Shown here piece by piece: positions 1 through 64,000 of a stretch of DNA of 64,000 bases. Each line of letters opens with the position of its first letter. Positions within the stretch are counted from its first letter, which is position 1. The notes below the pieces were generated by a model. The model saw only the letters and a list, made by a program, of their open reading frames with translations, was not told the DNA's origin and made no database searches. Origin of the DNA: a bacterium (lineage in GTDB: Bacteria > Vulcanimicrobiota > JABDET01); contig JAJYZB010000002.1 in assembly GCA_021800275.1 (NCBI GenBank), forward strand, positions 196,997 through 260,996. The letters run 5' to 3'. Both the position numbers and the translations under genes were made by a program.

Positions 1-2
1 GG

Positions 3-2747
3 ACCGCAAGATATCATTTAGGAAAAGCTTTTACTTCCATCAAAAATCTCGATCAGGCGATCATTGAACTTGAAATGGCTTCAGAGTTATCCACCGGAAT
101 CCCTGAAATTCATCATGAATTAGGGAAAATTTACCATCAATTAGGAAAATTTTCAAAGAGCTTGGAGCATTTTAGAAAGGCGATTGATCAAAATTCAAGC
201 AGCCCAGAATTCTATTTCGATCTATCTCTCCTTTTGACGGATGAAAAAAGATATGATCTTGCGCTGAGGCAGTTAGAAAAAGCTCTAAAACTTAACCCTG
301 GCAGCAAACCGTATTTACTAAAACGCGCAGAAGTATTTCGCAAGCTTAAAAATTGGCCCGCTGCGCTGCGTGATGGAGAAGCTGTTTTGTCTCAGGAACC
401 TGATTGTCTGCCCGCCCTTCTTGAGGTGGGCGAATCTGCTTTAGAATTGAAAGATTCGGCCAAAGCTCTTCAAAACCTTGAAAAAGCTTCTCAAATAGAC
501 CCTGGAAATACTTTTGTTCTTTTCCTTCTCGGCAGTCTTTACCTTGAACAAGGAAAATTTGAAAAAGCAGTGCCTGCTTTTTTAATGTGCCTAAAAAAGA
601 ACTCCGAAAATTTTCAGGCTTATTTTAATTTAGGAAAATGCTATCGTGCGCTAGAGGACTATGCCAGCGCGCTGTGGGCTTTCGAAAAAACTCTGGCCAT
701 CCATAAAATGCATGCAGAAGCTTATTTTTTCAAGGGCATATGCCAGATTGAATTAAAAGATTATTCCGCCGCCGCAAAATCTTTCGTTAAAGCTGAAGAA
801 GCGGGAATGAGCTCAGACACTTTGTTTTATCAGATGGCGAAAGCATATTTCAACATGGGGAATTTAAAACAGGGAATTCAGCAATTGGAAAAAGCGCTTC
901 AGAAAAAACCCGATGACCCAGCTTATTCTCACCTCATGGCTGAATTCCACTTAAAAATGGGGCATTATCCAGAATCTTACTCGCTCTTAGAAAAGCTCAC
1001 AAAAACTCATCCTGAGCAGGAGACATCTCATTTTCTTTTAAGCAAAGTCGCTTTAACTCTTGACAATCTTGAAAAAGCAGAAGAAGCGGCTCAAAAAGCA
1101 GTTTCAATACAGCCTGAAAATCCAACTTTCCTCTTCCAGTTAGCCAACATTCAGTTCAGGAGAAAGAACTGGCAAAAATGCATCGGGAATGTTCAAAAAG
1201 CAATTCATTCTCTTCCTGTTCAGAACAGTTATGGAGAACTGGGGCTGTATTATGAACTTCTAGGGTCCGCTTTAGAACAGGAAAAAGAGTATTGCAAATC
1301 CATTGAAGCTTTCCAGCAAGCTATTAAACTTGATCCTTTAATGGAAAACAGAGGGACAATTTATTATCGGACAGGATTAATTTATCTTACCCTTGGAAAA
1401 ACAAAAGAAGCTTTGCGCTTTTTTCAGAAAAGCATGGACAATGAATTGGTTGACACAAAACTTTATGAATCAATAGCCCAAACATTCATTCTTCAGGAAG
1501 AATGGGAGAAAGCCCGAGACACTCTATTAAAAGCAAGTCAACTCTATAAACTCCCTTTTTCATCTTCCATACTGATGCTGAAAGTTCTCGTCAAGTTAAA
1601 TTCATTAGGAGAAGCACAGGTTTTTTTTGAGAATGCCCTGGAAAATTTAAAACAGGCGGAAAACCTCGCCGAAAAAATGGAATTTTATGAAAACGCTGGG
1701 GAGTTTCACTTTCAGAAAGGAGATATTGAAAAAGCAGAAGAGTGGTTTAAAAAAGCAGTGGAACTCAATCCTCAAAGCCCTACCATTTTAATGAATCTAG
1801 GAGCGTCCTTTTTAAGCGGCGGAAAAGCAGCTGAAGCGATTCCACTGCTCCGAGCTGCTGTTTCCATTGAACCCGCTCTTTTAAAAGCACAACTTTTGCT
1901 TGCCCGCGGGCTGATTTCGCTGAAAAGCGATGAATCGGCAGTGAATGTTCTGGATGACACCTTGGCCGCCTTTCCTTCTTCAGGAGAAGCCCATTATTTG
2001 AGAGGACAGATTTTAACTCGTAAAGGAAGATTTAGAGACGCGGAAAAGTCATTCGAAAAAGCGCTTCAATTTTATTCCAATCAAGCTGAAGTTTATGTTG
2101 CTTTAGGACAAAGTTATTTCGCAAAAGGAGAAACTCAAAAAGCTTTAGAAAATTTCCAAAAAGCCGCTAAATCATCTCCAAAGCTGCATCTGGCTTATTC
2201 TGAAGCGGCAAGAGTTTATGCCGCCCATGGGGACATGGACACCGCTCTAAGTTACTATGAGCAGGCCATTGAAATAAGCCCCAGGGACGCGAATTTACTT
2301 TTTCAAGTTGGCCTTCTGCTCTACCGCCAAAAAAGAGTCGATGATGCCATTGAAGCATACAAAAAAGCGGTGCAGCTGGATAAAGGATTTTTCCAGGCAC
2401 ACACTTATCTCGGAATTGCATATGCGAGTATTGACAAACTGGAAAAAGGAATCGAAGAATATAAAAAAGCTTTGAAAATCAAACCAACTGATTCGACCAC
2501 TCGCTATAATCTGGCTGTTGCCTACACGAAAGCCAGGAAATTTGACGAAGCCCTTGAAGAATGTCAGAAAGTGGTGGCCATAGATCCAGACTACACAGAA
2601 GCCCATCAAGCCCTTTCGTTTCTACATGAAAAGAAAGGCAATATAAAAGAAGCAGTGCTGCATCTGGAAGAAATATTGAAAAGAGTTGACAACGGAAGTT
2701 TAAAGGAAGAACTCGTAAAGAAAATTGAAAGGTTAAAAAGCTCATGA
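3..2747 (+). CDS. Large tetratricopeptide-repeat protein, 5' end cut by window
   Basis: The protein is built almost wholly of 34-residue TPR units (A-Y-x-x-L-G-x-x-Y-x-x-x-G-x-x-x-x-A type), probably more than twenty, and would form a superhelical scaffold that binds other proteins. An ATG lies at 75, but the same frame is open back to base 3 and already reads as a TPR helix (YHLGKAFTSIKNLDQA), so the true start is left of the window. No signal peptide or enzyme domain is visible in the part seen. The gene is followed 65 bases later by two roadblock-type genes, and TPR and roadblock proteins often act together around small GTPases or motility complexes; that link is inference. Confidence is high for the fold and low for the role. 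Confidence 0.9.
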   Translation, partial: TARYHLGKAFTSIKNLDQAIIELEMASELSTGIPEIHHELGKIYHQLGKFSKSLEHFRKAIDQNSSSPEFYFDLSLLLTDEKRYDLALRQLEKALKLNPGSKPYLLKRAEVFRKLKNWPAALRDGEAVLSQEPDCLPALLEVGESALELKDSAKALQNLEKASQIDPGNTFVLFLLGSLYLEQGKFEKAVPAFLMCLKKNSENFQAYFNLGKCYRALEDYASALWAFEKTLAIHKMHAEAYFFKGICQIELKDYSAAAKSFVKAEEAGMSSDTLFYQMAKAYFNMGNLKQGIQQLEKALQKKPDDPAYSHLMAEFHLKMGHYPESYSLLEKLTKTHPEQETSHFLLSKVALTLDNLEKAEEAAQKAVSIQPENPTFLFQLANIQFRRKNWQKCIGNVQKAIHSLPVQNSYGELGLYYELLGSALEQEKEYCKSIEAFQQAIKLDPLMENRGTIYYRTGLIYLTLGKTKEALRFFQKSMDNELVDTKLYESIAQTFILQEEWEKARDTLLKASQLYKLPFSSSILMLKVLVKLNSLGEAQVFFENALENLKQAENLAEKMEFYENAGEFHFQKGDIEKAEEWFKKAVELNPQSPTILMNLGASFLSGGKAAEAIPLLRAAVSIEPALLKAQLLLARGLISLKSDESAVNVLDDTLAAFPSSGEAHYLRGQILTRKGRFRDAEKSFEKALQFYSNQAEVYVALGQSYFAKGETQKALENFQKAAKSSPKLHLAYSEAARVYAAHGDMDTALSYYEQAIEISPRDANLLFQVGLLLYRQKRVDDAIEAYKKAVQLDKGFFQAHTYLGIAYASIDKLEKGIEEYKKALKIKPTDSTTRYNLAVAYTKARKFDEALEECQKVVAIDPDYTEAHQALSFLHEKKGNIKEAVLHLEEILKRVDNGSLKEELVKKIERLKSS

Positions 2748-2812
2748 AGAAAGGGTTGAGAGGGACAAGTGAGAATAGATAATTTAAATTATATAATGAA
2801 AGAGGTCCTAAC

Positions 2813-4921
2813 ATGATGGAATTTTTGCGGGAAAGAATTTCGACTAATTTATCTGAAGAACAGGAAAACCACCTGCGGTCAGCGCTTTCCACGCAGTATG
2901 TTCCAGTTTTTGGTTCCGTAAATGCGAAATTAAAAGGACTTTTGAACGGGAGCGCAAAGGAAGCCTCCTCCTTTCAAGGAGACCTTTTTTTATCAAAAAA
3001 TCTCAGTGGCAAAACGCAAAATTTTTTTTATTATCTAAAAATTGCTTCAGGGCTTGAAATTGGTTCATTTTCCAGTGAGGAAGTTTCTGCAGACCACAAT
3101 GTCTTTGCGCAAACCGTTTTGGCAAGTTTAGGGACAGATGCTCAACGTCGCCGCGTCTCTTCTCTAAACCCGACCTTTTCTTCTTTGTTCCAGGAATGGG
3201 GGGGATTTTCCATTCCTGAAGGTGAACATCTGGCAGCCCGATTATTATTTGATTTAAAAGTAAGATCCTGGTTTAAAGACTTAATAAAATCCGAGAGAAA
3301 ACAGTGGACTGGGTCTAATGAAGACGTGCCTAGAGACATTCTTGATCAGATGGAAAAGCAGGGAATGCTCAAAAGTCAATTTTCTATCTTTTGTTCTTCC
3401 ACTGGAAATCAAATGATGATGGTTGAATCTTTGGAAGCAATAGAAGAAGCGGCAAAACAGGGTTTCAAATGTTTTGTGTGCGGACGTTCTTTCTCAGAAG
3501 AAAAACAGGTCCGATTTGTCAATCCAACTCCCTTTGGGAAAAGAATTGCCATTCCGAATTACTGGCTGGTTCTCCAAACTTATGAATCACTTTGGCCATT
3601 TCTTTCTAAAGATAAGATAAGCGTTATTTTTGAAAAAAACAGCGCCACTCTATTTGCCAATGTGGAGACAAGTCTTCTGTTGTTTGAAATCAAAGATGCT
3701 CCTTATCAGCTGCAGGATGCTTTCCTTTTTGCACAAAAAATTATGCTCTATAATCCAGCTGCCTCCTGTGTTTTTGCAACAGGAGGCATAAATGCAGAAG
3801 TAGCGCAGTATCTCGAATCAGCGCTGCCAGAGCATTTTTACAGGTCAGTAAACTCAAATGAGCAGCTGACAGATGCCCTGCCTCTTCTTTTAGAAAAAGC
3901 TTACCGCAGACATCTACGCGAAATTTTATCTCCTTTTACTCAACTTTCTGTCACCCCAGTCGATCTCTACGCTTTAAGCTATCTATTTTCCGAAGACACA
4001 ATTTCAATCCCGGGTCCCCAGACGGCTGATATTATGCCTCTTCCTGCGATAGAAGAGGTAGTCCCTGCCGCTCCTGAACCTCAACCCTTAAAAACCGAGA
4101 AAATGGATGAAATTCTGGAGACTCTTCCATCAGAAATTTTAGAGTTCGAACCCAGAGACACGATCCTTCACAAATCAAGCAAAAGCGCTGCTCTCGAAAA
4201 AATTCTGCTGGAACTTGGAAAAGGAGGCGCAGGCAGAGAATCCAGTTTACATATTCTGCTTCAAGATTTAAATGATGCGGACAAACGATCCAAAGCCTGC
4301 CTGGTTAGTCAGGATGGACTGGTGATTGCTTCAACCTTACAGGAAGAAATCAGCGAAATGTTCGCTTCTTATGGAACCGAGTTCTTTTCAAAAGCTAAAT
4401 CCATAGTGGAACAAACGAAGTTTTTTCCCATACAACGCCTATTTGCCTCATCCGAAAACTTTTCTCTTCAGATTTACCCTGTGTCCGAGTTTTATCTGAT
4501 TGTTACAACGACTTTAGAAACTGTTGTAACAGAACCCTTGCCTGAAACTTCTCTGCCAGAAGGTCTGAAACAGGTTTGCGATCATCTTCTGGAAAAACGC
4601 GGAATCGAAGGAGTTGAAATTTTAGATTCTGAAGGAAGCAGCTTGTGTCAGGCAGGATTACAGAGCGCCAATAAAACATTTTTCTTGCCCAATTTTTTAT
4701 CGGTTTTTTCAGAACTCGCACCCCGTTTTACCCAAGTTGGACAAGGCAATCTTAAATGTTTAGGTATCCGGGCTGATTCTGAACAAGAAGCTTTATTTCA
4801 AACAGAAAGAGGGCATCTTTTAACTCAAATAAATAGCGAACATCCATTTGAAGATATTGTGCCCGAAGTTCTCCCTATCACTCAAGACATTTCTCGATTT
4901 TTGAAATCAGCCGTACTGTAA
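2813..4921 (+). CDS. Protein of 702 aa with two degenerate roadblock/LC7-like domains
   Basis: I do not recognise residues 1-400, which read as a soluble alpha/beta protein with a CxxC pair at 220-223. A proline- and glutamate-rich linker runs from about 400 to 450. Two C-terminal stretches, about 485-568 and 585-700, carry the roadblock/LC7 signature (ACLVSQDGLVIAS and VEILDSEGSS, each followed by a helix and a beta strand). Roadblock domains dimerise and often bind or regulate Ras-like GTPases. Two ATG codons (2813, 2816) lie behind AGAGGT, and a TATAAT sits at 2792-2797 but without a good -35. The gene lies between the TPR gene and a free-standing roadblock gene, suggesting one complex (inference). 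Confidence 0.75.
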   Translation: MMEFLRERISTNLSEEQENHLRSALSTQYVPVFGSVNAKLKGLLNGSAKEASSFQGDLFLSKNLSGKTQNFFYYLKIASGLEIGSFSSEEVSADHNVFAQTVLASLGTDAQRRRVSSLNPTFSSLFQEWGGFSIPEGEHLAARLLFDLKVRSWFKDLIKSERKQWTGSNEDVPRDILDQMEKQGMLKSQFSIFCSSTGNQMMMVESLEAIEEAAKQGFKCFVCGRSFSEEKQVRFVNPTPFGKRIAIPNYWLVLQTYESLWPFLSKDKISVIFEKNSATLFANVETSLLLFEIKDAPYQLQDAFLFAQKIMLYNPAASCVFATGGINAEVAQYLESALPEHFYRSVNSNEQLTDALPLLLEKAYRRHLREILSPFTQLSVTPVDLYALSYLFSEDTISIPGPQTADIMPLPAIEEVVPAAPEPQPLKTEKMDEILETLPSEILEFEPRDTILHKSSKSAALEKILLELGKGGAGRESSLHILLQDLNDADKRSKACLVSQDGLVIASTLQEEISEMFASYGTEFFSKAKSIVEQTKFFPIQRLFASSENFSLQIYPVSEFYLIVTTTLETVVTEPLPETSLPEGLKQVCDHLLEKRGIEGVEILDSEGSSLCQAGLQSANKTFFLPNFLSVFSELAPRFTQVGQGNLKCLGIRADSEQEALFQTERGHLLTQINSEHPFEDIVPEVLPITQDISRFLKSAVL

Positions 4922-4933
4922 GGAGTGTGATAT

Positions 4934-5281
4934 ATGGAAGAAATTCTTGAAAAATTAAGCCAAACTACAGGTGTCATTGGATGTTTTATCACAGGGCTGG
5001 ACGGACTTGTCGTGGCAAGCAAAATTCGCTCTGATAAGGATCAGGATCTCCTGGCAGCCACAACGGCTGATCTCTTTAGAAGCCTTGGATCCGCTTTCGA
5101 AAAATTAGACGACGGCAAAACCGTGCTACTGACCATTGAGAGAACTAACGATAAAATTTTCATTTATCCCCTGGAAAACATGGAAACTATTCTGGTGGTT
5201 TTAAGTGAACCTAAAATCAATCTAGGGTTGATCAGGATGGAACTTCAAGAAGCCTTGAAAAAATTGAAGAATCATTTCTAA
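4934..5281 (+). CDS. Single-domain roadblock/LC7 protein (115 aa)
   Basis: This is a typical stand-alone bacterial roadblock domain: helix, then GVIGCFITGLDGLVVAS, a central helix, and two more strands ending in a C-terminal helix. Such proteins are dimers that modulate small GTPases such as MglA in gliding and pilus polarity systems, but no MglA-like GTPase gene is in this window. An AAGGAG-type ribosome site lies in the 12-base gap after the preceding 702-aa gene, so the two are co-transcribed. It likely pairs with the roadblock-like domains of that neighbour. The domain call is strong; the cellular role is unknown. Confidence 0.85.
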   Translation: MEEILEKLSQTTGVIGCFITGLDGLVVASKIRSDKDQDLLAATTADLFRSLGSAFEKLDDGKTVLLTIERTNDKIFIYPLENMETILVVLSEPKINLGLIRMELQEALKKLKNHF

Positions 5282-5397
5282 GTTTCTCATTTGAGTTTCT
5301 CGCAGTGAACTCCGCCTCTTTTAAGGAGAAATATCAGGCAGGAGTTCTGACAGCCCAATAGAAATATAAACAAATTTTATGGAGAGGGCTGAGTGAT

Positions 5398-6543
5398 TTG
5401 GCAAATTTTATTAGTAAACTTTTTCTGCTTACCGTGCTTTCAGCTTTTTGTCTTTCTGTTTTTTTTAATTCCCCCCCTGTTTGGGGAAACAGCAGCAGTC
5501 GGATCAAGAAACAGTGGCTGCTGAAGAAAGTAGAAGCTGCTCTGGGCGGATCTAAAAATATTCAGAAAATACAGACTCTTTCTTTTTATTGGAATGCGGC
5601 TGCCGCTGAAGCCGGGGAATCTGGATCGGTTTCTGAAAATTCCCAAGAGTTAGGAAAAGGGGAAGAATGGCTGACTATAGAGGGGAACGACCATATTCAT
5701 GGATCCTCTGCCTACAGCGGAGGGTCCACTGTGGAAGTGCTTTCTAATGGGCGTCAATCATTAAAAGTACCTGTCCTTGTTTCTGCTTTAACGCAAACTC
5801 TCCCGAGCAGTGGAGAAAACTGCTCAACAGGTCAAAATCCACTTTGCGTAAGCCCCTTATCCCTTGATTTTAATCCCTCTTTCAGGAATGCTGTTATGCA
5901 CGTTTATGCGAAAAACTTCACCGAAACAATTATTGAAAAGGACAACTGCCATGGAATTGCCTCTGTAAGTCCATCCTCAGGGAAAGGACCTCAGGTTTTT
6001 TTTAAAGTCAAAACAGATCATCCGGGCCGCTGTTTTATTACATTTAGTATAGATTCTCCTGCTGGCTGGCTTTTAAATGGGGATCAAGGAGCTGTTGGAA
6101 CCAGCAGTGGAAGCACCAGCACAGGCCAAATCTCAGGCCCTGATCTGTCTCGGGAGATTTCCAGGGTTTATTGGAAAACTTTTTCCTACCTGACTGCAGT
6201 AGGTCTCAGGGGAAAAGTGGATGATACTGTTAAAATAAAGGCTTCTCATTATATTCTAAAAATGTTCCCTGATGGAGGTGATCCGATTAAAGCATTTATC
6301 AGCAGAACAACTTTTCTTCCCGTAAAAATTCAGCTTGGGAATGACAGTGATCCAACCAGAGAGGTGATAAAATTCAGTCAATGGAAATGGATTAAAGGAG
6401 TTAGATTCCCTTTTAAAACCCTAACTTACTCTGTGGACCAATTCAGCGGAATCCCAAGAGTTGAACGGTTTGTTTTCAAAAAAATTCAGATCAATGCAGC
6501 TATTCCAAAAGGAGCATTTAAAAAGCCTCAGCCAGCGCTGTGA
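5398..6543 (+). CDS. Family A exported protein, copy 1: LolA-like with Ig-like insert
   Basis: A signal peptide (about 1-30) is followed by a helix with ALGGSKNIQKI and then beta-rich sequence. Residues about 152-222 look like a bacterial Ig-like strand set with Cys142, Cys150, Cys184 and Cys212 (VSPSSGKGPQVFFKVK, PGRCFITFS). The C-terminal third (YILKMFPDGGDPIKAFISRT, later EVIKFSQWKWIKGVRFP) resembles the concave sheet of LolA/LppX-like or DUF4292-type proteins. The start is TTG behind GAGAGGG, as no ATG fits. A paralogue at 12795-14045 keeps the same segments. It heads the A-B-C cassette, 17 bases before family B. Fold placement is tentative and no function is known. Confidence 0.75.
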   Translation: MANFISKLFLLTVLSAFCLSVFFNSPPVWGNSSSRIKKQWLLKKVEAALGGSKNIQKIQTLSFYWNAAAAEAGESGSVSENSQELGKGEEWLTIEGNDHIHGSSAYSGGSTVEVLSNGRQSLKVPVLVSALTQTLPSSGENCSTGQNPLCVSPLSLDFNPSFRNAVMHVYAKNFTETIIEKDNCHGIASVSPSSGKGPQVFFKVKTDHPGRCFITFSIDSPAGWLLNGDQGAVGTSSGSTSTGQISGPDLSREISRVYWKTFSYLTAVGLRGKVDDTVKIKASHYILKMFPDGGDPIKAFISRTTFLPVKIQLGNDSDPTREVIKFSQWKWIKGVRFPFKTLTYSVDQFSGIPRVERFVFKKIQINAAIPKGAFKKPQPAL

Positions 6544-6560
6544 AAGGATGATAAAGTAAA

Positions 6561-7892
6561 ATGAAAGCAGCAAAAATGATTGTTTTTTTATTCCTCTTAT
6601 GCACAGTCAATTTTTTCGCGGTGGGAGATCCGATCTCTGGATTTTCTCCTGGGTTTGTGGAAGGGCATGTTTTCTCAGAAGGCAAACCCTTAGCAGGAGC
6701 TAAAATTGACGTATTAGGTGTGGTTGTCAATAAGAAAACAGGGAAACCTTCAGCTTATACGATCTGCGGCGAAGGCTTCGCTTTTTCCACGGCTAGTGGA
6801 ACTTATGCTGCTGGAGTCAGCAGATTGAATACGTGTGAAAAAAAGAAGAAACCCAATTACAAGTATGAAGTCGAGGTATCAAAACGGGGTTACATATCGC
6901 AGAAAACCTTTATCAGTTTTAAAGAACGGCAGATCATTCAAAAAAATTTCATTCTGGTTCCTTCCAATATTTCGATTCAAGTTCATGTGGTAGGTCCTGG
7001 AGGCAGAAACATTCCTTATGCGTTTGTTATCCTAACAAAAAATATTGTTTTCACAAATGCCAAGCAAATTCTCAGCACCCGACTTACAGAGGTCGCCAGT
7101 GAAGCCCCTCTTTTTCGCACGGACCAAAATGGAATGGCTGTCATTCCTGTTTCTCCTGGGGATTATAAAGTCACAGCCCAGAAATTAGGGTATCAACTGG
7201 CAACCCAAAATCACAATCCTCTTGCAGATGCAGCCTGCAAAAAGTTTGAGCAGCGGGCTCTACGTTTTCATATTACAGGAAGCAGCAGCTGCAGCCATCA
7301 GCTTTATCCAGGCGCTTTTATCCATGCCAGCGCTGCCGGAACTGTTTATCCTGCTGTTCTTGAACTTGTTCCACAAACCGCTCCTCATTTTGTACTGCCA
7401 AAAGCCTATCAACAGTACCTGGCGAAAATGGCTCAAAAACTTAAAAAAGAAAAAACCGCTGCTTTTATTCCAGATCAGTTTATACTGATCGGATTTTCTC
7501 GACTTTCCCCGAACAACGTTTTTTTCTTCCAGATGCAACACCTTGCCCAGAATAGCCAGGGAGCAGTGATCGGGATTCTCAGATCCAATCTTCTGCTGAG
7601 CGGGGAAAAAATCGCTCCTCACTCGCATCTGAAGTTTTTTAATCCTCTGCTCTACGGTTATCCCAGCGCTGTCAGCGGATGGTTAGAAAAAAAAGGAATC
7701 ACCCCGTCTGACCGCTTAATTTACTCTTTTACAGATCCTACGGCTGAACCAGGCAGAACCTATTACTATTATGTGGGTGAGCTTCCTTATACAAGTTCTT
7801 ATGCAGTTCCTGGAAAAGAGGAAATGAATCTGAAAATTCAGCAGACAGCAGAACCAAGCTCCAATCCAGTAGAGGTTGTAACCCAAAAGTGA
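6561..7892 (+). CDS. Family B exported protein, copy 1: carboxypeptidase-regulatory-like repeats
   Basis: A signal peptide (about 1-22) precedes two CarboxypepD_reg/PEGA-like beta-sandwich domains. The first (about 32-135) has GHVFSEGKPLAGAKIDV and VEVSKRGYISQKTF; the second (about 138-225) has IPYAFVIL and FRTDQNGMAVIPVSPGDYKV. The C-terminal part (about 300-443) ends in TDPTAEPGRTYYYYV, which reads like a fibronectin-type strand pair. Such modules form binding or spacer domains on secreted proteins; no enzyme motif is present. The paralogue at 14122-15474 shares the order of segments, including FSPNNV/LSPNNV and the SFTDPT motif. It lies 17 bases after family A and 59 before family C, so the three are probably one transcript. 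Confidence 0.75.
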   Translation: MKAAKMIVFLFLLCTVNFFAVGDPISGFSPGFVEGHVFSEGKPLAGAKIDVLGVVVNKKTGKPSAYTICGEGFAFSTASGTYAAGVSRLNTCEKKKKPNYKYEVEVSKRGYISQKTFISFKERQIIQKNFILVPSNISIQVHVVGPGGRNIPYAFVILTKNIVFTNAKQILSTRLTEVASEAPLFRTDQNGMAVIPVSPGDYKVTAQKLGYQLATQNHNPLADAACKKFEQRALRFHITGSSSCSHQLYPGAFIHASAAGTVYPAVLELVPQTAPHFVLPKAYQQYLAKMAQKLKKEKTAAFIPDQFILIGFSRLSPNNVFFFQMQHLAQNSQGAVIGILRSNLLLSGEKIAPHSHLKFFNPLLYGYPSAVSGWLEKKGITPSDRLIYSFTDPTAEPGRTYYYYVGELPYTSSYAVPGKEEMNLKIQQTAEPSSNPVEVVTQK

Positions 7893-7951
7893 AATGCAGT
7901 TGTTGAAATTTAAAGCATGACTATCATTTAAAATAAAAGGAGGAATTACAA

Positions 7952-8761
7952 ATGTTCAAAAATAGATTTAATTTTTTTTTAGGGGCAGCGCTGCTTCTGG
8001 CTTCTGCAGCAGGAATTGTTTATGCTGGCGGAGGGATGAAACAGCTTTTCCTAAATGGAGTGGTTGTGTCAAACCGAATCAGGATGATGGATGGTGTCCC
8101 TTATGCCCCACTTCCTGATGTGGCGCGAGCTCTCAATCTCAGACTTTCTGCAGTTTCCACTGGATATGCGCTTACTGGCAGAAACTCAGGGACTGCTGCG
8201 CCTGTGAAATCTGCATCTAAAATCAAAGTGCCTCTGACAAACCTTCCTGCAAAACTGAATACTCAGGACTCCCACACTGTTGCTGTAGTCAATAATGTGA
8301 AAGCCAATCTAAATGAGTCTTCACATTCTTTATGGCTTCCCTTGAGCAGTCCAAGAGTGAAACAGGTCATGTCTGATTCATACTCCAATCCTTACTGGAC
8401 CCCGCCTATGACGATCAATGGACAGACTTATGGCAGCGGATATTTTATTCAAGCGTATAACGGGGGTCCTGGGATTTTAACCTTCTGGCTGGATCACCGC
8501 GGCTTTACAAAACTTCATGCTCTTCTTGGATTAGATGATCATGTGCAAGGAGACAATGCTGCTGTTTGGACTGTAACTTTTCTTGGAAATGGAAGAGCTT
8601 TAAAAACAGTGCAGGTGGATGCCTCTGACAGTCCGATGAAAGTATCAGTCCCTCTTTCAGGGGTCAATACTCTGAAAATTCAAGCTTCTGTTGATGGTCA
8701 GTGCTCCTGTTTTCCAGGGTTAGATATTGTAAATCCTGTTCTCCAGAAACAAACTAAATAA
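7952..8761 (+). CDS. Family C exported protein, copy 1: stalk domain plus NPCBM-like domain
   Basis: After a signal peptide (about 1-25) comes a copper-amine-oxidase N-terminal 'stalk' type domain (about 28-72: LFLNGVVVSNRIRMMDG, PYAPLPDVARALNLRL). A linker leads to an NPCBM-like carbohydrate-binding beta-sandwich (about 145-262: TYGSGYF, ALLGLDDHVQGDNAAVWTV, FLGNGRALKTVQV, LSGVNTLKIQ). Binding to cell-wall or extracellular glycans is a family-based inference. AAAGGAGG lies upstream of the ATG. Two closely related paralogues lie at 16569-17357 and 17378-18163. It ends the first cassette, just before a convergent tRNA-Ala gene. Confidence 0.8.
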   Translation: MFKNRFNFFLGAALLLASAAGIVYAGGGMKQLFLNGVVVSNRIRMMDGVPYAPLPDVARALNLRLSAVSTGYALTGRNSGTAAPVKSASKIKVPLTNLPAKLNTQDSHTVAVVNNVKANLNESSHSLWLPLSSPRVKQVMSDSYSNPYWTPPMTINGQTYGSGYFIQAYNGGPGILTFWLDHRGFTKLHALLGLDDHVQGDNAAVWTVTFLGNGRALKTVQVDASDSPMKVSVPLSGVNTLKIQASVDGQCSCFPGLDIVNPVLQKQTK

Positions 8762-8822
8762 AAACGTTCGAGCCCGCCGGTAAATCAGGCATAAATCCTG
8801 GTGGAGCTGAGCGGGCTCGAAC
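8760..8822 (-). terminator. Probable terminator that borrows the tRNA-Ala T arm as its first half
   Basis: Bases 8766-8777 are a perfect 12-base inverted complement of 8811-8822, which lie in the T arm of tRNA-Ala. Read on the minus strand the second arm is followed by CG and a T run (TTTTTATTTA). The loop is about 33 nt, long for an intrinsic terminator, so this is a suggestion and not a certain call. Confidence 0.45.
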
Positions 8823-8874
8823 CGCCGACCTTCTGCATGCCGAGCAGACGCTCTCCCAACTGAGCTACAGCCCC
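8799..8874 (-). tRNA. tRNA-Ala(GGC), CCA encoded
   Basis: The reverse complement folds as a full cloverleaf: acceptor GGGGCTG with CAGCTCC, anticodon stem TCTGC/GCAGA with loop TCGGCAT (anticodon GGC), T arm with GGTTCGAGCC, discriminator A and encoded CCA. The third acceptor pair is G-U, the classic alanine identity element. It lies convergent to the family C gene. Confidence 0.95.
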
Positions 8875-9136
8875 AAGGCATTTGAACAAGTTCAAGAATA
8901 TACCGCTTTATTCCTGCCATTAGTTTATTTCACTGACTGCTTAAAATTAGTTTTACAGCATTTTGATATTTGATCCATTTTATTTATGAGAGAATGTTGA
9001 CATACTTTCTTTTGAGTCCAGAATAAAATAAATTTATTTTCTGATGATCCAGATCACTGCCAGGAAATTGTCAGAATTTGTAGAAATTTATGCTCGTTAA
9101 TGAAAAGAACTGACATAAAGTATAAGGAGGTCAAAA

Positions 9137-9466
9137 ATGAGCATTCTTTTGACATCAAGAGCAACAGAAGAGATTAAGAGGGTCAGAGAAGAGCAGAAGC
9201 TGCCCACAGAAACTCCATTAAGAGTTGGTGTAAAAGGCGGAGGGTGTTCTGGTTTCTCTTATTTCATGGGTTTTGAACCCAACGTTAGAGAAGATGACCA
9301 ATCTTTTCAAATTGATGGGGTTAAAGTCGTTGTTGATTCGAAAAGCCTTTCTTATCTTTCAGGAATCGAACTGGATTTTAATGAAGACATGCTGAATCGC
9401 GGCTTTGTATTTAAAAATCCGAACGCTAAAAGCACCTGCGGCTGTGGGCATTCATTCACTGTTTAA
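9137..9466 (+). CDS. erpA: A-type iron-sulfur carrier (HesB/IscA/ErpA family)
   Basis: At 109 aa it has normal family length and the three conserved cysteines: one in GVKGGGCSGFSY and two in the C-terminal STCGCGHSF. Proteins of this family accept Fe-S clusters from a scaffold and deliver them to apo-proteins in the cytoplasm. Which subgroup (ErpA, IscA or SufA) cannot be settled by eye; no isc or suf genes are adjacent. The ribosome site TAAGGAGG is strong. An imperfect FNR-like palindrome (ATGATCCAGATCAC, 9044-9057) lies upstream, but its spacing to any likely -10 is not canonical. Confidence 0.92.
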   Translation: MSILLTSRATEEIKRVREEQKLPTETPLRVGVKGGGCSGFSYFMGFEPNVREDDQSFQIDGVKVVVDSKSLSYLSGIELDFNEDMLNRGFVFKNPNAKSTCGCGHSFTV

Positions 9467-9571
9467 TTTCTGCTTCTAAAGGAATCGTTTGCCGAAATTT
9501 TATCATGCGCATTTTCTTAAGCGCGGCGCACTGAAGTTCTGGGGCGAAAACTGAGGGTTCAAGGATTGATA

Positions 9572-10348
9572 ATGACAGAATATGTTTTCCCTCATCCGCA
9601 GGAGTTAGAAGATCCACAGATTCATCCTCCCAAGAAAAAACGGGGTTTCCGTGGAGTTCTTGCCTCTGTGTTAGCTGTTTTAGCAAAATTTAAAGCAGTG
9701 CTTATGGCAGGCACCATGTTTTTAAGTATTGCTCTGTACGCCTGGGCATGGGGATGGCCCTTTGCCGTAGGGTTTGTGCTGCTCATCTTTATCCATGAAA
9801 TGGGACACGCTTTTGCTTTAAGAAGGCGCGGAATTCAAGCCAGTATTCCAATCTTTGTTCCTTTTGTAGGAGCTTTTATTGCGATGAAAGAGATGCCGAA
9901 AAATGTGGCTTTAGAGGCTGAAACCGCTTTTGCCGGTCCTTTATTAGGAACCCTGGCAGCCTTAATCCCCTGGCAGATCGCAGAAACCACGAAAAGTCCA
10001 TTTTGGATGAGTCTGGCATATACAGGTTTTGCCATTAATCTTTTTAATCTGCTGCCTATTCTGCCTTTAGATGGGGGAAGGATTTCTGCGGCTATCTCCC
10101 CTAAAATCTGGTTGATCGGAATTATTGGTGTTGTCATCCTTCTTTTTTATTCTTTTAATCCTATTCTAATTTTAATCATTATTTTGTCTCTGCCTCGAAC
10201 TATTGAGGCATTTCGTGGGGTTACAGATTTGGATTATTACAACATTTCTCCTGGGGCAAGAACGTTGACGTTTGTTGGATATTTTGGATTGGCTTTGTTT
10301 TTAACTCTGATGATGGTTTTAACCTATCATCCTGTGCATATAGGGTAA
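9572..10348 (+). CDS. Site-2-type intramembrane zinc metalloprotease (M50 family)
   Basis: It carries the zinc motif HEMGH (in IFIHEMGHAFAL) and the second motif NLLPILPLDGGRI, whose Asp completes the active site, set among about five or six hydrophobic segments. These proteases cut substrates inside the membrane, often in regulated proteolysis. No PDZ domain is seen, so it belongs to the short soluble-facing rhomboid-like/FtsH-like M50 group and not the RseP type. ATG 9572 is chosen over the TTG at 9566 because AAGGA is properly spaced from it. The stop lies 5 bases before the prolyl oligopeptidase gene, so the two are likely co-transcribed. Confidence 0.9.
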   Translation: MTEYVFPHPQELEDPQIHPPKKKRGFRGVLASVLAVLAKFKAVLMAGTMFLSIALYAWAWGWPFAVGFVLLIFIHEMGHAFALRRRGIQASIPIFVPFVGAFIAMKEMPKNVALEAETAFAGPLLGTLAALIPWQIAETTKSPFWMSLAYTGFAINLFNLLPILPLDGGRISAAISPKIWLIGIIGVVILLFYSFNPILILIIILSLPRTIEAFRGVTDLDYYNISPGARTLTFVGYFGLALFLTLMMVLTYHPVHIG

Positions 10349-10352
10349 TAGG

Positions 10353-12410
10353 ATGAAGTATCCTGCTGCAAAAAAAGTGAATAAGGTTGACAGTTATCAC
10401 GAAGTTTCTATTTCAGACCCTTATCAGTGGCTTGAAGATCGGGAAAAACCTGAAACCGAAAAGTGGATAGAAGAACAAGGTCAGTTGTGGAATCATTTTT
10501 TGTCTTCTGTTCAGGGCAGAGATGTCATTCAAAAACGACTTGAGTCTTTAATTTATGTTCCTCAGATTGATGTGATGCCTTATGAGTATTCTGGTGAGAA
10601 ACCTGTATTTATGGGGGGTGAAAATTATTTTTTTTCACGAATCTTCCCCGAAAAAAAATTAACTGTTATTCAAATCAGGAAAGGGCTTCACGGGGCTGAA
10701 AAAACCCTCCTGGATCCAAACTCTGATTCTCCTGATGGGGAGATTTCCTATCAGATTATGGCAGTGTCAGAGGATGGAGCTTTTTTAGTGTATGGGATCA
10801 GAAAAGGGGGAGAAGATGAATTGATTCTTCAAATCTTGAATGTGAAAACAGGAGAGAATCTCCCTAACTTTTTTCCAAGAAAACGGTATGAAAAAGTTCG
10901 GTTTGCCCCAGACAGTAAAACTCTTTTTTACATGGTCTTCACAGATGCAGGTCCCCGCATTTATTCCCGTCTGCTTGAAACAGATGGGATCTCGGATAAG
11001 GAGATTTTCGGCAGGGAATTCGGTCCGAATCAATGGATTGACTTTTCGCTTTCCGCCAATGGGGAAAAGATTCTTTTAACAGTTATTGAAGGGGCTTCCA
11101 ATAATTACACGCGCGGAATTTATTTGTTGAATCTGACAGCAAATAAACTGCTGACAATAGCAGAAAATCTAGAAGGTCATGTTTGCGGAGAGATATTAGA
11201 GAATGAAGTTTATCTTCATACGAACTGGAAGGCATCCAATGGGCAGATTGTAAAATTTAATCTGGATCATTCTTCACCTGAGGAATGGAAAGAGATTGTT
11301 CCTGAAAAGGATAACACGGTCATTGTTAATTTTTCCATTATTGACAGCCATATATTTGTGAATTATGTTAAAAATGCTGCATCTTGTATTAAGATATTCG
11401 ATCTGTCGGGGAAGTTTTTAAAAGAACTCAATCTTCCTACCCTGGGGACAGTGAATCAGATCTGGGGGGATCTAAATAAAGAGTTTGCGTTTTTTGATTT
11501 CGAGTCATTCCTTCATCCTAAAACAATTTATTGGGAGCGCTTGTCAACTGGGGAACAAGAAATCTGGTTTCAATCAAATCCCCCTATCCATGCAGAACAA
11601 ATGGAAATGAAACAGGTTTGGTATAAATCAAAAGATGAAACTTCTGTTCCTATGTTTATTGTTCATAAAAAAGGGATCTCATTGGATGGCGGCAGCCCTA
11701 CACTCTTAACAGGGTACGGCGGATTTAATATCTCTATAACTCCGTATTTTGACACTCCCAGCGGCCCCTTCCCATACCTTTTTTTGGAAATGGGAGGGAT
11801 TTTTGCTCTAGCAAATATTCGTGGAGGAAGCGAATTCGGAGAAAAATGGCACAAAGATGGAATGCGCGAGAAAAAACAGAACTGTTTTGACGATTTTATT
11901 TCAGCTGCCGAATGGCTGATTCAGAATCATTATAGTTCTCCAAAGAGACTGGCGACCATCGGGGCATCGAATGGAGGGCTTCTGGTCGCAGCTGCTTTAA
12001 CCCAGAGACCTGATCTTTTTAAAGCTGTAATCTGCGGGTATCCTGTTTTAGATATGCTGCGGTATCCTAAACTAGATCCTCTCAGTCCTCTTTGGGGAGT
12101 TGAATTTGGCTCTCCTGAAATCCTTGAAGAGTTTGAATACCTGTTGAAATATTCCCCCTATCATCATGTAGTGGCTGGAGTCCACTATCCTGCTGTTCTT
12201 TTTATAACAGGTGATTCTGATACTCGTGTTTCAGCAGCGCATGCGCGAAAAATGACAGCAAGGCTGCAAGCTGCTACAGCTTCTGAGAATCCTATCCTGA
12301 TTTCGCATTCCATGAGTGCTGGACATTCTCCAGGAGGTTCTTTGAATGCGAAAGTTAATGGTGGGCTAGAAAGACTCTGGTTTTTGAAAAAGCTGATTTT
12401 TGATGGTTGA
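10353..12410 (+). CDS. Prolyl oligopeptidase family serine peptidase (S9A)
   Basis: At 685 aa it has normal length for prolyl oligopeptidase: an N-terminal stretch typical of the family (SYHEVSISDPYQWLEDREKP), a seven-bladed propeller region, and a C-terminal alpha/beta hydrolase. The catalytic Ser lies in IGASNGGLLV, the Asp in TGDSDTRVSAAHARKM and the His in SAGHSPGGS. It would cut short peptides after proline. No signal peptide is seen, so it is probably cytoplasmic. It follows the M50 protease gene by 4 bases, which makes a small peptidase operon. Confidence 0.93.
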   Translation: MKYPAAKKVNKVDSYHEVSISDPYQWLEDREKPETEKWIEEQGQLWNHFLSSVQGRDVIQKRLESLIYVPQIDVMPYEYSGEKPVFMGGENYFFSRIFPEKKLTVIQIRKGLHGAEKTLLDPNSDSPDGEISYQIMAVSEDGAFLVYGIRKGGEDELILQILNVKTGENLPNFFPRKRYEKVRFAPDSKTLFYMVFTDAGPRIYSRLLETDGISDKEIFGREFGPNQWIDFSLSANGEKILLTVIEGASNNYTRGIYLLNLTANKLLTIAENLEGHVCGEILENEVYLHTNWKASNGQIVKFNLDHSSPEEWKEIVPEKDNTVIVNFSIIDSHIFVNYVKNAASCIKIFDLSGKFLKELNLPTLGTVNQIWGDLNKEFAFFDFESFLHPKTIYWERLSTGEQEIWFQSNPPIHAEQMEMKQVWYKSKDETSVPMFIVHKKGISLDGGSPTLLTGYGGFNISITPYFDTPSGPFPYLFLEMGGIFALANIRGGSEFGEKWHKDGMREKKQNCFDDFISAAEWLIQNHYSSPKRLATIGASNGGLLVAAALTQRPDLFKAVICGYPVLDMLRYPKLDPLSPLWGVEFGSPEILEEFEYLLKYSPYHHVVAGVHYPAVLFITGDSDTRVSAAHARKMTARLQAATASENPILISHSMSAGHSPGGSLNAKVNGGLERLWFLKKLIFDG

Positions 12411-12488
12411 TGAGGATTATGCTCGGTTCCACGAAAAAAACGCGCGCTGAAGTTTTGAAATTGGAGTGAGAGCATGACTAACGAATGG

Positions 12489-12740
12489 TCATCCCAAAAA
12501 GGGAAGGATTTTTGAATCACTTCGCAAGTAATGCTCTGCAATGGCAAAATTTTTCCCCTCCAGAAATGATTCGAGTGTATATTGTTGAAAGGCTCTAAGT
12601 TCTGTTAAATCTCTCGAAATCTCGGCAAGGCGCTGATTCAGAAGATTTTGATTTAAGGACAGCTGAGCAAAACGTATTATCCTTTGATTTACAGAGAATT
12701 TATTAGAAGGATTTTGGAGTTTCCTAATGAATGTGATAAT
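12489..12740 (-). pseudogene. Possible coding remnant, antisense in the 378-base gap after the peptidase gene
   Basis: The bases 12411-12788 hold no forward gene. On the minus strand one frame is open for about 83 codons between stops and reads protein-like (NQRLAEISRDLTELRAF, YTLESFLEGKNFAIAEHYL), yet it has no ATG or GTG start. A second frame continues rightward-to-leftward with FWDDHSLVMLSLQFQNF toward the peptidase gene. This looks like the eroded end of a gene with a frameshift. I cannot assign a family. Confidence 0.3.
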
Positions 12741-12794
12741 TTAAATTTTATCAGGAGTTAAATTTTACCAGCGAAAAGTTTGAGGTGAATGACG

Positions 12795-14045
12795 ATGAAA
12801 AAAATCTCCTTTCTTACATTTGCGAGAATTTTTCTCGCGGGAATTTTCCTCACTGGTTCTGCTCTGGCAAAAACACCAAACTACGGGACTACTGGCGCCA
12901 GCGCAAAAACTTCCTCCTCTAAAAAATCAAGCCTTAAAAAACCAAAGTTCAGCAAAATGACGACAGCTCTTTTACTGAAAAAGATGGCTGATGCCCTGGG
13001 TGGATTAAGTCATATCGAGAAAATTCATTCCCTTTATTTTGAAATCTATAAAGTGAAGATAAAAATAAGACATGCAGGGCAGCCTCTTTTTATGTCCATG
13101 GGAAATACAGAGGTCAAAGACTGGATGACAATGGACGGAAATGATCGGATGAAAGTGCGTTCTGCAGCTTATGGAGCCCCTCCTACTTTAATGGTGATTT
13201 CCAATGGACAAGAAAGTGTAAAAATACCGGTAACAGTCACTTCTTCAAGTCAATATCGGCTGCCAGCTCCAGGAGGAAACTGTTCGAAACCCTCAAATTC
13301 ATCCTCAAATCCGCTCTGTGTCAATGTTTTTTCTCTAAATTTTAATCTGGGTTATTACAAGTTTCACTCGAACCTATCCCCAGCAGCTAGATTCAGCGCT
13401 TCTGAAACTGGCTTTACTGGAACTATTTTTGAAAGTAATACCTGCGGGAAAACTGCAGTGATTTCTCCTGCTTCTATAAGAGGAGGGCAGGGCTTTTTCA
13501 CAGTAACTCCAAAGCGCCCCGGGAAATGCGCCATTACAGTTTCTACAGATTCTCCTGAAGGGTGGTTTTTAGAAGGAGATCAAGGGATGATCGGAACCTC
13601 TAATGGGAGCAGCAGCACAGGTCAAATGTCAGGCATAGATTTGGAGCGAGAAATTTCAGGTCTTTACTGGACAACTTTTGCTTATCTGAACCCAGGAGGA
13701 CTTCCTGGAAAAGTAAGTTATAAACCGCTGACTGGCGGACTAGATTATGTTCTGCAAATGAATCCGGATGGAGGAGTCCCTATGACAGACTATATCAATA
13801 AAAAAACATTCCTTCCTGACAAACTGCTGTTGGGAAATAATACGGATCCATCAAGAGAATTAATGAAATTCAAATCCTGGAAAACAGTCAATGGCTTGAA
13901 ATTTCCATCTGTTATGTTAGTTAACCCATTTTTTGCGAATTCCTCAAACATGAATTCTTTCAAAATGAAATATCTGTATAAAAAAATTAAAGTGAATGTT
14001 AAAACCACAAAAAACATGTTTAAGCAGCCAACCCCTGCGATTTAA
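12795..14045 (+). CDS. Family A exported protein, copy 2
   Basis: This is a paralogue of the protein at 5398-6543, 416 aa from the ATG at 12795, which is favoured over 12789 because GAGGTGA then has normal spacing. It has a signal peptide (about 1-25) and a Ser/Lys-rich linker. ADALGGLSHIEKI follows, then the Ig-like insert with paired cysteines (NTCGKTAVISP, PGKCAITVS). The conserved GQMSGIDLEREI and YWTTFAYLNPGGLPGKV precede the LolA-like C-terminal sheet (PDGGVPMTDYINKKTFLPDK). It heads the second cassette and is followed by family B. Function is unknown; an outer-membrane or surface role is inferred from export and fold. Confidence 0.75.
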   Translation: MKKISFLTFARIFLAGIFLTGSALAKTPNYGTTGASAKTSSSKKSSLKKPKFSKMTTALLLKKMADALGGLSHIEKIHSLYFEIYKVKIKIRHAGQPLFMSMGNTEVKDWMTMDGNDRMKVRSAAYGAPPTLMVISNGQESVKIPVTVTSSSQYRLPAPGGNCSKPSNSSSNPLCVNVFSLNFNLGYYKFHSNLSPAARFSASETGFTGTIFESNTCGKTAVISPASIRGGQGFFTVTPKRPGKCAITVSTDSPEGWFLEGDQGMIGTSNGSSSTGQMSGIDLEREISGLYWTTFAYLNPGGLPGKVSYKPLTGGLDYVLQMNPDGGVPMTDYINKKTFLPDKLLLGNNTDPSRELMKFKSWKTVNGLKFPSVMLVNPFFANSSNMNSFKMKYLYKKIKVNVKTTKNMFKQPTPAI

Positions 14046-14121
14046 TAAAGAAATGACTGAGAGAATCTGGCGATGGAAACACCGAATAAGGTTCCACTGG
14101 AGCCTTAAAAAGGAGGAAGAG

Positions 14122-15474
14122 ATGAAAAATTTTTCGAGAGTTTTTCTGGCAGCGGTTTTATGGATTTTATGGATTCTGATAGGGGTTCCTTTTTCTGCCC
14201 ATGCTTTCCCAGGTGGGTCCAATGAAGCTTTTGTGGAAGGAAATATCATGGCAGGGGATACGGGAAAACCAATAGGCGGGGCTAAAATTTTTATCCTTGG
14301 AATGAAGCTTACGAAAAAGAAAGGATGGAAACCCAACCAGGGATGTGGAATGGGGTTTGCGCTTTCTGCAGGAAATGGAAATTATGCGGTTGGAGTTGGG
14401 CATACTAATTTATGTATTAAGAAAAAAATGCCATTTAATGGAACTTATCTTGTGGAAGTTTCAAAACGAGGCTACCTCACTCAAAAAAAGAGAGTGGCTT
14501 TTTCTCTGGGCACAAATGTCATTGGAAATTTAAATTTCACTCTTATGCCTTCTCACTCTTATATCCATGCTCATGTAACAGTAGGGGCTAACTCTCTTCC
14601 TTATGCCATGGTGATCATCATGAAAAATCCATTTTCAGGGATCATGAAAACAATGAATATGCCGTCAGGGCAGTACACGACCAAACTCAAACCCTCTAAG
14701 AGGTTTGGACCTGAATTTACAGTCCATTATGCAAACTTTTTTCGGACTGACAAGTACGGAAATGCAACCATTCCTGTTTCTCCTGGGGATTATATGGTAG
14801 AAGCTAGTAAAAACGGATACACCCTGACAACAAGAAATGTCAATCCGCTGATGCAGGCATGGGGAGCTCAAATGGCGCAGAATCCATTTATGTCCCCTGC
14901 CATGCGTCAAAAAATGACGGACAGTTTTGACAAACCAGAGAAAGGAGTTTTTGTTCATGTTGTTAATGGAGGAACTGCTGTCGCCAACCTTACTCTTATG
15001 CCTGGGAGCGCGATAAAGTCCGCTCCCTATATTGGAGGCAGTCCTAAAAAAACTTTTATTCCTGTGGAGTATTCCTTAGATGGCCAGGCTCGATTTTCTC
15101 CAAATAATGTTCTTTTCTTTACCCTTGAAGAAACACCGCCTCATGACGACGCCTATTTGTTAGATATTGTTCGCTCTCGAGTCCTTCTTGGTTCAGGGAA
15201 AGTAGATCCTTTTAAAGCCCACATTAAAACATTCAATTTTGCTGTTTACGGCTGGCCGAGTCCTATCTGGTGCATTCATCAAGGAGGAATCTCCCCCTCA
15301 CACTGTATTCCCGACCGTTCTATTTCTTCTTTCACAGATCCAACAGGGAAGCCTGGAAGAGTTTATTATTACTACATTTTTGAGAGCAGCGCCCCTTCTT
15401 TTCGAGGAGGAAAGTTAAATATCTTTCGATCAGGAACCCCTTATTCCAATGCTGTTCAGATTGTTACACACTAA
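14122..15474 (+). CDS. Family B exported protein, copy 2
   Basis: The start is ATG 14122, behind AGGAGG and directly before a signal peptide (MKNFSRVFLAAVLWILWIL, cleavage near AHA). The frame is open further upstream but that part overlaps family A and lacks export features. Two carboxypeptidase-regulatory-like domains are visible (VEGNIMAGDTGKPIGGAKIF; FRTDKYGNATIPVSPGDYMV). A C-terminal region with YSLDGQARFSPNNVLFF and SSFTDPTGKPGRVYYYY follows. All segments occur in the same order in the copy at 6561-7892. It probably encodes a secreted adhesive or structural partner of A and C; no catalytic motif is seen. Confidence 0.75.
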   Translation: MKNFSRVFLAAVLWILWILIGVPFSAHAFPGGSNEAFVEGNIMAGDTGKPIGGAKIFILGMKLTKKKGWKPNQGCGMGFALSAGNGNYAVGVGHTNLCIKKKMPFNGTYLVEVSKRGYLTQKKRVAFSLGTNVIGNLNFTLMPSHSYIHAHVTVGANSLPYAMVIIMKNPFSGIMKTMNMPSGQYTTKLKPSKRFGPEFTVHYANFFRTDKYGNATIPVSPGDYMVEASKNGYTLTTRNVNPLMQAWGAQMAQNPFMSPAMRQKMTDSFDKPEKGVFVHVVNGGTAVANLTLMPGSAIKSAPYIGGSPKKTFIPVEYSLDGQARFSPNNVLFFTLEETPPHDDAYLLDIVRSRVLLGSGKVDPFKAHIKTFNFAVYGWPSPIWCIHQGGISPSHCIPDRSISSFTDPTGKPGRVYYYYIFESSAPSFRGGKLNIFRSGTPYSNAVQIVTH

Positions 15475-15676
15475 GCCTTACACCAAAAAAGGAGAAATAC
15501 GAGCTTTATCTCGCTAAAAGGAATGACAGAATCGCTGCAAAATAGAACATGGATACGAATTAAAGTGAATAAAAGAATAAAATAAAAATCAAAACTACTG
15601 AAATAGGAGGTGAGAGTGAATTCTGGTCATTGGGTAATCATAAAGCAGAGTCTGTTAATCATTAAGGAGGAATTAA

Positions 15677-16372
15677 ATGAAAAAATATTTTTTTAATCGT
15701 TTCTTTCTTTTAGCGGGATTATCTGTTCTTTTTTCTTTTATCCTGGTGCAGGTTTCTAAAAATGCATTGGCTTCTTTCCAGTTTGGGGCATCGAATTCAG
15801 CGAGAATGCCTGCACGCTTTTTCACTGGAGTCTGGCAAGGACGTAGAATCAGAATCTGGAATGTCCGCAATGTGACTGTAGAAAAACTTTCTGATGCCAG
15901 AAAAGTGGGAGTTCTCCGAGATTTTATCGCTCATGAACCCACCACATCTCGCCCCCCTTTCTACTGCCTGAATGGGAAAACTTTAAACGTCTGGGTCGCT
16001 CCTCATGAATTCCCAGGAAAATATGTGGTTCACAATGGAATGCAGGGGCCCCAGTGCACTTATGGAACCTGGGTGTTTGCTGTGAAGCGCCCACCTGTGA
16101 GGTTTTTCACTGGAATCTGGCAGGGACGCAGAATCAGAATCTGGAATGTCCGCAATGTGACTGTAGAAAAACTTCCTGATGCCAAAAAAGTGGGAATTCT
16201 CCGAAATTTTATCGCTCATGAACCACGCACTGCAAGACCCCCTTTCTATCTCCTGGATCATGAAACCATCAATGTCTGGGTTGCTCCTAGAGAATTTCCA
16301 GGGAAATATGTGGTTCACAATGGAATGCAGGGACAACAGAAGACTTATGGAACCTGGGTGTTCAAAAGATAA
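15677..16372 (+). CDS. Family D exported protein made of two near-identical 95-aa units
   Basis: A signal peptide (about 1-33) leads to two copies of one unit, each running from RFFTG(V/I)WQGRR through RIWNVRNVTVEKL and FIAHEP to KYVVHNGMQG and TYGTWVF. The first unit has an extra cysteine pair absent from the second. I do not recognise the domain. The unit is rich in Trp, Arg and beta-strand patterning, as in a binding domain. It has a strong AAGGAGG site and sits between family B and two family C genes in the second cassette. No counterpart exists in the first cassette. Confidence 0.75.
   Translation: MKKYFFNRFFLLAGLSVLFSFILVQVSKNALASFQFGASNSARMPARFFTGVWQGRRIRIWNVRNVTVEKLSDARKVGVLRDFIAHEPTTSRPPFYCLNGKTLNVWVAPHEFPGKYVVHNGMQGPQCTYGTWVFAVKRPPVRFFTGIWQGRRIRIWNVRNVTVEKLPDAKKVGILRNFIAHEPRTARPPFYLLDHETINVWVAPREFPGKYVVHNGMQGQQKTYGTWVFKR
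15815..16372 (+). repeat. In-frame tandem duplication, 285-bp period
   Basis: Unit 1 covers 15815-16099 and unit 2 covers 16100-16372. Long runs are identical at the DNA level, for example the stretch from 15851 matches that from 16136. The low divergence indicates a recent duplication or ongoing gene conversion inside the family D gene. Confidence 0.9.
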
Positions 16373-16468
16373 GAAAACTGCTGCAGAAATGGACTTACTG
16401 AATCCTGTTAGATAATGAATAGAGATACATAAGCTGAATTAAATCAGAGATCATGGAAGACTTATTGA

Positions 16469-16493
16469 CCCTGCCAACTGGCAGGGTTTTTTT
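16469..16493 (+). terminator. Intrinsic terminator after family D gene
   Basis: CCCTGCCA (16469-16476) pairs with TGGCAGGG (16479-16486) and is followed at once by seven T residues. It separates the D gene from the two family C genes, which therefore need their own promoter or read-through. Confidence 0.85.
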
Positions 16494-16568
16494 CTGTCAC
16501 TTTTTTCTGCAGGAGTTAGGTGAGTCAGCTAGAAAAACAGCAAAAATAGAATCAAGGAGGGGAATAAA

Positions 16569-17357
16569 ATGCTGTGGTTTAAACAAAAATGGTTTTTCCT
16601 GGCTGCATTATCTTTATTGATCGGTTTTGGAACTGCTTATGCGGCAGGGAGACTTAAACTCCTGATCAATGGGGTTGTCGCCTCAACTCATGTCATCACA
16701 TTTAATGGAGAAGCATACGTTCCGGTAAAGGACGTAGCGCGCGCCCTGAACATGAAAGTGATGCATTCAGGCTCAGAATATAATCTGTCCCGAAACAGTG
16801 GAAGCTCATTCCAGGCTGCACAAAATGCGGCTCAACGGAAAACGCTTCCTCTTACCAATATCCCCGCCAAAGTGGAGCACAGCGCTAATAATCTCGTTGT
16901 GGTGAACAATGAAAAAGCGAATATCCTCAATATGCCAGCAGCCCAGTGGATTTCTCTCAGCAATCCGAAAGCACAGGGGATAGCGAATGACTGGAACCCT
17001 CCTATGACGATCAGTGGGCAAACTTATGGAAGCGGTTATATGTTCCTGTTTTACGGCTCGCCAGGGGATCATGAAACCCTGACTTACTGGCTGAAAGGGC
17101 GGCATTATTCAACCCTGACTGCTGATCTTGGTTTTGATGATCATGTCCAGGGAGACACCGCATCTGCTTTTAAAGTGTCATTCCTGGGAAATGGGAGGCT
17201 TCTGAAATCCATTCAGGTGAGCGGCTCCAATAATCCAGCCAGAGTGAAAGTTCCGATTTCAGGGATTCTGACCCTGAAAATTAAAGTAAAACTTTCAGCC
17301 CCGTGCAGCGGCTGTTATCCTGCACTTGACATCGTGAACCCGACATTGAGCAAATAA
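16569..17357 (+). CDS. Family C exported protein, copy 2a
   Basis: This 262-aa paralogue of the protein at 7952-8761 has a signal peptide (about 1-25) and a stalk domain (KLLINGVVASTHVITFNG, YVPVKDVARALNMKV). A linker follows, then an NPCBM-like domain (TYGSGYMFLFYG, DLGFDDHVQGDTASAFKV, FLGNGRLLKSIQV, ISGILTLKIKV, two close cysteines near the end). AAGGAGG precedes the ATG. It is followed 20 bases later by another family C gene, so the pair arose by tandem duplication. Glycan binding is inferred from the NPCBM resemblance. Confidence 0.8.
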   Translation: MLWFKQKWFFLAALSLLIGFGTAYAAGRLKLLINGVVASTHVITFNGEAYVPVKDVARALNMKVMHSGSEYNLSRNSGSSFQAAQNAAQRKTLPLTNIPAKVEHSANNLVVVNNEKANILNMPAAQWISLSNPKAQGIANDWNPPMTISGQTYGSGYMFLFYGSPGDHETLTYWLKGRHYSTLTADLGFDDHVQGDTASAFKVSFLGNGRLLKSIQVSGSNNPARVKVPISGILTLKIKVKLSAPCSGCYPALDIVNPTLSK

Positions 17358-17377
17358 AAACAAGGAGGAATGAGAAA

Positions 17378-18163
17378 ATGAAAAAGATAAAATTTGGAGT
17401 TTTTGTTCTGGCTCTTGCCAGCCTTTTTGCAGGAGTCATGGCTTACGCGGCAAGTCGTTACAAAATTTACATGAATGGAGTAGTGATTTCTAATCATGTG
17501 GTTATTCTGCACAGGAAACCTTATGTTCCACTGGCAGACCTGAGCCGAGCCCTGAACCTGAAAGTGAGAAAAACAAGAGATGGGTGGTCAATCTCGCAGG
17601 GAACAACAACTACCTCTCAAGGACAAACCTCGCAAAATGCGGCTCCAAAGAAAACACTTCCTCTCACTAACATCCCTGCTAAAGTGGATAGGGATGCCAA
17701 TAACTGGGTTGTTGTGAACAATATAAAAGCCAATGTTAATGGAATGGCTAATATGCTCTGGTTTCCACTCAATAATCCAACAGTTCAAAGTGACATGTCA
17801 TCTGTCTGGACCCCTCCTATGACGATTAAGGGCCAGACTTATGGAAATGGTTACACGTTTCAGTTTGGCAATGGCGGACATGAAACCCTGATTTACTGGC
17901 TCAAAGGAAGACACTATACAAAACTGACTGCCACTCTGGGATTAGATGATCACCTTCCAGGGGATGCGGGCGCCGCTTTCAAGGTGACGTTCACTGGAAA
18001 CGGAAAAATCCTTAAGACAATCACCGTATCATCAAACAATAACCCAACCCATGTATCGGTTCCAATCTCAGGCATCATGACTTTGAGAATTAAGGTGAGC
18101 CTGCTTGGGAGCTGTCCGTGCCTTCCTGGATTGGATATCGTAAACCCGACATTGAGCAAATAA
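17378..18163 (+). CDS. Family C exported protein, copy 2b
   Basis: The 261-aa product has the same plan as its neighbour: signal peptide, stalk domain (KIYMNGVVISNHVVILH, YVPLADLSRALNLKV), Thr/Gln-rich linker, NPCBM-like domain (TYGNGYTFQFG, ATLGLDDHLPGDAGAAFKV, ISGIMTLRIKV, CPCLPGLDIVNP). The endings DIVNPTLSK of the two neighbours are identical, and the copy at 7952-8761 ends with a close variant. It has an AAGGAGG site and lies 21 bases before the TMEM43-like gene. Function unknown beyond likely extracellular binding. Confidence 0.8.
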   Translation: MKKIKFGVFVLALASLFAGVMAYAASRYKIYMNGVVISNHVVILHRKPYVPLADLSRALNLKVRKTRDGWSISQGTTTTSQGQTSQNAAPKKTLPLTNIPAKVDRDANNWVVVNNIKANVNGMANMLWFPLNNPTVQSDMSSVWTPPMTIKGQTYGNGYTFQFGNGGHETLIYWLKGRHYTKLTATLGLDDHLPGDAGAAFKVTFTGNGKILKTITVSSNNNPTHVSVPISGIMTLRIKVSLLGSCPCLPGLDIVNPTLSK

Positions 18164-18184
18164 AATAAAATCAGGAAAATAACC

Positions 18185-19336
18185 ATGCAGAACCAGTTTA
18201 CAACTGTAACAACAAGTGGTTATGGGAGTGACATCCTTTCTGCAGTTAAAGGGGTTCTTTTCGGCATTCTCTTTTTAATTGCAGCTTCTATTCTTTTATA
18301 CTGGAATGAAGGAAGGGCGGATCTGTCTGTTTTGGCAAAAACCGCTGTTGCAGTCAGCCCAACAACTTCTCACGTCCCTGGATCTCTTAAAGGAAAGCTG
18401 GTTTCTATCACAGGAACTCTGAGTTCAAATCAAAAAGTGGGGGATGTGCTTTTTTTAAATCCTGGATCTTATCTGGCTGTCCAGAGGAAAGTAGAGATGT
18501 ATGCCTGGGTAGAGAATCAAAGCAGCACAACCCAGAAACATTTAGGGGGGTCTTCCACAACTACAACCACTTATACTTATCAAGAAGAATGGACGTTTAA
18601 TCCTCCAAATTCTTCAAATTTTAAATACCCTCAAGGACATACCAATCCATCTCCTTCAGTCACTGCTGGAACCTTTACTGCAGGGACAGCGCAAATCGGA
18701 TCTTTTCAAGTCAATTTAAACTCCATTACCCTTCCTCCTTTTTCACCTCTTAATCTGACCTCTGGAATGGTTAAACTCAATTCTGGAGATTCTTTAATCT
18801 CAAATGGAGTCTATGTTCCTGAAAACCCTGGAGATTCTCTGAATAAACCTCAGATTGGGGATCTCCAGGTTCAATATTCTGTGATTCCCGAAAATTTATC
18901 AGCCACTATTTTGGGAGAAATCCAGGGGAACCAGATCGTTCCGTATTTCAGCCCTTCCCACCAGGAATTGTATCGAATCTTTAATGGAACAAAGCAGCAG
19001 GCAGTTGAAACTCTGCATCATGAATACGTGATGCTAACCTGGCTCTTAAGAGGAGTTGGTTTTGCAGGGATCTGGCTGGGATTATTTTTATGTTTTTCGC
19101 CCATCCGCGCGCTTCTGGATGTCATTCCATTTTTAGGAAACCTGACAGGAAATCTCATTGGACTTGCCACTTTTTTTCTGGCTGCTGTTTTGACTCTTAT
19201 CATTATTGCGGCTTCGATTCTTCTGCATCATCTGCTGGATGTCTTTCTGATCCTTTTAGGAGTGATTGTTCTCGTTTTTCTTTCTCATGTTCTGCATCAC
19301 ACGACCATTCGATCCCGCGCCAGAGCTAAAAGCTGA
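18185..19336 (+). CDS. TMEM43-family (DUF1625) membrane protein
   Basis: The 383-aa product has the layout of TMEM43/LUMA relatives. There is one N-terminal membrane helix (about 21-41) followed by EGRADLSVLAKTAVAV, a motif typical of the family. A large soluble domain follows, then a cluster of three or four hydrophobic helices (about 278-370). Eukaryotic TMEM43 sits in the inner nuclear membrane; the bacterial role is not known. The first helix with the next domain outside would place the body in the periplasm. It directly follows the second surface cassette. No good ribosome site is visible before the ATG, which hints at coupling with the upstream gene. Confidence 0.8.
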   Translation: MQNQFTTVTTSGYGSDILSAVKGVLFGILFLIAASILLYWNEGRADLSVLAKTAVAVSPTTSHVPGSLKGKLVSITGTLSSNQKVGDVLFLNPGSYLAVQRKVEMYAWVENQSSTTQKHLGGSSTTTTTYTYQEEWTFNPPNSSNFKYPQGHTNPSPSVTAGTFTAGTAQIGSFQVNLNSITLPPFSPLNLTSGMVKLNSGDSLISNGVYVPENPGDSLNKPQIGDLQVQYSVIPENLSATILGEIQGNQIVPYFSPSHQELYRIFNGTKQQAVETLHHEYVMLTWLLRGVGFAGIWLGLFLCFSPIRALLDVIPFLGNLTGNLIGLATFFLAAVLTLIIIAASILLHHLLDVFLILLGVIVLVFLSHVLHHTTIRSRARAKS

Positions 19337-19350
19337 CCCCTGTGATTAAG

Positions 19351-20073
19351 CTATTCCAGAACAGGGTTTAAAACCCAGGTTACTTTTTCGATTCCAGAAA
19401 CCCCGCCACCTTCCTGGAGTACTTTTGAAAAAGGAATACAGGTTATTTTTCCTGCCAGTGGTCCAAAATGGGGAGGAAACTTCTTCGATGGGATGTGGCC
19501 GCCAGGGAAAAGTTTTGGTGATCCAAAACAAAGATCAGCTCCAGTTTTGATCTTTTTATATTGAGGCGGTGAATTGGTAAAATGGATGACAACAGGGATC
19601 TTGACACTAAGGTCTGTAAGGCGGTATCTGCAGGCAGGAGTAGTATCAGTAAACATACCAATCAATCCATTGGATACCTTTCCTTTTCCCCTGACTGTTT
19701 CCAGTGGAGGCCAAACATAAGAATAAGTATAACTGCAGACTGCATGGCTGTCTTGATAGTCAGGTTCTAGAGACACACTTCCACCTTTCAACACCTTCAT
19801 GAAAACTTGACAGTTTAAAGTTAGGGCTGTTGTGCTGAAAGTTGTTTCCTTTAGATTTACGGTCACAGTTCCGCGCCAGCCTTTAGGGGAATCGAAAATT
19901 CTGCAGCTGCTACTGGATGCAGTTTGAACCTTTATCAGATTATCTTGCTGCTGGTTGAGCTGAAATTGAGGGGCAGAACTCACGGTTTTTTCCGCAGTCC
20001 TTCCTCTAAAATGGCAGAAAGTCATCCCTAGAGCAGCTGCGGCAAAAAAAAGAAGAGAGGCAGTGGTTTTCAT
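19351..20073 (-). CDS. Exported protein of unknown family
   Basis: ATG 20073 sits behind GGAGGAG, with an N-terminal hydrophobic segment (TTASLLFFAAAALGMTF) acting as signal peptide or anchor. The rest is beta-rich with several cysteines (SSSSCRIF, TLNCQVF, AVCSYTYSY, PACRYRL, ADLCFG, ITCIPF), consistent with disulfides outside the cytoplasm. I recognise no family. It ends 14 bases from the convergent TMEM43-like gene and is the last of a run of three small envelope genes on this strand. Confidence 0.65.
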   Translation of the reverse strand: MKTTASLLFFAAAALGMTFCHFRGRTAEKTVSSAPQFQLNQQQDNLIKVQTASSSSCRIFDSPKGWRGTVTVNLKETTFSTTALTLNCQVFMKVLKGGSVSLEPDYQDSHAVCSYTYSYVWPPLETVRGKGKVSNGLIGMFTDTTPACRYRLTDLSVKIPVVIHFTNSPPQYKKIKTGADLCFGSPKLFPGGHIPSKKFPPHFGPLAGKITCIPFSKVLQEGGGVSGIEKVTWVLNPVLE

Positions 20074-20097
20074 TTGCAACTCCTCCTAAGAGAGTTT

Positions 20098-20589
20098 TTA
20101 ATTTCCCGCCTGCTGAGCTGCCAGATCTCCAATAAAGGGAAGTTTAAACATTTGGTTCGAAAAAGCCTTAATGACACAAAAAAGCCATGCAGCAAAAAAA
20201 ACAATATCTACTATCGGAGAAATAGGCAGAAGAAGAAGTCCGAGAAATCCAAGCAGGTGAAACAATATGGCTAACACAAACGCCGTCACAATAGATGCGA
20301 TAGATAAAAAGATTGACTGCCAGGCATGAAACCGAATAAATGAATTTCGATTATAGGGTTCCATCATTAAAAAGATAATGGCAGGGATAAAAGTAAAATA
20401 AGAAAGACCAGCAGCTGCGTTCTGGCTGAGTCCTCCTGATGAAACAGGCATACTCTGCTGGTTAGCACCAGACTGCCAGATTGACTGCTCAGTTGGCTGT
20501 CCACTTGATTGTCCAATTGGTTTTCCACAGTTTGGACAGAACTGAGATCCATCTGGAATTACTATTCCGCAACTGCAATTTGTACTCAT
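20098..20589 (-). CDS. Zinc-ribbon plus DUF4870/Tic20-like membrane protein
   Basis: An N-terminal zinc ribbon (CSCGIVIPDGSQFCPNCGKP) is followed by a Gln/Ser linker and a small membrane domain with three hydrophobic helices. The motif MMEPYNRNSFIRFHAWQSI is characteristic of DUF4870-type proteins. Function of the family is unknown. The 163-aa length is normal for ribbon-plus-DUF4870 proteins. It lies 24 bases upstream of the exported-protein gene on the same strand, so the two are likely co-transcribed. Confidence 0.8.
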   Translation of the reverse strand: MSTNCSCGIVIPDGSQFCPNCGKPIGQSSGQPTEQSIWQSGANQQSMPVSSGGLSQNAAAGLSYFTFIPAIIFLMMEPYNRNSFIRFHAWQSIFLSIASIVTAFVLAILFHLLGFLGLLLLPISPIVDIVFFAAWLFCVIKAFSNQMFKLPFIGDLAAQQAGN

Positions 20590-20652
20590 AAAATTTCCCC
20601 CCTTTTTTTGTTTAAGGATGCTGTCTAAATGAATGAGCGCCCATGACTTAAG

Positions 20653-21159
20653 TTAATGCCCATTCGTACTGGTTCCTGTCATAATCATGATTTGTGTTTT
20701 TTTAGTTTTAGGATCTGACATGAGTTGAATATGGACTCCTTTACTTCCTTTTTCCCCTTTTAAATCAAAAGTTACCATTTGCATTCCAGGAGTGCTGATT
20801 TGAGTCATTTTTGCCGCTGTAGGGAGTTTTGATTTGTAAAATGCAGCGACTTTTTTCACTGAATCTGGAGTGGTAAAGTCTGCCATAGTAAAACTTGATG
20901 CGCCTTTAGCTGTATTGGAAGTGGCATTTTCTCCTCCTTTTTCCACTGCGCCAGGATAAATAGGAATCCCTAAATCTTTCTCACCGATCTTGGTTCCAAG
21001 AGTCATGGTTCCCTGTTTTCCCGTAATTGTTACTTGTTGTTTCCCTTTATTGACATGAATAGTTCCTTCTGGGGTATTAATGACTGCAGTGTTTCTGGAA
21101 CATCCTGCAGCCAGTAAAGAGGCTGCTAGCATGAAGCTGCAGATCCCTTTTTTTATCAT
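20653..21159 (-). CDS. Lipoprotein of unknown function
   Basis: A lipobox (LLAAGCS, Cys at about 20) follows a short signal sequence, so the product is a lipid-anchored envelope protein of 168 aa. The mature part has a short beta region (GTIHVNKGKQQVTITGK) and a compact C-terminal domain (FTTPDSVKKVAAFYKSKLP, VTFDLKGEKGSKGVHIQL) seen in small uncharacterised lipoproteins. A GGAGG site precedes the ATG. The next gene downstream on this strand is the zinc-ribbon membrane protein, 63 bases away. Confidence 0.75.
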   Translation of the reverse strand: MIKKGICSFMLAASLLAAGCSRNTAVINTPEGTIHVNKGKQQVTITGKQGTMTLGTKIGEKDLGIPIYPGAVEKGGENATSNTAKGASSFTMADFTTPDSVKKVAAFYKSKLPTAAKMTQISTPGMQMVTFDLKGEKGSKGVHIQLMSDPKTKKTQIMIMTGTSTNGH

Positions 21160-21335
21160 TTTTTCCTCCTTCAGAGCGCTTAACGGCTCTCTTTATTAGT
21201 CACTCACTGTCATCCTCGCGCAGCGGGCACTGCTGCCAGCGCCTGAGCTTATCATTTAATATGAAAAGTGTAGTTCTAGCCCATTCGTGGTTTCCCTTCT
21301 TGAAAATAGCAAAAAAAAGAAAACTCTAAGGAGCT

Positions 21336-22322
21336 CTACTTTTTGCCAATTAGGATAATTTTATCTCCAGTGGAAACCACAAACGTTTTAGCGGGATTGA
21401 CGATCATTTCGGCGCCTCTTTTAATTCCAATGACCAGTTCATCGTGTTTATCCTTAAAATACTGCATCACAACCCAAAATTCTCTGCTCTCAATATTAGA
21501 GGGGAGGTCTTTTTCTAGAAGTCCCTCTTGGAATTTTTCGTCAAAAAGCTGGCTGAAGAATTTAGATGCCCCTTTAAACTGGATAGATTTTAAAAGAACC
21601 CTGCTTGAAAATGAACTTGAAGAAAAAACCTCATTAATGCCGATTTCTTTCAAAGCTTTTTCAATCTCTTTTTTGTAAATAAGGGCTGTAATATAAGTGT
21701 TTTTATAATTGATTCGAATATTAACTCCAGCGATTAAAGAATTTGAATCATCTTCATCTGAAATAATGCAGAGTTTAGCTTTTTCGATATGCGCTTTTGC
21801 GAGAGTCGTTTCATCTGTTACGCTTCCTTTTATAAAGACCAGGTTGCTGCAGTCAAAAGGAGCTTTATCCAGATCCGCAACAAGAGTTACATTTTCTTTC
21901 GCATCTAGAATCTCTTTTATACAGGATTGAATAAACCTGCTGTATCCAATAATGACAATGTGATCATTGAGCAAATGACTTTCGATCATTCCAAACATCC
22001 TCCTTATTCTAAAATCAGAAATTGCTGCTGACATCAAAGCCAGGAATAAACCTAAAATGCCAACGCCGATCAGCATCAATCCAATGGCAATTAGTCTTCC
22101 CGCATGATTGGTTGGAACCACATCCCCATAACCAACTGTGGAAGCAGTTGTGACAGCCCAGTAAAAAGCTCTAAAAAAAGAAACTTTCTCATAGTGACTG
22201 AACAGCCAGGTAAAGGTGAGCAGCACCATGATGAGAAGAAAAAAAATCCGCAGAAAATCACCCACATGTTTTGAGGTCATGATTTTAAGCCTGCGAAAAA
22301 GATTGGAAAAGAGAACCAGCAT
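21336..22322 (-). CDS. Potassium channel with TrkA-N/TrkA-C regulatory domains
   Basis: Two membrane helices flank the selectivity filter TVGYGD, giving the minimal two-helix K+ pore. A TrkA-N (RCK) domain (HIVIIGYSRF, VTLVADLDKAPF, FIKGSVTDETTL, CIISDEDDSN) and a TrkA-C-like end (VNPAKTFVVSTGDKIILIGK) follow, as in MthK-type channels gated by ligands. The frame is open to 22637, but that extension overlaps the methyltransferase gene in another frame and is not protein-like, so the start is ATG 22322, 9 bases after the upstream stop. The two are an operon. Confidence 0.93.
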   Translation of the reverse strand: MLVLFSNLFRRLKIMTSKHVGDFLRIFFLLIMVLLTFTWLFSHYEKVSFFRAFYWAVTTASTVGYGDVVPTNHAGRLIAIGLMLIGVGILGLFLALMSAAISDFRIRRMFGMIESHLLNDHIVIIGYSRFIQSCIKEILDAKENVTLVADLDKAPFDCSNLVFIKGSVTDETTLAKAHIEKAKLCIISDEDDSNSLIAGVNIRINYKNTYITALIYKKEIEKALKEIGINEVFSSSSFSSRVLLKSIQFKGASKFFSQLFDEKFQEGLLEKDLPSNIESREFWVVMQYFKDKHDELVIGIKRGAEMIVNPAKTFVVSTGDKIILIGKK

Positions 22323-22330
22323 TTCCTGAT

Positions 22331-22930
22331 TTAGATTAGGAAAGGAATGATGCGCTTCCTGCCTCTGCAGAAAGAGGCATACTCCTCTCCAAAGGTTTCT
22401 AAAAGCGCTTTTTCTTCCACACGAATTCGATAAAAATAAACAAGAGCAACAATAAGAACATTGAACAAAACGGCTGCCAAGGACTGAAAAGCAAAACCGA
22501 TCCCTAGATTTAAAAGCGTCCCTCCTGTATAAGCGGGGTGTCTTACAAACCGATAAGGACCACGTGTAATTAACTGGTGTCCAGTTCGAATTTGAACTGT
22601 ATAAGAAAACTGCACACCCAGGGTTAGGATTGCCCACTGTCGGATCAGAAGTCCTGTGATCATCAAAGCAATTCCCAGGTTAAACGACCAAGCATTGAGA
22701 AGGGCTGTCTGCTCAGCCCGAAAAAAATAACAACCAAAAATAGAGATAATGATCCCAAGATGAATGACCCATCTGGACCATCGGTCTTTTTTCTGGCTTT
22801 CCCCTCTTTTTTTTGCCTGCTGATTGATCCAGAACATTTCAATTATTTCCAGCAGAAAGAAAGCCCATAAAACCCCATAAAAGAGGTTCTGGTCAAACGT
22901 AGAAACAAAAAATACAGGCTGATTCCTCAT
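22331..22930 (-). CDS. Isoprenylcysteine carboxyl methyltransferase-like membrane protein
   Basis: Five hydrophobic helices and the C-terminal ICMT signature are visible: GPYRFVRHPAYTGGTL, then RIRVEEKALLETFGEEY. In this family that region binds S-adenosylmethionine. Bacterial members methylate lipids or other small substrates and are mostly unassigned. At 199 aa it has normal length. It is followed directly by the potassium channel gene on the same strand. Confidence 0.88.
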   Translation of the reverse strand: MRNQPVFFVSTFDQNLFYGVLWAFFLLEIIEMFWINQQAKKRGESQKKDRWSRWVIHLGIIISIFGCYFFRAEQTALLNAWSFNLGIALMITGLLIRQWAILTLGVQFSYTVQIRTGHQLITRGPYRFVRHPAYTGGTLLNLGIGFAFQSLAAVLFNVLIVALVYFYRIRVEEKALLETFGEEYASFCRGRKRIIPFLI

Positions 22931-22985
22931 CCGTGTTTTATTCTTCCATAAATGGAAAAATTCCCCTCAAAGCGAATTTTAAGCT

Positions 22986-23177
22986 GTGCGCTGTGTGATT
23001 CAACGAGTTAATTCTGCGTCTGTGCGGGTTCAAAATGAAAAAGAAGAAAAGATCGGACCAGGACTTCAACAGAGAGGCGTTCCAGTAAAAACAGGAATTT
23101 TTCAAGCTTACATGAAAGTAATTTTGGAAAATGACGGTCCAGTAACTCTTATCTTAGACAGCAAAAGGGGCCCGTAG
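22986..23177 (+). pseudogene. dtd: Remnant of D-aminoacyl-tRNA deacylase gene, middle deleted
   Basis: The 63-aa frame starts like Dtd (GTG start, then [19 protein letters not shown]) and then jumps to the C-terminal part ([30 protein letters not shown]). Intact Dtd has about 145 residues, so roughly 80 central residues are missing in frame, including the catalytic SQFTL region. The stop codon now falls inside the tRNA-Arg gene. Both ends are well preserved, so the deletion seems recent. The product cannot be a working deacylase. Confidence 0.85.
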
Positions 23178-23243
23178 CTCAATGGATAGAGCAGCTGCCT
23201 TCTAAGCAGCGGGCTGGAGGTTCGATTCCTCTCGGGCCCGCCA
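23168..23243 (+). tRNA. tRNA-Arg(TCT), CCA encoded
   Basis: Acceptor GGGCCCG pairs with CGGGCCC; anticodon arm GCTGC/GCAGC encloses CTTCTAA, giving anticodon TCT. T arm GGTTCGATTCC and encoded CCA are present. Its first ten bases overlap the dtd remnant. Confidence 0.95.
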
Positions 23244-23301
23244 GAACTGGTGGACATCTAATTTTTGACAGTGGCGATTTTGGATGAAAAGAAAAAGAGT
23301 T

Positions 23302-23376
23302 TGGAGCGGAAGAAGGGACTTGAACCCTCGACCCTCTCCTTGGCAAGGAGATGCTCTACCGCTGAGCTACTTCCGC
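23302..23376 (-). tRNA. tRNA-Gly(GCC), CCA encoded
   Basis: On the minus strand GCGGAAG pairs with CTTCCGC; the anticodon arm TCTCC/GGAGA encloses TTGCCAA, giving GCC. T arm GGTTCAAGTCC and CCA are present. It converges with tRNA-Arg. Confidence 0.95.
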
Positions 23377-23519
23377 GCAGTAAGTCATCCGGTACTTTTA
23401 GGATTCAAGAGTCTCAGAGATTTCTCCTGTTCCTTATTAGAGAGTGCCCATGGAAGATGCTGCTTTAATTTTATGTTATAAAGACTGCAAGGTCTCTGGT
23501 TATGCCAGGCATGGAAAGA

Positions 23520-24287
23520 TTAAAAGTGCAAACGAAAAGTGGCCAGGACTGAGCCGACAAAAATTCCTCCTAAAATAAGGAGTTTAATCATATCCTGGGC
23601 TTTAATGCTTCCCGTTTGTTTTGGGTTTTTAGACAGATAGGCGCTTGCGGCGAACAACTCTTCACCGATCAAGCAGTAGTCGCAAGCTGTAAAGAAAAAA
23701 GGCAGCTGCGGTGTTTCGGCTGTCCCAGCAATTTGGATAGCTTTTGTCGCAAATCCCGCTTCTGCCAGAATCAAACTTTCAGCAAAATATCTTCCCATGT
23801 AAATATTGGCAGCAGGTTTGGATCTTTCAATGACTCCAAGTACGTGTCCAACAAAAGCAAATTGAGCATCAGAAACATAATAAATATTTTCGGGCAGGTA
23901 AGTATCAGGTCTTCCTGCTCGAAAGTGTGATTCACGAACGACTTCCTGTGCCATAACCATGGTGACTGAATAATTGTTAGGCATGATTAACTGAGTATCA
24001 TATTCGGCTGTTTTTCGAGATACATGACTTAAGATAGAGAGAGCTGCCAGGGTCTGCACATTATCCACATCAGCCAGCCCTGAAATAAACAAAACGGGTT
24101 TTCCTAGCTCTGTCGCTCTGCCAATGGCTTCATCAATGGCTTTCAATCCCGAGATTGTGCGGATATAATGTAATTTTCCTGGTTTAGCGGTGAACATAAA
24201 AGCGACCACAATCGCTGAAAGCAAAAGAGTAGAAAAAAAAATAGGGACATGAGCGACATCAAAAACATGCACGAAGTTTAATTTCAA
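23520..24287 (-). CDS. DUF6754-type membrane protein
   Basis: The 255-aa protein has an N-terminal membrane helix (about 15-35) and a C-terminal one (about 233-252) around a soluble domain with ISGLKAIDEAIGRATELGKP, LFISGLADVDNVQTLAALS and YYVSDAQFAFVGHV. These match what I know of DUF6754 proteins, which have no established function. A Gly-rich loop and the cysteine pair CDYC near residue 200 are visible. It stands alone, with tRNA-Gly downstream and an exported protein gene upstream on the same strand. Confidence 0.7.
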   Translation of the reverse strand: MKLNFVHVFDVAHVPIFFSTLLLSAIVVAFMFTAKPGKLHYIRTISGLKAIDEAIGRATELGKPVLFISGLADVDNVQTLAALSILSHVSRKTAEYDTQLIMPNNYSVTMVMAQEVVRESHFRAGRPDTYLPENIYYVSDAQFAFVGHVLGVIERSKPAANIYMGRYFAESLILAEAGFATKAIQIAGTAETPQLPFFFTACDYCLIGEELFAASAYLSKNPKQTGSIKAQDMIKLLILGGIFVGSVLATFRLHF

Positions 24288-24368
24288 TTCTAGACTGCAT
24301 GTCTCCTGGCTCTGCCAATTTGCATTTAAAAACTTAATTCAGAACTTACGACCCCAAATTTAACCGTC

Positions 24369-25040
24369 TTACCATTTTGCAACGTTTGCCCCAACCTTTG
24401 CAGACGTTAAACCTATTCCTGAGATCACTTGAAGCACATGCACGAACTTATTTACTTTTTTATGCTTAGCAGCGTGAGGAGCTGCGGTTAGTCCATGTCC
24501 TCCCGGATCAGGGGCGCTGCATACGCCTGTCTGAACTAACTGTCCATTAATGGTGAACTGCTGATTCTGACAAGCAAGATTATCCTGATAGGGTTTCGCA
24601 ATATCTTGAAGATGCTGATATACCACGGCTGGGCTTAACTGCTCCTGTGGAGAGGGTTGATTCATCTCTTCACAGAAATAATGATATCGCAAATATTCCC
24701 CTCCTGACGAATTATATCGCATCTCCATGCTTTCAGTGCATCCCCAGTTTCCAGGCGTCTGCCCCATGGGTGTGGTTTCACTAGGGGACTGGCTGCTGAG
24801 GGGCTGACTGGCTGCTGCTGCCTGAAGCGACAAACCTTTTAACGTGGATAGGGTTTCTTGTGTACTAATTTGATTCATCTTTTCTGCAGAAGACACAACC
24901 TGTTCTGTTTGGGGAGTCTCAACTTTTTCTTGCGGGCTTTTCCCTGCTGCCAGCGCAGGGCTTGCCCCAAAAAACATACCTCCTGCTGCCAAAAGTGACG
25001 CTAATACCGCAGTTCTTGCATGACTTCCAATTCTCATCAT
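24369..25040 (-). CDS. Exported protein of unknown family
   Basis: A clear signal peptide (TAVLASLLAAGGMFFGASPALAA) is followed by a Gln/Ser/Pro-rich region of low complexity. The central part contains three or four cysteines (NWGCTESMEM, YHYFCEEMN, NLACQNQ, TGVCSAPDPGG), then a Lys/His-rich stretch and a hydrophobic tail. GGAGGAG lies properly before the ATG. I recognise no domain. It is likely periplasmic or surface-exposed, with disulfides. Confidence 0.65.
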   Translation of the reverse strand: MMRIGSHARTAVLASLLAAGGMFFGASPALAAGKSPQEKVETPQTEQVVSSAEKMNQISTQETLSTLKGLSLQAAAASQPLSSQSPSETTPMGQTPGNWGCTESMEMRYNSSGGEYLRYHYFCEEMNQPSPQEQLSPAVVYQHLQDIAKPYQDNLACQNQQFTINGQLVQTGVCSAPDPGGHGLTAAPHAAKHKKVNKFVHVLQVISGIGLTSAKVGANVAKW

Positions 25041-25230
25041 CTGAATCTCCTCCTAAATAGTTCTAACGCAATTTTTAATTTCGAGGTAAGAATAACATAA
25101 CGTTTAAAAACGATCAACGTAAAAAAGAGGATGAAAATAAACAAATTGTAAACTTTCAGAGATATCCGGGTTATTTATAAAAACTTTTTAGAAGGAAAAC
25201 CGCTTGAACTGCGAAAATACTTCCAAGCGT

Positions 25231-25305
25231 TCTGGCGTAGCTCAATGGTGGAGCATCCGGCTGTTAACCGGAGGGTTGCTAGTTCGAGTCTAGCCGCCAG
25301 AGCCA
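25231..25305 (+). tRNA. tRNA-Asn(GTT), CCA encoded
   Basis: Acceptor TCTGGCG pairs with CGCCAGA; anticodon arm TCCGG/CCGGA encloses CTGTTAA, giving GTT. T arm AGTTCGAGTCT and encoded CCA are visible. Confidence 0.95.
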
Positions 25306-25398
25306 CTTTAACGACAGCAACTTTTGCCAAGGAAGGATTTTTTTTGTGCAACTCGAACTCATAGACCGCATTAAAATTTTTAACATTAGGAGGTCTTC

Positions 25399-25866
25399 GT
25401 GAAACGTTTTATTCTCTTGAGTTTATCTCTGGCTGCTGGAGCTTTGATATTAGCCTCCTGCGCTAAAAAACCTGCAGCCACAACACCTACTCCAGGCATC
25501 ATCACTTTTCCATGGGATTCAGGGAGTATCACCGGCCCTGAAGCTCTCATTTCTAAGTACCCTCCCAAAATGAAAAACATTTATTTTAAGACTATGAAAA
25601 GCGAGTGTTCTGCCTGCCATCCGATTTCCCGCTATTTATATGCCCCTTACTTTAAAGGAAAAATATGGAATAAAATTGTCTATAAAATGGCAACCAGACC
25701 CGGTTCCCCTGTAACTCCCGCGCAAGTTCCAGAAATTCTGAAATTTATTAAATACGACCACGCTCAGAGAAAAAAAGAGATTCTGCAGCAGTTCGCGGCC
25801 TCCAAATGGCAGAAAGTACAACCTTATCAACTGCCTCCAGCCAGTCAGGTTCCTAAAGGATATTAA
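25399..25866 (+). CDS. Small monohaem cytochrome c-like lipoprotein
   Basis: The start is GTG behind AGGAGG. A lipobox (LASCA) gives a lipid anchor, and one haem-binding motif CSACH lies at about residues 73-77, in KSECSACHPISRYLYAP. The 155-aa length suits a small electron carrier. The second half (PGSPVTPAQVPEILKFIKYDH) contains a possible methionine or other distal ligand helix. It stands as a single gene ending at a terminator. Its redox partner is unknown; a second exported haem protein is at 59135-60127. Confidence 0.8.
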   Translation: MKRFILLSLSLAAGALILASCAKKPAATTPTPGIITFPWDSGSITGPEALISKYPPKMKNIYFKTMKSECSACHPISRYLYAPYFKGKIWNKIVYKMATRPGSPVTPAQVPEILKFIKYDHAQRKKEILQQFAASKWQKVQPYQLPPASQVPKGY

Positions 25867-25888
25867 GACACTGATTCAAGAGCATCCA

Positions 25889-25917
25889 GCCATCTGCTTT
25901 TTGCAGATGGCTTTTTT
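25889..25917 (+). terminator. Intrinsic terminator after cytochrome gene
   Basis: GCCATCTGC (25889-25897) and GCAGATGGC (25903-25911) form a 9-bp stem with a five-T loop, followed by six T residues. Confidence 0.9.
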
Positions 25918-25940
25918 ATCAAGGAGAACAAAACAAAAAA

Positions 25941-27527
25941 ATGCAGAGTTTGTCCACTGAAACAAGGCCTTTGAGTGAAGAATCGCTTCGACAAAAAGCT
26001 AAAGATTTGCATGTCGAATACGTGAATTTACCTGCATTGAAACTGGACAAAGAAATAGGTCAACTCATCCCCGAAACAATGGCAAGAAGATCCCGAATGG
26101 TCTGCATCGGCAAACTGGATAAAAAAATTACCCTTGCGATGGCTGATCCCGATGATATATTCGCAATTGATGATGTGCGCCTTCGGACCCATCTGGATGT
26201 CACCGCTGCTTTAGCCACCTCTGATGCCATTGAAAAAGCTATCTCTTTTATTTATGGAGATCAGACTGCTATTCAAGAAGCGGTTAAAGAAGCGATGGAT
26301 GCCGCAGACAAGATTGAGTTCTTAAAAGAATCGGATGAAGATGAAAAAGAAGTGGTGATTGATACTCCCATTATTAAAATGGTCAATCAGATCATCTTTA
26401 AAGCTGCTGAAAAACACGCTTCTGATATTCACATTGAACCTTTTGAAAAAGAAATTCTGGTGCGCTATCGAATTGATGGCGTTTTGCACGAAATCATGAA
26501 TGCTCCTAAAAATCTGCTTCCAGCCATGGTTTCCAGAATTAAAATTATGAGCAGCTTAAAAATCGATGAAAAACGGATGCCTCAAGACGGAAGAATTCAC
26601 ATGCTGATTAAAGAACTGAATCGGGATTTAGATATTCGTGTTTCCACTCTTCCCACTCTCTCAGGAGAATCGGTTGTAATGAGGCTTTTAGACCGCCAAA
26701 ACATGAAAGTGGATCTGAATGCTCTTGGGATAGAGCTGAAAATGCTGCAGGACTGGAAAAATCTGGCGGATCATCCTTATGGATTTATTTTAATTACTGG
26801 ACCAACAGGATCGGGAAAATCTACGACTATTTATGCCACTTTGAATATCTTAAACTCTTCCGAAGTAAAAATAGTTACGATTGAGGACCCGATTGAATAC
26901 TCATTAAAAGGAACCAATCAAGTTCAAGTCAACCCTAAAGTTGGATTGACATTTGCCACTGGACTACGCTCTTTTCTGCGCCAGGATCCTGATATTATGA
27001 TGGTGGGAGAAATTCGAGACCGAGAAACAGCTGCCATTGCGATTGAGTCAGCTCTCACAGGACATCTAGTTCTCAGCACCCTTCATACAAATACTGCTGT
27101 TGGAGCAGTGACTCGACTTCTGGATATGGGAATAGAACCCTTTTTAATCTCAGCAACCTTGTTAGGGGTTCTAGCCCAGCGGCTGGTTCGAGTAATCTGC
27201 CAAAACTGCAAGGTTCGCCTCGAGAATCCTCCTGAACCGCTTTTAAATGCGTTTAAAGAAAAAGGGATTAAAGATTACCAACTGTTTAAAGGAAAAGGCT
27301 GTCAGGTTTGCGCAGAAACTGGATATAAAGGCAGGATTGGAATTTACGAACTTTACATTCCTTCCGCCCAGGCTAAAAGTATCATCAGCAGAGGAGCCTC
27401 CGAAGATATGATTGAAAAAAAAGCTCTTGAAGACGGCCTTGAAAACCTTTATGAAGATGGATTGAGGAAGGTCGCGCAGGGAATAACGACTTACGAAGAG
27501 CTGTGTCGAGTTACTTCCAGGGAGTGA
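25941..27527 (+). CDS. PilB/GspE-type assembly ATPase
   Basis: The 528-aa protein has an N-terminal MshEN domain (about 10-95). The secretion ATPase core follows, with Walker A GPTGSGKST (about 287-295), the Asp box and Walker B region DPDIMMVGEIRDRETA, and His box TLHTNTA. Paired CxxC zinc motifs (CQNC about 420, CQVC about 453) are present. It powers type IV pilus extension or type II secretion at the inner membrane. No pilin, PilC or PilT is nearby, so the partner system is elsewhere. A GAF/HD protein gene follows after 2 bases. Confidence 0.92.
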   Translation: MQSLSTETRPLSEESLRQKAKDLHVEYVNLPALKLDKEIGQLIPETMARRSRMVCIGKLDKKITLAMADPDDIFAIDDVRLRTHLDVTAALATSDAIEKAISFIYGDQTAIQEAVKEAMDAADKIEFLKESDEDEKEVVIDTPIIKMVNQIIFKAAEKHASDIHIEPFEKEILVRYRIDGVLHEIMNAPKNLLPAMVSRIKIMSSLKIDEKRMPQDGRIHMLIKELNRDLDIRVSTLPTLSGESVVMRLLDRQNMKVDLNALGIELKMLQDWKNLADHPYGFILITGPTGSGKSTTIYATLNILNSSEVKIVTIEDPIEYSLKGTNQVQVNPKVGLTFATGLRSFLRQDPDIMMVGEIRDRETAAIAIESALTGHLVLSTLHTNTAVGAVTRLLDMGIEPFLISATLLGVLAQRLVRVICQNCKVRLENPPEPLLNAFKEKGIKDYQLFKGKGCQVCAETGYKGRIGIYELYIPSAQAKSIISRGASEDMIEKKALEDGLENLYEDGLRKVAQGITTYEELCRVTSRE

Positions 27528-27529
27528 GC

Positions 27530-28579
27530 ATGCTGAAATTAGATGGCGAAACAAAAAAATTATTAACACTGAATCAGGTTGGACAAGATCTGGTAACTCT
27601 TGGAGACCTGGACATGATTCTAAAAAAAATCATGGCAGCCATAAAAGAAATCTGTGCTTCTGAAGGAAGTTCTGTCCTCTTATTGGATGAAAAGAATCAA
27701 GAGCTTTATTTCAAAGAAGCTGCAGGAGAAAAAGGGGAAGAGGTAAAACAGATTCGAATTCCACTCCAGGAATCTTCAAGTATTGCAGGATGGGTGGCTA
27801 TTCACCGACAGTCACTAATGGTCAATGAAGTGGAACACGATCCAAGACATTCGAAAGAAGCTGACAAAAAATCTGGCTTTGTTACTCGTTCTATTCTTGC
27901 TTCTCCGGTCATCTGGCAGGAAAAAGTATTAGGAGTTATTGAAGCTGTCAATAAAAAAGGGCGCGATTTTTCAGAAGAGGATGAAACTTTTCTCAACCTC
28001 CTTGCCAATCAAGTTGCAGTAGCCTTAAACACAGCTAGATTGATTGGGGATTTGAGAAATTTCTTTGTACATTCCGTAGATCTGCTGATCCAATTAATGG
28101 ATGAACATTCGCCCTCTCAGAAAGGGCATTCTGTCAGGGTGGCGCGAATTGCAACTGGAATGGCTAGAGAACTCAAACTCAATCAAATCGAATATGAAAA
28201 TCTTTTTTATGCTGCTTACCTTCACGATATTGGAAAATTAAAGCTCCCTATCGCAACTATCAATGATACCCTGCACCCTGTTCTGGCTTGCCGAATGTTG
28301 GAGCCGATACGCATGTTTAAGGATGTCATCCCTATTATCCGACACCACCATGAAAAATTTAATGGAACTGGATTTCCAGATCGATTGGCAGGAAAAAACA
28401 TTCCTCTTGCAGCCAGGATTCTGTCAGTTGCCGAGGATTTCGATGAACAAATGGCTCTTCTGGAAGCTCGAAACGAAAAAATAAACTTTTATCAAAGCTT
28501 TTTATCAGGATTTGGAAGTTTATATGACCCGGGACTTCTAGATGCCTTTAAAAAAACGACTTCCACTTCATTTGAATAG
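27530..28579 (+). CDS. GAF plus HD-GYP-like signalling protein
   Basis: From ATG 27530 (behind GGGAG) the 349-aa product has a GAF domain (about 20-172) and an HD domain (about 180-330) with the metal-binding YLHDIGK (about 229). The later stretch HHHEKFNGTGFPDRLAGKNIP matches the HD-GYP pattern HHE-x2-G-x-GYP with Tyr changed to Phe. HD-GYP enzymes hydrolyse cyclic di-GMP; whether this variant is active is uncertain, since the last signature segment (VAEDFDEQ) also differs. It is coupled to the PilB-type ATPase gene, so it may tune that pilus or secretion system or the flagellum encoded next (inference). Confidence 0.82.
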   Translation: MLKLDGETKKLLTLNQVGQDLVTLGDLDMILKKIMAAIKEICASEGSSVLLLDEKNQELYFKEAAGEKGEEVKQIRIPLQESSSIAGWVAIHRQSLMVNEVEHDPRHSKEADKKSGFVTRSILASPVIWQEKVLGVIEAVNKKGRDFSEEDETFLNLLANQVAVALNTARLIGDLRNFFVHSVDLLIQLMDEHSPSQKGHSVRVARIATGMARELKLNQIEYENLFYAAYLHDIGKLKLPIATINDTLHPVLACRMLEPIRMFKDVIPIIRHHHEKFNGTGFPDRLAGKNIPLAARILSVAEDFDEQMALLEARNEKINFYQSFLSGFGSLYDPGLLDAFKKTTSTSFE

Positions 28580-28619
28580 AGGGTGTCTAACTGCGGCCTA
28601 AATCGTCCGAATACCCCGC

Positions 28620-28648
28620 TTGTCAAAACTCATTCAATTTGTTACAAT
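28620..28648 (+). promoter_or_regulatory. Sigma-70-type promoter for the flagellar operon
   Basis: TTGTCA (28620-28625) and TACAAT (28643-28648) are spaced by 17 bases, followed by GAGG and the fliG start at 28678. The match is close to the housekeeping consensus, not a sigma-54 or sigma-28 signal. Confidence 0.7.
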
Positions 28649-28677
28649 TGGTAAAGAGCTAAAAATGAGGAATCAAA

Positions 28678-29652
28678 TTGCAGCCTAATCAAGATTTGTC
28701 TCCCAGGCAGAAAGCCGCGATTTTAATTATGTCCCTTCCGCCTGAACTTTCGGCACAGGTTTTACAGTCATTTCCTCCTGAAGAGGGACAAGCCCTCACT
28801 TTAGAGATGTCGAAAACCGCCAATATTCCTCAAGACGTTAAAGACCGTGTCATTAAAGAATTTCTGGAGACTTCTAAGGTTCACGGACAAACTCAGCAGC
28901 CGCAGCAGAATATCCAATCCGTTCCCCGAAGGGGAGAAGAAACCGATCAAAAAAGAAATTACAAAACAGGAAAGCCTTTTGCGTTCCTCATGCGCGCTGA
29001 TCCAGGGCAGATTTTAACTCTGCTCGAAAAAGAACTTCCTCAGACGATTGCTCTGGTTCTTTCAAATCTATCTGCCGCCCAGGCAACCGCTGTTCTGCAG
29101 GAAATGAATCCCCATTTACAGGGTGAAGTCGCCAGAAGATTAGCAGAAATCAGCAGAGTAAGGACAGAAATTATAAGAGATGTGGAAATGGTTTTAGAAG
29201 ATCGCTATTATCTCCTTGTTGAGAATGGATTTTCCAGTTCAACAGGCAAAGACACCTTAATGCAAATTCTAAACCGCACCGATCGTTCAACAGAAGAAAA
29301 AATCTTATCGGGTTTAGCGCGGAAAAGCCCGAAACTTGCTGGCAATTTAAAAAACCAACTGTGTGAGTTTGAAGATTTAATCTACCTTGAAAAACCTGGG
29401 ATGCAGCAGCTTTTAAAGGTAACTGATATTCGAGATCTAGTCATGGCGCTGAAAGGAACCTCCCCCGAGATTTCTAATAAAATTTATGAAGCGATGTCTC
29501 CCGAAAAAGCAGTGGCTGTCCAAGAAGACGTCGAAGCATTAAACGCTCCATCCTGGGAGGAAGTAAAAGCGGCTCAGCAGCAGATCCGAAATAATTTAAG
29601 AGGATTAATCATAATTGGGAAAATTAAATTTTCTCCTCCAGGGATAAACTAA
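28678..29652 (+). CDS. fliG: Flagellar motor switch protein FliG
   Basis: At 324 aa the product matches FliG from the N-terminal SPRQKAAILIMSLPPELSA through the middle domain (LEKELPQTIALVLSNLSA) to the C-terminal torque domain (EFEDLIYLE...DIRDLVMALKG). It forms the rotor ring that meets the stator and connects to FliF and FliM. The start is TTG 28678 with GAGG at proper distance; the nearby ATG at 28665 runs into a stop. It heads this operon. The usual preceding gene fliF is absent here, so the MS ring must be encoded elsewhere. Confidence 0.95.
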   Translation: MQPNQDLSPRQKAAILIMSLPPELSAQVLQSFPPEEGQALTLEMSKTANIPQDVKDRVIKEFLETSKVHGQTQQPQQNIQSVPRRGEETDQKRNYKTGKPFAFLMRADPGQILTLLEKELPQTIALVLSNLSAAQATAVLQEMNPHLQGEVARRLAEISRVRTEIIRDVEMVLEDRYYLLVENGFSSSTGKDTLMQILNRTDRSTEEKILSGLARKSPKLAGNLKNQLCEFEDLIYLEKPGMQQLLKVTDIRDLVMALKGTSPEISNKIYEAMSPEKAVAVQEDVEALNAPSWEEVKAAQQQIRNNLRGLIIIGKIKFSPPGIN

Positions 29653-30488
29653 TGCAAGAACCCAAAAAAAGCTCCTTGATAAAAAAGGGGAGCATGTCGT
29701 ATGAACCCGTCCCTCTTTTTGGAGAAGCCCCTTCTGTGCCGAAACAGCTAAAATCGTCGGAAAAATCGGTACAGGTGCTGAAAGAAAAACCCTCTCCCCA
29801 AGCCGAATTTCTGCCTGCCGCAGATCTGGAATCAGCCAGCAAAATCAAGGAAGAATTTGACAAAACCCTTGAAAAAGCAAAAATTGAGGCAGAGCGTATT
29901 TTAGAAGAGGCTAAAAACAAGGGGAAAAAGATTATCGAAGAATCAAAAATTCTTACCCAAACAGCCCGAGAGTCTGCTGAAAAAGAAGGAATGGAAATCG
30001 GACAAAAAAATGGCTATAAGGCAGGACTTGATCAGTTGACCCAAATCCTGTTGGAAGCAAAAAATACTTTTGAGCAGGCTTTGAGAGAAAGGGAAAGACT
30101 GGGAAAAGAAGCAGAGCCAGATCTGGCTCAATTAGCTGTCAAGATTGCGCAGCGAATTATTGGCAGCGAAATCAGTTTAAACCCTAACGTTGTTGTCAAC
30201 ATGATTAAAGCCAATCTGGAAAGGGTTAAAGATCGAGAAAATGTCATTCTAAAAGTTCATCAAGAGGATGTTGATACCGTTAAAAAAAACAAAGAAATCT
30301 TTCTTAAATTTATTCCCGAGGTTCGTTCTGTAGAGATTCAAACCGATCCCAGGATTGACAGAGGAGGATGTATCATTGAAACCAACCTGGGAACAGTGGA
30401 TGCCAGAATTGCCACCCAGTTGGAAGCCATTTCTCTCGCTTTTTCTCAGATTTCTGAGCTTGAAAAGGAAAATTCTGATGATGCCTAA
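29652..30488 (+). CDS. fliH: Flagellar export stator protein FliH
   Basis: The 278-aa product starts in a TAATG overlap with fliG. A low-complexity N-terminus leads into a long charged coiled coil (about 65-125, KIEAERILEEAKNKGKKI). The C-terminal FliH/V-ATPase E-like domain follows (LAQLAVKIAQRIIGSEI, VVNMIKANLERVKD, PRIDRGGCIIETNLGTVDA). FliH dimers hold the ATPase FliI at the export gate. Gene order fliG-fliH-fliI supports the call. Confidence 0.93.
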   Translation: MQEPKKSSLIKKGSMSYEPVPLFGEAPSVPKQLKSSEKSVQVLKEKPSPQAEFLPAADLESASKIKEEFDKTLEKAKIEAERILEEAKNKGKKIIEESKILTQTARESAEKEGMEIGQKNGYKAGLDQLTQILLEAKNTFEQALRERERLGKEAEPDLAQLAVKIAQRIIGSEISLNPNVVVNMIKANLERVKDRENVILKVHQEDVDTVKKNKEIFLKFIPEVRSVEIQTDPRIDRGGCIIETNLGTVDARIATQLEAISLAFSQISELEKENSDDA

Positions 30489-31800
30489 AATTAACTTTTC
30501 TAAATATGAGGCGATCCTGGACCAATCTTCCTTTGTAAAGTTGTATGGAAAAGTTACACAGGTGATTGGATTAATTATTGAGTCAGAAGGTCCAGGGGGA
30601 AATGTAGGGGAGCTTTGTTTCATTTATTCCAAAGAGCTGAAAGAACCTGTATGGGCAGAGGTGGTTGGATTTAGGAGCAGCAAGGTTTTGCTCATGCCTC
30701 TTGGAGAAAACCGAGGAGTTGGCCCGGGATGTGAGGTCAGAACAACAGGACATTCTCTTAAAGTCAAAGTAGGACCCAAAATTTTGGGAAGAATTTTAGA
30801 TGGACTGGGCAATCCAATTGATGGGAAAGGACTGCTTGAGTATGAAGCCGAGTTTTCCATTTACAACCAGCCTCCAAACCCTATTACCAGGCCTAGAATT
30901 AAGGAGCCTTTTTACACAGGAGTAAAAATTATTGATGGTCTTTTGACTTTTGGAAAAGGTCAGAGGATCGGTATTTTTGCAGGTTCAGGAGTTGGGAAAT
31001 CTACGACTCTTGGGATGATAGCCAGAAACTCTGAATCCGACATAAACGTTATCGCTCTCATCGGAGAACGTGGTAGAGAACTCCGCGACTTCATTGAACG
31101 AGATTTAGGAGATGAGGGAATGAAAAAATCGGTAGTGGTTTGCGCTACCAGCGACCAATCTGCTCTTGTTCGATTAAAAGGGGCATATGTCGGCACAGCG
31201 ATTGCCGAGTATTTCAGAGACCAGGGAAAGAACGTGATGTTCATGATGGATTCTGTAACACGATACGCGATGGCGCAGAGAGAGGTAGGTCTGGCTATTG
31301 GGGAACCTCCTGCCAGTAAAGGATATACCCCCTCTGTTTTTGCTCTTCTTCCAAAACTGATGGAGAGATCCGGTACTTCTGCTAAAGGGAGCATTACTGC
31401 AATTTATACGGTCCTGGTTGAAGGGGATGACATGAATGAACCCATTGCTGATACAGTTCGAAGCATTCTAGATGGACATGTAGTTCTATCAAGGGCTCTT
31501 GCCCATCAAAATCAGTACCCTGCAGTAGATGCTCTTGCCAGTATTTCGCGTCTGTTCCCCGAGGTAACCACCCAAGAACACCAGGATGCAGCGGGAAAAA
31601 TTCGAGAGATTATGGGGGTTTATAGAAAAAATGAGGATCTTATCAATATTGGCGCCTATCAAGAGGGCAGTGATCCAAAAGTGGATCATGCTAAAAAAAT
31701 GATCCAGGCTGTCAATGATTTTTTTAAACAAAAAGGGGGAGACCCGGCATCCTCTTTTGAAGAAACTTATCAAGGAATTTTAACTCTGGCAAAGGCATGA
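30478..31800 (+). CDS. fliI: Flagellum-specific ATPase FliI
   Basis: The frame is open from 30355, but homology begins at the ATG pair 30478/30481, which follows AAGGA and overlaps the end of fliH by 11 bases. The 440-aa product carries Walker A AGSGVGKST, then IGERGRELRDFIERDL, the Walker B stretch MFMMDSVTRYAMAQREV and GEPPASKGYTPSVFALLP. It hydrolyses ATP to load flagellar substrates onto the export gate. It lies within a tightly packed operon. Confidence 0.96.
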   Translation: MMPKINFSKYEAILDQSSFVKLYGKVTQVIGLIIESEGPGGNVGELCFIYSKELKEPVWAEVVGFRSSKVLLMPLGENRGVGPGCEVRTTGHSLKVKVGPKILGRILDGLGNPIDGKGLLEYEAEFSIYNQPPNPITRPRIKEPFYTGVKIIDGLLTFGKGQRIGIFAGSGVGKSTTLGMIARNSESDINVIALIGERGRELRDFIERDLGDEGMKKSVVVCATSDQSALVRLKGAYVGTAIAEYFRDQGKNVMFMMDSVTRYAMAQREVGLAIGEPPASKGYTPSVFALLPKLMERSGTSAKGSITAIYTVLVEGDDMNEPIADTVRSILDGHVVLSRALAHQNQYPAVDALASISRLFPEVTTQEHQDAAGKIREIMGVYRKNEDLINIGAYQEGSDPKVDHAKKMIQAVNDFFKQKGGDPASSFEETYQGILTLAKA

Positions 31801-31801
31801 C

Positions 31802-32266
31802 ATGCCATCCAAAACCTTTAAATTCAGACTTCAGACAGTTCTTGAATATAAAGAAAGGCAGGAACGGGAAGAGCAGAGAGAGCTGGCAAAAAGACAGGAA
31901 ATTCTTGCTAAGGAAGAGCAAAAACTTAAATTTTTAATGAATCTAAAACAGATGAGGCAGAGGGAAATGGCTTCAAAAAGCTCCGAAGGGAAACTGAATG
32001 TTCTTGAACTTAAAATGTATCAGGATCACCAAAAAAGATTGACCTCTGAAATTTCTGACCAACAAATTCGAGTGCAGCAAGCCCAGTCCGACGTAGAACT
32101 TCAAAGGGAAAAACTCCTTAAAGCGGTTCAAGAACGGAAAACTTATGAGCAGTTGAAAGAAAAACATTATCAGGCTTATCTGGCAGAAATAGAAGCTGAG
32201 GAGCGAAAGCTTCTAGATGACATTGCCACCGCAAAATTTTCAAGAGAGGAGGAAAAATTTCTTTAA
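31802..32266 (+). CDS. fliJ: Flagellar export chaperone FliJ
   Basis: The 154-aa product is almost entirely a charged coiled coil, beginning FKFRLQTVLEYKERQE as FliJ proteins do. FliJ links the ATPase ring to FlhA and recycles chaperones. It follows fliI by one base. The sequence is weakly conserved in the family, so position and coiled-coil shape are the main evidence. Confidence 0.88.
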   Translation: MPSKTFKFRLQTVLEYKERQEREEQRELAKRQEILAKEEQKLKFLMNLKQMRQREMASKSSEGKLNVLELKMYQDHQKRLTSEISDQQIRVQQAQSDVELQREKLLKAVQERKTYEQLKEKHYQAYLAEIEAEERKLLDDIATAKFSREEEKFL

Positions 32267-32339
32267 AGTTTACAGTTTTTTAACAAAAAGGCAACAAAAC
32301 CGTAAACCAAAAGATTTATGATAGAGATAGGAGAAATCA

Positions 32340-32906
32340 ATGGATGCCATTTCTAGAATAGATTCGATTGAGTCTAAAATTGAACAAATAGAAGAACGAT
32401 TTTCTCCCCCTGACCAGGGGCAAGGTTCTTTTCAGCAGGTCCTTTCAGGATATACCCAGCCTCTCCAACCATCCCTTCTGCCTCAAATTGGAATGGGAAA
32501 AGGAATCGCGGGGTTTAAAGAGATTATTCAGGAGGCAGGAAAAAAATATGGCGTCGATCCCAATCTTATTGCAGCCGTCATTCACCAGGAATCCGGAGGA
32601 AATCCAGGGGTAACCAGTTCAGCCGGCGCCATGGGTTTAATGCAGCTGATGCCAGCAACCGCAAAATCTCTTGGAGTCAACAATCCTTTTAATCCTCAGC
32701 AAAATGTTTTCGCTGGGACACGATATTTAAGGCAGATGCTGGACGAATTCAAAGGAAACGTTTCCCTTGCCCTGGCTGCTTATAACGCAGGACCTGAGGC
32801 TGTAAAAAAGTACGGAGGAATCCCGCCCTATCGCCAAACTAAAAATTATGTCCGTGATATTTTAAGCCTGTATCGCTCTAAGAATATATTATCTAGGAAC
32901 GTATAG
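32340..32906 (+). CDS. Lytic transglycosylase (SLT domain) in flagellar operon
   Basis: A 65-residue leader without obvious signal peptide is followed by an SLT/goose-lysozyme domain. The catalytic Glu lies in AAVIHQESGGNPGVTSSAGA, followed by MGLMQLMPATAKSLGV and LALAAYNAGPEAVKKYGG. It would cleave peptidoglycan to let the rod through, the job done by the FlgJ C-terminal domain in enteric bacteria. Its place between fliJ and fliK, and the lack of a signal peptide, suggest export through the flagellar apparatus (inference). Confidence 0.9.
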   Translation: MDAISRIDSIESKIEQIEERFSPPDQGQGSFQQVLSGYTQPLQPSLLPQIGMGKGIAGFKEIIQEAGKKYGVDPNLIAAVIHQESGGNPGVTSSAGAMGLMQLMPATAKSLGVNNPFNPQQNVFAGTRYLRQMLDEFKGNVSLALAAYNAGPEAVKKYGGIPPYRQTKNYVRDILSLYRSKNILSRNV

Positions 32907-32917
32907 GAGAGATAAAA

Positions 32918-33862
32918 ATGAACCAGACAATTGGCCAGTTAGTTTCTGAAAAACAAGCAGGTTCTCTTGAAAAAAAAGGAAATCCTCAACAGTCTTCCAA
33001 ACCAACAAAATCTTTTTCAGATATCTTGAAAGAGAAGACGGAATCCGACAAACTTCTTGAAAAAAACCCGAATCCTCGCTCTAAGTCTAAAAACGCAGCA
33101 GATAACAAGGAAAAATGCGATACAGCCAAAAAAGCTCTAGCGAAAAAACTATCTAATCCACAGGGCAGCGAAATCTCTTCCCTTTATCACTACCTGTACG
33201 ACCTGGTTTATCGAGATCCAGCCACCTGGAGCATGGGGGACAGAGAGATGTATGACGTTCACCAAAAAGGCAGTTCCTGGCAGGAATTTCACAAAATGCT
33301 TTCAGCCCGAGGATTAAAACTTCAGGACTTTTCTTATGAACACTTCACTCAAATGACGCAGCTAAACACAAAAAGGCAGTTGAGCGCATTTCTGGATCAG
33401 TTGGCAAGGGAAATGATGTCAACCAATGAAAACACGCAAACCATCAAGAGTTCTGAAGGGACATTCTCTAATTCAGACACTTCTCTGCAAAAGCTGGAGA
33501 GTCAGGAAGGGGTAAAAGAATCCGAAGTCATCAAACAAATCCTAAAACAAATCTCGCTGAGGAAAGTAAGAGGAGGAACAGAAGCAAAGTTGATTTTAAA
33601 TCCAAAAGAGTTGGGAGAAATTCATCTGGCTTTAACTGTCAAAGGAAACAAAGTTTCTGCCAGATTTAAGGCTTCCGAAAAAAAAGTTCAAAAAATTTTA
33701 GAAGCTCACCTTAAAGACCTGGCAGAGGGGTTTTCAAGCCAGGGACTTGAAGTGCAAAATCTAGAAGTACAATTCGAAGCAAGCGAAGCAAAACCGCTGT
33801 TTGCGAGCGGATTTGCGAGCGGGCTAGACGCTGGCTCTGTCAGAGACACAAAAATTATGTAA
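32918..33862 (+). CDS. fliK: Flagellar hook-length control protein FliK
   Basis: The 314-aa product has a variable, Lys/Ser-rich N-terminal half and the conserved C-terminal Flg_hook domain (about 225-295: AKLILNPKELGEIHLALTV, LEAHLKDLAEGFSSQGLEV). FliK measures hook length and switches FlhB specificity. It lies directly before the hook-type gene. No flgD (hook cap) follows, although flgD commonly sits between fliK and flgE. Confidence 0.88.
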   Translation: MNQTIGQLVSEKQAGSLEKKGNPQQSSKPTKSFSDILKEKTESDKLLEKNPNPRSKSKNAADNKEKCDTAKKALAKKLSNPQGSEISSLYHYLYDLVYRDPATWSMGDREMYDVHQKGSSWQEFHKMLSARGLKLQDFSYEHFTQMTQLNTKRQLSAFLDQLAREMMSTNENTQTIKSSEGTFSNSDTSLQKLESQEGVKESEVIKQILKQISLRKVRGGTEAKLILNPKELGEIHLALTVKGNKVSARFKASEKKVQKILEAHLKDLAEGFSSQGLEVQNLEVQFEASEAKPLFASGFASGLDAGSVRDTKIM

Positions 33863-33874
33863 GGAGGATGAAAT

Positions 33875-34726
33875 ATGTCTGGTTTTGATTTTTATAAAAC
33901 TTTTAATGCGGCGGGAAATCAATTTTCACAAATCAATCTTATGTTTTCCGATCTTCAAAACTTCACTACTCCAGGTTTTAAAGCGCAGAACATGACTTTT
34001 CAGGAAGTTATGAATAATGGAATGGGACTTGGAGCTTATACCCATACCAACACCTCCACTTTTACCCAAGGAAAAATAGAAAAGACAGGAGGAGCTTATG
34101 ATTTAGCGATTGATGGCGGGGAACCTGGAACCTCATGCTCGACTTTTTTCGTGCTTTCTGATGGAACCCGAACCAGATATACCAGAGCTGGGCATTTCGA
34201 ATTCAAAAACGGGAAACTCATTGATCCATTCTCAGGACTTCAGGTGCAGGGATACGCTCTAAACGGAAGTGGCCAACCCCAATCCAATAAACTGCAAACC
34301 ATAGAACTTCCCTATGATCCCAATACAAAGTTGTATGGAGGAATGTATTCTGGATTTAAATTCGGGGCCGGTGGAAAACTGTATGGAGAGATTAAAATCA
34401 GCGACCCAATCACTCATCAGGCAGTAACAAAAACAGTTCCTCTTTTCCAGGTAGGCTTGGCTAAATTTGCCGATCCGGATGGGCTTAAACAGGTTGGCAC
34501 CACCTCATTTGAAGCCACCAGCGCTTCCGGACAGCCTCATTACGGCGTTTCGGGTGAGGGTCCGATTTCAGCCAGCATCAGAACTCACAGCCTCGAAATG
34601 TCCAATGTGGATATTCCTACGATGGTCCAGCAGGTTATTCTCGCAAAAATGGCATATAATGCAGAGTTCGCTGTTTTTAACAACATGAATCAAATGACTC
34701 AAACAGCGACCAATATGGTGAAGTAA
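33875..34726 (+). CDS. Flagellar hook/rod family protein (FlgE/FlgF/FlgG type)
   Basis: The 283-aa product shows the central hook/rod domain (GAYDLAIDGGEPGTSCSTFF, RTRYTRAGHFEFKNGKLID, GLQVQGYALN) and C-terminal signature (SLEMSNVDIPTMVQQVILAKMAYNAEF). The N-terminal rod signature is divergent: SDLQNFTTPGFKAQ replaces the usual NIAN-x-x-TPGFK. Its position after fliK suggests the hook protein FlgE, yet the length is nearer FlgF/FlgG, so no symbol is given. AAGGAGG precedes the ATG. Confidence 0.85.
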   Translation: MSGFDFYKTFNAAGNQFSQINLMFSDLQNFTTPGFKAQNMTFQEVMNNGMGLGAYTHTNTSTFTQGKIEKTGGAYDLAIDGGEPGTSCSTFFVLSDGTRTRYTRAGHFEFKNGKLIDPFSGLQVQGYALNGSGQPQSNKLQTIELPYDPNTKLYGGMYSGFKFGAGGKLYGEIKISDPITHQAVTKTVPLFQVGLAKFADPDGLKQVGTTSFEATSASGQPHYGVSGEGPISASIRTHSLEMSNVDIPTMVQQVILAKMAYNAEFAVFNNMNQMTQTATNMVK

Positions 34727-34772
34727 CCTTTTTGCACCCTGTCCGACTGCCTAAATACAGAGAATAATCTTA

Positions 34773-34802
34773 TTGGACAAGAGATTAGAGATGTGTTATA
34801 CT
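34773..34802 (+). promoter_or_regulatory. Possible internal promoter before fliM
   Basis: TTGGAC (34773-34778) and TATACT (34797-34802) are 18 bases apart in the 77-base gap between the hook-type gene and fliM. If used, transcription would begin at about 34809, downstream of the first ATG of fliM, and translation would start at GTG 34849. Confidence 0.4.
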
Positions 34803-34803
34803 G

Positions 34804-35805
34804 ATGAGCAGAACAGGAAATTTACTTTTTATCTGGAAGGTGGAAGAGGTGAAGGGGAAAGAAGAGGGAAAAACTTACTCTTTAAAAAAACCGCTCGCAG
34901 CACAAATATCCAAAGTAGACTGGCAGTCCGAGTCTCTCACTTCAGAACAGAGAAGGTTCTTGACCCGAATTTTTACTCAATTTGCGGAACTGCTCCCTCC
35001 TCATCTAACTCCTGTCATTCAAATGAGAGGAATTGCAGAACTCCAGGAAACTCAACAGATCTCATTTAAAGAGTTTTTAGATCAATTTTTAGATCCAACC
35101 GCTTTTGCGACTTTTCGCTTGAATGACAAAACAAGGGGCTTATGGGTGTTATCGGGTCCCCTTTCATTTTTTACCCTTGACTGTATGATGGGTGGAAAAG
35201 GAGAAATTCCCGAAGAATTAAGAGAGTTCACCGAAATTGAAAAAGCGCTCTTAGAAAAACATGTCTTGAATCAATTTCTCCTCGCTTATCAAGAAGCCTG
35301 GAAAGACATTGTTCCATTTTCTCCCGTGATCGAGCAAATAGAATTTTCACCGAATTACCCTGTTATCTTTCCCTATCGAGAAAATATGGTTTCAGCCCGA
35401 TTTGTTTTAAGAATCAGTGGAATGACCAGCCTTTTTCATGTTTGCTTTCCTTTTCGACAGATGCGTGAAACAATTCCCAGAAACCCTGAAGAAATGTTAA
35501 CGCAGACTCTGGTCAGAAAATCCCAGGGAATGGCATCTAATCTTTCGCCTGTCTTTGGAAGGAAAATTGAATCCGCGTTTGTTCCTGTTGTGGTAGAGCT
35601 TGGTCAGGCAGAGGTCTTCTTCCAGGATCTTATCAATTTGGAAGAAGGGGATATGCTGCGTCTTTTTACGCGTAGAGAAGAACCATTAAAAATTAAAATT
35701 GCTGGTAAAACTAAATTTTTAGGAAAGCCTGGAGCCTCTGAGAACAAATTGGCTGTTCAAATTACCCAGGCTGTTCAGGAAGGAGATGAAAGTTTTGATG
35801 AGTAA
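34804..35805 (+). CDS. fliM: Flagellar motor switch protein FliM, lacking the CheY-binding N-terminus
   Basis: The middle domain (LTRIFTQFAELLPPHLTPV, FTLDCMMGGKGEIPEEL, REFTEIEKALLEKHVL) and the C-terminal SpoA domain (VPVVVELGQAEVFFQDLINL) identify FliM, a rotor C-ring subunit. Canonical FliM begins with the peptide LSQDEIDALL, which binds phosphorylated CheY. Here that peptide is absent, and the stop at 34786 blocks an upstream extension in this frame. The start is ATG 34804 or GTG 34849 (behind GGAAGG). Its C-terminus overlaps fliN. Confidence 0.9.
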   Translation: MSRTGNLLFIWKVEEVKGKEEGKTYSLKKPLAAQISKVDWQSESLTSEQRRFLTRIFTQFAELLPPHLTPVIQMRGIAELQETQQISFKEFLDQFLDPTAFATFRLNDKTRGLWVLSGPLSFFTLDCMMGGKGEIPEELREFTEIEKALLEKHVLNQFLLAYQEAWKDIVPFSPVIEQIEFSPNYPVIFPYRENMVSARFVLRISGMTSLFHVCFPFRQMRETIPRNPEEMLTQTLVRKSQGMASNLSPVFGRKIESAFVPVVVELGQAEVFFQDLINLEEGDMLRLFTRREEPLKIKIAGKTKFLGKPGASENKLAVQITQAVQEGDESFDE

Positions 35806-36121
35806 TGGAAAAGACGAAGCAGAACAAACAGTGCGCCCACTTCAGTTTAGCCAACTTGACTCAGGAGCCCAATCTTCAGGTCCTTCTGCAAGCATTGATC
35901 TGTTAAGAGACGTTCCTCTTATCGTAACGGCAGAACTTGGAAGAACTAAGATGCTGGTAAAAGATATTTTAAAATTAGGGGTTGGTTCTGTGATTGAACT
36001 TGAAAAAGCCACGGGAGAATCCGTTGACATTCTTGTCAACGGCAAGAGCATTGCAAAAGGGGAAGTTGTCGCCATTGACGAGAATTACGGGGTTAGAATT
36101 ACTGAGGTGCCAGGAAAATGA
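35798..36121 (+). CDS. fliN: Flagellar motor switch protein FliN
   Basis: A short variable N-terminus leads to the SpoA domain (DVPLIVTAELGRTKMLVKD, LKLGVGSVIELEKATGESV, ILVNGKSIAKGEVVAID), the FliN core of the C ring. ATG 35798 overlaps the end of fliM; an in-frame ATG at 35786 sits too close to GGAG. About 107 aa, within the normal FliN range. The gene overlaps fliO by 4 bases. Confidence 0.94.
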   Translation: MSNGKDEAEQTVRPLQFSQLDSGAQSSGPSASIDLLRDVPLIVTAELGRTKMLVKDILKLGVGSVIELEKATGESVDILVNGKSIAKGEVVAIDENYGVRITEVPGK

Positions 36122-36564
36122 TCTTGTCTCTAGTGGTCCAGCATCTCCTCGCCAAACCAATACTCCATCTTCCAAGTCAGAACTTTCTCCCAGGTATTTC
36201 TTCTCTAGCTTATGGGGCAGGAGTTCTTTTTTTAGTATGCGTAGGGGCTTTTCTGGCACTTAAATTTCTGTACGGAAAAAACATGTTTAATCGTTTAGGA
36301 CTTGGCAGGCAGATGATTAAAATTGTGGATAGGTTTCCTCTTGCCCCGCAGCGATATATCTTAATCATTGAAGTGCTGGGTAAATTTTATTTAATTGGAA
36401 CTACTGAACAGAACATCAACTTTTTAACGCAGCTGAACGAAGAAGCTCTGGCGAAAGAGATGGGGTGGATGGAACAAAACCATGATGGACCAGCATCGTT
36501 TACCAACTATTTGAATGCTTTAAGCAAGCGATGGAAAAAAAATCGAAAGGACGTCCAGGAATGA
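36118..36564 (+). CDS. fliO: Flagellar biosynthesis protein FliO
   Basis: The 148-aa product has a single strong membrane helix (about 30-50, LAYGAGVLFLVCVGAFLALK). The FliO cytoplasmic core follows (VDRFPLAPQRYILIIEVLGK, YLIGTTEQNINFLTQL). FliO helps assemble the FliP ring. ATGA overlaps join it to fliN and fliP. Confidence 0.9.
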   Translation: MILSLVVQHLLAKPILHLPSQNFLPGISSLAYGAGVLFLVCVGAFLALKFLYGKNMFNRLGLGRQMIKIVDRFPLAPQRYILIIEVLGKFYLIGTTEQNINFLTQLNEEALAKEMGWMEQNHDGPASFTNYLNALSKRWKKNRKDVQE

Positions 36565-37337
36565 AGTCAAACTATCGTCCGTTTTTGTTCTTAATCATCC
36601 TGGGAACAGTCGCTGCCGCAGCCCTTCCTGTTCATGCTGCAGCCATCCCAATGATTGTGTTTCCGAAGATCAGCATTGGTTCAAAAGCTGCCAAACCTCA
36701 AGGTTTAGTGCTGCCTATTCAACTACTTTTGCTATTAAGCGTTTTAACTCTGGCTCCTTATCTACTCATGATGACGACAAGCTTTGTGCGAACCCTGATC
36801 GTTTTGTCTTTTGTCCGCTCAGCCCTAGGAACTCAGCAGGTTCCACCAACTCAAGTTTTAATGGGCTTAGCATTATTTATTACTTTCTATGTTATGGCTC
36901 CAATTGCCATTAAAATCAACAATCAAGCCATTCGCCCTTTATCACAGGGGAAAATCAATCAAGACGTAGCTTTTGAGCGGGCTGCGACTCCCATTAAAAA
37001 GTTTATGTTAAGGCAGGTTCAAAAGCCTGATTTAGAACTTTTTTTTAGTTTGGCTAATGCCAGCCCCCCTCAAAATCTTTTAAATACCCCCCTTTATATT
37101 CTAACTCCTGCGTTCATGGTCAGCGAGGTAAAAATTGGATTTGAGATCGGCTTCTTAATTTATATTCCATTTTTAATCATTGACATGGTTGTGGCAAGTG
37201 TTTTGATGAGCATGGGAATGTTCATGCTTTCTCCCATGTCTATTTCACTTCCCTTCAAGCTTCTTCTCTTTGTGATGGTGGATGGATGGGAATTGATTAT
37301 TAAAGGATTAATAGTCAGCTTCCACGTGAAAGGATAA
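36561..37337 (+). CDS. fliP: Flagellar export gate protein FliP
   Basis: The start is ATG 36561 in an ATGA overlap with fliO; it places a cleavable signal peptide (PFLFLIILGTVAAAALPVHA) at the N-terminus, as FliP requires. Family motifs are clear: APYLLMMTTSFVRTLIVLSF, RSALGTQQVPPTQVLMGLAL, TPAFMVSEVKIGFEIGF, MVVASVLMSMGMFMLSP. About 258 aa, normal length. FliP5-FliQ4-FliR1 form the export pore. Confidence 0.96.
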   Translation: MKSNYRPFLFLIILGTVAAAALPVHAAAIPMIVFPKISIGSKAAKPQGLVLPIQLLLLLSVLTLAPYLLMMTTSFVRTLIVLSFVRSALGTQQVPPTQVLMGLALFITFYVMAPIAIKINNQAIRPLSQGKINQDVAFERAATPIKKFMLRQVQKPDLELFFSLANASPPQNLLNTPLYILTPAFMVSEVKIGFEIGFLIYIPFLIIDMVVASVLMSMGMFMLSPMSISLPFKLLLFVMVDGWELIIKGLIVSFHVKG

Positions 37338-37340
37338 GAC

Positions 37341-37622
37341 ATGAATGAAACCTATATCTTAGGAATTTGCACACAGGCTCTTTACCTGATTCTTCTGGTA
37401 TCTGCGCCTATGCTTATTTCTGCTTTACTGGTAGGACTTGTTATCAGCATTATTCAGGCTACTACCCAGATTCAAGAACAAACCTTGAGCTTTGTTCCTA
37501 AAATCGTGGTCACTTTTATTGCGGCTATGCTGGCAGGCCCATGGATAGGGTCAACGATTGGCAATTTTGCCGTAGAACTTTTCAAGGCTATTCCTCGTTT
37601 AACCAGCAATGGAGGACCTTGA
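37341..37622 (+). CDS. fliQ: Flagellar export gate protein FliQ
   Basis: The 93-aa, two-helix membrane protein contains SAPMLISALLVGLVISIIQA and TTQIQEQTLSFVPK, the FliQ signature. It lies between fliP and fliR with a TGATG overlap to fliR. Confidence 0.95.
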   Translation: MNETYILGICTQALYLILLVSAPMLISALLVGLVISIIQATTQIQEQTLSFVPKIVVTFIAAMLAGPWIGSTIGNFAVELFKAIPRLTSNGGP

Positions 37623-38410
37623 TGAGCCCGATTGATCTAGGTTTTGAAAGCTTTGTCTTTTTTCTTTTAATTTTCGCCAGATTGATGGGCGTTTTTGTTC
37701 AGGCTCCTCTTTTTGGAAGGCCTCAAGGTATCCCAATGCCTGCCCAGATCTGTTACGGATTAGGAATTTCTTTTCTTATTTTCCACACCCTGCCGCTTCC
37801 TCCGCATCTCCCAACAGGTCTTATGGAAACAGCAATAGATGCAGCTGGACAGGCAGCCATTGGACTCATGATCGGATTTACTTCTTATCTGGTTGTCGCT
37901 GGCGTCCAGTTCGCAGGAGAGATGTGCGATATTCAAATGGGACTTTCTATTGCTGCCATGGTTAATCCAGCGACAGGACAACCCATTAATTTGATCGCAT
38001 CCTTTGAACAAAAACTTGGAATTTTATCCTGGCTGTTTATACGAGGATATGTCTTTTTTTTTAGAGCCATTAAAAGAAGTTATCAATTAATCCCGGTTTA
38101 TGGTTTCACGATCAATGGTCCTGCTTTGACAAAATTAATTCAATCCAGCGGCTCAATATTCAGCATGGCTCTTGAAATCAGTGCTCCTGTTTTAGTCGCT
38201 CTTTTTATCACGCAAATCGCCCTTGGGCTCTTAAATCGAGCAGCCCAACAGTTTAACGTGTTCATGATTTCATTCCCTTTAAACATCCTGGTTGGACTTT
38301 CTCTTCTGCTCTTGAGCATTGTCCCTATGTTTTATCTGGCGATTCCCCATCTGTGGCGCCACATGGATAAAAACATCGCCTCACTCATTATGGATCTGCG
38401 GAGGAGGTGA
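37622..38410 (+). CDS. fliR: Flagellar export gate protein FliR
   Basis: Starting at ATG 37622 (overlapping the fliQ stop), the 262-aa product has five or six helices and FliR motifs: FLLIFARLMGVFVQAPLFG, GEMCDIQMGLSIAAMVNPA, ALFITQIALGLLNRAAQQFN and PLNILVGLSLLLL. FliR caps the FliP/FliQ pore with FlhB. It is immediately followed by flhB. Confidence 0.95.
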   Translation: MSPIDLGFESFVFFLLIFARLMGVFVQAPLFGRPQGIPMPAQICYGLGISFLIFHTLPLPPHLPTGLMETAIDAAGQAAIGLMIGFTSYLVVAGVQFAGEMCDIQMGLSIAAMVNPATGQPINLIASFEQKLGILSWLFIRGYVFFFRAIKRSYQLIPVYGFTINGPALTKLIQSSGSIFSMALEISAPVLVALFITQIALGLLNRAAQQFNVFMISFPLNILVGLSLLLLSIVPMFYLAIPHLWRHMDKNIASLIMDLRRR

Positions 38411-38416
38411 TGGATC

Positions 38417-39562
38417 GTGCCTGATGATGGACAAGGCGAAAAAACAGAAGAACCAACCGAGCATAAACTTCAAGAAGCCAAAAAAAAGGGACAAATCTTT
38501 AAAAGCATGGAAATTATTTCAGCCCTTCAATTCGCATTCATGATGTTAGCCCTGGCATGGGCGGGTGAATGGGGCATAAGCAATCTGCTATTTTTTACTC
38601 GTAATTTGTATGGCCAAATCCCCCGTTTATCTTTTCACGAAGATGATATTCACAAGCTTATCTTAAACATCCTCGTGATTTTTGCTAAACTGGTGGTTCC
38701 CGTGCTTGCAGCGGCATTCATAAGCGCTTTTCTGCTGAATGTCGCACAGGTGGGTTTCATTTTTTCAGCCTCGCCCATGACCCCTACTTTTCAAAAGATC
38801 AGCCCTATTGAAGGATTCAAAAAAATTTTTTCTCGCAAATCATTATTTGAATTAATTAAGCAGTTGATTAAAGTGGCTGTCATTGGAACTGTGGCATACA
38901 AAGTTATTGCTGATTCCATGGGAACTTTCAAAAATTTAGTTGCGTGGAATCTTAAAAACATCCTTTCATTTGGTTTAAGCTTAATGTTTAAGTTGATCTG
39001 GTTTGTAACAGCCGCCTATCTAGTCCTGGCAATAATTGATTATTTGCTCCAAAGAAAAATGTTCATGATGCAAATGAAAATGTCCATAAAAGAATTAAGG
39101 GATGAATTCAAAGATACTGAAGGGGATCCCCACGTTAAGGCGAGGATGCGTCAAATGCAGAGGCAGGTTTTAGAACAAACCATGATGCAGCAGGTTCCTA
39201 ACGCCAGCGCAGTGATCACTAACCCAACTCATCTAGCAGTTGCCATTCAATATGAACAGGGAAAAATGGACGCCCCTCTTGTTCTGGCAAAAGGAGAAAG
39301 ATTGGTCGCTGAAATGATTCGACAGGTTGCAGAACAAAATGAAGTTCCAATTATTGAAAATGTAGGACTTGCAAGGGCTTTGTTTGAAGCGTGTAAAGTT
39401 GGGCAGATGATTCCTGGAGATCTTTATAAAGCAGTTGCTGAAGTTTTAGCTTTCGTTTTCCGCCTGAAAAGAAAAAGAGAGTTAGCTCGAAAAAGAGCAA
39501 TTTTAAGAGTCAGAGAACAGTCACATTTACCTGATGCTCAAGCCATGAGGAGGAGAATGTAA
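38417..39562 (+). CDS. flhB: Flagellar export switch protein FlhB
   Basis: The start is GTG 38417, spaced normally from GGAGG; the nearby ATG at 38410 meets a stop. The 381-aa product begins with the usual EKTEEPTEHKLQEAKKKGQ, has four membrane helices, and contains the self-cleaving NPTH site (AVITNPTHLAVAIQYEQG) where FlhB splits to switch from hook to filament export. The C-terminal basic tail is longer than in enteric FlhB. Confidence 0.96.
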   Translation: MPDDGQGEKTEEPTEHKLQEAKKKGQIFKSMEIISALQFAFMMLALAWAGEWGISNLLFFTRNLYGQIPRLSFHEDDIHKLILNILVIFAKLVVPVLAAAFISAFLLNVAQVGFIFSASPMTPTFQKISPIEGFKKIFSRKSLFELIKQLIKVAVIGTVAYKVIADSMGTFKNLVAWNLKNILSFGLSLMFKLIWFVTAAYLVLAIIDYLLQRKMFMMQMKMSIKELRDEFKDTEGDPHVKARMRQMQRQVLEQTMMQQVPNASAVITNPTHLAVAIQYEQGKMDAPLVLAKGERLVAEMIRQVAEQNEVPIIENVGLARALFEACKVGQMIPGDLYKAVAEVLAFVFRLKRKRELARKRAILRVREQSHLPDAQAMRRRM

Positions 39563-41707
39563 ATGAACTCTGATTCATTTTTAGGTAAAATAGTCGGAAA
39601 TTCTAACATCATTGCTGCTATTGTTTTATGCATCATTGTTTTTATGTTGATTGTTCCTTTACCTCCAGCGATTCTAGATTTTCTTCTGGTGCTCAATATC
39701 GCCTGGGGGCTTATCACCCTAATTGTCAGTATTTATATTCGAGATCCCCTTGAATTTGCAGTTTTCCCCTCTATTCTTCTGGTGGCAACTCTTTTCAGAC
39801 TGGCTCTGGATATTTCTGCTGCCCGCTTAATCCTGATTTATGGAAATCTAACCAGCAGAACCTCAGGACATATCGGGTTTCCAGTCCCAGGAGCTAAAGC
39901 GAGTGTTGGAAATGTAATCCCGGGAATTGCCAATCTCATGGTCCATGGAAACGTGGTCACAGGTCTCATTGTGTTTATTATGTTGATTGCCGCTCAATTT
40001 ATTGTGATCACCCAGGGAGCTGAAAGAATTGCTCAAGTTGCAGCTCGATTTACTCTGGATGCCATGCCTGGAAAACAAATGGCGATTGACGCTGATCTGC
40101 ACTCGGGATTGATTGATCCGGATACAGCTCGAAAAAAAAGAAGTGATATTGAACGAGAAGCCGATTTTTACGGAGCCATGGATGGAGCGGGCAAGTTTAT
40201 CAAAGGAGATTCCATGATGGCTATTGTGGTGATGGTGGTGGGAATTGTGGGTGGCTTGATTGTTGGAATGGTGCAGCATCATATGCCAGCAGTCATGGCA
40301 TTAAAGGTTTATGTGCTGCTGGTGATTGGGAATGGACTTTCCACAACCATTCCCGCATTTCTAATGTCTTCCAGCATGGGCATGGTGGTTACACGAGCAG
40401 CCTCAGAAGCGAATTTGGGTTCTGACGTCATTCGCCAGATTACCAATCAGCCTACGGCTTTAATTGTGGCAGGAGGAGTTACAGGATCTCTTGCTTTACT
40501 TTCTCTTATCGGAATTCTTCCTCTTCCCTGGATACCTTTTTTGCTGATCAGCTTATTTCTGGTAGGAGTTGGGTACGCTCTTTCTAAACAAACAGTTCAA
40601 GAGCAGGTAGTTGTCCAGCAGCAAGAAAAGAAAGCAGCTGAAGAAGCCACGAAAAGGCCTGAAAGCGTGGTTACTTTTATGCAGGTGGACCCGCTCAGTG
40701 TTGAAGTGGGGAGATCCTTGCTTCCGCTCGTGGATCCCAATGAAGGGGCAAAGCTCCTGGAGCGGGTTGGCTCTGTGAGAAAACATATTGCCATGGAAAT
40801 GGGAATTATTGTTCCAGGAGTGAGGTTCAGAGATAATCTTCAGTTGAAACCCAGCGCTTATGTGATTAAAATTAAAGATGTGGAAGTGGCAAAAGGGGAA
40901 GTTGTCATGGGACAATTTTTAGCTATTGGGCCTGAACATCAATTAAAAAATTTAAAAGGAACAAAAACTACAGATCCCACTTATGGAATGCCAGGAATCT
41001 GGATTCCTCCTGAAGAGAGAAGAGAGGCTGAAAGATTAGGGTGCATGATCTTTGATCCTGTCAGTGTTGTGGCTACTCAAATTACAGAAGTTGTTCGAAC
41101 TCATGGAGCAGAATTGTTAGGAAGACAGGAGATTCAGGCTCTTATTGAAACTGTCAAAAAGACCCATCCTGCAGTTGTAAAAGATGTTGTTCCTGAAGCA
41201 GTTTCCCTTGGAGAGGTTCAGAAAATTCTGCAGAATTTAATTAAAGAAAGAGTGAGCATCCGAGATCTGGTTACTGTTTTAGAAACGCTTGCTGACTATA
41301 TTCATGTCACTAAAGATCCGGACATGTTGACTGAATATGTCCGTCAAGCTCTTTCCAGAGTGATCTGCAGAGATTATGCCAATAACGAAGGAATCATCCA
41401 TGTCTTTACTCTGGATCCAGAAATTGAGCAGATTATCATGCAGTCTGTGCAGAGAACTGAATTTGGTTCATTTCTTGCTCTTGATCCCCAGATGGGGCAG
41501 GAAATTTTAAAAGCCATTGGAGATCAGATAAAAAAATTGGGCGAAAAAGGACTGCAGCCCATTGTTCTATGCAATGCCACGGTCAGACAGTTTATTAAGC
41601 GACTGACTGAGCGAGCTTTTCCAACACTTGTGGTTTTATCATACAATGAAATTGCTCCCAGATTTAATATTCAATCTGTAGGACAGGTCAGCCTGACAAA
41701 AGTGTAA
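39563..41707 (+). CDS. flhA: Flagellar export gate protein FlhA
   Basis: The 714-aa product has eight N-terminal helices with the FHIPEP-family segments LLVATLFRLALDISAARLIL and DGAGKFIKGDSMMAIVVM. A long soluble C-terminal domain follows (ERVSIRDLVTVLETLADYI, ATVRQFIKRLTERAFPTLVV) that forms the nonameric docking ring. It begins one base after flhB. It is the last flagellar gene here: flhF, flhG and a flagellar sigma factor gene do not follow. Confidence 0.96.
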   Translation: MNSDSFLGKIVGNSNIIAAIVLCIIVFMLIVPLPPAILDFLLVLNIAWGLITLIVSIYIRDPLEFAVFPSILLVATLFRLALDISAARLILIYGNLTSRTSGHIGFPVPGAKASVGNVIPGIANLMVHGNVVTGLIVFIMLIAAQFIVITQGAERIAQVAARFTLDAMPGKQMAIDADLHSGLIDPDTARKKRSDIEREADFYGAMDGAGKFIKGDSMMAIVVMVVGIVGGLIVGMVQHHMPAVMALKVYVLLVIGNGLSTTIPAFLMSSSMGMVVTRAASEANLGSDVIRQITNQPTALIVAGGVTGSLALLSLIGILPLPWIPFLLISLFLVGVGYALSKQTVQEQVVVQQQEKKAAEEATKRPESVVTFMQVDPLSVEVGRSLLPLVDPNEGAKLLERVGSVRKHIAMEMGIIVPGVRFRDNLQLKPSAYVIKIKDVEVAKGEVVMGQFLAIGPEHQLKNLKGTKTTDPTYGMPGIWIPPEERREAERLGCMIFDPVSVVATQITEVVRTHGAELLGRQEIQALIETVKKTHPAVVKDVVPEAVSLGEVQKILQNLIKERVSIRDLVTVLETLADYIHVTKDPDMLTEYVRQALSRVICRDYANNEGIIHVFTLDPEIEQIIMQSVQRTEFGSFLALDPQMGQEILKAIGDQIKKLGEKGLQPIVLCNATVRQFIKRLTERAFPTLVVLSYNEIAPRFNIQSVGQVSLTKV

Positions 41708-41823
41708 AATTGAACTTAGCAGCGCATAGTTTTGCCCTATCCGAAGGAAAGAATTGAGAAAGAGGCGAAGTAGCACTAAACAAAGAATGTTGCTAAAAGG
41801 AGTTTTCCAAAATGAGTCAAAAA

Positions 41824-41843
41824 CCCCGACTGCCAAGGCGGGG
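41824..41843 (+). other. GC-rich hairpin after flhA
   Basis: CCCCG (41824-41828) pairs with CGGGG (41839-41843), with an inner GCC/GGC pairing possible. It lies in the 189-base gap between flhA and the glycogen synthase gene. It has no T run on the plus strand but has five T residues after it on the minus strand, so its role as a terminator is doubtful. Confidence 0.3.
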
Positions 41844-41896
41844 ATTTAAACAAGTCAAAGCAGAGTTGTAAAGGACCTGCATATCTGGAGGGAAAA

Positions 41897-43318
41897 ATGC
41901 AAATTGTTTTAACTACTTTTGAACATCTGCCTATTCGGGTAGGGGGATTGAGCGAAGCGGCCACATCCATTGGAGAATCTTTAGTGAAATTGGGACATGA
42001 ACCTCTTGTTTTTATGCCTTCTCATGGAATTCATGCTGAATCCAACGAATTAAAAACTGAAATTATTGATGAATTCTCAATTCAAGTTGGTTCTGACTGG
42101 TTTCTTACAAAAGTTTACCAGGCAGAAAGAAAGAATGTGAAGTTGTATCTTTTTTCAAATGAAGTGCTGAACACAAAAGAAGTATATGGAGATTTTGCTC
42201 ATCAATTTGAGAAGATCTTCCATTTTTCTAAAGCTGTTCCGGCTTTTTTGAATACTCTCATTTCTAAAAACAAAAAAAAACCTGAAGTATTCCACTGCAA
42301 TGACTGGCATGGACTTCTGGCTGCCAGTTATGCCAAAAAATTCTTCAGGATCCCTTTTGTTTATACGATTCATCGTTTATGCAACCCCCAGATTCTGGTT
42401 CAGCTGCTTAGAGATAAAGGATTTTCCGATCTTCTGCGTCCAGAATTTATCCACGATGATCTTTATCAGTTAGAGCCTCACGGAGGCTTTGAATGTCAGA
42501 TCCTCAACACCGTCAGCTTAACTTACCTGGAAGAAGAATGGGAGCGATTTTTTAAACAGTTTGAGGGTAAGGCTACTTATGTCTGGAACGGAATTGATGC
42601 TTCTTTCTGGGATCCCCAAAAATTGGAAGATTCTAAACTCTCAAGATTGGAAAGAAGGAAAAAACTCCTGTCCAAAAACGGATTTAAAGATGGTCCCCTG
42701 TTTTTTTATGTGGGGAGGTTGGATCCCGAACAAAAAGGGGTCGATCATTTCATTCATGCGATAGAACATGTCATGTCAAATGGCACAAAGAAAAAAGAGA
42801 ACCTGCGCTTCATCATACTAGGATCAGGAGAAAAATATTTAGAAGACAAGATTCATCTTCTCGAAGAAAAATACCCCGAGAATGTCAAAGGGATCATTGG
42901 GTATCTCGGAAGAGAAGTAACTAGAGAATATTACGCCTCTGCAGATTTCTGCGTTATCCCTTCCAATTTTGAGCCCTTTGGGCTTGTACAGTTAGAAGCC
43001 ATGTGCCTCGGCAGCATTCCGATTGGGACTAAGGTTGGCGGGATCAATGACACGGTGATAGATGTTGACGGCAATACTGAAAAAGGAACAGGAAAATTAG
43101 TTCCTCCTAAGAATCCTGGAGCGCTCGCAAAAGCCATTGAAGAGGGAGCCAACTGGGTGTTTGACAAGCAGGATTTAGTGAGAAAATGGAGAGAAAATGG
43201 CAGAGTTCACGCCACAACCCAGTTTACCTGGGAAAAAGCGGCTTCACGATATGCCCAACTATATCAAGATGCTGTCAGTATGAAAATGTCATTTGTTAGA
43301 TACATGAAACCCTATTAA
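41897..43318 (+). CDS. GT5-type glycogen/starch synthase-like glycosyltransferase
   Basis: The N-terminus has the GT5 catalytic-domain layout (LPIRVGGLSEAATSIGESL in place of K-x-GGL). FHCNDWHGLLAASYAKK follows, then the C-terminal GT-B half with FYVGRLDPEQKGVDHFI, IPSNFEPFGLVQLEAMCLG and GTKVGGINDTV. At 473 aa it is normal for bacterial or archaeal GlgA, which extends alpha-1,4-glucan from ADP- or UDP-glucose. Arg replaces Lys in the nucleotide-binding motif, so the donor is open. The galT gene follows after 10 bases, pointing to a sugar-nucleotide and glucan module. Confidence 0.85.
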   Translation: MQIVLTTFEHLPIRVGGLSEAATSIGESLVKLGHEPLVFMPSHGIHAESNELKTEIIDEFSIQVGSDWFLTKVYQAERKNVKLYLFSNEVLNTKEVYGDFAHQFEKIFHFSKAVPAFLNTLISKNKKKPEVFHCNDWHGLLAASYAKKFFRIPFVYTIHRLCNPQILVQLLRDKGFSDLLRPEFIHDDLYQLEPHGGFECQILNTVSLTYLEEEWERFFKQFEGKATYVWNGIDASFWDPQKLEDSKLSRLERRKKLLSKNGFKDGPLFFYVGRLDPEQKGVDHFIHAIEHVMSNGTKKKENLRFIILGSGEKYLEDKIHLLEEKYPENVKGIIGYLGREVTREYYASADFCVIPSNFEPFGLVQLEAMCLGSIPIGTKVGGINDTVIDVDGNTEKGTGKLVPPKNPGALAKAIEEGANWVFDKQDLVRKWRENGRVHATTQFTWEKAASRYAQLYQDAVSMKMSFVRYMKPY

Positions 43319-43328
43319 AGGAGAAGAT

Positions 43329-44363
43329 ATGCCTGAACTGCGAAAAAATCCTGTAACCAATCGCTGGGTGATTATTGCCACTGAACGAGCTAAAAGACCC
43401 TCTGATTTTGGTCATTCCGAAGACAAAACAAATAACAATTCTTCTAATTGCCCCCTGTGTCCAGGCAATGAAAAAATGACTCCTCCGGAGATTGCTGCCT
43501 ACCGCGATTCAGGAACTCTGCCTAATGAACCTGGATGGTGGGTCAGGGTGGTCCCGAACAAATTTCCCGCCCTTGAATCCGGAGGAGAACTGCAAAAAGC
43601 AGGGATTGGGATTTATGACATGATGAGTGGAACAGGCTCCCATGAAGTCATTATTGAAACTCCTAACCATCATGAGCCTATTGCTCTTTCTCCATTAAAA
43701 CAAATTGAAGAATCTCTGTGGGTTTATCGTGACAGACTGCTTGCCCTTTCCACTCTATCCCATCTGCGGTATATTTTAATCTTCAAAAATCATGGAAAAG
43801 CAGCCGGAGCTTCTCTTGGACATCCTCATGCTCAGTTAATTGCTACTCCTATTGTCCCTAAACTAGTGATGGAAGAAGTTGAAGGTTCAAGAGTTCATTA
43901 CAGTTTCAAAGAAAGATGCGTTTCTTGCGACGTTTTAAAACAAGAATTAGCCATGGGAGACCGTATTATTGAAGAGAATAATACATTCCTCGCATACGAG
44001 CCTTATGCCAGCAGATTCCCGTTTGAAACTATTATAACTCCTAAAAAACATGATGCTTCTTATGCTTTTATAGATAAAAATCAGATTATGGATCTGGCAA
44101 AAATTTTAAAGAATACCTTGTGGAAAATGTATCAACTCTTGAACGATCCACCTTTTAATTATATTTTGCACACAGCTCCTCTTGGCGAGAGCGTAAAAAA
44201 CTTTTTTCACTGGTATCTTGAGATCATGCCTAGATTAACTCAAGTAGCTGGATTTGAATGGGGAAGCGGAATGTACATTAATCCAACTCCACCTGAAATT
44301 GCAGCAAAGGAGCTGCGCGCAGTAGGAGTGCCAGATGCCCTCCAAACCCAAAAAACAAGCTAA
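43329..44363 (+). CDS. galT: Galactose-1-phosphate uridylyltransferase-like protein
   Basis: The 344-aa HIT-superfamily protein has the GalT features: zinc ligands CPLC (CPLCPGNE), VVPNKFPAL, and the active-site HPH in GASLGHPHAQLIATPIVP. A second Cys pair (RCVSCDVL) and the C-terminal half with FHWYLEIMPRLTQVAG are also present. It exchanges UMP between UDP-glucose and galactose-1-phosphate. Some relatives use ADP and act on glucose-1-phosphate, which would fit the neighbouring glycogen synthase. Confidence 0.92.
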   Translation: MPELRKNPVTNRWVIIATERAKRPSDFGHSEDKTNNNSSNCPLCPGNEKMTPPEIAAYRDSGTLPNEPGWWVRVVPNKFPALESGGELQKAGIGIYDMMSGTGSHEVIIETPNHHEPIALSPLKQIEESLWVYRDRLLALSTLSHLRYILIFKNHGKAAGASLGHPHAQLIATPIVPKLVMEEVEGSRVHYSFKERCVSCDVLKQELAMGDRIIEENNTFLAYEPYASRFPFETIITPKKHDASYAFIDKNQIMDLAKILKNTLWKMYQLLNDPPFNYILHTAPLGESVKNFFHWYLEIMPRLTQVAGFEWGSGMYINPTPPEIAAKELRAVGVPDALQTQKTS

Positions 44364-45015
44364 TTTCTGGTTTAATTGGTGGATAGCCCTTTCCATTGGG
44401 TTAATGATTTTTTTTATTTCTATTTTTCTTGGAAAATGGGTTGGAGAAGAAGTCATGAATGCTCCACCTTATATTTCTCATACTCCAAAGGCGATGATTC
44501 ATATTCCACACATTCCTATTTCTCCTATTCAACCTGTCATTCCAAGCCCTTCTCTCCAGGAAAAAGAAACGATTGCCTCCCCGCCTCTCGTCATTCCACC
44601 GCCTGCTCCAAACAACAATGCAGTCAATTCAATCCCTTCTCCTCAAAAGGCTTTAGGCACACAGGCTGCTGTTACTGCTGCTGCTGCACCAATTTCCCCT
44701 GTCGCCCCTGCTGCAGCAGCCCCTGCGGCGGCGAAACCAACAACCCATTCTACCCCATCAAAATTAAATATTCCTCAAGCGGCATACTATAAAATTCAAA
44801 TAGGCATGTTTCTTGACGAAGGCAATGCCCAGGTTTTTCAGCAAAAATTGCAGGAGCAGGGATACAATGCTCTCATCACTGAGATTTCTCAAAATGGAGA
44901 ACGTTTTTATCAAGTCTGGATTGGCCCATTTCCAACCCGATCCATGGCCGAGATCATGGCAAAACAGTTGAAAGCTTCGGGCTATCGGGCATTTGTAATC
45001 AAAAATGTTCAGTAA
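44335..45015 (+). CDS. SPOR-domain membrane protein
   Basis: A short cytoplasmic start and one membrane helix (about 13-35) are followed by a Pro/Ala-rich linker (about 45-145) and a C-terminal SPOR domain (about 148-226: YYKIQIGMFLDEGNAQVF, GERFYQVWIGPFPTRSMAE). SPOR domains bind denuded peptidoglycan glycans at division sites. It overlaps the end of galT by 29 bases and has an AGGAG site there. Confidence 0.9.
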   Translation: MPSKPKKQANFWFNWWIALSIGLMIFFISIFLGKWVGEEVMNAPPYISHTPKAMIHIPHIPISPIQPVIPSPSLQEKETIASPPLVIPPPAPNNNAVNSIPSPQKALGTQAAVTAAAAPISPVAPAAAAPAAAKPTTHSTPSKLNIPQAAYYKIQIGMFLDEGNAQVFQQKLQEQGYNALITEISQNGERFYQVWIGPFPTRSMAEIMAKQLKASGYRAFVIKNVQ

Positions 45016-45043
45016 AAAAGAATGTTTTAACTATTTTTCTGAA

Positions 45044-47158
45044 CTATGCGCGCAGAGAAACCGCATCTAAGAGAGAAAGATGTTTTAATCCTGATTCAAA
45101 AGCAATGGTAACCTCTCCATTTCTCTTTTGAACCACAACCCCTTTCCCCCATTTTTCGTGAAAAAGACGATCTCCAGTCCTAAGACCCAGCCCAGCTCCA
45201 GCTTCTTCCCAGGAAGTTCTGCCTGCTTTTCCTCTCTGGCTTTTAAACAGATAACACTCTTCAGGGATTTCTGAGAGGAATCGAGAAGGCTCTCCAAAAT
45301 TGCTCATCCCATATAAAGTTCTTTCATAAGCCCGAACTAAATATAATTTTTCCATAGCCCGCGTGATCCCGACATAGCAGAGTCTTCGTTCTTCTTCAAT
45401 TTGTTCTTCGTCAGTTAAAGAACGATTGTGGGGAAAGATCCCTTCTTCCATTCCGAGCATGAACACAACTGGAAATTCAAGCCCTTTTGCTGCGTGCAGT
45501 GTCATTAACGTGACAGAATCGTGTTCACGGTCAAGATTGTCCAGATCGCTTAATAAAGAAACATGACTGAGAAATGTTTCTGCGGTTGGCTCTTCAGCGT
45601 TTTTTTCGAACTGCTGAGCAACAGTCAATAACTCCTGACAGTTTTCAAGCCTACTCTGTGATTCTGCGTCATCTTCTAAGTCCAAAGCTTGCGCATACCC
45701 TGAATTCTCAAGGATTAAACTCATTAACCGAGTTAAACTGGATTTTTTCTTTTCTTCTAAAAGTTCTGCAAGCAGCCTGGCAAATTGAGACAATTTTTCT
45801 TTAATTTTTCCTTTCAGTTCAGGAATCTCATCCAGATTCTGGAGAGAATAAACAAGGTTCTCATGCCTTTCAAAAGCAAAATCTTCCAGTTTTTTTAAAG
45901 TCACTGTTCCAATTCCTCGTGGAGGGGCATTGATAATTCTGCGGAGGCTGATCGAATCGTACGGATTCACAAGAACTTTTAGATAAGCCAGGAGGTCTTT
46001 AATCTCTTTCCTTTCATAAAACCGAATCCCTCCTACCAGATGATAAGGAGTTCCATGCTGCAGCAGAACCTCTTCCATGGCTCTGGATTGGGCATTGGTT
46101 CTATAAAGAACAGCAAACTCTTTTAAGGGACGCTCGTGCAGCCGCGCTTCTTTTAAAATTTCTTCGATGACAAATCTGGCTTCCTCCCTTTCGTTTAGAG
46201 CTTCGAAAATAACAATTTTTTCTCCCTCAGAATTTTCTGTCCAGAGTTTTTTAGGCTTTCTATTTCGGTTCAGAGAAACAACTCCATTGGCAGCATCAAG
46301 AATGGTTGTAGAGGAACGATAATTCTGCTCAAGACGAATCACTTTCGCATTGGGGAAATCTTTCTCGAATCGAAGAATTAACCCCACATCTCCCCCTCTG
46401 AAGCTGTAAATACTTTGATCATCATCTCCAACCACACATAAATTTCGGTGGTGTTCAGTCAGAAGTTTAACCAGTTTATACTGACACAAATTAACATCCT
46501 GATATTCATCCACCAGGACGTGCTGAAACTTCTCTTCGTACTGTTTACGGACATCAGGGGCTTCTTTAAAAAGACGAATGGTTTCAAGAAGCAGATCGTC
46601 AAAATCAAGAGCATGGAGATGAGCTAATCTCTCATTATACTGCGAAAAAATTCTCCCCGCAATCTCTTCAAAATAACCCAGAGGTCTTTCTCGCGCCAGA
46701 TTGATCATTTTATTTTTAGCTGAAGAAATAGCTGAAAGCAGCGCTCTGGGATGGCAGCGCGATTCATCCAGGTTTGAATCTCTTAAAATCTGTTTGATTA
46801 ATGTTATCTGATCTGAATCATCAAAAATAGTAAACTGCGGATCTAATTTTATGGCTTCCCCGTTTTTCCTCAGAATTTTGACGCAGATAGAATGAAAGGT
46901 TCCCATGGTCAGCATTCGGGCTTGCTCCTGCAGCAGATTTTTCAGTCTTTCTTTCATCTCATCTGCTGCTTTGTTAGTAAATGTTACTGCCATGATTTGG
47001 CTGGCGTGAATACCCTGTGTTAAAAGGTATGCAATTCGATAAGTAATGGTTTTTGTTTTTCCACTTCCCGCCCCTGCCAAAATGAGAAGAGGGCCATGAA
47101 TATGCTCTGCCGCTTTTCTCTGCTCCGGGTTTAGCTCATCTAAAAAGTTTAAAGCCAC
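45044..47158 (-). CDS. pcrA: UvrD/PcrA-type superfamily 1 DNA helicase
   Basis: The 704-aa product shows all main motifs: LNPEQRKAAEHIHGPLLILA, Walker A GAGSGKTKTI, HVLVDEYQDVN, GDDDQSIYSFRGG, LEQNYRSSTTIL, and VTLMTLHAAKGLEFPVVFML. A C-terminal Tudor-like tail (GDRLFHEKWGKGVVV) follows. It is a 3'-5' helicase for repair and for clearing replication blocks. It is the last gene of a minus-strand group with rplU and a small membrane protein gene. Confidence 0.96.
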   Translation of the reverse strand: MALNFLDELNPEQRKAAEHIHGPLLILAGAGSGKTKTITYRIAYLLTQGIHASQIMAVTFTNKAADEMKERLKNLLQEQARMLTMGTFHSICVKILRKNGEAIKLDPQFTIFDDSDQITLIKQILRDSNLDESRCHPRALLSAISSAKNKMINLARERPLGYFEEIAGRIFSQYNERLAHLHALDFDDLLLETIRLFKEAPDVRKQYEEKFQHVLVDEYQDVNLCQYKLVKLLTEHHRNLCVVGDDDQSIYSFRGGDVGLILRFEKDFPNAKVIRLEQNYRSSTTILDAANGVVSLNRNRKPKKLWTENSEGEKIVIFEALNEREEARFVIEEILKEARLHERPLKEFAVLYRTNAQSRAMEEVLLQHGTPYHLVGGIRFYERKEIKDLLAYLKVLVNPYDSISLRRIINAPPRGIGTVTLKKLEDFAFERHENLVYSLQNLDEIPELKGKIKEKLSQFARLLAELLEEKKKSSLTRLMSLILENSGYAQALDLEDDAESQSRLENCQELLTVAQQFEKNAEEPTAETFLSHVSLLSDLDNLDREHDSVTLMTLHAAKGLEFPVVFMLGMEEGIFPHNRSLTDEEQIEEERRLCYVGITRAMEKLYLVRAYERTLYGMSNFGEPSRFLSEIPEECYLFKSQRGKAGRTSWEEAGAGLGLRTGDRLFHEKWGKGVVVQKRNGEVTIAFESGLKHLSLLDAVSLRA

Positions 47159-47205
47159 GAATTATTCTTCTGGAATACGGAAAAAGAACCCTTGTGGATA
47201 AATGA

Positions 47206-47424
47206 CTAATCAGGAGAACGGAGGGCTGCTTTAAATCCTGAGATCAATCGGTCTTTCATCTTTTGTTTTGTATCCTCACTTAAGGTTTGATAAAGGAAAT
47301 AAAGCCCAAGAGATCCAACCGCTCCAATTGTGGCAATTCCAAAAACTTTTTCCATGCTGTAGGGATCATCTGAAATTTCAATTTGATTGTCCTGATTTTG
47401 ATCAACTTCCTGCTGACTCATCAA
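47206..47424 (-). CDS. Small single-helix membrane protein
   Basis: This 72-aa product is acidic and Gln/Asn-rich at the N-terminus and has one membrane helix (about 29-48, VFGIATIGAVGSLGLYFLYQ) and a basic tail. The ribosome site AGGAGG is well placed. I recognise no family. It sits between rplU and pcrA where rpmA would be expected in many genomes, but it is not ribosomal protein L27. Confidence 0.6.
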   Translation of the reverse strand: MMSQQEVDQNQDNQIEISDDPYSMEKVFGIATIGAVGSLGLYFLYQTLSEDTKQKMKDRLISGFKAALRSPD

Positions 47425-47442
47425 AACCTCCTATTTCAGCCT

Positions 47443-47760
47443 TTATGACACAATCTTTTCGATTTTTACTCGTGTCAAGGGCTGATGATGTCCATTGGTT
47501 TTTCTTTCCCTTTTTTTAGGTTTATACTTAAAGACTCGAAGTTTTGGACCATGCTCTTGTCCCACGAGAACGGCTTCAACCTTTCCACCCTGGACATATG
47601 GCTTCCCAATTCTTGGAGTTTCGTTTTCTGAATGGATGAGAAGAATTTTTTCCCAGATGATTTTATCTCCTGGATTTCCCTCAATATAATCCACTAAAAC
47701 TTCTTTCCCCAATTCTGCGCGAATTTGATTTCCACGGTTGTCATCAACAACAGCATACAT
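47443..47760 (-). CDS. rplU: Ribosomal protein bL21
   Basis: From ATG 47760 (AAGGAGG upstream) the product is 105 aa. It has the L21 start MYAVVDDNRGNQIRAELGK, the middle IGKPYVQGGKVEAVLVG and the ending VFKYKPKKRERKTNGHHQP. The canonical GHRQ is GHHQ here. The frame is open to 47901, but the extra part does not resemble L21. The usual partners rpmA and obg do not follow. Confidence 0.92.
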   Translation of the reverse strand: MYAVVDDNRGNQIRAELGKEVLVDYIEGNPGDKIIWEKILLIHSENETPRIGKPYVQGGKVEAVLVGQEHGPKLRVFKYKPKKRERKTNGHHQPLTRVKIEKIVS

Positions 47761-48076
47761 ATAAAAGAGTTCCTCCTTATTCCTTATCTGTTGGGTATTC
47801 GATTGAAAGGTTGATCTTTCCTTTACCTGAGCAAGACCTTCTTCGCTTGGTGAACGAATCCTTCCCTCTTTTATAAATTTTGTTGAGTCCATTCTCGTCA
47901 AACTCTATTCCTGATACAGCGTCTCCCTCCGCTGCTGCGATTCATGTATACATCTGCAACCCTCTATGGAAGCGTCTTTGAGGACACCGTGGGCGGCACA
48001 GTGCCATACGCATCTCTGGAGTTCTCGCTTTCAACAAAAAAGGCGAAAATTTACTTCCTGTTTACATCCTGCCATT
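47761..48076. other. Gene-free stretch between rplU and a divergent unknown gene
   Basis: The first 141 bases form an in-frame upstream extension of rplU (RIRSPSEEGLAQVKERS) that is more likely leader than protein. A perfect inverted repeat GGCAC-A-GTGCC lies at 47994-48004. An L21-type leader that senses the protein is possible, but I cannot match a known structure by eye. Confidence 0.3.
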
Positions 48077-48106
48077 GAGTTTCAAATCCCTGAAAATGTA
48101 TAATGA
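48077..48106 (+). promoter_or_regulatory. Sigma-70-type promoter of the 48138-48875 gene
   Basis: TTGAGT (48077-48082) and a perfect TATAAT (48101-48106) are 18 bases apart. The start codon follows about 32 bases after the -10, with GGGGGG-like purines before it. Confidence 0.7.
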
Positions 48107-48137
48107 AGACAGGAAATTTAAGGGGGGCTCTTAACCG

Positions 48138-48875
48138 ATGTCAATTCAAAACGCCAATATATCAGCAGGATCTCAGCTTCCACCAAATGGGGTTTGGAAT
48201 AAAGGAACAGCCCCTGCTGCCAGATTTCAGGACGTCAATCAAGAGATCAGCCAGGTGCAGCAAGATCTATTTCAAATGCTTAATTCTAAAGGAGCAGGGG
48301 CTGCCAGCCAGGCTGTTATCCAAAAAGCGCAGAGTGAAATCGAAACTCTCAACCAGGATATTCAAACCAGTATGCCTCAGTATCCTGACCCAACCAAAGA
48401 CGGTAACACTCTGGAAGCTCATGCAGAATCCACTGGTTTTTATCCGGCTGAGTGGGACGTGACTTACCGCGCTGGCACACCCAATGGAGCGGACCTGGTG
48501 GACTATGAATGGTTTGGAGGGGGAACCCCTACAGTTACGGATAATATTGGAAGCGCCCTTCAATCTGTAGGAAATCGGTTCCAAAAAATTGAGCGATTTG
48601 TGACAAAAGCTCTTCAAGACCCCCTCCCTTTTCAACAGCAGACCCAATCGGTTTGGATTTTTTGGAAAGAACCTAAAAGTAAAGCCTTAACCCAACTCTT
48701 TTCAAAGCAGTCCGCGCCCATTTCCAATATTGAGGCATTAGCTCAGCAGGTCAACCAGAATGGACTTGCTGAAACAGGATATGTGCAGCATGCAGCAGGA
48801 ATCGGACGTGGCCAAGTAACCCTTATTCGATGGCGCTATACTAAAGGAGCAGATGGAGCCTGGCACAGGCAGTAA
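48138..48875 (+). CDS. Protein of unknown family, single-gene unit
   Basis: The 245-aa product has no signal peptide or membrane helix. It is rich in Gln and Asn, with a helical region (about 28-80) and a later beta-rich part (GFYPAEWDVTYRAGTPNGAD, QSVWIFWKEPKSKALTQLF, GQVTLIRWRYTKGADGAWH). I recognise no domain. It has its own consensus promoter and ends at a strong hairpin, so it is probably well expressed by itself. It could be a cytoplasmic or flagellum/T3-type exported protein, but there is no direct evidence. Confidence 0.65.
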   Translation: MSIQNANISAGSQLPPNGVWNKGTAPAARFQDVNQEISQVQQDLFQMLNSKGAGAASQAVIQKAQSEIETLNQDIQTSMPQYPDPTKDGNTLEAHAESTGFYPAEWDVTYRAGTPNGADLVDYEWFGGGTPTVTDNIGSALQSVGNRFQKIERFVTKALQDPLPFQQQTQSVWIFWKEPKSKALTQLFSKQSAPISNIEALAQQVNQNGLAETGYVQHAAGIGRGQVTLIRWRYTKGADGAWHRQ

Positions 48876-48886
48876 CATCGACTCCC

Positions 48887-48912
48887 ACCCACAGATGCAG
48901 CCATCTGTGGGT
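48887..48912. other. Strong 11-bp hairpin after the unknown gene
   Basis: ACCCACAGATG (48887-48897) is the exact complement of CATCTGTGGGT (48902-48912), loop of four bases. It has no T run on either side, so it may be an RNA-stabilising or factor-dependent end and not a classic terminator. Confidence 0.55.
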
Positions 48913-48967
48913 GACCATCAGATCATCCTGAAAGAACTTCTGCTGCGGATCGGATGCCCGCAGATTC

Positions 48968-49360
48968 TCATGTATTAAGGAAAACTAAAAGTTCCTTTAC
49001 CTTTTCTTGAATCGTATCTCGAACCTCTCGCACATCTTCAAGGGAAAGGTTCTTCGGATCAGGGATATTCCATTCTATTCTGGTTTTTGTCCGCACAAAA
49101 GGACAGGTGTCCCCACACCCCATAGTAACGACACAATCATATTCGACGTCAGGGATTTCTTGAAGAGATTTTGGATGGTGGGTGGAAAGATCATACCCGA
49201 TCTCATGCATCACTTGAACTGCTTTGAGATTAAGATTTGCAGCAGGCAGAGAACCTGCGCTGAAAGTTTCGACTTTATTTCCCCAGTGAATGCGCGCAAA
49301 TCCTTCTGCCATCTGACTCCTGCCTGCATTCTCAATGCACACAAATAAAATTTTTTTCAT
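48968..49360 (-). CDS. arsC: Thioredoxin-coupled arsenate reductase ArsC
   Basis: This 130-aa low-molecular-weight phosphatase-like protein has the P-loop CIENAGRSQMAEGF with catalytic Cys8. The two further cysteines are in VTMGCGDTCPFV, as in the Staphylococcus/Bacillus-type ArsC that cycles disulfides with thioredoxin. It reduces arsenate to arsenite. It lies after arsR and a broken acr3 on the same strand, so arsenite export from this locus is lost. Confidence 0.92.
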   Translation of the reverse strand: MKKILFVCIENAGRSQMAEGFARIHWGNKVETFSAGSLPAANLNLKAVQVMHEIGYDLSTHHPKSLQEIPDVEYDCVVTMGCGDTCPFVRTKTRIEWNIPDPKNLSLEDVREVRDTIQEKVKELLVFLNT

Positions 49361-49382
49361 ACGAATCCTATCCTTTTCTCTT

Positions 49383-49727
49383 TCATCTGCAGATTAAATT
49401 TCGATCCGTGGATTTAAGTTTTTTTCTGTCTTCAAGAACAACTATTTCTTTTTCAAGCCACTTTGACAAAAATTTCAGCAGATCAGAGGCTTCTGAATTT
49501 TTTAAATCATTATTTAAATAGCAGTTGATCCATTTCCCATCCCTTTTATAATGAATGAGTTCTGCCTCTTCAAGAATCTTTAAATGTCGAGAAGCTGTGG
49601 ATTGACCAATTCCGAGAATTTCTTGAATTTCGCAGACACACAGCCCCTTTTTGTGCTGGAGCATTTTCAAGATGCGGATTCGATTCTCATCCGCCGCTGC
49701 CTTTAAAATTTTAACAGATTTTATCAT
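49383..49727 (-). CDS. arsR: ArsR/SmtB-family repressor
   Basis: The 114-aa winged-helix protein has NRIRILKMLQHKKGLCVCEI, with the paired cysteines CVC used to bind arsenite. The DNA helix QSTASRHLKILEEAELI and a C-terminal charged tail follow. It would repress the ars genes and release DNA on arsenite binding. It lies between the acr3 fragment and arsC, 22 bases before arsC. Confidence 0.92.
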   Translation of the reverse strand: MIKSVKILKAAADENRIRILKMLQHKKGLCVCEIQEILGIGQSTASRHLKILEEAELIHYKRDGKWINCYLNNDLKNSEASDLLKFLSKWLEKEIVVLEDRKKLKSTDRNLICR

Positions 49728-49753
49728 TTTGGGCTTTCATGATTTTAGTTTTC

Positions 49754-50065
49754 CTAAGCGGTTTTTACTCCTTTAGAGATATCGAATTCGAACCAGGATT
49801 TTGTAAGATTGCAGACCCGGCAGACTGAGAGCATGACAGGAACCTCCACTAAGACTCCAACTACAGTCGCAAGAGCAGCGCCTGAACTGGGTCCATATAA
49901 GGCAATCGCTGTGGCGACAGCTAGCTCAAAAAAATTACTTGCCCCAATCAAAGCCCCTGGAGAGGCAATATTGTGTTGAACTTTAAAAAAGTGCATCAGC
50001 CAGTAAGTTAGGAAAGAATTAAAGTAAACTTGAATAAGGAGTGGAATGGCAATCAGGACAATTTG
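49754..50065 (-). pseudogene. C-terminal fragment of arsenite exporter Acr3
   Basis: The frame reads as the last third of Acr3: [20 protein letters not shown], then [19 protein letters not shown] and [19 protein letters not shown]. It is open only back to about 50065, where a stop precedes it, so about 100 of roughly 350 residues remain. An ATG at 49996 could start a shorter peptide, but this lacks most membrane helices and cannot be an exporter. Confidence 0.85.
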
Positions 50066-50158
50066 TCAAGTGCAGCTTTAAAATTTGTAGGTGAACCTTT
50101 ATGAAAGCTTTGGCACCATTGAAAAGGATTTATCGTCTCGATTCAAAATTGCTTTAGT

Positions 50159-50800
50159 ATGTCTGCTATTCCACTTACTCTGCTGGGGAAAACCGGTGAA
50201 ACTGTAACTCGATTAGGCCTTGGTGGAGAAGGGGTTCTTCGAACTTATGGAAGGGAAGATGATGCTGTCCCCCTTATTCAACGCGCAGTCGATCTCGGCA
50301 TAACTTATTTTGACTGCGCCCGCGCCTATTCTGGATCAGAAGAATATTACGGCATGGCTCTTGGAAACCGTCGAAAACAAATTTTCCTCTGTTCAAAAAC
50401 CCATGATCGGACGAAAAAAGGTTCACTCAGATTCCTGGAAACAAGTTTGAAAAACATGAAAACTGACTACCTGGATCTCTGGCAGTTTCATGATATAAGA
50501 ACTGAAAGCGATTTAGATCAAGCCTCTTCACCAGGAGGCTGTCTGCAAGCCTTTGATGAAGCCCAAAAAGCGGGATCTGTTAGATTCATTGGGATTACAG
50601 GGCACTTTGATCCCACCATCCTTGTAAAAGGCATACAGCTTTATCCTTTTGACACTATTTTAATGCCAGTAAACCCCTGTGAACCTCATTATTTAAGTTT
50701 CCTGGAGATCGCAGCAACTGAAGCCCGAAAGAAAAATTTGATCAATGGAACTTTTTCAACAGGATTTGGAAATTCCTTTTTTAATGTACTCTTTAATTAG
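50159..50800 (+). pseudogene. Aldo/keto reductase, truncated at the 3' end
   Basis: The N-terminal two-thirds of an AKR barrel is clear: VTRLGLGGEGVL, AVDLGITYFDCARAYSGSE with the catalytic Tyr region, FLCSKTHDRTKKG, DYLDLWQFHDI and GSVRFIGITGHFDP. Homology ends near IAATEARKKN (about base 50735). The last 20 residues are read from sequence belonging to the convergent antitoxin gene, whose end it overlaps by 45 bases. The family normally exceeds 270 residues, so this 213-aa product is probably inactive. Confidence 0.8.
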
Positions 50801-51022
50801 AGATTGATAGGGAATATTGATCTCGTTCGCCTTCTCTTTAACTCGATTAAGGAGATATTCCGGAATACGAATTGAAATAGAACGGCTGGTTGGTTTTAAA
50901 TTCGGAAAACTGACTCTTTCAAGATCTTCAGATTCATAATATTGAGAAAGATCAATTTTATTCCAGAACGTTCTTTCTTCATTTTCATTTTTGAATTTTG
51001 GGAGTTTAAGATGTTTTTTCAT
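50756..51022 (-). CDS. CopG/ribbon-helix-helix-type antitoxin, no toxin found
   Basis: The 88-aa product matches the CopG-antitoxin pattern: KLPKFKNENEERTFWNKID at the start and SISIRIPEYLLNRVKEKA, NIPYQSLIKEYIKKG at the end, the latter being the ribbon-helix-helix DNA-binding part. Such antitoxins are paired with a BrnT/RelE-like toxin gene, usually just upstream. The 308 bases upstream here hold no toxin-like frame. Its arrival probably truncated the aldo/keto reductase gene. Confidence 0.82.
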   Translation of the reverse strand: MKKHLKLPKFKNENEERTFWNKIDLSQYYESEDLERVSFPNLKPTSRSISIRIPEYLLNRVKEKANEINIPYQSLIKEYIKKGISKSC

Positions 51023-51230
51023 ATAAGTAAACCTGCATTCAAATTCTGCAGCTCTCGGATTTAGGATTATGTATTTACTAAATTATACACATTTTAAAAA
51101 AAACCTGTTAAGGATTGCTCCCATAGGGCTTTTAGTCTTAAAATCCGTCCCTGGGTATGATCATTTGAAAACAACAGAAAATACAAATCCAGGTAATCTT
51201 GGCAGGAAGCGGAATAATGAAATGTTATCC
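51023..51230. other. Gene-free stretch upstream of the antitoxin
   Basis: Together with the Uma2 promoter region this is a gap of just over 300 bases. It is AT-rich, with no convincing frame on either strand and no tRNA. The toxin partner expected for the antitoxin is not seen here. Confidence 0.5.
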
Positions 51231-51259
51231 TTGTGTTTACCCTTATTTTATGATATAAT
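51231..51259 (+). promoter_or_regulatory. Promoter of the Uma2-family gene
   Basis: TTGTGT (51231-51236) and TATAAT (51254-51259) are 17 bases apart. The same arrangement (TTGTAC, 17, TACAAT) occurs exactly 3,470 bases downstream. Confidence 0.65.
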
Positions 51260-51333
51260 TCTCTTTGAAAGCAGCTTAAATTTTGACAGTTTTTTGACAG
51301 GGGTATGTTAAGCTGAAAAGGAGATGAAATTTG
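51231..51333 (+). repeat. Duplicated promoter-leader, copy 1
   Basis: This aligns without gaps to 54701-54803. The part 51281-51330 differs from its partner at only about three positions and includes GGTATGTTAAGCTG and the ribosome site AAAAGGAGATG. The promoter part is more diverged. Confidence 0.85.
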
Positions 51334-51888
51334 ATGGCGATCCTGCATGAAAAACGAAAATACACGTATGAGGACTACTGCAAACTCCCTTCTGATATTC
51401 GGGCAGAAGTTCTGGAGGGGGAACTTCTGATGTGCGCCTCTCCCAATACCAGACACCAAAGAATATCACGAGAGATTGAATTCACGCTCTCCCAGTGGGT
51501 AAAAGAAAAAGGGTTAGGGGAAGTTTTAGATGCCCCGATGGATGTGGTCTTATCCCCCTATACTGTCCTTCAGCCCGATATTTTGTATATATCTAAAGAA
51601 AGAGTTTCGATTATTACAGAACCCAATATCCAAGGGGCTCCTGATTTAGTGGTTGAGATTCTTTCTCCTGGAGATGAGAAAAGAGATACAGTTAAGAAAA
51701 AAGCGATTTACGAAAAGTTCGGAGTGAAAGAGTACTGGATCGTAGATCCAACTCAAGAAAGCATCACGCTTTTCTCTTTGGGTGAGAAAGGTTATAAGGA
51801 GAAAGGGGTTTATGAGAAAGGTCAGGTTTTAGAATCTGTCATTCTTCCTGGGTTTACTTTAAAATTAGACGAAGTGTTTAAGGTTTAG
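51334..51888 (+). CDS. Uma2-family (DUF820) restriction-endonuclease-fold protein
   Basis: The 184-aa protein has the family pattern YTYEDYCKLP, AEVLEGELLMCASPNTRHQ, then VLQPDILYIS, PDLVVEILSPGD and KKKAIYEKFGVKEYWIVDP. The PD-(D/E)XK-like residues are in QPDILY, VVEILSP and the downstream Lys. The biological role of Uma2 proteins is unknown; they spread in many copies in cyanobacteria and other phyla. ATG 51334 is preferred; a TTG three codons... at 51331 directly precedes it and is equally spaced from AAGGAG. Confidence 0.9.
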   Translation: MAILHEKRKYTYEDYCKLPSDIRAEVLEGELLMCASPNTRHQRISREIEFTLSQWVKEKGLGEVLDAPMDVVLSPYTVLQPDILYISKERVSIITEPNIQGAPDLVVEILSPGDEKRDTVKKKAIYEKFGVKEYWIVDPTQESITLFSLGEKGYKEKGVYEKGQVLESVILPGFTLKLDEVFKV

Positions 51889-51902
51889 TCAGTATAGATT
51901 CT

Positions 51903-52373
51903 TCATCCCTTCTCCCGATACTTTTCCAGAACCTGGCTGATCCCCTGGACCCTGACCCAGATCGGAAAGATAAAAAAAATCAGACCCAGAACCACAAGAC
52001 TTTCTCCTGCAAGAGGCAGAAAACGAAAAACAGATGAAATAAGAGAAGCTGAATGTCCGTGAAAAACCATCTGCGCCAGAGGAGCCCCTGTCAAAAACAA
52101 GATCAATCCTGCATTGAAAAAGTAAAAACTCAGCCAGGCTGAAAGCTCATATTTTCTTTTTTTGTCAGCCCTCGGAAAGATCCAGAATCCGATTCCGAAG
52201 ACAAACTGAAACACCCAGCCAATAAGGAGCAGCTCCATATGATCCTCGAGCAGGATCCCCTGGAATGGGATATATCCAATTCCTTTCCCCAAGAGCATAA
52301 AAGCTCCAAGAGTTGTTCCAGCTAAAAAATATAAAAGTGAAGTTTTTAAAAACCAGCAGCTTAATTTAGGCAT
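51903..52373 (-). CDS. Small haem-copper-oxidase-like membrane protein 1
   Basis: Four membrane helices hold the motif HMELLLIGWVFQFVFGIGFW followed by IFPR, recalling a segment of cbb3-type oxidase subunit I with its helix histidine. Only 156 aa long, so it is not a complete oxidase. It is a paralogue of the next gene upstream (shared W-F-x-K-x-x-x-x-Y start and H-x-x-x-I-G-W motif). It is the last of four co-directional genes with NnrS and hemerythrin; a role in haem, copper or nitric oxide handling is inferred. Confidence 0.7.
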   Translation of the reverse strand: MPKLSCWFLKTSLLYFLAGTTLGAFMLLGKGIGYIPFQGILLEDHMELLLIGWVFQFVFGIGFWIFPRADKKRKYELSAWLSFYFFNAGLILFLTGAPLAQMVFHGHSASLISSVFRFLPLAGESLVVLGLIFFIFPIWVRVQGISQVLEKYREKG

Positions 52374-52374
52374 T

Positions 52375-52812
52375 TTATCTTTCTCTAATCCTCCCCCAGA
52401 TCAAAAATACAAAAAGAATGGATCCTAACCAGAGAAATAAAGCGGAAAAAATCAGAAATAGATCCCAGACAGGGGCAGGATTTAAAGCCTGAAGAGGTTC
52501 TCCAAAAGCCCTTAAGCACAATCCCAAATTTAAAAAAATAAAAATAAACCAGCCTAAAATTTCAATCCCATTCAAGGCAGAAGAACGGTGAGATGAATCC
52601 TTTGCTTGAACTGAAGGACGGGGAAAAAGCCACCAAGATACTCCGATAATGGTCTGGGTGAGCCATCCAATGGTGAGAAAATGAATGTAAACCAGAGTAA
52701 AATCAGGAGCCAGATAAGAGTAATGAGGAAGAGAAAAAAAGAGATTCATTCCCAGTCCAAGGGCCAGATAAATCACTCCACTTTTAATGAACCATCGGGT
52801 TAAAGTTGGCAT
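52375..52812 (-). CDS. Small haem-copper-oxidase-like membrane protein 2
   Basis: The 145-aa, four-helix product has WFIKSGVIYLALGLGMNLFF and the motif HFLTIGWLTQTIIGVSWW followed by LFPRP, matching its neighbour. The shared histidine could be a haem or metal ligand. One base separates it from the following paralogue and 30 bases from nnrS, so it is in the same operon. Proteins of this kind are often annotated as cbb3 subunit I-like near nnrS. Confidence 0.7.
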   Translation of the reverse strand: MPTLTRWFIKSGVIYLALGLGMNLFFSLPHYSYLAPDFTLVYIHFLTIGWLTQTIIGVSWWLFPRPSVQAKDSSHRSSALNGIEILGWFIFIFLNLGLCLRAFGEPLQALNPAPVWDLFLIFSALFLWLGSILFVFLIWGRIRER

Positions 52813-52842
52813 CTCTGATCATCCTTAATTTTATCCTCGATA

Positions 52843-53922
52843 TTAAACTGCTTTTAATTTTGATCCAATTCCTGTTAAAATTGAAAAAACCATCTGGGCT
52901 AAAAATAAAAGGATGGCTGCAGCATTTCCAACCCCTCCCCACTGCTGGATCAGGCTCTGTCCTGTCAAATCCCCGATAACGCGAACAGCGAGTGAAGCTG
53001 CGAGCAAGATTAAATAAATATAATACTGATTTTGAAACTGAATGGGCAGCTCTAAAATCGCAGGGAAAATGATGCAGGCATGACCGAATATCATAGAAAA
53101 AACAAAACCTAAAAAAAGCGTATGTAGAGCAGCATCATAATGGAAGCCTGACAAGTGCGAAGAAAAAATCAAAAAACATAATCCTGAAATCCCAAGCCAG
53201 ACATACCCAGATAAAAGAGAAACTGCTGCAAAACGGGGGAGTCCAGGTTTTCGAATTGTTTTACGCGCAATATCAAATTGAAAAAGCCAGAATGAAAATA
53301 AAATCATGCCAACTCCTGCCAGAGCATTTCCAAGAGGATAAGCGTATTCGCTGAAAACAGCCCCTCCGAGAAATAAAAGGGATGCAGCCATAAAAATCAT
53401 GACTGCTGCTTTAGGAAGTTTCTGTAGCTGGCTGAGTTCCAGTCTTTCACCTGCAATGATAAAAATCAAGAATCCTGCCCAAAAAAGCAGAACCTGTGGG
53501 ACAGTTTGTCCGAAAAACCAGAATAGATTTCCTGTGAACCAGGACAAAGCCCCTGTCCCCATCACAAAAGCTGAAAAGGAGGGCTGAATTCGGATAAGAA
53601 AAAGATTGATGATAAAAAAGACTAAACTCCCTATTAAAATAGAGATAACTCCTGTGGGATAACTTACCCCTGACAAAAGAACAATCCCTCCGACCCCGGT
53701 TAAAATCGGTGAAAGAAATCCCCAGGGTCTGCGAAGGGCAACCGCTCTTTCAAGCCCAAGAACAGTACCCAAAAATCCTGAAATCATTAAAGGACCGTGA
53801 ACCAGGGACAGGTTCGGATTCCAGGGGGGGAATGGGATAGGAATAGAAAGCCTCAAAAACCCCGCCCAAATCCCCCCCAGCAAACTTAAAATTCCTAGTC
53901 CCAGGAGTGGGAACTTTTTCAT
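52843..53922 (-). CDS. nnrS: NnrS-family haem/copper membrane protein
   Basis: The 359-aa protein has about twelve hydrophobic helices and NnrS features: LVHGPLMISGFLGTVLGLER, FIIAGERLELSQL, and the late pair ALHTLFLGFVFSMIFGHACI with conserved histidines. NnrS relieves nitrosative stress by protecting cellular iron pools from nitric oxide. It overlaps the hemerythrin gene by four bases. The gene is predicted to be under the FNR-type box at 54670-54683. Confidence 0.9.
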   Translation of the reverse strand: MKKFPLLGLGILSLLGGIWAGFLRLSIPIPFPPWNPNLSLVHGPLMISGFLGTVLGLERAVALRRPWGFLSPILTGVGGIVLLSGVSYPTGVISILIGSLVFFIINLFLIRIQPSFSAFVMGTGALSWFTGNLFWFFGQTVPQVLLFWAGFLIFIIAGERLELSQLQKLPKAAVMIFMAASLLFLGGAVFSEYAYPLGNALAGVGMILFSFWLFQFDIARKTIRKPGLPRFAAVSLLSGYVWLGISGLCFLIFSSHLSGFHYDAALHTLFLGFVFSMIFGHACIIFPAILELPIQFQNQYYIYLILLAASLAVRVIGDLTGQSLIQQWGGVGNAAAILLFLAQMVFSILTGIGSKLKAV

Positions 53923-54608
53923 TTTCTGCTGATTTTAACCCTCCAATCTTCAGGTCCTTTTTCTAGATACTCCCACTCAAACATTCCTTCCCGTTCATGC
54001 AGAAATGAGTAGTAAAGTGGTTTTGGATCATGATCGTTCACAAGAATAAAAGCTCTACCTTCAGGTGTTTCATCAAAAGTTTTAAAAATCAGTGGATGCC
54101 TTTGAGGCGGCGGCATATTTCGAACATCCAGAATCTGTTCCTGACATTTCGGATCTGAGCAGCCTTTAGAAACCTCAAAACTTTTATGCATCTGATGCAG
54201 CAGACCTTCCTGTTCTTTTTCTGAAAGATAGCTGCGGAGCAGAGGGAAATAAACTTCTTCCTCTTTTTGGGTGTGAAGATTCAAAATCAAAAGAAGGTCC
54301 TGAGCTTTCTTCAGAACCTCATCCTTACTGGATCCAGATTCAGTGATTCCAGAAATAATCTGCTTCACAAACTGATGTTCTAAAGTCATAGTGGCTGTTG
54401 GCTTCCCATATTTAGTTATCAGCCGATCCACTTCAGGATAAACAGATTTTTCCTCTGCTTCAATATGGGGAATCAGCTCTTTTTTAAAAAAATCAACCAA
54501 ACCTTCTGGAGACTTCCCTCCCCTTTCTTCCAACTCTTTTGTTAAACATTCTACTCTTGCAAGCAGTTCTTTATGATGCTCCTGCAATGTATTCATTAAT
54601 TTTCCCAT
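53919..54608 (-). CDS. Hemerythrin-like domain plus DUF2249 protein
   Basis: Residues about 1-140 are a hemerythrin-like four-helix bundle with di-iron ligands in LQEHHKELL, HIEAEEKSVYPEV, MTLEHQFVKQI and LNLHTQKEEEVYFPLL. Residues about 155-228 form a DUF2249 domain (LDVRNMPPPQRHPLIFKTFD, RAFILVNDHDPKPLYYSF). This fusion is linked to repair or sensing under nitric oxide. The ribosome site AGGAGG is well placed and an FNR-type box lies 62 bases upstream. It is the first gene of the four-gene operon. Confidence 0.9.
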   Translation of the reverse strand: MGKLMNTLQEHHKELLARVECLTKELEERGGKSPEGLVDFFKKELIPHIEAEEKSVYPEVDRLITKYGKPTATMTLEHQFVKQIISGITESGSSKDEVLKKAQDLLLILNLHTQKEEEVYFPLLRSYLSEKEQEGLLHQMHKSFEVSKGCSDPKCQEQILDVRNMPPPQRHPLIFKTFDETPEGRAFILVNDHDPKPLYYSFLHEREGMFEWEYLEKGPEDWRVKISRK

Positions 54609-54641
54609 GATTATTCCTCCTTTTCATTCTGGTACAGAAAT

Positions 54642-54683
54642 AGCATACTCCCCTTAAGAGGAATTGTCTTTGATCTAGATCAA
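54642..54683 (-). promoter_or_regulatory. FNR/DNR-type box with matching -10 (class II activated promoter)
   Basis: TTGATCTAGATCAA (54670-54683) is a perfect TTGAT-N4-ATCAA palindrome. TATGCT on the minus strand (54642-54647) would be the -10, giving a start near 54635. The box centre (54676.5) is then at about -41.5, the standard class II activator position. Confidence 0.8.
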
Positions 54684-54700
54684 GTAAAAAAATATATTTC

Positions 54701-54803
54701 TTGTACTTTCGTGTGTTTTATGGTACAATCAAGGCGTACTGCGGCGAAATTTTTGACAGTTTTTTGGCAAAGGTATGTTAAGCTGAAAAGGAGATGAAAT
54801 CTG
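54701..54803 (+). repeat. Duplicated promoter-leader, copy 2 (orphan)
   Basis: Gap-free counterpart of 51231-51333, including -35 TTGTAC, -10 TACAAT (54724-54729) and AAAAGGAGATG. No Uma2 gene follows; only a short frame does. Confidence 0.85.
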
Positions 54804-54805
54804 AT

Positions 54806-54910
54806 ATGTCAATCCTTGGCTTTCAAACAAAAGAGCGCCGCTCGGTAGTCCACCATTCTCTCCAACTGCTGAAGCTGTCCTTTCTTGCGTTCTTATTTCT
54901 CTGGCACTGA
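54806..54910 (+). CDS. Possible 34-aa leftover frame behind the duplicated leader
   Basis: An ATG correctly placed after the copied ribosome site starts MSILGFQTKERR and runs 34 codons, overlapping the convergent Crp-type gene. The start MSIL resembles the MAIL of the Uma2 protein, so this may be the stump of a second Uma2 gene. Expression is plausible but function is doubtful. Confidence 0.35.
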   Translation: MSILGFQTKERRSVVHHSLQLLKLSFLAFLFLWH

Positions 54911-55567
54911 AAAGAGTTTTGAAGATTTTTTAATCTGGATACTCCCCCTTTTTGCTGCAATCCATCCATTTTTCTGCCAGCGATTCAAGATTCTGCTGAC
55001 TGTATAAAGTGTAGTGCCTGTTAATTCAGCCAGATCTTGACGAGACAGAAGGAGTTCACTGGTTTTCATTTTTTTTGAAAGTCGGGAGAGAGCGCGGGAA
55101 ACTCTTACCTCAACTCTTTCTGTGGCTAACTCTAAATATCTCTGTCTGAGTTCAGACAGTTCATCTCCTAAAATCTGCAGGGCATTCAAGGCGATTTTTG
55201 GAGAAAGATCCATCAATTTCCAAATCGTCTCTCTGTCCCACGTAAAAACTTTTGAAACAGCAGCCGTGGTTCCTGATGCAGGATAAGCGATTCCCCCAAA
55301 AAGAGGAACACACCCAAACAATTCTCCAGGACCAGCATACCGAACCACAATCTGGCTGCCGTCAGGACTTAACTGGGTGACTTTGACCTTTCCTTCAATT
55401 AAGAAAAATAATTGATCCGCTTTTTCGCCCTGACGAAAAAAAACTTCTCCTTTTTCTTTCTGCGCCATCCCGGCTGCTTCCACAATTCGAGCCAGTGCAG
55501 AAGCATCAAGACCTTTAAAAAGTCCACATTTTTTTAAAAATGCAACTTTCTCCTCATAAATCCGCAA
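54893..55567 (-). CDS. Crp/Fnr-family transcription regulator
   Basis: The 224-aa product has a cyclic-nucleotide-type sensor barrel (EVFFRQGEKADQLFFLIEGK, VVRYAGPGELFGCVPLFGG). A dimer helix and a C-terminal winged helix follow, with SRQDLAELTGTTLYTVSRIL as the DNA-reading part. The VSR residues match those that read TTGAT half-sites, but no N-terminal cysteine cluster for Fe-S is present, so it resembles DNR/NnrR-type and not FNR. It is beside the hemerythrin-NnrS operon with a TTGAT box and is the likely regulator (inference). It follows minE by 50 bases. Confidence 0.9.
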   Translation of the reverse strand: MRIYEEKVAFLKKCGLFKGLDASALARIVEAAGMAQKEKGEVFFRQGEKADQLFFLIEGKVKVTQLSPDGSQIVVRYAGPGELFGCVPLFGGIAYPASGTTAAVSKVFTWDRETIWKLMDLSPKIALNALQILGDELSELRQRYLELATERVEVRVSRALSRLSKKMKTSELLLSRQDLAELTGTTLYTVSRILNRWQKNGWIAAKRGSIQIKKSSKLFSVPEK

Positions 55568-55617
55568 ATCGAATTTCGACGAAGTATGCTTAAATATTAC
55601 TGCCTTCTTCGCCGCGG

Positions 55618-56040
55618 CTATTTTCGCCTGGTTCTGCGAAACCGTCTGGGGATAGATAGTGCCTGGGATTGAACTCGTTCAGCAGGATTCATTTCTATCT
55701 CAGTTTGAGGCACAAAATCGGTTTGGGAAAGGTCATCAGTTGCTAATGGGGCAGCAGGAATAAATTTCGCCTCAGGTTTAATGCGGAGAATAGGAATGCT
55801 GGCTGCAAGAGCCATGACACCTTGCTGCCTCTCTAATCCAAACTCCAATTTTGTGGGGTCAATTTCCAGATAACGACTGATGACACCCACCATTTCCCGC
55901 CTGAGAGTTCCTAGAAGTCCCTCTGAAATACTGGATTGATCTTGAATTAAAACAGCCCTAAGGCGAGTTTTCGCTTTTTTTGCTGAATCATCGGGAGAAA
56001 AAACTTTCCAGAAATTAAATTTTTTCAAGATTTCGATCAT
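55618..56040 (-). CDS. minE: Division topology factor MinE with C-terminal extension
   Basis: From ATG 56040 (GGAGG upstream, 4 bases after minD) the 140-aa product starts as MinE: FFKVF-type segment, KKAKTRLRAVLIQDQSSI, then REMVGVISRYLEIDPTKLEF and ASIPIL. About 55 extra residues follow (Pro- and Asp-rich, then Arg-rich ending RRFRRTRRK), which normal MinE of about 88 residues lacks. MinE drives MinD oscillation. The frame upstream of 56040 overlaps minD and is not part of it. Confidence 0.9.
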   Translation of the reverse strand: MIEILKKFNFWKVFSPDDSAKKAKTRLRAVLIQDQSSISEGLLGTLRREMVGVISRYLEIDPTKLEFGLERQQGVMALAASIPILRIKPEAKFIPAAPLATDDLSQTDFVPQTEIEMNPAERVQSQALSIPRRFRRTRRK

Positions 56041-56044
56041 GGTC

Positions 56045-56851
56045 TTATGCCTCCACTTTCGCAAAAAACTTCCAGAGTCTTCCGAAAAGATTTTCTCCAT
56101 TGTCAGGTTTGACAGTGTAAACGAGATCTGGATCTTTCATCCTCTCCACAATCTGCCTGTATGCTTCCCCCGCTTTTGACGATGGATTCAACACAGCAGG
56201 CTCCCCTTTATTCGAAGAAACCACAATGGCTTCATCCTCTGGGACCATGCCCAAAAGTTTAATATTCAAAATTTCTTGAATGTCCTCTATGCTCATCATC
56301 TGTCCTTTTTTCATCATGTCTTTTCGGACCCGATTCAAAATTAAGCGGGGACTATATTTTCCTTCAGCTTCCAGAAGCCCAATAATTCGGTCTGCATCCC
56401 GAACCGCGGAGACTTCAGGAGTTGTAACAATCACAGCCTCATCAGCCCCTGCAACCGCATTTTTGAATCCATGTTCGATTCCAGCAGGACAGTCAATCAA
56501 AACATAATCAAACTCACGTCTTAAATTCTCGCAGAGAGTCTTCATCTGCTGAGGAGTTACATCTTCTTTATCTTTACTCTGGGCTGCTGGAATTAAATAA
56601 AGGTTTTCAAACCGTTTGTCTTTGATCATAGCTTGACGAGGAGAACGGCATTTCCCTTGAACCACATCCACCAGATCAAAAACGATCCGATTTTCAAGAC
56701 CCAAAACCAGATCCAGATTTCGGAGCCCGATATCGGTATCAATTAAAATCACTCTTTCACCTGAAGCGGCAAGTCCTGAACCTAAATTAGCAGTTGCCGT
56801 TGTTTTACCAACTCCCCCTTTACCGGACGTGATGACAAAAACTTTCCCCAT
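56045..56851 (-). CDS. minD: Septum site-determining ATPase MinD
   Basis: The 268-aa product has the deviant Walker A GKGGVGKTTATANLG, DTDIGLRNLDLVLGLENR, DYVLIDCPAGIE and TTPEVSAVRDADRIIG. The C-terminal amphipathic helix LFGRLWKFFAKVEA anchors it to the membrane. With MinC and MinE it blocks polar division. It is in a minC-minD-minE operon. Confidence 0.97.
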   Translation of the reverse strand: MGKVFVITSGKGGVGKTTATANLGSGLAASGERVILIDTDIGLRNLDLVLGLENRIVFDLVDVVQGKCRSPRQAMIKDKRFENLYLIPAAQSKDKEDVTPQQMKTLCENLRREFDYVLIDCPAGIEHGFKNAVAGADEAVIVTTPEVSAVRDADRIIGLLEAEGKYSPRLILNRVRKDMMKKGQMMSIEDIQEILNIKLLGMVPEDEAIVVSSNKGEPAVLNPSSKAGEAYRQIVERMKDPDLVYTVKPDNGENLFGRLWKFFAKVEA

Positions 56852-56921
56852 ATTTTTCTCCTCCTTTTTTAAATTTTACTCCTCCCATGAATAAAGTTGT
56901 TGTTCATTCGTATCTTTTTCA

Positions 56922-57677
56922 TCACAGCAAACTCCTTAACACCTTATGCTTAAGAGCATAAGGCTCTATGACAATAGAACCTCTTTCAATTTTTGCCATT
57001 TCGGGAACATGATCCTCATTCCATTCTTCTGAAGAACGCGCAATGCAGTCAGCAATTCGAAGCTGCGTTGGTTTAAGCTCCAGAGCCGCGACAACAGCGG
57101 TTTGATCCCCTCTAATCCCAGCATGGGCGATCCCTCGGAGAGATCCAAAAACAACAATATTCCCAGCAGCCGAAACTTCTGCTCCAGGATTCACATCCCC
57201 TAAAATGGTGAGGTCTCCATTAAAATGCTGCAGCTGTCCTGATCTTAAAGTCTTACGCACAAACAAAGCAGAAGCGTGAACTTCTTCAGGCTTCTCTTTC
57301 AAAATTTTTCCACCGCTTTTTACAGGATGATCTATCCTGACACGGCTGCTCATAATGGAGCCATTCCCAATGAGTTCAATTCCTGCTTCTTTCGCCATCA
57401 ATTTTGTGATGGGATTATCACTTAAAATTCCTTTGATTCGAATTCCAGCAGAATGAAGAATTCCCAAAAAAGCGCTGAACTCTTTTTCTTGAAAAGGTCG
57501 AGCCCCAAAATCTAAAACAAGTTCAGCGTTCTGAAAAAAAGTAGATTCTTTTAAAAGCTTTTCCTGGAGAACAGTGGAAAGCTCTTGAAGGGAAAGCTCG
57601 GGAGAAAGAATGAGGGTTAACCCTTCTCTCCCTCCTTTTACAACAATCCCATCACCCATGCCCTGACGTTCTGTCAA
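56922..57677 (-). CDS. minC: Septum site-determining inhibitor MinC
   Basis: The 251-aa product has an N-terminal MinC domain (about 8-105, LSLQELSTVLQEKLLKESTF) and the C-terminal beta-helix domain. That domain contains VRKTLRSGQLQHFNGDLTIL, GDVNPGAEVSAAGNIVVFG and LRGIAHAGIRGD. MinC blocks FtsZ assembly where MinD recruits it. Two palindromes lie just upstream (CCTTGTTAACAAGG at 57691-57704 and TGGAAAA-CCCC-TTTTCCA at 57707-57724), possibly regulatory. Confidence 0.95.
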   Translation of the reverse strand: MTERQGMGDGIVVKGGREGLTLILSPELSLQELSTVLQEKLLKESTFFQNAELVLDFGARPFQEKEFSAFLGILHSAGIRIKGILSDNPITKLMAKEAGIELIGNGSIMSSRVRIDHPVKSGGKILKEKPEEVHASALFVRKTLRSGQLQHFNGDLTILGDVNPGAEVSAAGNIVVFGSLRGIAHAGIRGDQTAVVAALELKPTQLRIADCIARSSEEWNEDHVPEMAKIERGSIVIEPYALKHKVLRSLL

Positions 57678-57741
57678 TTGCCCAATTCTCCCTTGTTAAC
57701 AAGGTGTGGAAAACCCCTTTTCCAAACTTCAATATTTTAAT

Positions 57742-58689
57742 TCATGAAAGAGGAGAAAATTCCTTTTTTTCAGCCAGATTTTCAAGCGCAATTTCTGAGT
57801 TTTTTTTCATTTTTTTTTGTTTAGCTCTCATCAATGGAGTTCCCGAAAAAAGATCGCCAAATCTTTCCTGATCCAGTTCTGCCCAGGACTGCAGTGAAAT
57901 CTGATTTTCAAGTCTTGGAAAAAAATCTATCTCATCAGTTGTTTTCTCGAACTTATTCCATGGACAGACTTCCTGGCAGATGTCACATCCAAAAATCCAA
58001 TCCCCGAACTGATTGGCAGTCTCTTGTTCTGGAGGCGCTTTTGATTCAATTGTATGATAGGAGATACACTTCGTGCTGTCCACCACATAAGGAGAGACAA
58101 TTGCCTCTGTTGGACACGCCTCTATGCATTTATTGCACGTTCCGCAGAAATCAGAATGGGGTTCATCAGGTTCAATCTCTAAGTCCGTTAAGATTTCTCC
58201 GAGAAAAACCCATGATCCTGAATCCTTTGTGATCAAATTGCTGTGTTTTCCCTGCCATCCAATTCCTGCTCTCTGAGCCCAAACTTTTTCTAAAACAGGG
58301 GAAGAATCCACACAGATCTTTGCCTCTGCCTCTCCAGACAGTTCTAAAATATAGTGCGTCAGGGTTTTTAATTTTCTTCTCATCACTTTATGATAATCAC
58401 TTCCCCAAGCATACCTGGAAATACGACCCTGTTCCAGATGGGCTTTTGTGGGGTAAGGCGTGTAGTAATTTAAACTTAAAGAAATCACGGTTCTGCAGTC
58501 AGAAAAAAATAAGCTCGGGTCTAGACGGATCTCAGGGCTGCGAGCCATATACTCCATGGTCCCTTGATACCCTTGTGTTAACCAGTTCAAAAGCGGAGCA
58601 TCAGGAAGTTTTTCTGCCCTGGAAAACCCTACATGACTGAATCCGATCTCAAGAGCTTTTTCCTTAATTTTTTCTTTTAAAAATTTCAC
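57742..58689 (-). CDS. queG: Epoxyqueuosine reductase QueG
   Basis: The 315-aa product shows the cobalamin- and Fe-S-dependent QueG pattern: ISRYAWGSDYHKVMRRKL, CVDSSPVLEKVWAQRAGIGW, and FLGEILTDLEI. The two ferredoxin-type clusters are CGTCNKCIEACPT and CDICQEVCPW. It carries out the last step of queuosine formation in certain tRNAs. Length is shorter than E. coli QueG because the C-terminal HEAT part is missing, as in many bacteria. Confidence 0.94.
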   Translation of the reverse strand: MKFLKEKIKEKALEIGFSHVGFSRAEKLPDAPLLNWLTQGYQGTMEYMARSPEIRLDPSLFFSDCRTVISLSLNYYTPYPTKAHLEQGRISRYAWGSDYHKVMRRKLKTLTHYILELSGEAEAKICVDSSPVLEKVWAQRAGIGWQGKHSNLITKDSGSWVFLGEILTDLEIEPDEPHSDFCGTCNKCIEACPTEAIVSPYVVDSTKCISYHTIESKAPPEQETANQFGDWIFGCDICQEVCPWNKFEKTTDEIDFFPRLENQISLQSWAELDQERFGDLFSGTPLMRAKQKKMKKNSEIALENLAEKKEFSPLS

Positions 58690-58733
58690 AACATTAAGTA
58701 AAGATGATGAACAAAAAATATTTAAAAATCGGA

Positions 58734-59093
58734 TTAAGCTAAAAGCATGGGAAGAGGTTTTAACTCCCTGCGGATCGGATCCAGGGCTAACCCTAAAGCC
58801 TCCAAAGTGAAAGCCCCTAAAAGCTGGCTGTCCCCTTTTTCACCAAAGATCACATCTGCCACTCCAATCTGTTCCTTATATTTAAAAAGGGCTCCACCCT
58901 TTTTCCGAACTATTTTAGATCCATCAGCCAGCCTGAACTCTTGTTTAGTAATGGCTTTTATCTTTAATTTTTTCAGAATTGGTTCAGGGACAACAGAATA
59001 AATAGCTCCTGAGTCAATCAGAAATTCAACTTTTTCCGTGACCTTAGGATTAGACGGATTCCCAACTTCCAATTCCAAAACAGTTAATCCCAT
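58734..59093 (-). CDS. Retropepsin-like aspartyl protease domain protein
   Basis: The start ATG 59093 gives 119 aa; a TTG at 59138 that overlaps the cytochrome stop is possible. The protease-type signature FLIDSGAIYSVVPEPIL holds the active-site D-S/T-G, followed by FRLADGSKIVRKKGGALF and LLGAFTLEALGLALDP, as in clan AA proteins. These small bacterial proteins act as dimers; substrates are unknown. It is directly downstream of the dihaem cytochrome gene. Confidence 0.78.
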   Translation of the reverse strand: MGLTVLELEVGNPSNPKVTEKVEFLIDSGAIYSVVPEPILKKLKIKAITKQEFRLADGSKIVRKKGGALFKYKEQIGVADVIFGEKGDSQLLGAFTLEALGLALDPIRRELKPLPMLLA

Positions 59094-59134
59094 AATATTT
59101 CTTCTCTTCGTGGAAAAAGATGCAAACCCCTTTC

Positions 59135-60127
59135 TCAAGGATGAAGTGCTGGACGTGGATGGGACAGCACAAAACCCGCAATCTCTTCAGCCTGTTCTGG
59201 GGTTAATGTTCCTCCATGGCCATAAGGCATATTCGCTTGAACAAAAGGAATTAATTTCTTGAGTTTATTAAATCCTGCCCCTGTGTTAAAGGATTGCTTA
59301 CCCCATAAAGGAGGAGCAAAAAGGTTTGCTTTTTGATCCATGCCTCCCTGCCCCTTCAGTCCATGACATTTGCTGCAGTTCACCACGAACAATTTTTCTC
59401 CAATTTTTAAACTCGGCTTAAATCTTTTTAAAGACAAAGCCCCTTTTAACAAAAGAGGTTTAAGTCCATAACCATATCCTATGGTTCCTGGCGGAGTATT
59501 TCGGGAAATATACGCAAAGTAAGCGAGCAGAGCCTTCATCGCTTTTCCTGTTTTAGAAATCTCTTTCCCATTTTCACTTCTTTCAAAACATTCCTCAATT
59601 CGCTGCTTTAATCCAATCACTCTTTTGTCCCGTGGGCTGTATCGAGGATAACGATTCACGACACCAACCAGAGAAGTTCCAAATGGAGCTCTTCCATCTT
59701 TCAGATGACAGCTGCCGCAGGAAAGCAGATCTCCAACGATCTTTCCTCCCATTTCTTTTGGCGTATTATTAAAAATTTTAAATCCATACTGAATAAGTGG
59801 GATTTTCTTTTCCTCCTGAGAGGTTTTCCCAGTAGGATGTTTAAAGGCAGAGAGTGCGCGAATGGAAATGCCTTGATAAGCTTTGTTTTCAGGAATTACT
59901 TTTAATCCATACATTTTTTCTGTTAATTGGGAGAGAAATTTAGGATGAGTCTTCTTTAAAGAAGCAGAAGAGGACTTTGAAATAGGCACTGATGCTGGAT
60001 GCTTTGCACAGGAAGACAAAACAAAAGAAAAAACGAGAAAAAGCGAAAGAACTCCTTTGGGAAAAACAACTTTTCCATGTCCTCTGTTCTGCTGTCGAAT
60101 CTTGATATTCAAAACCTGCCTCTTCAT
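59135..60127 (-). CDS. TsdA-like dihaem cytochrome c lipoprotein
   Basis: A lipobox (VLSSCA) anchors the 330-aa product outside the cytoplasm. Two haem motifs are present: CGSCH (in LLSCGSCHLKDGRAPFG) and CSKCH (in VVNCSKCHGLKGQGG). RIEECFERSENGK matches the TsdA segment whose cysteine is an unusual axial ligand of haem 1. PPLWGKQSFNTGAGF, NMPYGHGGTLTPEQA and the RP end also match. TsdA joins thiosulfate into tetrathionate or does the reverse. The next gene on the opposite strand encodes an exported binding protein, then a DsrE-like protein. Confidence 0.82.
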   Translation of the reverse strand: MKRQVLNIKIRQQNRGHGKVVFPKGVLSLFLVFSFVLSSCAKHPASVPISKSSSASLKKTHPKFLSQLTEKMYGLKVIPENKAYQGISIRALSAFKHPTGKTSQEEKKIPLIQYGFKIFNNTPKEMGGKIVGDLLSCGSCHLKDGRAPFGTSLVGVVNRYPRYSPRDKRVIGLKQRIEECFERSENGKEISKTGKAMKALLAYFAYISRNTPPGTIGYGYGLKPLLLKGALSLKRFKPSLKIGEKLFVVNCSKCHGLKGQGGMDQKANLFAPPLWGKQSFNTGAGFNKLKKLIPFVQANMPYGHGGTLTPEQAEEIAGFVLSHPRPALHP

Positions 60128-60291
60128 TTCTCCAAATCATAAACTTCAAGTCCCAAAATCTTATTCCTTGTCATGAACATCATGATTTTGCATTATGCTC
60201 AAGGAACTATTCCAAAAATTCAAGAAGTTTTGATGCACTGTGAAAAAAATAGCAAATCCATGCAAGATCAGACCCTGAGAAAGGAGAAATT

Positions 60292-61293
60292 GTGTTAAAA
60301 AAAATGAATTGGCGAATTTTTACTGCTTTTTTTCTTCTGACAGCCTTTACTCCACTGCTATCTTCTGCTTCAGGAATTAGAGGAACTTACCCGCCTTGGT
60401 GTCAGAACGGGGACCCTGCTGTCCATCAAGGATATCTCTTCAATGCCCAAACCGTGGACAACAATCCGGATTATCACGGGAATATTACCGCTGTTATTCT
60501 GCATCCAGAATCCAGTCTGGTCCTTTATATCGGAGGAAACATTTTTTTCGTGATGCCGCGTCTGATTAAAGCGTTTAGAAAAAAATATCCGGTGATAAAA
60601 CACGTTTTTTATATCACGATTCCACCTGGTATTTTGATCAGAATGTGGAAGCGCCACGATACTATTACTCTTGGAAATTTAACCCTTCAAGTTTCCCCTG
60701 ACGTGTTTATGGCAGGAGCGAAAAAACTGCGTTACACGAATCGAATCGGAATGACTGTTGGTCCTATTACTTCTTACGCCACTAATGATTTAGAAATCAT
60801 GACTTATAAAGGAGATCCCTACCATATCACAGGATTAAAGAGCTTTGAAAATCCGCGCCTCACCTTATCCATGCCTAATCCGGCATGGGAGGGGATTGCC
60901 AGGCAGATTAAAGCCTCTCTTGTAAAAGCTGGAGGAAAAAAATTAGAGGAGGCTGTTTATCGGGATGGAGTGAAAACAGGAAGAGTCTTCTTAACCCACA
61001 TTCATCACCGTCAAACTCCCATGAGAATCATAGGGAAAAAATCGGATGCAGGGGTTACCTGGTATTCCGAAGTTAAATTTCAAGAAATGATTGGAAACCC
61101 AATCACAGGGATTCAGATTCCGAATCATGAAAACACCAAAGCGCTCTATGGAGCTGCCCTGACTAAAGACGCTTTAAATCCGATGGCTGGCAGGGAATGG
61201 CTGCGCTTTTTAAAAACGAAAATCGCTCTCAAAATCTTCGAGCATTACGGATTTAAACCTCCCACTCACAGTAGAGAAGGACAAACAAAATGA
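60292..61293 (+). CDS. Exported ModA/AcfC-like substrate-binding protein
   Basis: GTG 60292 is used because AAGGAG is spaced correctly from it. After a signal peptide (about 1-28) the 333-aa product looks like a type 2 periplasmic binding protein of the ModA/AcfC kind (LVLYIGGNIFFVMPRLIKAF, LTLSMPNPAWEGIARQIKAS, FLTHIHHRQTPMRIIGKKSD, VTWYSEVKFQ). No ABC permease or ATPase gene is beside it. Ligand unknown; an oxyanion is typical of the family. It is divergent from the TsdA-like gene and upstream of the DsrE-like gene. Confidence 0.75.
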   Translation: MLKKMNWRIFTAFFLLTAFTPLLSSASGIRGTYPPWCQNGDPAVHQGYLFNAQTVDNNPDYHGNITAVILHPESSLVLYIGGNIFFVMPRLIKAFRKKYPVIKHVFYITIPPGILIRMWKRHDTITLGNLTLQVSPDVFMAGAKKLRYTNRIGMTVGPITSYATNDLEIMTYKGDPYHITGLKSFENPRLTLSMPNPAWEGIARQIKASLVKAGGKKLEEAVYRDGVKTGRVFLTHIHHRQTPMRIIGKKSDAGVTWYSEVKFQEMIGNPITGIQIPNHENTKALYGAALTKDALNPMAGREWLRFLKTKIALKIFEHYGFKPPTHSREGQTK

Positions 61294-61342
61294 GAACGTT
61301 AATTCCAACAATAAAAAATCAAACTAAATAAAGGAGAGAAAA

Positions 61343-61912
61343 ATGAATAAAATGAAATGGTTTTTCAGTTTTGCAGGAGTCCTCATTATTGCCGCAGCAT
61401 TAGGTTATGCTGCCCATGCTTATACGACGAACTGGAGAGGGAAAGCTCCTACTTCCCATCCAGACACATGGTATGGATGGCACACTGTCAAAGGAGCAAG
61501 AAAATACTTTCCCAATCTAGCCACGATACCCCCGTTTACAATGGGAGCTCCTCCAGTTCCAGGGAAAATTTATCATGCCCTTTTTATCATCAGCGCTAAT
61601 AATAAAATTAAAATGAATAAAATCATTGACAATATCCACAATGCTTTAAATGACCCCAGATTAAAAGGACATATAAAAATTGAGCTTCTGGCTTTCAGCG
61701 CAGGATCTCATCTTTATTTTAAAGGAAGTGGACGAGAAAAGGCTCTCCTGAAACTGAAAAAAATGGGGGTTGAGCTTGCCCAGTGCGCCAACAGTTTATA
61801 TGAACTCCATATCCCGATTTCAAAATTGTATCCCTTCATTAAAATTGTTCCTTCTGCTCAAGGAGAGATTATTTTGAGAGAATCTGAAGGGTATGCGTAT
61901 TTAAAACCGTAA
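61343..61912 (+). CDS. Exported DsrE-like protein
   Basis: A signal peptide or anchor (about 1-27) precedes a DsrE/DsrF-type domain (about 75-189): YHALFIISANNKIKMNKIID, KIELLAFSAGSHLYFK and the usual LLKLKKMGVELAQCANSLYE with one cysteine. IVPSAQGEIILRESEGYAYL follows. Cytoplasmic DsrE proteins carry sulfur on that cysteine; periplasmic versions are less known. It follows the binding-protein gene by 49 bases and ends at a terminator, so with the TsdA-like cytochrome it may serve inorganic sulfur chemistry (inference). Confidence 0.8.
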   Translation: MNKMKWFFSFAGVLIIAAALGYAAHAYTTNWRGKAPTSHPDTWYGWHTVKGARKYFPNLATIPPFTMGAPPVPGKIYHALFIISANNKIKMNKIIDNIHNALNDPRLKGHIKIELLAFSAGSHLYFKGSGREKALLKLKKMGVELAQCANSLYELHIPISKLYPFIKIVPSAQGEIILRESEGYAYLKP

Positions 61913-61937
61913 CTTTTTCTCAATCTACCGCCAAAGG

Positions 61938-61967
61938 AGAGCCTGATAAAGGCTCTTCTTTTTTTTT
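61938..61967 (+). terminator. Intrinsic terminator after DsrE-like gene
   Basis: AGAGCCT (61938-61944) pairs with AGGCTCT (61950-61956), five-base loop, followed by a run of T broken by one C. Confidence 0.88.
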
Positions 61968-62026
61968 AAATTCGATTAGAGAGCGGGGATAAGGCGGATG
62001 GGCAGTGAAAATAAAGGCAGATAAAT

Positions 62027-62701
62027 TTAAAGGCGAATAATCCCAGTCCGAATCGCAAATTTTGCAAGTTCAACGCAGTTTTTCAGTTTCAGTTTTTTCA
62101 TAATGCGGTAGCGGTGGGTCATCACCGTTTTCCACGAAATAAAAAGTGTTTTTGCAATCTCTTTCTGGGTAAACCCCTCTGCAATCAATTGAAAAATCTC
62201 CTTTTCTCTCTCGGTTAATTTCGACAGTTCTTCCAGAATAAAAGTTTCACTAGAAGGAGCATCACCAATCAATTTATTGACGACCACAGGAGAGGCATAG
62301 TTTTTCCCACCCAATACTTGAGCCGCTGCGTAAGAAATCTCAGCGCGATCGGCTCCAAGAATAATCAGTCCATTTGCTCCTGATTTATAAACTCTCAGCA
62401 GCAGATTCAGCTGCAAATTTTGTGCTAAAACTAAAATTTTAAGTTTTGGAGAGAGCTTTTTCATTTCCTGAATGCAGTTCACTGTAGATTCTACAACAGC
62501 ATCATAACCAACTACCACCATGTTAGCCTTTTTTAAAAGAGATTCAATCTCTGACAGCTTATTAGAGCTTGTCTCCTCTACGGCTAAAGAACCGATCCTG
62601 TATTCTGCAGCGGTTTCTGTCAATACTTTTTTAATCCCTTCTCGAATAAGAGGAATAGAATGACAGATGAGAATACGAAAATTACTTCGGTCTTTTTTCA
62701 T
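62027..62701 (-). CDS. LuxR/NarL-type regulator with degenerate receiver
   Basis: The C-terminal HTH (LTEREKEIFQLIAEGFTQKE, IAKTLFISWKTVMTHRYRIM) is standard. The N-terminal domain has the shape of a response-regulator receiver (RILICHSIPLIREGIKKVL, KILVLAQNLQ, YKSGANGLIIL). The acidic pair is replaced by CHS and the phospho-acceptor region MVVVGYDAVVEST lacks the usual Asp at its site. It is probably an atypical receiver not controlled by phosphorylation. No histidine kinase gene is near. Confidence 0.85.
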   Translation of the reverse strand: MKKDRSNFRILICHSIPLIREGIKKVLTETAAEYRIGSLAVEETSSNKLSEIESLLKKANMVVVGYDAVVESTVNCIQEMKKLSPKLKILVLAQNLQLNLLLRVYKSGANGLIILGADRAEISYAAAQVLGGKNYASPVVVNKLIGDAPSSETFILEELSKLTEREKEIFQLIAEGFTQKEIAKTLFISWKTVMTHRYRIMKKLKLKNCVELAKFAIRTGIIRL

Positions 62702-62754
62702 GGATTTGTCAAATTAAAATCATTGTTCAAAGAGCACATTTTTACTCCATTCAA

Positions 62755-63387
62755 CTAGATCTCTCTTGCGGGAACTCCTACCGCTGTTTTCCCAGACGGA
62801 ACATCTTGAAGAACAACAGCTCCTGCTCCAATAACCGTACGGGCACCAATGCGAACTCCTGGAACAATAACAGCTCCTGCTCCAATAAATACCTCTGACT
62901 CAATCACCACTCCTCCTGTCAAAATCGTTCCTGGAGCTAGATGAACATGATCTCCTATAACACAATCATGATCCACTGAAACCCCTGTGTTCAAAATCGC
63001 ATTCTCTCCAATTTGAGTGTCAGCGTTCACAATCACTCCAGGCATAACTACAATTCCTTTACCCATCCTCACAGAGGAGTGAATCAAGCTAGAAGGATGG
63101 ACAGCAGAAACGAATTCCAGATGGCGCGCATTTAATTTCTCAAAAACTCTCTTTCGATTTTGATTATCTCCAATCCCGACAATAAAATTCGTTACAGATA
63201 AATTTTTTTCAAAAAGAGATTGCGCCAAATAATCCCACCCTCCCAAAACTGGAAAACCTAAAATCTTTATCCCAATTTTCTGGGGATCATCATCTAAAAA
63301 TCCGACCATTGTCTCACCGGAATCCTGCAGGAGACTAGCGACAACTTTTCCGTGCCCGCTGGCTCCATAAATGTATATCTCACGCAT
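62755..63387 (-). CDS. NeuD/PglD-type sugar O- or N-acetyltransferase
   Basis: An N-terminal nucleotide-sugar-binding Rossmann-like part (IYIYGASGHGKVVASLLQDS, VGFLDDD) is followed by a left-handed beta-helix of hexapeptide repeats (GVIVNADTQIGENAILNTGV, HDCVIGDHVHLAPG). A His is present in the catalytic position (SVDHDCVI). Relatives acetylate sialic acid or UDP-sugars for surface glycans. It ends where the isomerase gene's stop lies on the same strand (1 base apart), so it is co-transcribed with it. Confidence 0.9.
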   Translation of the reverse strand: MREIYIYGASGHGKVVASLLQDSGETMVGFLDDDPQKIGIKILGFPVLGGWDYLAQSLFEKNLSVTNFIVGIGDNQNRKRVFEKLNARHLEFVSAVHPSSLIHSSVRMGKGIVVMPGVIVNADTQIGENAILNTGVSVDHDCVIGDHVHLAPGTILTGGVVIESEVFIGAGAVIVPGVRIGARTVIGAGAVVLQDVPSGKTAVGVPAREI

Positions 63388-64000
63388 CTATTGGCTTCTA
63401 CTCTGTCTTTTAACCGCTAGAGCTTCTTCTACTAAATTTAAGAACCGCTCCAGCCCTTTAGCAATATCTTTCCCCAGAGGAAAATGAAGAACTCTCCGTT
63501 TATGTTTCAATAAAGAATGGTAATCTCCAATAGCTTGAGCTTTTTTCAAAGTGGAAAACCCGTAAAAGGCTCCTGGAATTGGCAAATCTTTTTCATCCTC
63601 TGCTGTGAACTGAATAAAAACGCCATTATTAGCGCCTCCTTTGTGCAGCTGCCCTGTTGAATGCAAAAATCGAGGACCATACCCAAGAGTGGTCGCTGAC
63701 TTAAATCGGTTTCTAAAAAAGATCCTGATGGCTTCCAATTTTTCATCATGTCCTGGGGTTCTCTCAAAATAAGCCATAAAAGCGAGATAATCCCCTGATT
63801 TAATCTGATCGCAAAATTGTTTTATTTCTTTTTCTCCTGAGGATCCTTGATCTTCGCGCAGGTTTCCAGTTTTTTTAAACTGCTCTAATACTTCTTTTGT
63901 GTTGTCTTTTGATTCTTGCACATTGGGCTGATCAAAAGGATCGATTTCCATGACTGCTCCAGCAACCGCAGTGGCAAATTCCCATCGGAACACTTCTTCT
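63388..64000 (-). CDS. Glucose-6-phosphate isomerase, C-terminal part (transaldolase-fusion type), 5' end off window
   Basis: The visible 204 residues, EEVFRWEFATAVAGAVMEID to the end, contain NPFDQPNV-like DPFDQPNVQESK and GPRFLHSTGQLHKGGANNG. These are hallmarks of the isomerase part of bifunctional transaldolase/glucose-6-phosphate isomerase proteins. The reaction interconverts glucose- and fructose-6-phosphate. The frame runs off the right edge, so whether a transaldolase half is present cannot be seen. Confidence 0.88.
   Translation of the reverse strand, partial: EEVFRWEFATAVAGAVMEIDPFDQPNVQESKDNTKEVLEQFKKTGNLREDQGSSGEKEIKQFCDQIKSGDYLAFMAYFERTPGHDEKLEAIRIFFRNRFKSATTLGYGPRFLHSTGQLHKGGANNGVFIQFTAEDEKDLPIPGAFYGFSTLKKAQAIGDYHSLLKHKRRVLHFPLGKDIAKGLERFLNLVEEALAVKRQSRSQ

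Follow-up and report, generated by a model that had tools for sequence, protein, structure and literature searches.

The window analyzed here, a 64,000-nucleotide stretch of DNA, carries two blocks of genes for paralogous exported proteins, A-B-C (5398-8761) and A-B-D-C-C (12789-18163), with every gene in both on the + strand. Our results indicate that the real unit is neither A-B-C nor A-B-D-C-C but A-B, an old and inseparable pair found in few lineages, which C joined only in this genus. The features discussed below are as follows.

5398..6543, + strand: A1, exported LolA-like protein of 381 aa with an insert module, TTG start; 41% identical to A2, orthologue on contig C7 of the sister genome, weak LolA_like match (E 0.27)
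5752..6051, + strand: insert module of A1, ~100 aa with two conserved Cys pairs; columns missing in A of G053 and G109, homologous to the tandem ~85-aa repeat of the phylum
6561..7892, + strand: B1, exported protein of 443 aa with CarboxypepD_reg-like domains and an FN3-like C-terminus; PF13620 over cut-off (E 1.1e-7), 38% identical to B2
7952..8761, + strand: C1, exported NPCBM/CBM51 protein of 269 aa with a stalk-like N-terminal domain; PF08305 over cut-off (E 7.8e-11), 74% identical to C of sister contig C7
12789..14045, + strand: A2, second LolA-like protein, 418 aa; 41% identical to A1 and 62% to A on sister contig C1
13209..13547, + strand: insert module of A2, ~113 aa (residues 141-253); columns absent in G053 and G109, homologous to the same repeat
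14122..15474, + strand: B2, second CarboxypepD_reg/FN3-like protein, 450 aa; PF13620 over cut-off (E 6.2e-9), 67% and 58% identical to the two B on sister contig C1
15677..16372, + strand: D, exported-type protein with two ~95-aa repeats (direct repeat D1, 84% identical DNA)
16467..16488, + strand: terminator-like hairpin between D and C2, 9-bp stem (6 GC) and T run
16569..17357, + strand: C2, NPCBM/CBM51 protein of 262 aa; PF08305 E 5.8e-11
17378..18163, + strand: C3, NPCBM/CBM51 protein of 261 aa; PF08305 E 1.5e-12, 56% identical to C2
18185..19336, + strand: TMEM43-family membrane protein; PF07787 E 4.6e-52, neighbour in L058 80% identical

A first-pass annotation of this DNA had described the same exported families recurring in two blocks in these orders, and both the orders and the paralogy were confirmed. 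Identity was 41% between A1 and A2 (362 aa, pairwise E 1e-86), 38% between B1 and B2 (471 aa, E 5e-79) and 46-56% among the C paralogues (C1 and C2, 46%, E 4e-75; C2 and C3, 56%, E 2e-93), and the three motifs it had named (GQ-SG-DL-REIS, SFTDPT and GLDDH) are present in the alignments. The distance between the blocks, given there as about 5 kb, was measured as 4.0 kb; this gap contains a tRNA-Ala (- strand), a small HesB/IscA-like protein, an M50 peptidase and a prolyl-oligopeptidase-like protein. With the start of B2 set at 14122 (GGAGGAAGAG upstream), and the longer mechanical ORF from 13996 not used, the genes are separated by 17 bp (A1-B1) and 59 bp (B1-C1) in block 1, and by 76 bp (A2-B2), 202 bp (B2-D), 196 bp (D-C2) and 20 bp (C2-C3) in block 2, followed by 21 bp between C3 and the TMEM43 gene. 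The tRNA was the sole match of an Rfam search; as an integration site it was rejected, because the relatives checked have no tRNA close to A-B.

The pairing of A and B holds across the phylum. A, recognized by more than its insert alone, occurs in 11 of 149 genomes, and all 11 also encode B on the same strand (Fisher p = 9e-16 by genome and 5e-6 by genus, with 4 genera). Where both genes are complete, B comes next after A at a gap of up to about 76 bp, the exceptions being an array in the sister species (G001), in which a C-type gene intervenes, and G143, whose A is split by a contig end. In G051, A is frameshifted and B is a stop-containing remnant (L063, contig C17, about 8929-10254), so both members of the pair appear to have decayed jointly. 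Beyond these 11, G002 has a short B but no A, and three further genomes gave partial matches to B domains. A B profile search of genome contigs matched a sister-species contig only, and among 388 relatives of all ranks, including a sample of other phyla, no B was found outside the phylum at E <= 1e-15. In G138 we count three A-B pairs, a copy number made unsafe by the 7% contamination of the assembly.

The A and B trees contain the same type-1 and type-2 groups, and the A and B distance matrices are congruent (mirror-tree r = 0.95, 0/5000 permutations); since the permutation ignores shared ancestry, this r shows joint inheritance, not contact. Moreover, dN/dS values of 0.09-0.49, of which those with dS above 1 are rough, indicate that the A and B genes are maintained by purifying selection. 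Beside A-B in the relatives we found no conserved third gene or secretion gene hinting at a pathway. When the profiles were followed across relatives, independent scatter proved false for A and B but largely true phylum-wide for C and D. The co-inherited, ordered set that had been proposed therefore stands for A and B but not for A-B-C in fixed order, C being confined to the genus and its position permuted.

Both A and B begin with a hydrophobic stretch of the kind seen in signal peptides and lack TM segments after it, and we infer that their site of action is extracytoplasmic (periplasm or cell surface). The domain calls of the first-pass annotation (LolA-like, carboxypeptidase-regulatory-like and stalk/NPCBM-like) were right in outline. 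For A, no family exceeded its Pfam cut-off: PF17131 (LolA_like) gave E 0.27 for A1 and at best E 0.025 among the 13 members, and the PF03548 (LolA) profile had no match in the own genome. The C-terminal part of A (last ~80 residues) aligned with PF17131 LolA_like proteins of the phylum at an HH probability of 65%, in a region with the motif 'I..YIN..TFLP.K...FP...N...F.QP'. In both genomes of the genus, the nearest relative of A outside its family is the N-terminal domain of a 628-aa retropepsin-PDZ protein (A profile E 5e-24 in the own genome and 2e-26 in the sister genome; HH 99.7%). 'LolA-like' is thus the best label for A but, judged by this homology, the 65% HH probability and the lack of any family over cut-off, a remote one. 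AlphaFold predictions of A (3 sequences) and B (4 sequences) were unusable (pLDDT 37 and 36), their alignments being shallow because only sequences from the window and L093 were used. A PDB search with the A and B profiles gave no meaningful match.

The retropepsin-PDZ proteins (L066:6279-8162 and L067:5971-7845) carry the A-homologous domain without the insert and have no B partner, whereas A has neither a protease nor a PDZ domain. Their N-terminal domain being the closest outside relative in both genomes, one could suppose that A and B regulate or feed this protease as the source of A's domain. However, the protease gene lies on another contig and is unlinked to A-B in any relative examined, which makes such a role very improbable.

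The insert occupies residues 119-218 of A1 and 141-253 of A2 and contains all four conserved cysteines of A. It is absent from A of G053 and G109; therefore, it is a removable module and not essential to a mechanism common to all A. No Pfam family matched it. Over 85 residues, however, it shares 40% identity (E 1e-14) with a unit repeated in a different exported-type protein of the phylum, and searches with the A profile recover insert-type repeats again and again, frequently as tandem arrays, in long open frames of relatives (up to 1585-1782 aa). These matches point to a module that is common in the repeat proteins of the phylum and that may reasonably be called Ig-like. A Cys-paired ~85-aa repeat (NC.GiA.isPaSg.Gp.a.FtVt....G.C...V.D), for which no Pfam model was over cut-off, was seen in exported-type proteins of the phylum at L010, L011, L016, L017 and other loci.

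For B, CarboxypepD_reg (PF13620; transthyretin-like) matched 16 of 16 proteins at E up to 1, with 36.5 bits for B2 against a cut-off of 32.3. The protein is made up of two carboxypeptidase-regulatory-like domains and an end that is FN3-like by inspection. At its C-terminus every homologue has SFTD (16/16), three or four consecutive Tyr and an SN late in the sequence; this end (SFTD...YYYY...SN) and conserved Cys pairs distinguish B from other CarboxypepD_reg proteins. Two Cys pairs are conserved in B and one in C. An NCBIfam search returned nothing relevant, and B is without an NCBIfam model. The short B of G002 (L077, contig C70, 1909-6119) lies directly after a protein of the CsgG family, to which the curli secretion channel belongs, and has on its other side, by inspection, an ECF-type sigma factor and a FecR-like protein, a neighbourhood which hints that B-type proteins may have a regulated role at the surface or in secretion.

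The NPCBM domain of C is well supported, with PF08305 scoring 42.6, 43.0 and 48.2 bits on the three proteins against a cut-off of 23.9 and the C profile matching the CBM51 structures 2vmg/2vmh at E 9e-4. Its stalk-like N-terminal domain is weak (E 0.036 for C2), whereas a paralogue encoded at another place in the genome (L064) gives a clearer match to the stalk domain (Cu_amine_oxidN1; E 6e-4). In GH95CBM51, the sugar-binding site consists of an aromatic platform and a hydrogen-bonding His (PMC9513282). Compared with known NPCBM/NEW2 (CBM51) proteins bearing such a 'stalk', C is not fused to an enzyme, has a closely spaced C-terminal Cys pair and is restricted to the genus. The earlier suggestion of a glycan-binding assembly did not gain from the gene neighbourhoods: no glycan or surface-assembly gene lies consistently beside A-B, which leaves the CBM51-type domain of C as its only basis.

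In the sister species, contig C7 has the order C-A-B and contig C1 the order A-C'-B-C'-B-X-C-TMEM43, where X is a 345-aa PKD-domain protein and C' has kept the NPCBM half but has a different, swapped N-terminal domain. In the trees, A1, B1 and C1 of the window fall with the contig C7 proteins, whereas A2 and B2 fall with those of contig C1, which indicates that the duplication happened before the two species split. Of the idea of a set copied as a unit and then expanded, duplication followed by expansion, both older than this split, is upheld, but A-B-C as a single unit of fixed order is not. The flank of block 1 differs in the sister species, with a Dam-type methylase-like ORF after B, and the stretch read there contains none of the roadblock, TPR, M50 or prolyl-oligopeptidase neighbours of the window.

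Whether C belongs with A-B functionally depends on how this arrangement is read. If A-B were a functional pair beside which an unrelated family, C with TMEM43, had merely expanded, one would understand that no genome outside the genus has C next to A-B, that the position of C is permuted, and that the TMEM43 gene directly follows C in both species (C3 in the window). The terminator-like site at 16467-16488, the strongest of the scan, likewise parts C2-C3 from A2-B2; A2-B2, D and C2-C3-(TMEM43) are therefore probably not one transcript, and block 2 probably comprises at least two. A simple promoter scan gave no matches above chance. Yet C accompanies A-B at both loci in both species, even on separate contigs with differing flanks, and the sister array has C' between A and B and again between two B genes, so we regard an unrelated C as unlikely. 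D, which no known family covers convincingly, was rejected as a member of the cassette: its homologue in the sister genome, with three repeats and long polyproline linkers (L059:8668-9777), is unlinked, lying 12 kb from the cluster there.

We tentatively favour, at somewhat less than an even chance for the model as a whole, an exported A+B module with A as carrier of a hydrophobic ligand, B as scaffold and C as a later recruit. Proteins of the LolA/LolB superfamily fold as an 11-stranded β-clam with a hydrophobic groove. A hydrophobic ligand pocket is common to members of the LolA-fold superfamily (PMC6363788). Correspondingly, A would be a LolA/LolB-type half-barrel holding a lipid or a lipoprotein acyl chain, the LolA link being remote, with PF17131 below cut-off and an AlphaFold pLDDT of 37; one of its loops would carry the phylum-typical, β-sandwich-like module, which probably adds a protein contact. 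B is predicted to be rod-shaped, with two transthyretin-like (CarboxypepD_reg) domains and one that is FN3-like, and to serve as the dedicated partner or scaffold of A. We infer that A-B is probably an exported, disulfide-stabilised pair of a hydrophobic-ligand-binding A and a scaffold-like B. In this genus the module was duplicated ahead of the divergence of the two known species, and on this model soluble sugar-binding proteins of the CBM51 type (C) were recruited beside it and multiplied, perhaps as a tie to envelope or biofilm polysaccharide.

Alternatively, A, B and C could be secreted adhesive or structural proteins of a surface or biofilm matrix, the LolA-like part of A being only structural. 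The CarboxypepD_reg and FN3-like domains of B, the recurrence of the A insert in frames of up to 1585-1782 aa in relatives, the NPCBM of C and the short B directly after a CsgG-type protein all fit such a set. But there is no anchor, no secretion signal past the signal peptide and no conserved secretion gene beside A-B, and C is missing outside the genus; a matrix set is possible but on the doubtful side.

Under the carrier-and-scaffold model, A resembles LolA/LolB-fold proteins (PF17131 LolA_like, LolA, LolB, RseB and LprG) in being of exported type and in the alignment of its C-terminus with PF17131, and differs from them in falling below the Pfam cut-off, in its large, removable insert with two Cys pairs and in its strict pairing with B. 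What is new here is two undescribed exported families of a poorly known phylum and their strict A-B pairing, within known kinds of domains. The stronger statement, that A-B is an undescribed two-component envelope system in which a Lol-type carrier of hydrophobic cargo, fitted with a plug-in loop module for recognition, works with a single dedicated transthyretin/FN3 partner and is extended by C in one genus, seems to us quite unlikely to hold in full. The homologues differ in whether they have the insert, in copy number and in whether sugar-binding partners accompany them, which amounts to a natural experiment. Should A prove to be a carrier of lipids or lipoproteins that has a partner of its own, the pair would point to an envelope transport step specific to its lineage; otherwise, it still offers a clean example of how a set of exported genes was duplicated and reshuffled.

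Elsewhere in the window, genes for a 702-aa roadblock-domain protein and then a small, MglB-like roadblock/LC7 protein lie directly upstream of block 1 (2813-5281), and a long flagellar gene cluster (FliG, FliH, FliI, FlgE-like, FliP, FliR, FlhB and FlhA, by inspection) occupies 28678-41707.

Follow-up and report, generated by a model that had tools for sequence, protein, structure and literature searches.

A small operon of hemerythrin-DUF2249 and heme-copper-oxidase-like membrane proteins behind a conserved TTGAT-type box, with a likely link to nitric oxide

Introduction

A connection with nitric oxide (NO) has been drawn for twenty years for DUF2249, NnrS and the genes that accompany them, none of which has a known function. 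Among regulators of the Crp/Fnr family, Rodionov et al. reported that residues 180 and 181 follow the binding motif, that NnrR has the motif TTGCG-N4-CGCAA and that the NnrR and NsrR regulons are predicted to include DUF2249 (COG4309; PMC1274295). In Bradyrhizobium several strongly NnrR-dependent genes fit a TTGCG-type motif; the site table of that study also contains TTGAT-type sites, and its authors suggest that NnrR may share the FixK2 box (PMC6710368). In Haloferax, DUF2249 genes are induced under denitrification (PMC11218638). We found no literature on DUF2249 together with NnrS and hemerythrin.

The operon described here is a compact form of this gene set outside the proteobacteria. It lies in a stretch of 64 kb, the whole of which is called the window below. 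A sequence-only reading of this DNA had described an NO-responsive unit of hemerythrin-DUF2249, NnrS and two small oxidase-like proteins behind a perfect FNR/DNR box, which would be read by an adjacent Crp/Fnr protein.

Results

Four tightly packed genes on the minus strand run from 54608 to 51903, with a 4-nt overlap between the hemerythrin-DUF2249 gene and the gene of a 359-aa membrane protein and subsequent gaps of 30 nt and 1 nt, so that the tight linkage noted earlier is borne out. The first gene (53919-54608, minus strand), preceded by the Shine-Dalgarno sequence GGAGG (54616-54620, minus strand) that is kept in a genome of the sister genus, encodes a fusion of 229 aa in which both a hemerythrin HHE domain (PF01814, 2.1e-12) and DUF2249 (PF10006, 4.4e-28) were matched, as the sequence-only reading had proposed. 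The RIC/YtfE models of NCBIfam gave this protein only 22.9 and 17.3 bits, against cut-offs of 204.7 and 254.

The second gene (52843-53922, minus strand) encodes the 359-aa protein, whose family is absent from the Pfam and NCBIfam models; for five family members no Pfam match was obtained at E values up to 10. Its previous label, NnrS, was rejected by Pfam, BLAST and hhalign, since the protein matches neither the Pfam NnrS model nor real NnrS proteins. The PF05940 search gave no match in its own or the sister genome, nor did it in the control genomes, and hhalign of the family against NnrS of rhizobia and Azospirillum returned a probability of 1.4%. The predicted structure (pLDDT 95) had NOR, ba3 and cbb3 chains as its top Foldseek matches, with a probability of 1.00, a TM score of 0.73 to 3mk7 and E values of 0.002-0.03 (best 0.0024), NOR and CcoN being the best. 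The protein is predicted from this model to adopt the 12-helix fold of heme-copper-oxidase subunit I. Three histidines only are invariant in 39 homologues (H41, H266 and H280, numbered as in the homologue alignment), compared with six His ligands for the low-spin heme, the high-spin heme and CuB. The motifs LVHGPLM and ALHTLFLGF may correspond to the two low-spin heme His sites of CcoN, a resemblance judged by motif and not by superposition, and the remaining ligands are missing. In a scan of public genomes at least 454 stretches were found to encode members of this family, in Nitrospira, Chloroflexi, Verrucomicrobia, Nitrospinota and others.

The last two genes encode the small 4-helix proteins A (52375-52812, minus strand) and B (51903-52373, minus strand). 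Their profile aligns with CcoN 303-464, i.e. the last four helices (9g6b_A, 3e-5; 3mk7_A, 5e-4), and this similarity to CcoN helices 9-12 agrees with the earlier description of both as oxidase-like. For protein B a COX1 match of 6e-7 stayed below the cut-off, and oxidase and NOR chains lead the weak matches of its predicted structure. In the matching region CcoN carries the motif HVHAGALGW. Protein A keeps the second His of the HxH and protein B the first; in all pairs examined the motif reads [YFI]xH in the first protein and Hx[EDH] in the other, which divides the two histidines between them, and a lone small protein at another locus (L090) carries both. A gene duplication after which the two copies shared the work would explain this pattern, and the interface of the two proteins may hold one heme. 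The split HxH motif is a concrete hint to the role of the membrane part.

Upstream of the first gene we confirmed the perfect palindrome TTGATCTAGATCAA (54670-54683, no strand, centre at 54676.5), followed by the -10-like hexamer TATGCT (54642-54647, minus strand, read as the complement). With TATGCT at -12 to -7 the predicted +1 is 54635, and the box centre, read directly, falls at -41.5, the position given in the sequence-only reading. TATGCT matches TATAAT at 4 of 6 bases only, and an equally good hexamer is present in about 9% of 3-position slots taken from nearby intergenic DNA.

Statements about a genome-wide regulon rest on pattern searches. TTGATCTAGATCAA is the sole perfect TTGATN4ATCAA in the window. 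The genome of 2.46 Mb has 10 such sites, and 19 of the wider form TTGAYN4RTCAA; the operon box is the only one of either set outside long open reading frames, 18 of the 19 being inside. The further TTGAT-N4-ATCAA sites for which the sequence-only reading had proposed to look thus amount to nine perfect ones, all of them within long reading frames. The operon box thus stands alone, boxes of this kind form no regulon here, and the several intergenic TTGAYN4RTCAA sites by which a DNR/FNR regulon would be recognized are not found in this genome. Membership of the box in an FNR/DNR regulon was rejected on two grounds, as there is neither a second intergenic site nor a regulator with such a reading head.

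The palindrome could also be a chance match and no binding site, with a promoter that is ordinary or of another kind. About one intergenic site among 10-19 is what random expectation predicts, so the count alone is no proof of function, and TATGCT is a weak -10; on the other side, at genome density a gap of 283 bp such as this one would contain a perfect site with a probability of about 0.001. What speaks against this explanation is conservation, which we regard as better evidence for the box than the site count. In the sister-genus genome 13 of the 14 box bases are retained along with the operon, the -10 hexamer and the 22-nt spacing, and the membrane proteins of the two genomes are 84-85% identical. 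The sister box is TTGTTCTAGATCAA, with TATGCT 22 nt away as in the window, and both the block CTTGATCTAGAACAAAGACAA and TATGCT recur there with their distance unchanged, whereas the stretch between them is less conserved. Moreover, the homology ends exactly at the upstream edge of the box and the DNA beyond is unrelated, comprising a DUF488 gene and a NAD-binding flavin-reductase-like gene in the sister and a fragment of a Uma2 gene leader in the window. Because the upstream contents differ and the homology stops at the box edge, rearrangement has reached the box yet spared it. The left half of the sister's box doubles as the end of the inserted reductase gene, with its final codons and its stop, which would suit a chance match and make coding a possible cause of the conservation. 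However, the reductase copy elsewhere in the window's genome has a different end; therefore the box probably supplied the stop and not the reverse.

Box-like sites that precede genes of the 359-aa family in other phyla also argue against chance. The 80 database loci of this family contain 13 TTGAYN4RTCAA sites; 4 of these are no more than about 450 bp upstream of the operon, compared with about 0.5 expected (Poisson about 0.002, our own arithmetic), and TTGAY-type boxes stand directly before it in four of the loci. All four TTGCGN4CGCAA sites in these loci are intergenic, in two loci directly before the operon, and control patterns gave 0-2 intergenic sites. TTGA-type boxes occur near the same genes in two relatives from the phylum (G028 and G032), and DNR-like heads (ETLSR) were found in G028 and G016. 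The family occurs under both kinds of box, TTGA-type and TTGCG. Taken together, we consider a chance palindrome unlikely.

Several observations concern the surrounding DNA. The DUF488 and flavin-reductase-like genes (L025 10359-11446; L173 1486-2563) form a relocated pair, which in the sister is situated in the gap between regulator and operon and which the window's genome carries on a different contig. A direct repeat of 65 nt with 88% identity is located at 54741-54805 and 51271-51335 of the window; the latter copy is the leader of a Uma2 (DUF820) gene (51331-51888), and the former stands solo between regulator and operon, with no Uma2 gene. Four copies of the leader core are present in the window's genome and none in the sister. 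A Uma2 frame follows three of them, one of these being split into two frames. Further away, an ArsR-like regulator gene (49383-49727) adjoins one for an arsenate-reductase-like phosphatase (48968-49360), as judged by translation.

The adjacent regulator gene (54893-55567, minus strand) is kept near the operon in the sister. It encodes a Crp/Fnr protein with a single Cys in its N-terminal region and no FNR-type set of Fe-S cysteines, in agreement with the earlier description. In a plasmid collection it is 36-44% identical to rhizobial NnrR-like proteins; its closest relatives there are Azospirillum regulators that have DUF2249 and NnrS genes as neighbours and rhizobial ones that adjoin nirK, NnrS and DUF2249, joined by NnrU in Rhizobium. 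The recognition helix of FNR is LTVETISR. Here it reads TGTTLYTVSR, with TGTTLHTVSR in the sister and in rhizobia and, among homologues, TLYTVSR in Chloroflexi and TLFTVSR in Armatimonadota. Based on the rhizobial similarity, the neighbours and the TLHTVSR-like helix, we assign the regulator to the NnrR type. DNR/FNR regulators combine Glu181 with Ser184/Arg185, and the adjacent protein has Tyr181 (His in the sister) in place of this Glu; both its helix and its closest relatives rule it out as a DNR. The NnrR-type gene of the sister (L136) is an open frame of 239 codons whose first part has no ATG, GTG or TTG, and it may have an unusual start codon or be a decaying gene.

A regulator of this type would be expected at TTGCG boxes. 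A Chloroflexi genome has the gene of a related regulator immediately in front of its copy of the membrane-protein gene and encodes NirK downstream of it; two perfect TTGCG boxes are found there, one before the membrane-protein gene and one before nirK. In contrast, TTGCG-N4-CGCAA, the motif of an NnrR regulon, is absent from both the window's genome and the sister genome, and near the operon there is no TTGCG box even with up to two mismatches. The window's genome encodes five Crp/Fnr proteins with a helix-turn-helix, of which, besides the adjacent one, three are CRP-like (Arg180) and one has EPETILR; no FNR/DNR/FixK reading helix was found among the Crp/Fnr regulators of either genome. With neither such a head nor a TTGCG box, regulator and box are mismatched and the box has more than one candidate reader. 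The claim that an FNR/DNR box is read by the adjacent protein thus fails in its original form, given the NnrR-type helix, the missing regulon and the missing heads. Nevertheless, the adjacent NnrR-type protein is most likely the reader, with a changed site preference, because both species keep its gene close to the operon and because the altered half-site TTGTT of the sister recurs before the NnrR-dependent nirK of Bradyrhizobium.

Alternatively, the operon may be NO-related and its box read by another Crp/Fnr protein, G000:C28:142936. The helix of this protein, CEPETILR, has P180, E181 and R185 as in DNR and some HcpR proteins, and is kept identically in the sister. It is the only one of the five to combine a non-Arg residue 180 with Glu181, a pattern reported for TTGA-type sites (PMC1274295). 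However, it has Leu184 where FNR and DNR have Ser, its gene is far from the operon and adjoins a nitronate-monooxygenase-like gene (L014 1336-2109), and it would have one target, as no other intergenic TTGAY box exists. We hold this to be improbable and keep the adjacent protein as the favoured reader. For a binding comparison we propose wild-type TTGATCTAGATCAA, TTGCGCTAGCGCAA and a scrambled site.

Gene neighbourhoods were examined for the link to NO. Among 85 loci of the 359-aa family, 17 have a hemerythrin-DUF2249 relative and 12 have relatives of the small proteins. In a set of 104 scanned immediate neighbours, into which the Chloroflexi NirK was put by hand, an Fe-S assembly protein is commonest (9) and cupin ranks second (7), with two occurrences each of copper nitrite reductase, DUF2249, hemerythrin and SCO1. 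The genes that accompany the 359-aa family in other phyla thus include NirK, which adjoins it, and those for hemerythrin, DUF2249 and Fe-S assembly. The association with NO and denitrification proposed in the sequence-only reading therefore stands on the DUF2249 regulons, the NirK neighbours and the relatives of the regulator, and no longer on NnrS and the FNR/DNR box. On this basis a link of the operon to NO is likely.

The window's genome has one full enzyme of the COX1 family, an aa3-type oxidase, and therefore no NorB-type reductase. No NirK was found above the model cut-off, the matches being open frames of 163-175 aa far below it, and the molybdopterin proteins are PhsA/Qrc-like, so that nitrate reductase and NirK were both rejected. 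No NO source was identified in the searches for COX1-family, NirK and molybdopterin proteins. With no NorB-type reductase, no NirK and PhsA/Qrc-like molybdopterin enzymes, the operon more likely protects against NO of outside origin than takes part in respiration. Least probable is that the unit responds to oxygen shortage or to how reduced the respiratory chain is, with the membrane proteins as oxygen or heme modules and hemerythrin as an oxygen store: TTGAT-N4-ATCAA is also the oxygen box of FNR/FixK (PMC6710368), hemerythrins bind oxygen and the genome encodes the aa3 oxidase, but it has no FNR-type Fe-S regulator or FixK-type head, and denitrification clusters contain relatives of both the regulator and the genes.

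In the same genome (L166 4608-12935; L167 2196-5533) an MtrB/PioB-type outer-membrane porin gene adjoins a Qrc-like cytochrome/molybdopterin/Fe-S/NrfD cluster, and contig C33 holds a second molybdopterin/Fe-S copy. Porin and cluster could possibly serve extracellular electron transfer.

Discussion

We propose that these genes form a small NO-protection operon, in which an NO-sensing Crp/Fnr activator at the -41.5 box controls the hemerythrin-DUF2249 protein and a heme-binding membrane trio, and put the probability of this reading at about 0.5. The activator would bind the box and recruit RNA polymerase in a class II manner; we infer that it is the neighbouring NnrR-type protein, with its changed site preference, acting on sensing NO. 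The hemerythrin-DUF2249 protein could bind NO in the cytoplasm or repair damaged iron centres. The three membrane proteins, predicted to have the heme-copper-oxidase fold with most catalytic ligands absent, would bind heme and handle NO at the membrane by scavenging or sensing, and the NO itself may come from neighbouring organisms. This proposal is weakened because the NnrR helix elsewhere pairs with TTGCG-N4-CGCAA, which both genomes lack, because the genome has no other intergenic box of this kind and because the genome searches made found no NO source.

A bolder version, which we regard as doubtful, is that the widespread, unmodelled branch of the heme-copper fold and the two quarter-size CcoN-like proteins sharing one HxH constitute a minimal NO-handling membrane complex in bacteria that have no NO reductase, and that in this genus the NnrR-type regulator switched from TTGCG to TTGAT with its helix kept. 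Overall, the operon is ordinary biology with an unusual mismatch of regulator and box.

Compared with the NnrR regulon of alpha-proteobacteria (nirK, nor, nnrS, nnrU, COG4309), the regulator helix, a DUF2249 protein and a heme-copper-like membrane protein are likewise close together, but the box is TTGAT-type and not TTGCG, no nir or nor genes are beside it and the sequence of the membrane protein is not that of an NnrS. With class II promoters of DNR/FNR (TTGATN4ATCAA at -41.5) the operon shares the sequence and position of the box; it differs from them in that no DNR/FNR-type head was found in the genome and there are no further intergenic boxes. Similar to NnrS (PF05940), the 359-aa family has about 12 membrane helices, invariant histidines and an NO-cluster context, whereas a significant sequence match is lacking and its motifs are LERAVAL, ERLEL and LHxxFLGFxxSMxxxH. 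The predicted fold is that of CcoN (cbb3 oxidase subunit I) and NorB, yet the proteins here have 359, 145 and 156 aa instead of about 470, most catalytic ligands are absent and the HxH is split over two proteins. Finally, a hemerythrin domain in an NO context is shared with the di-iron repair proteins RIC/YtfE/DnrN; here the model scores are below the cut-off and the hemerythrin is fused to DUF2249.
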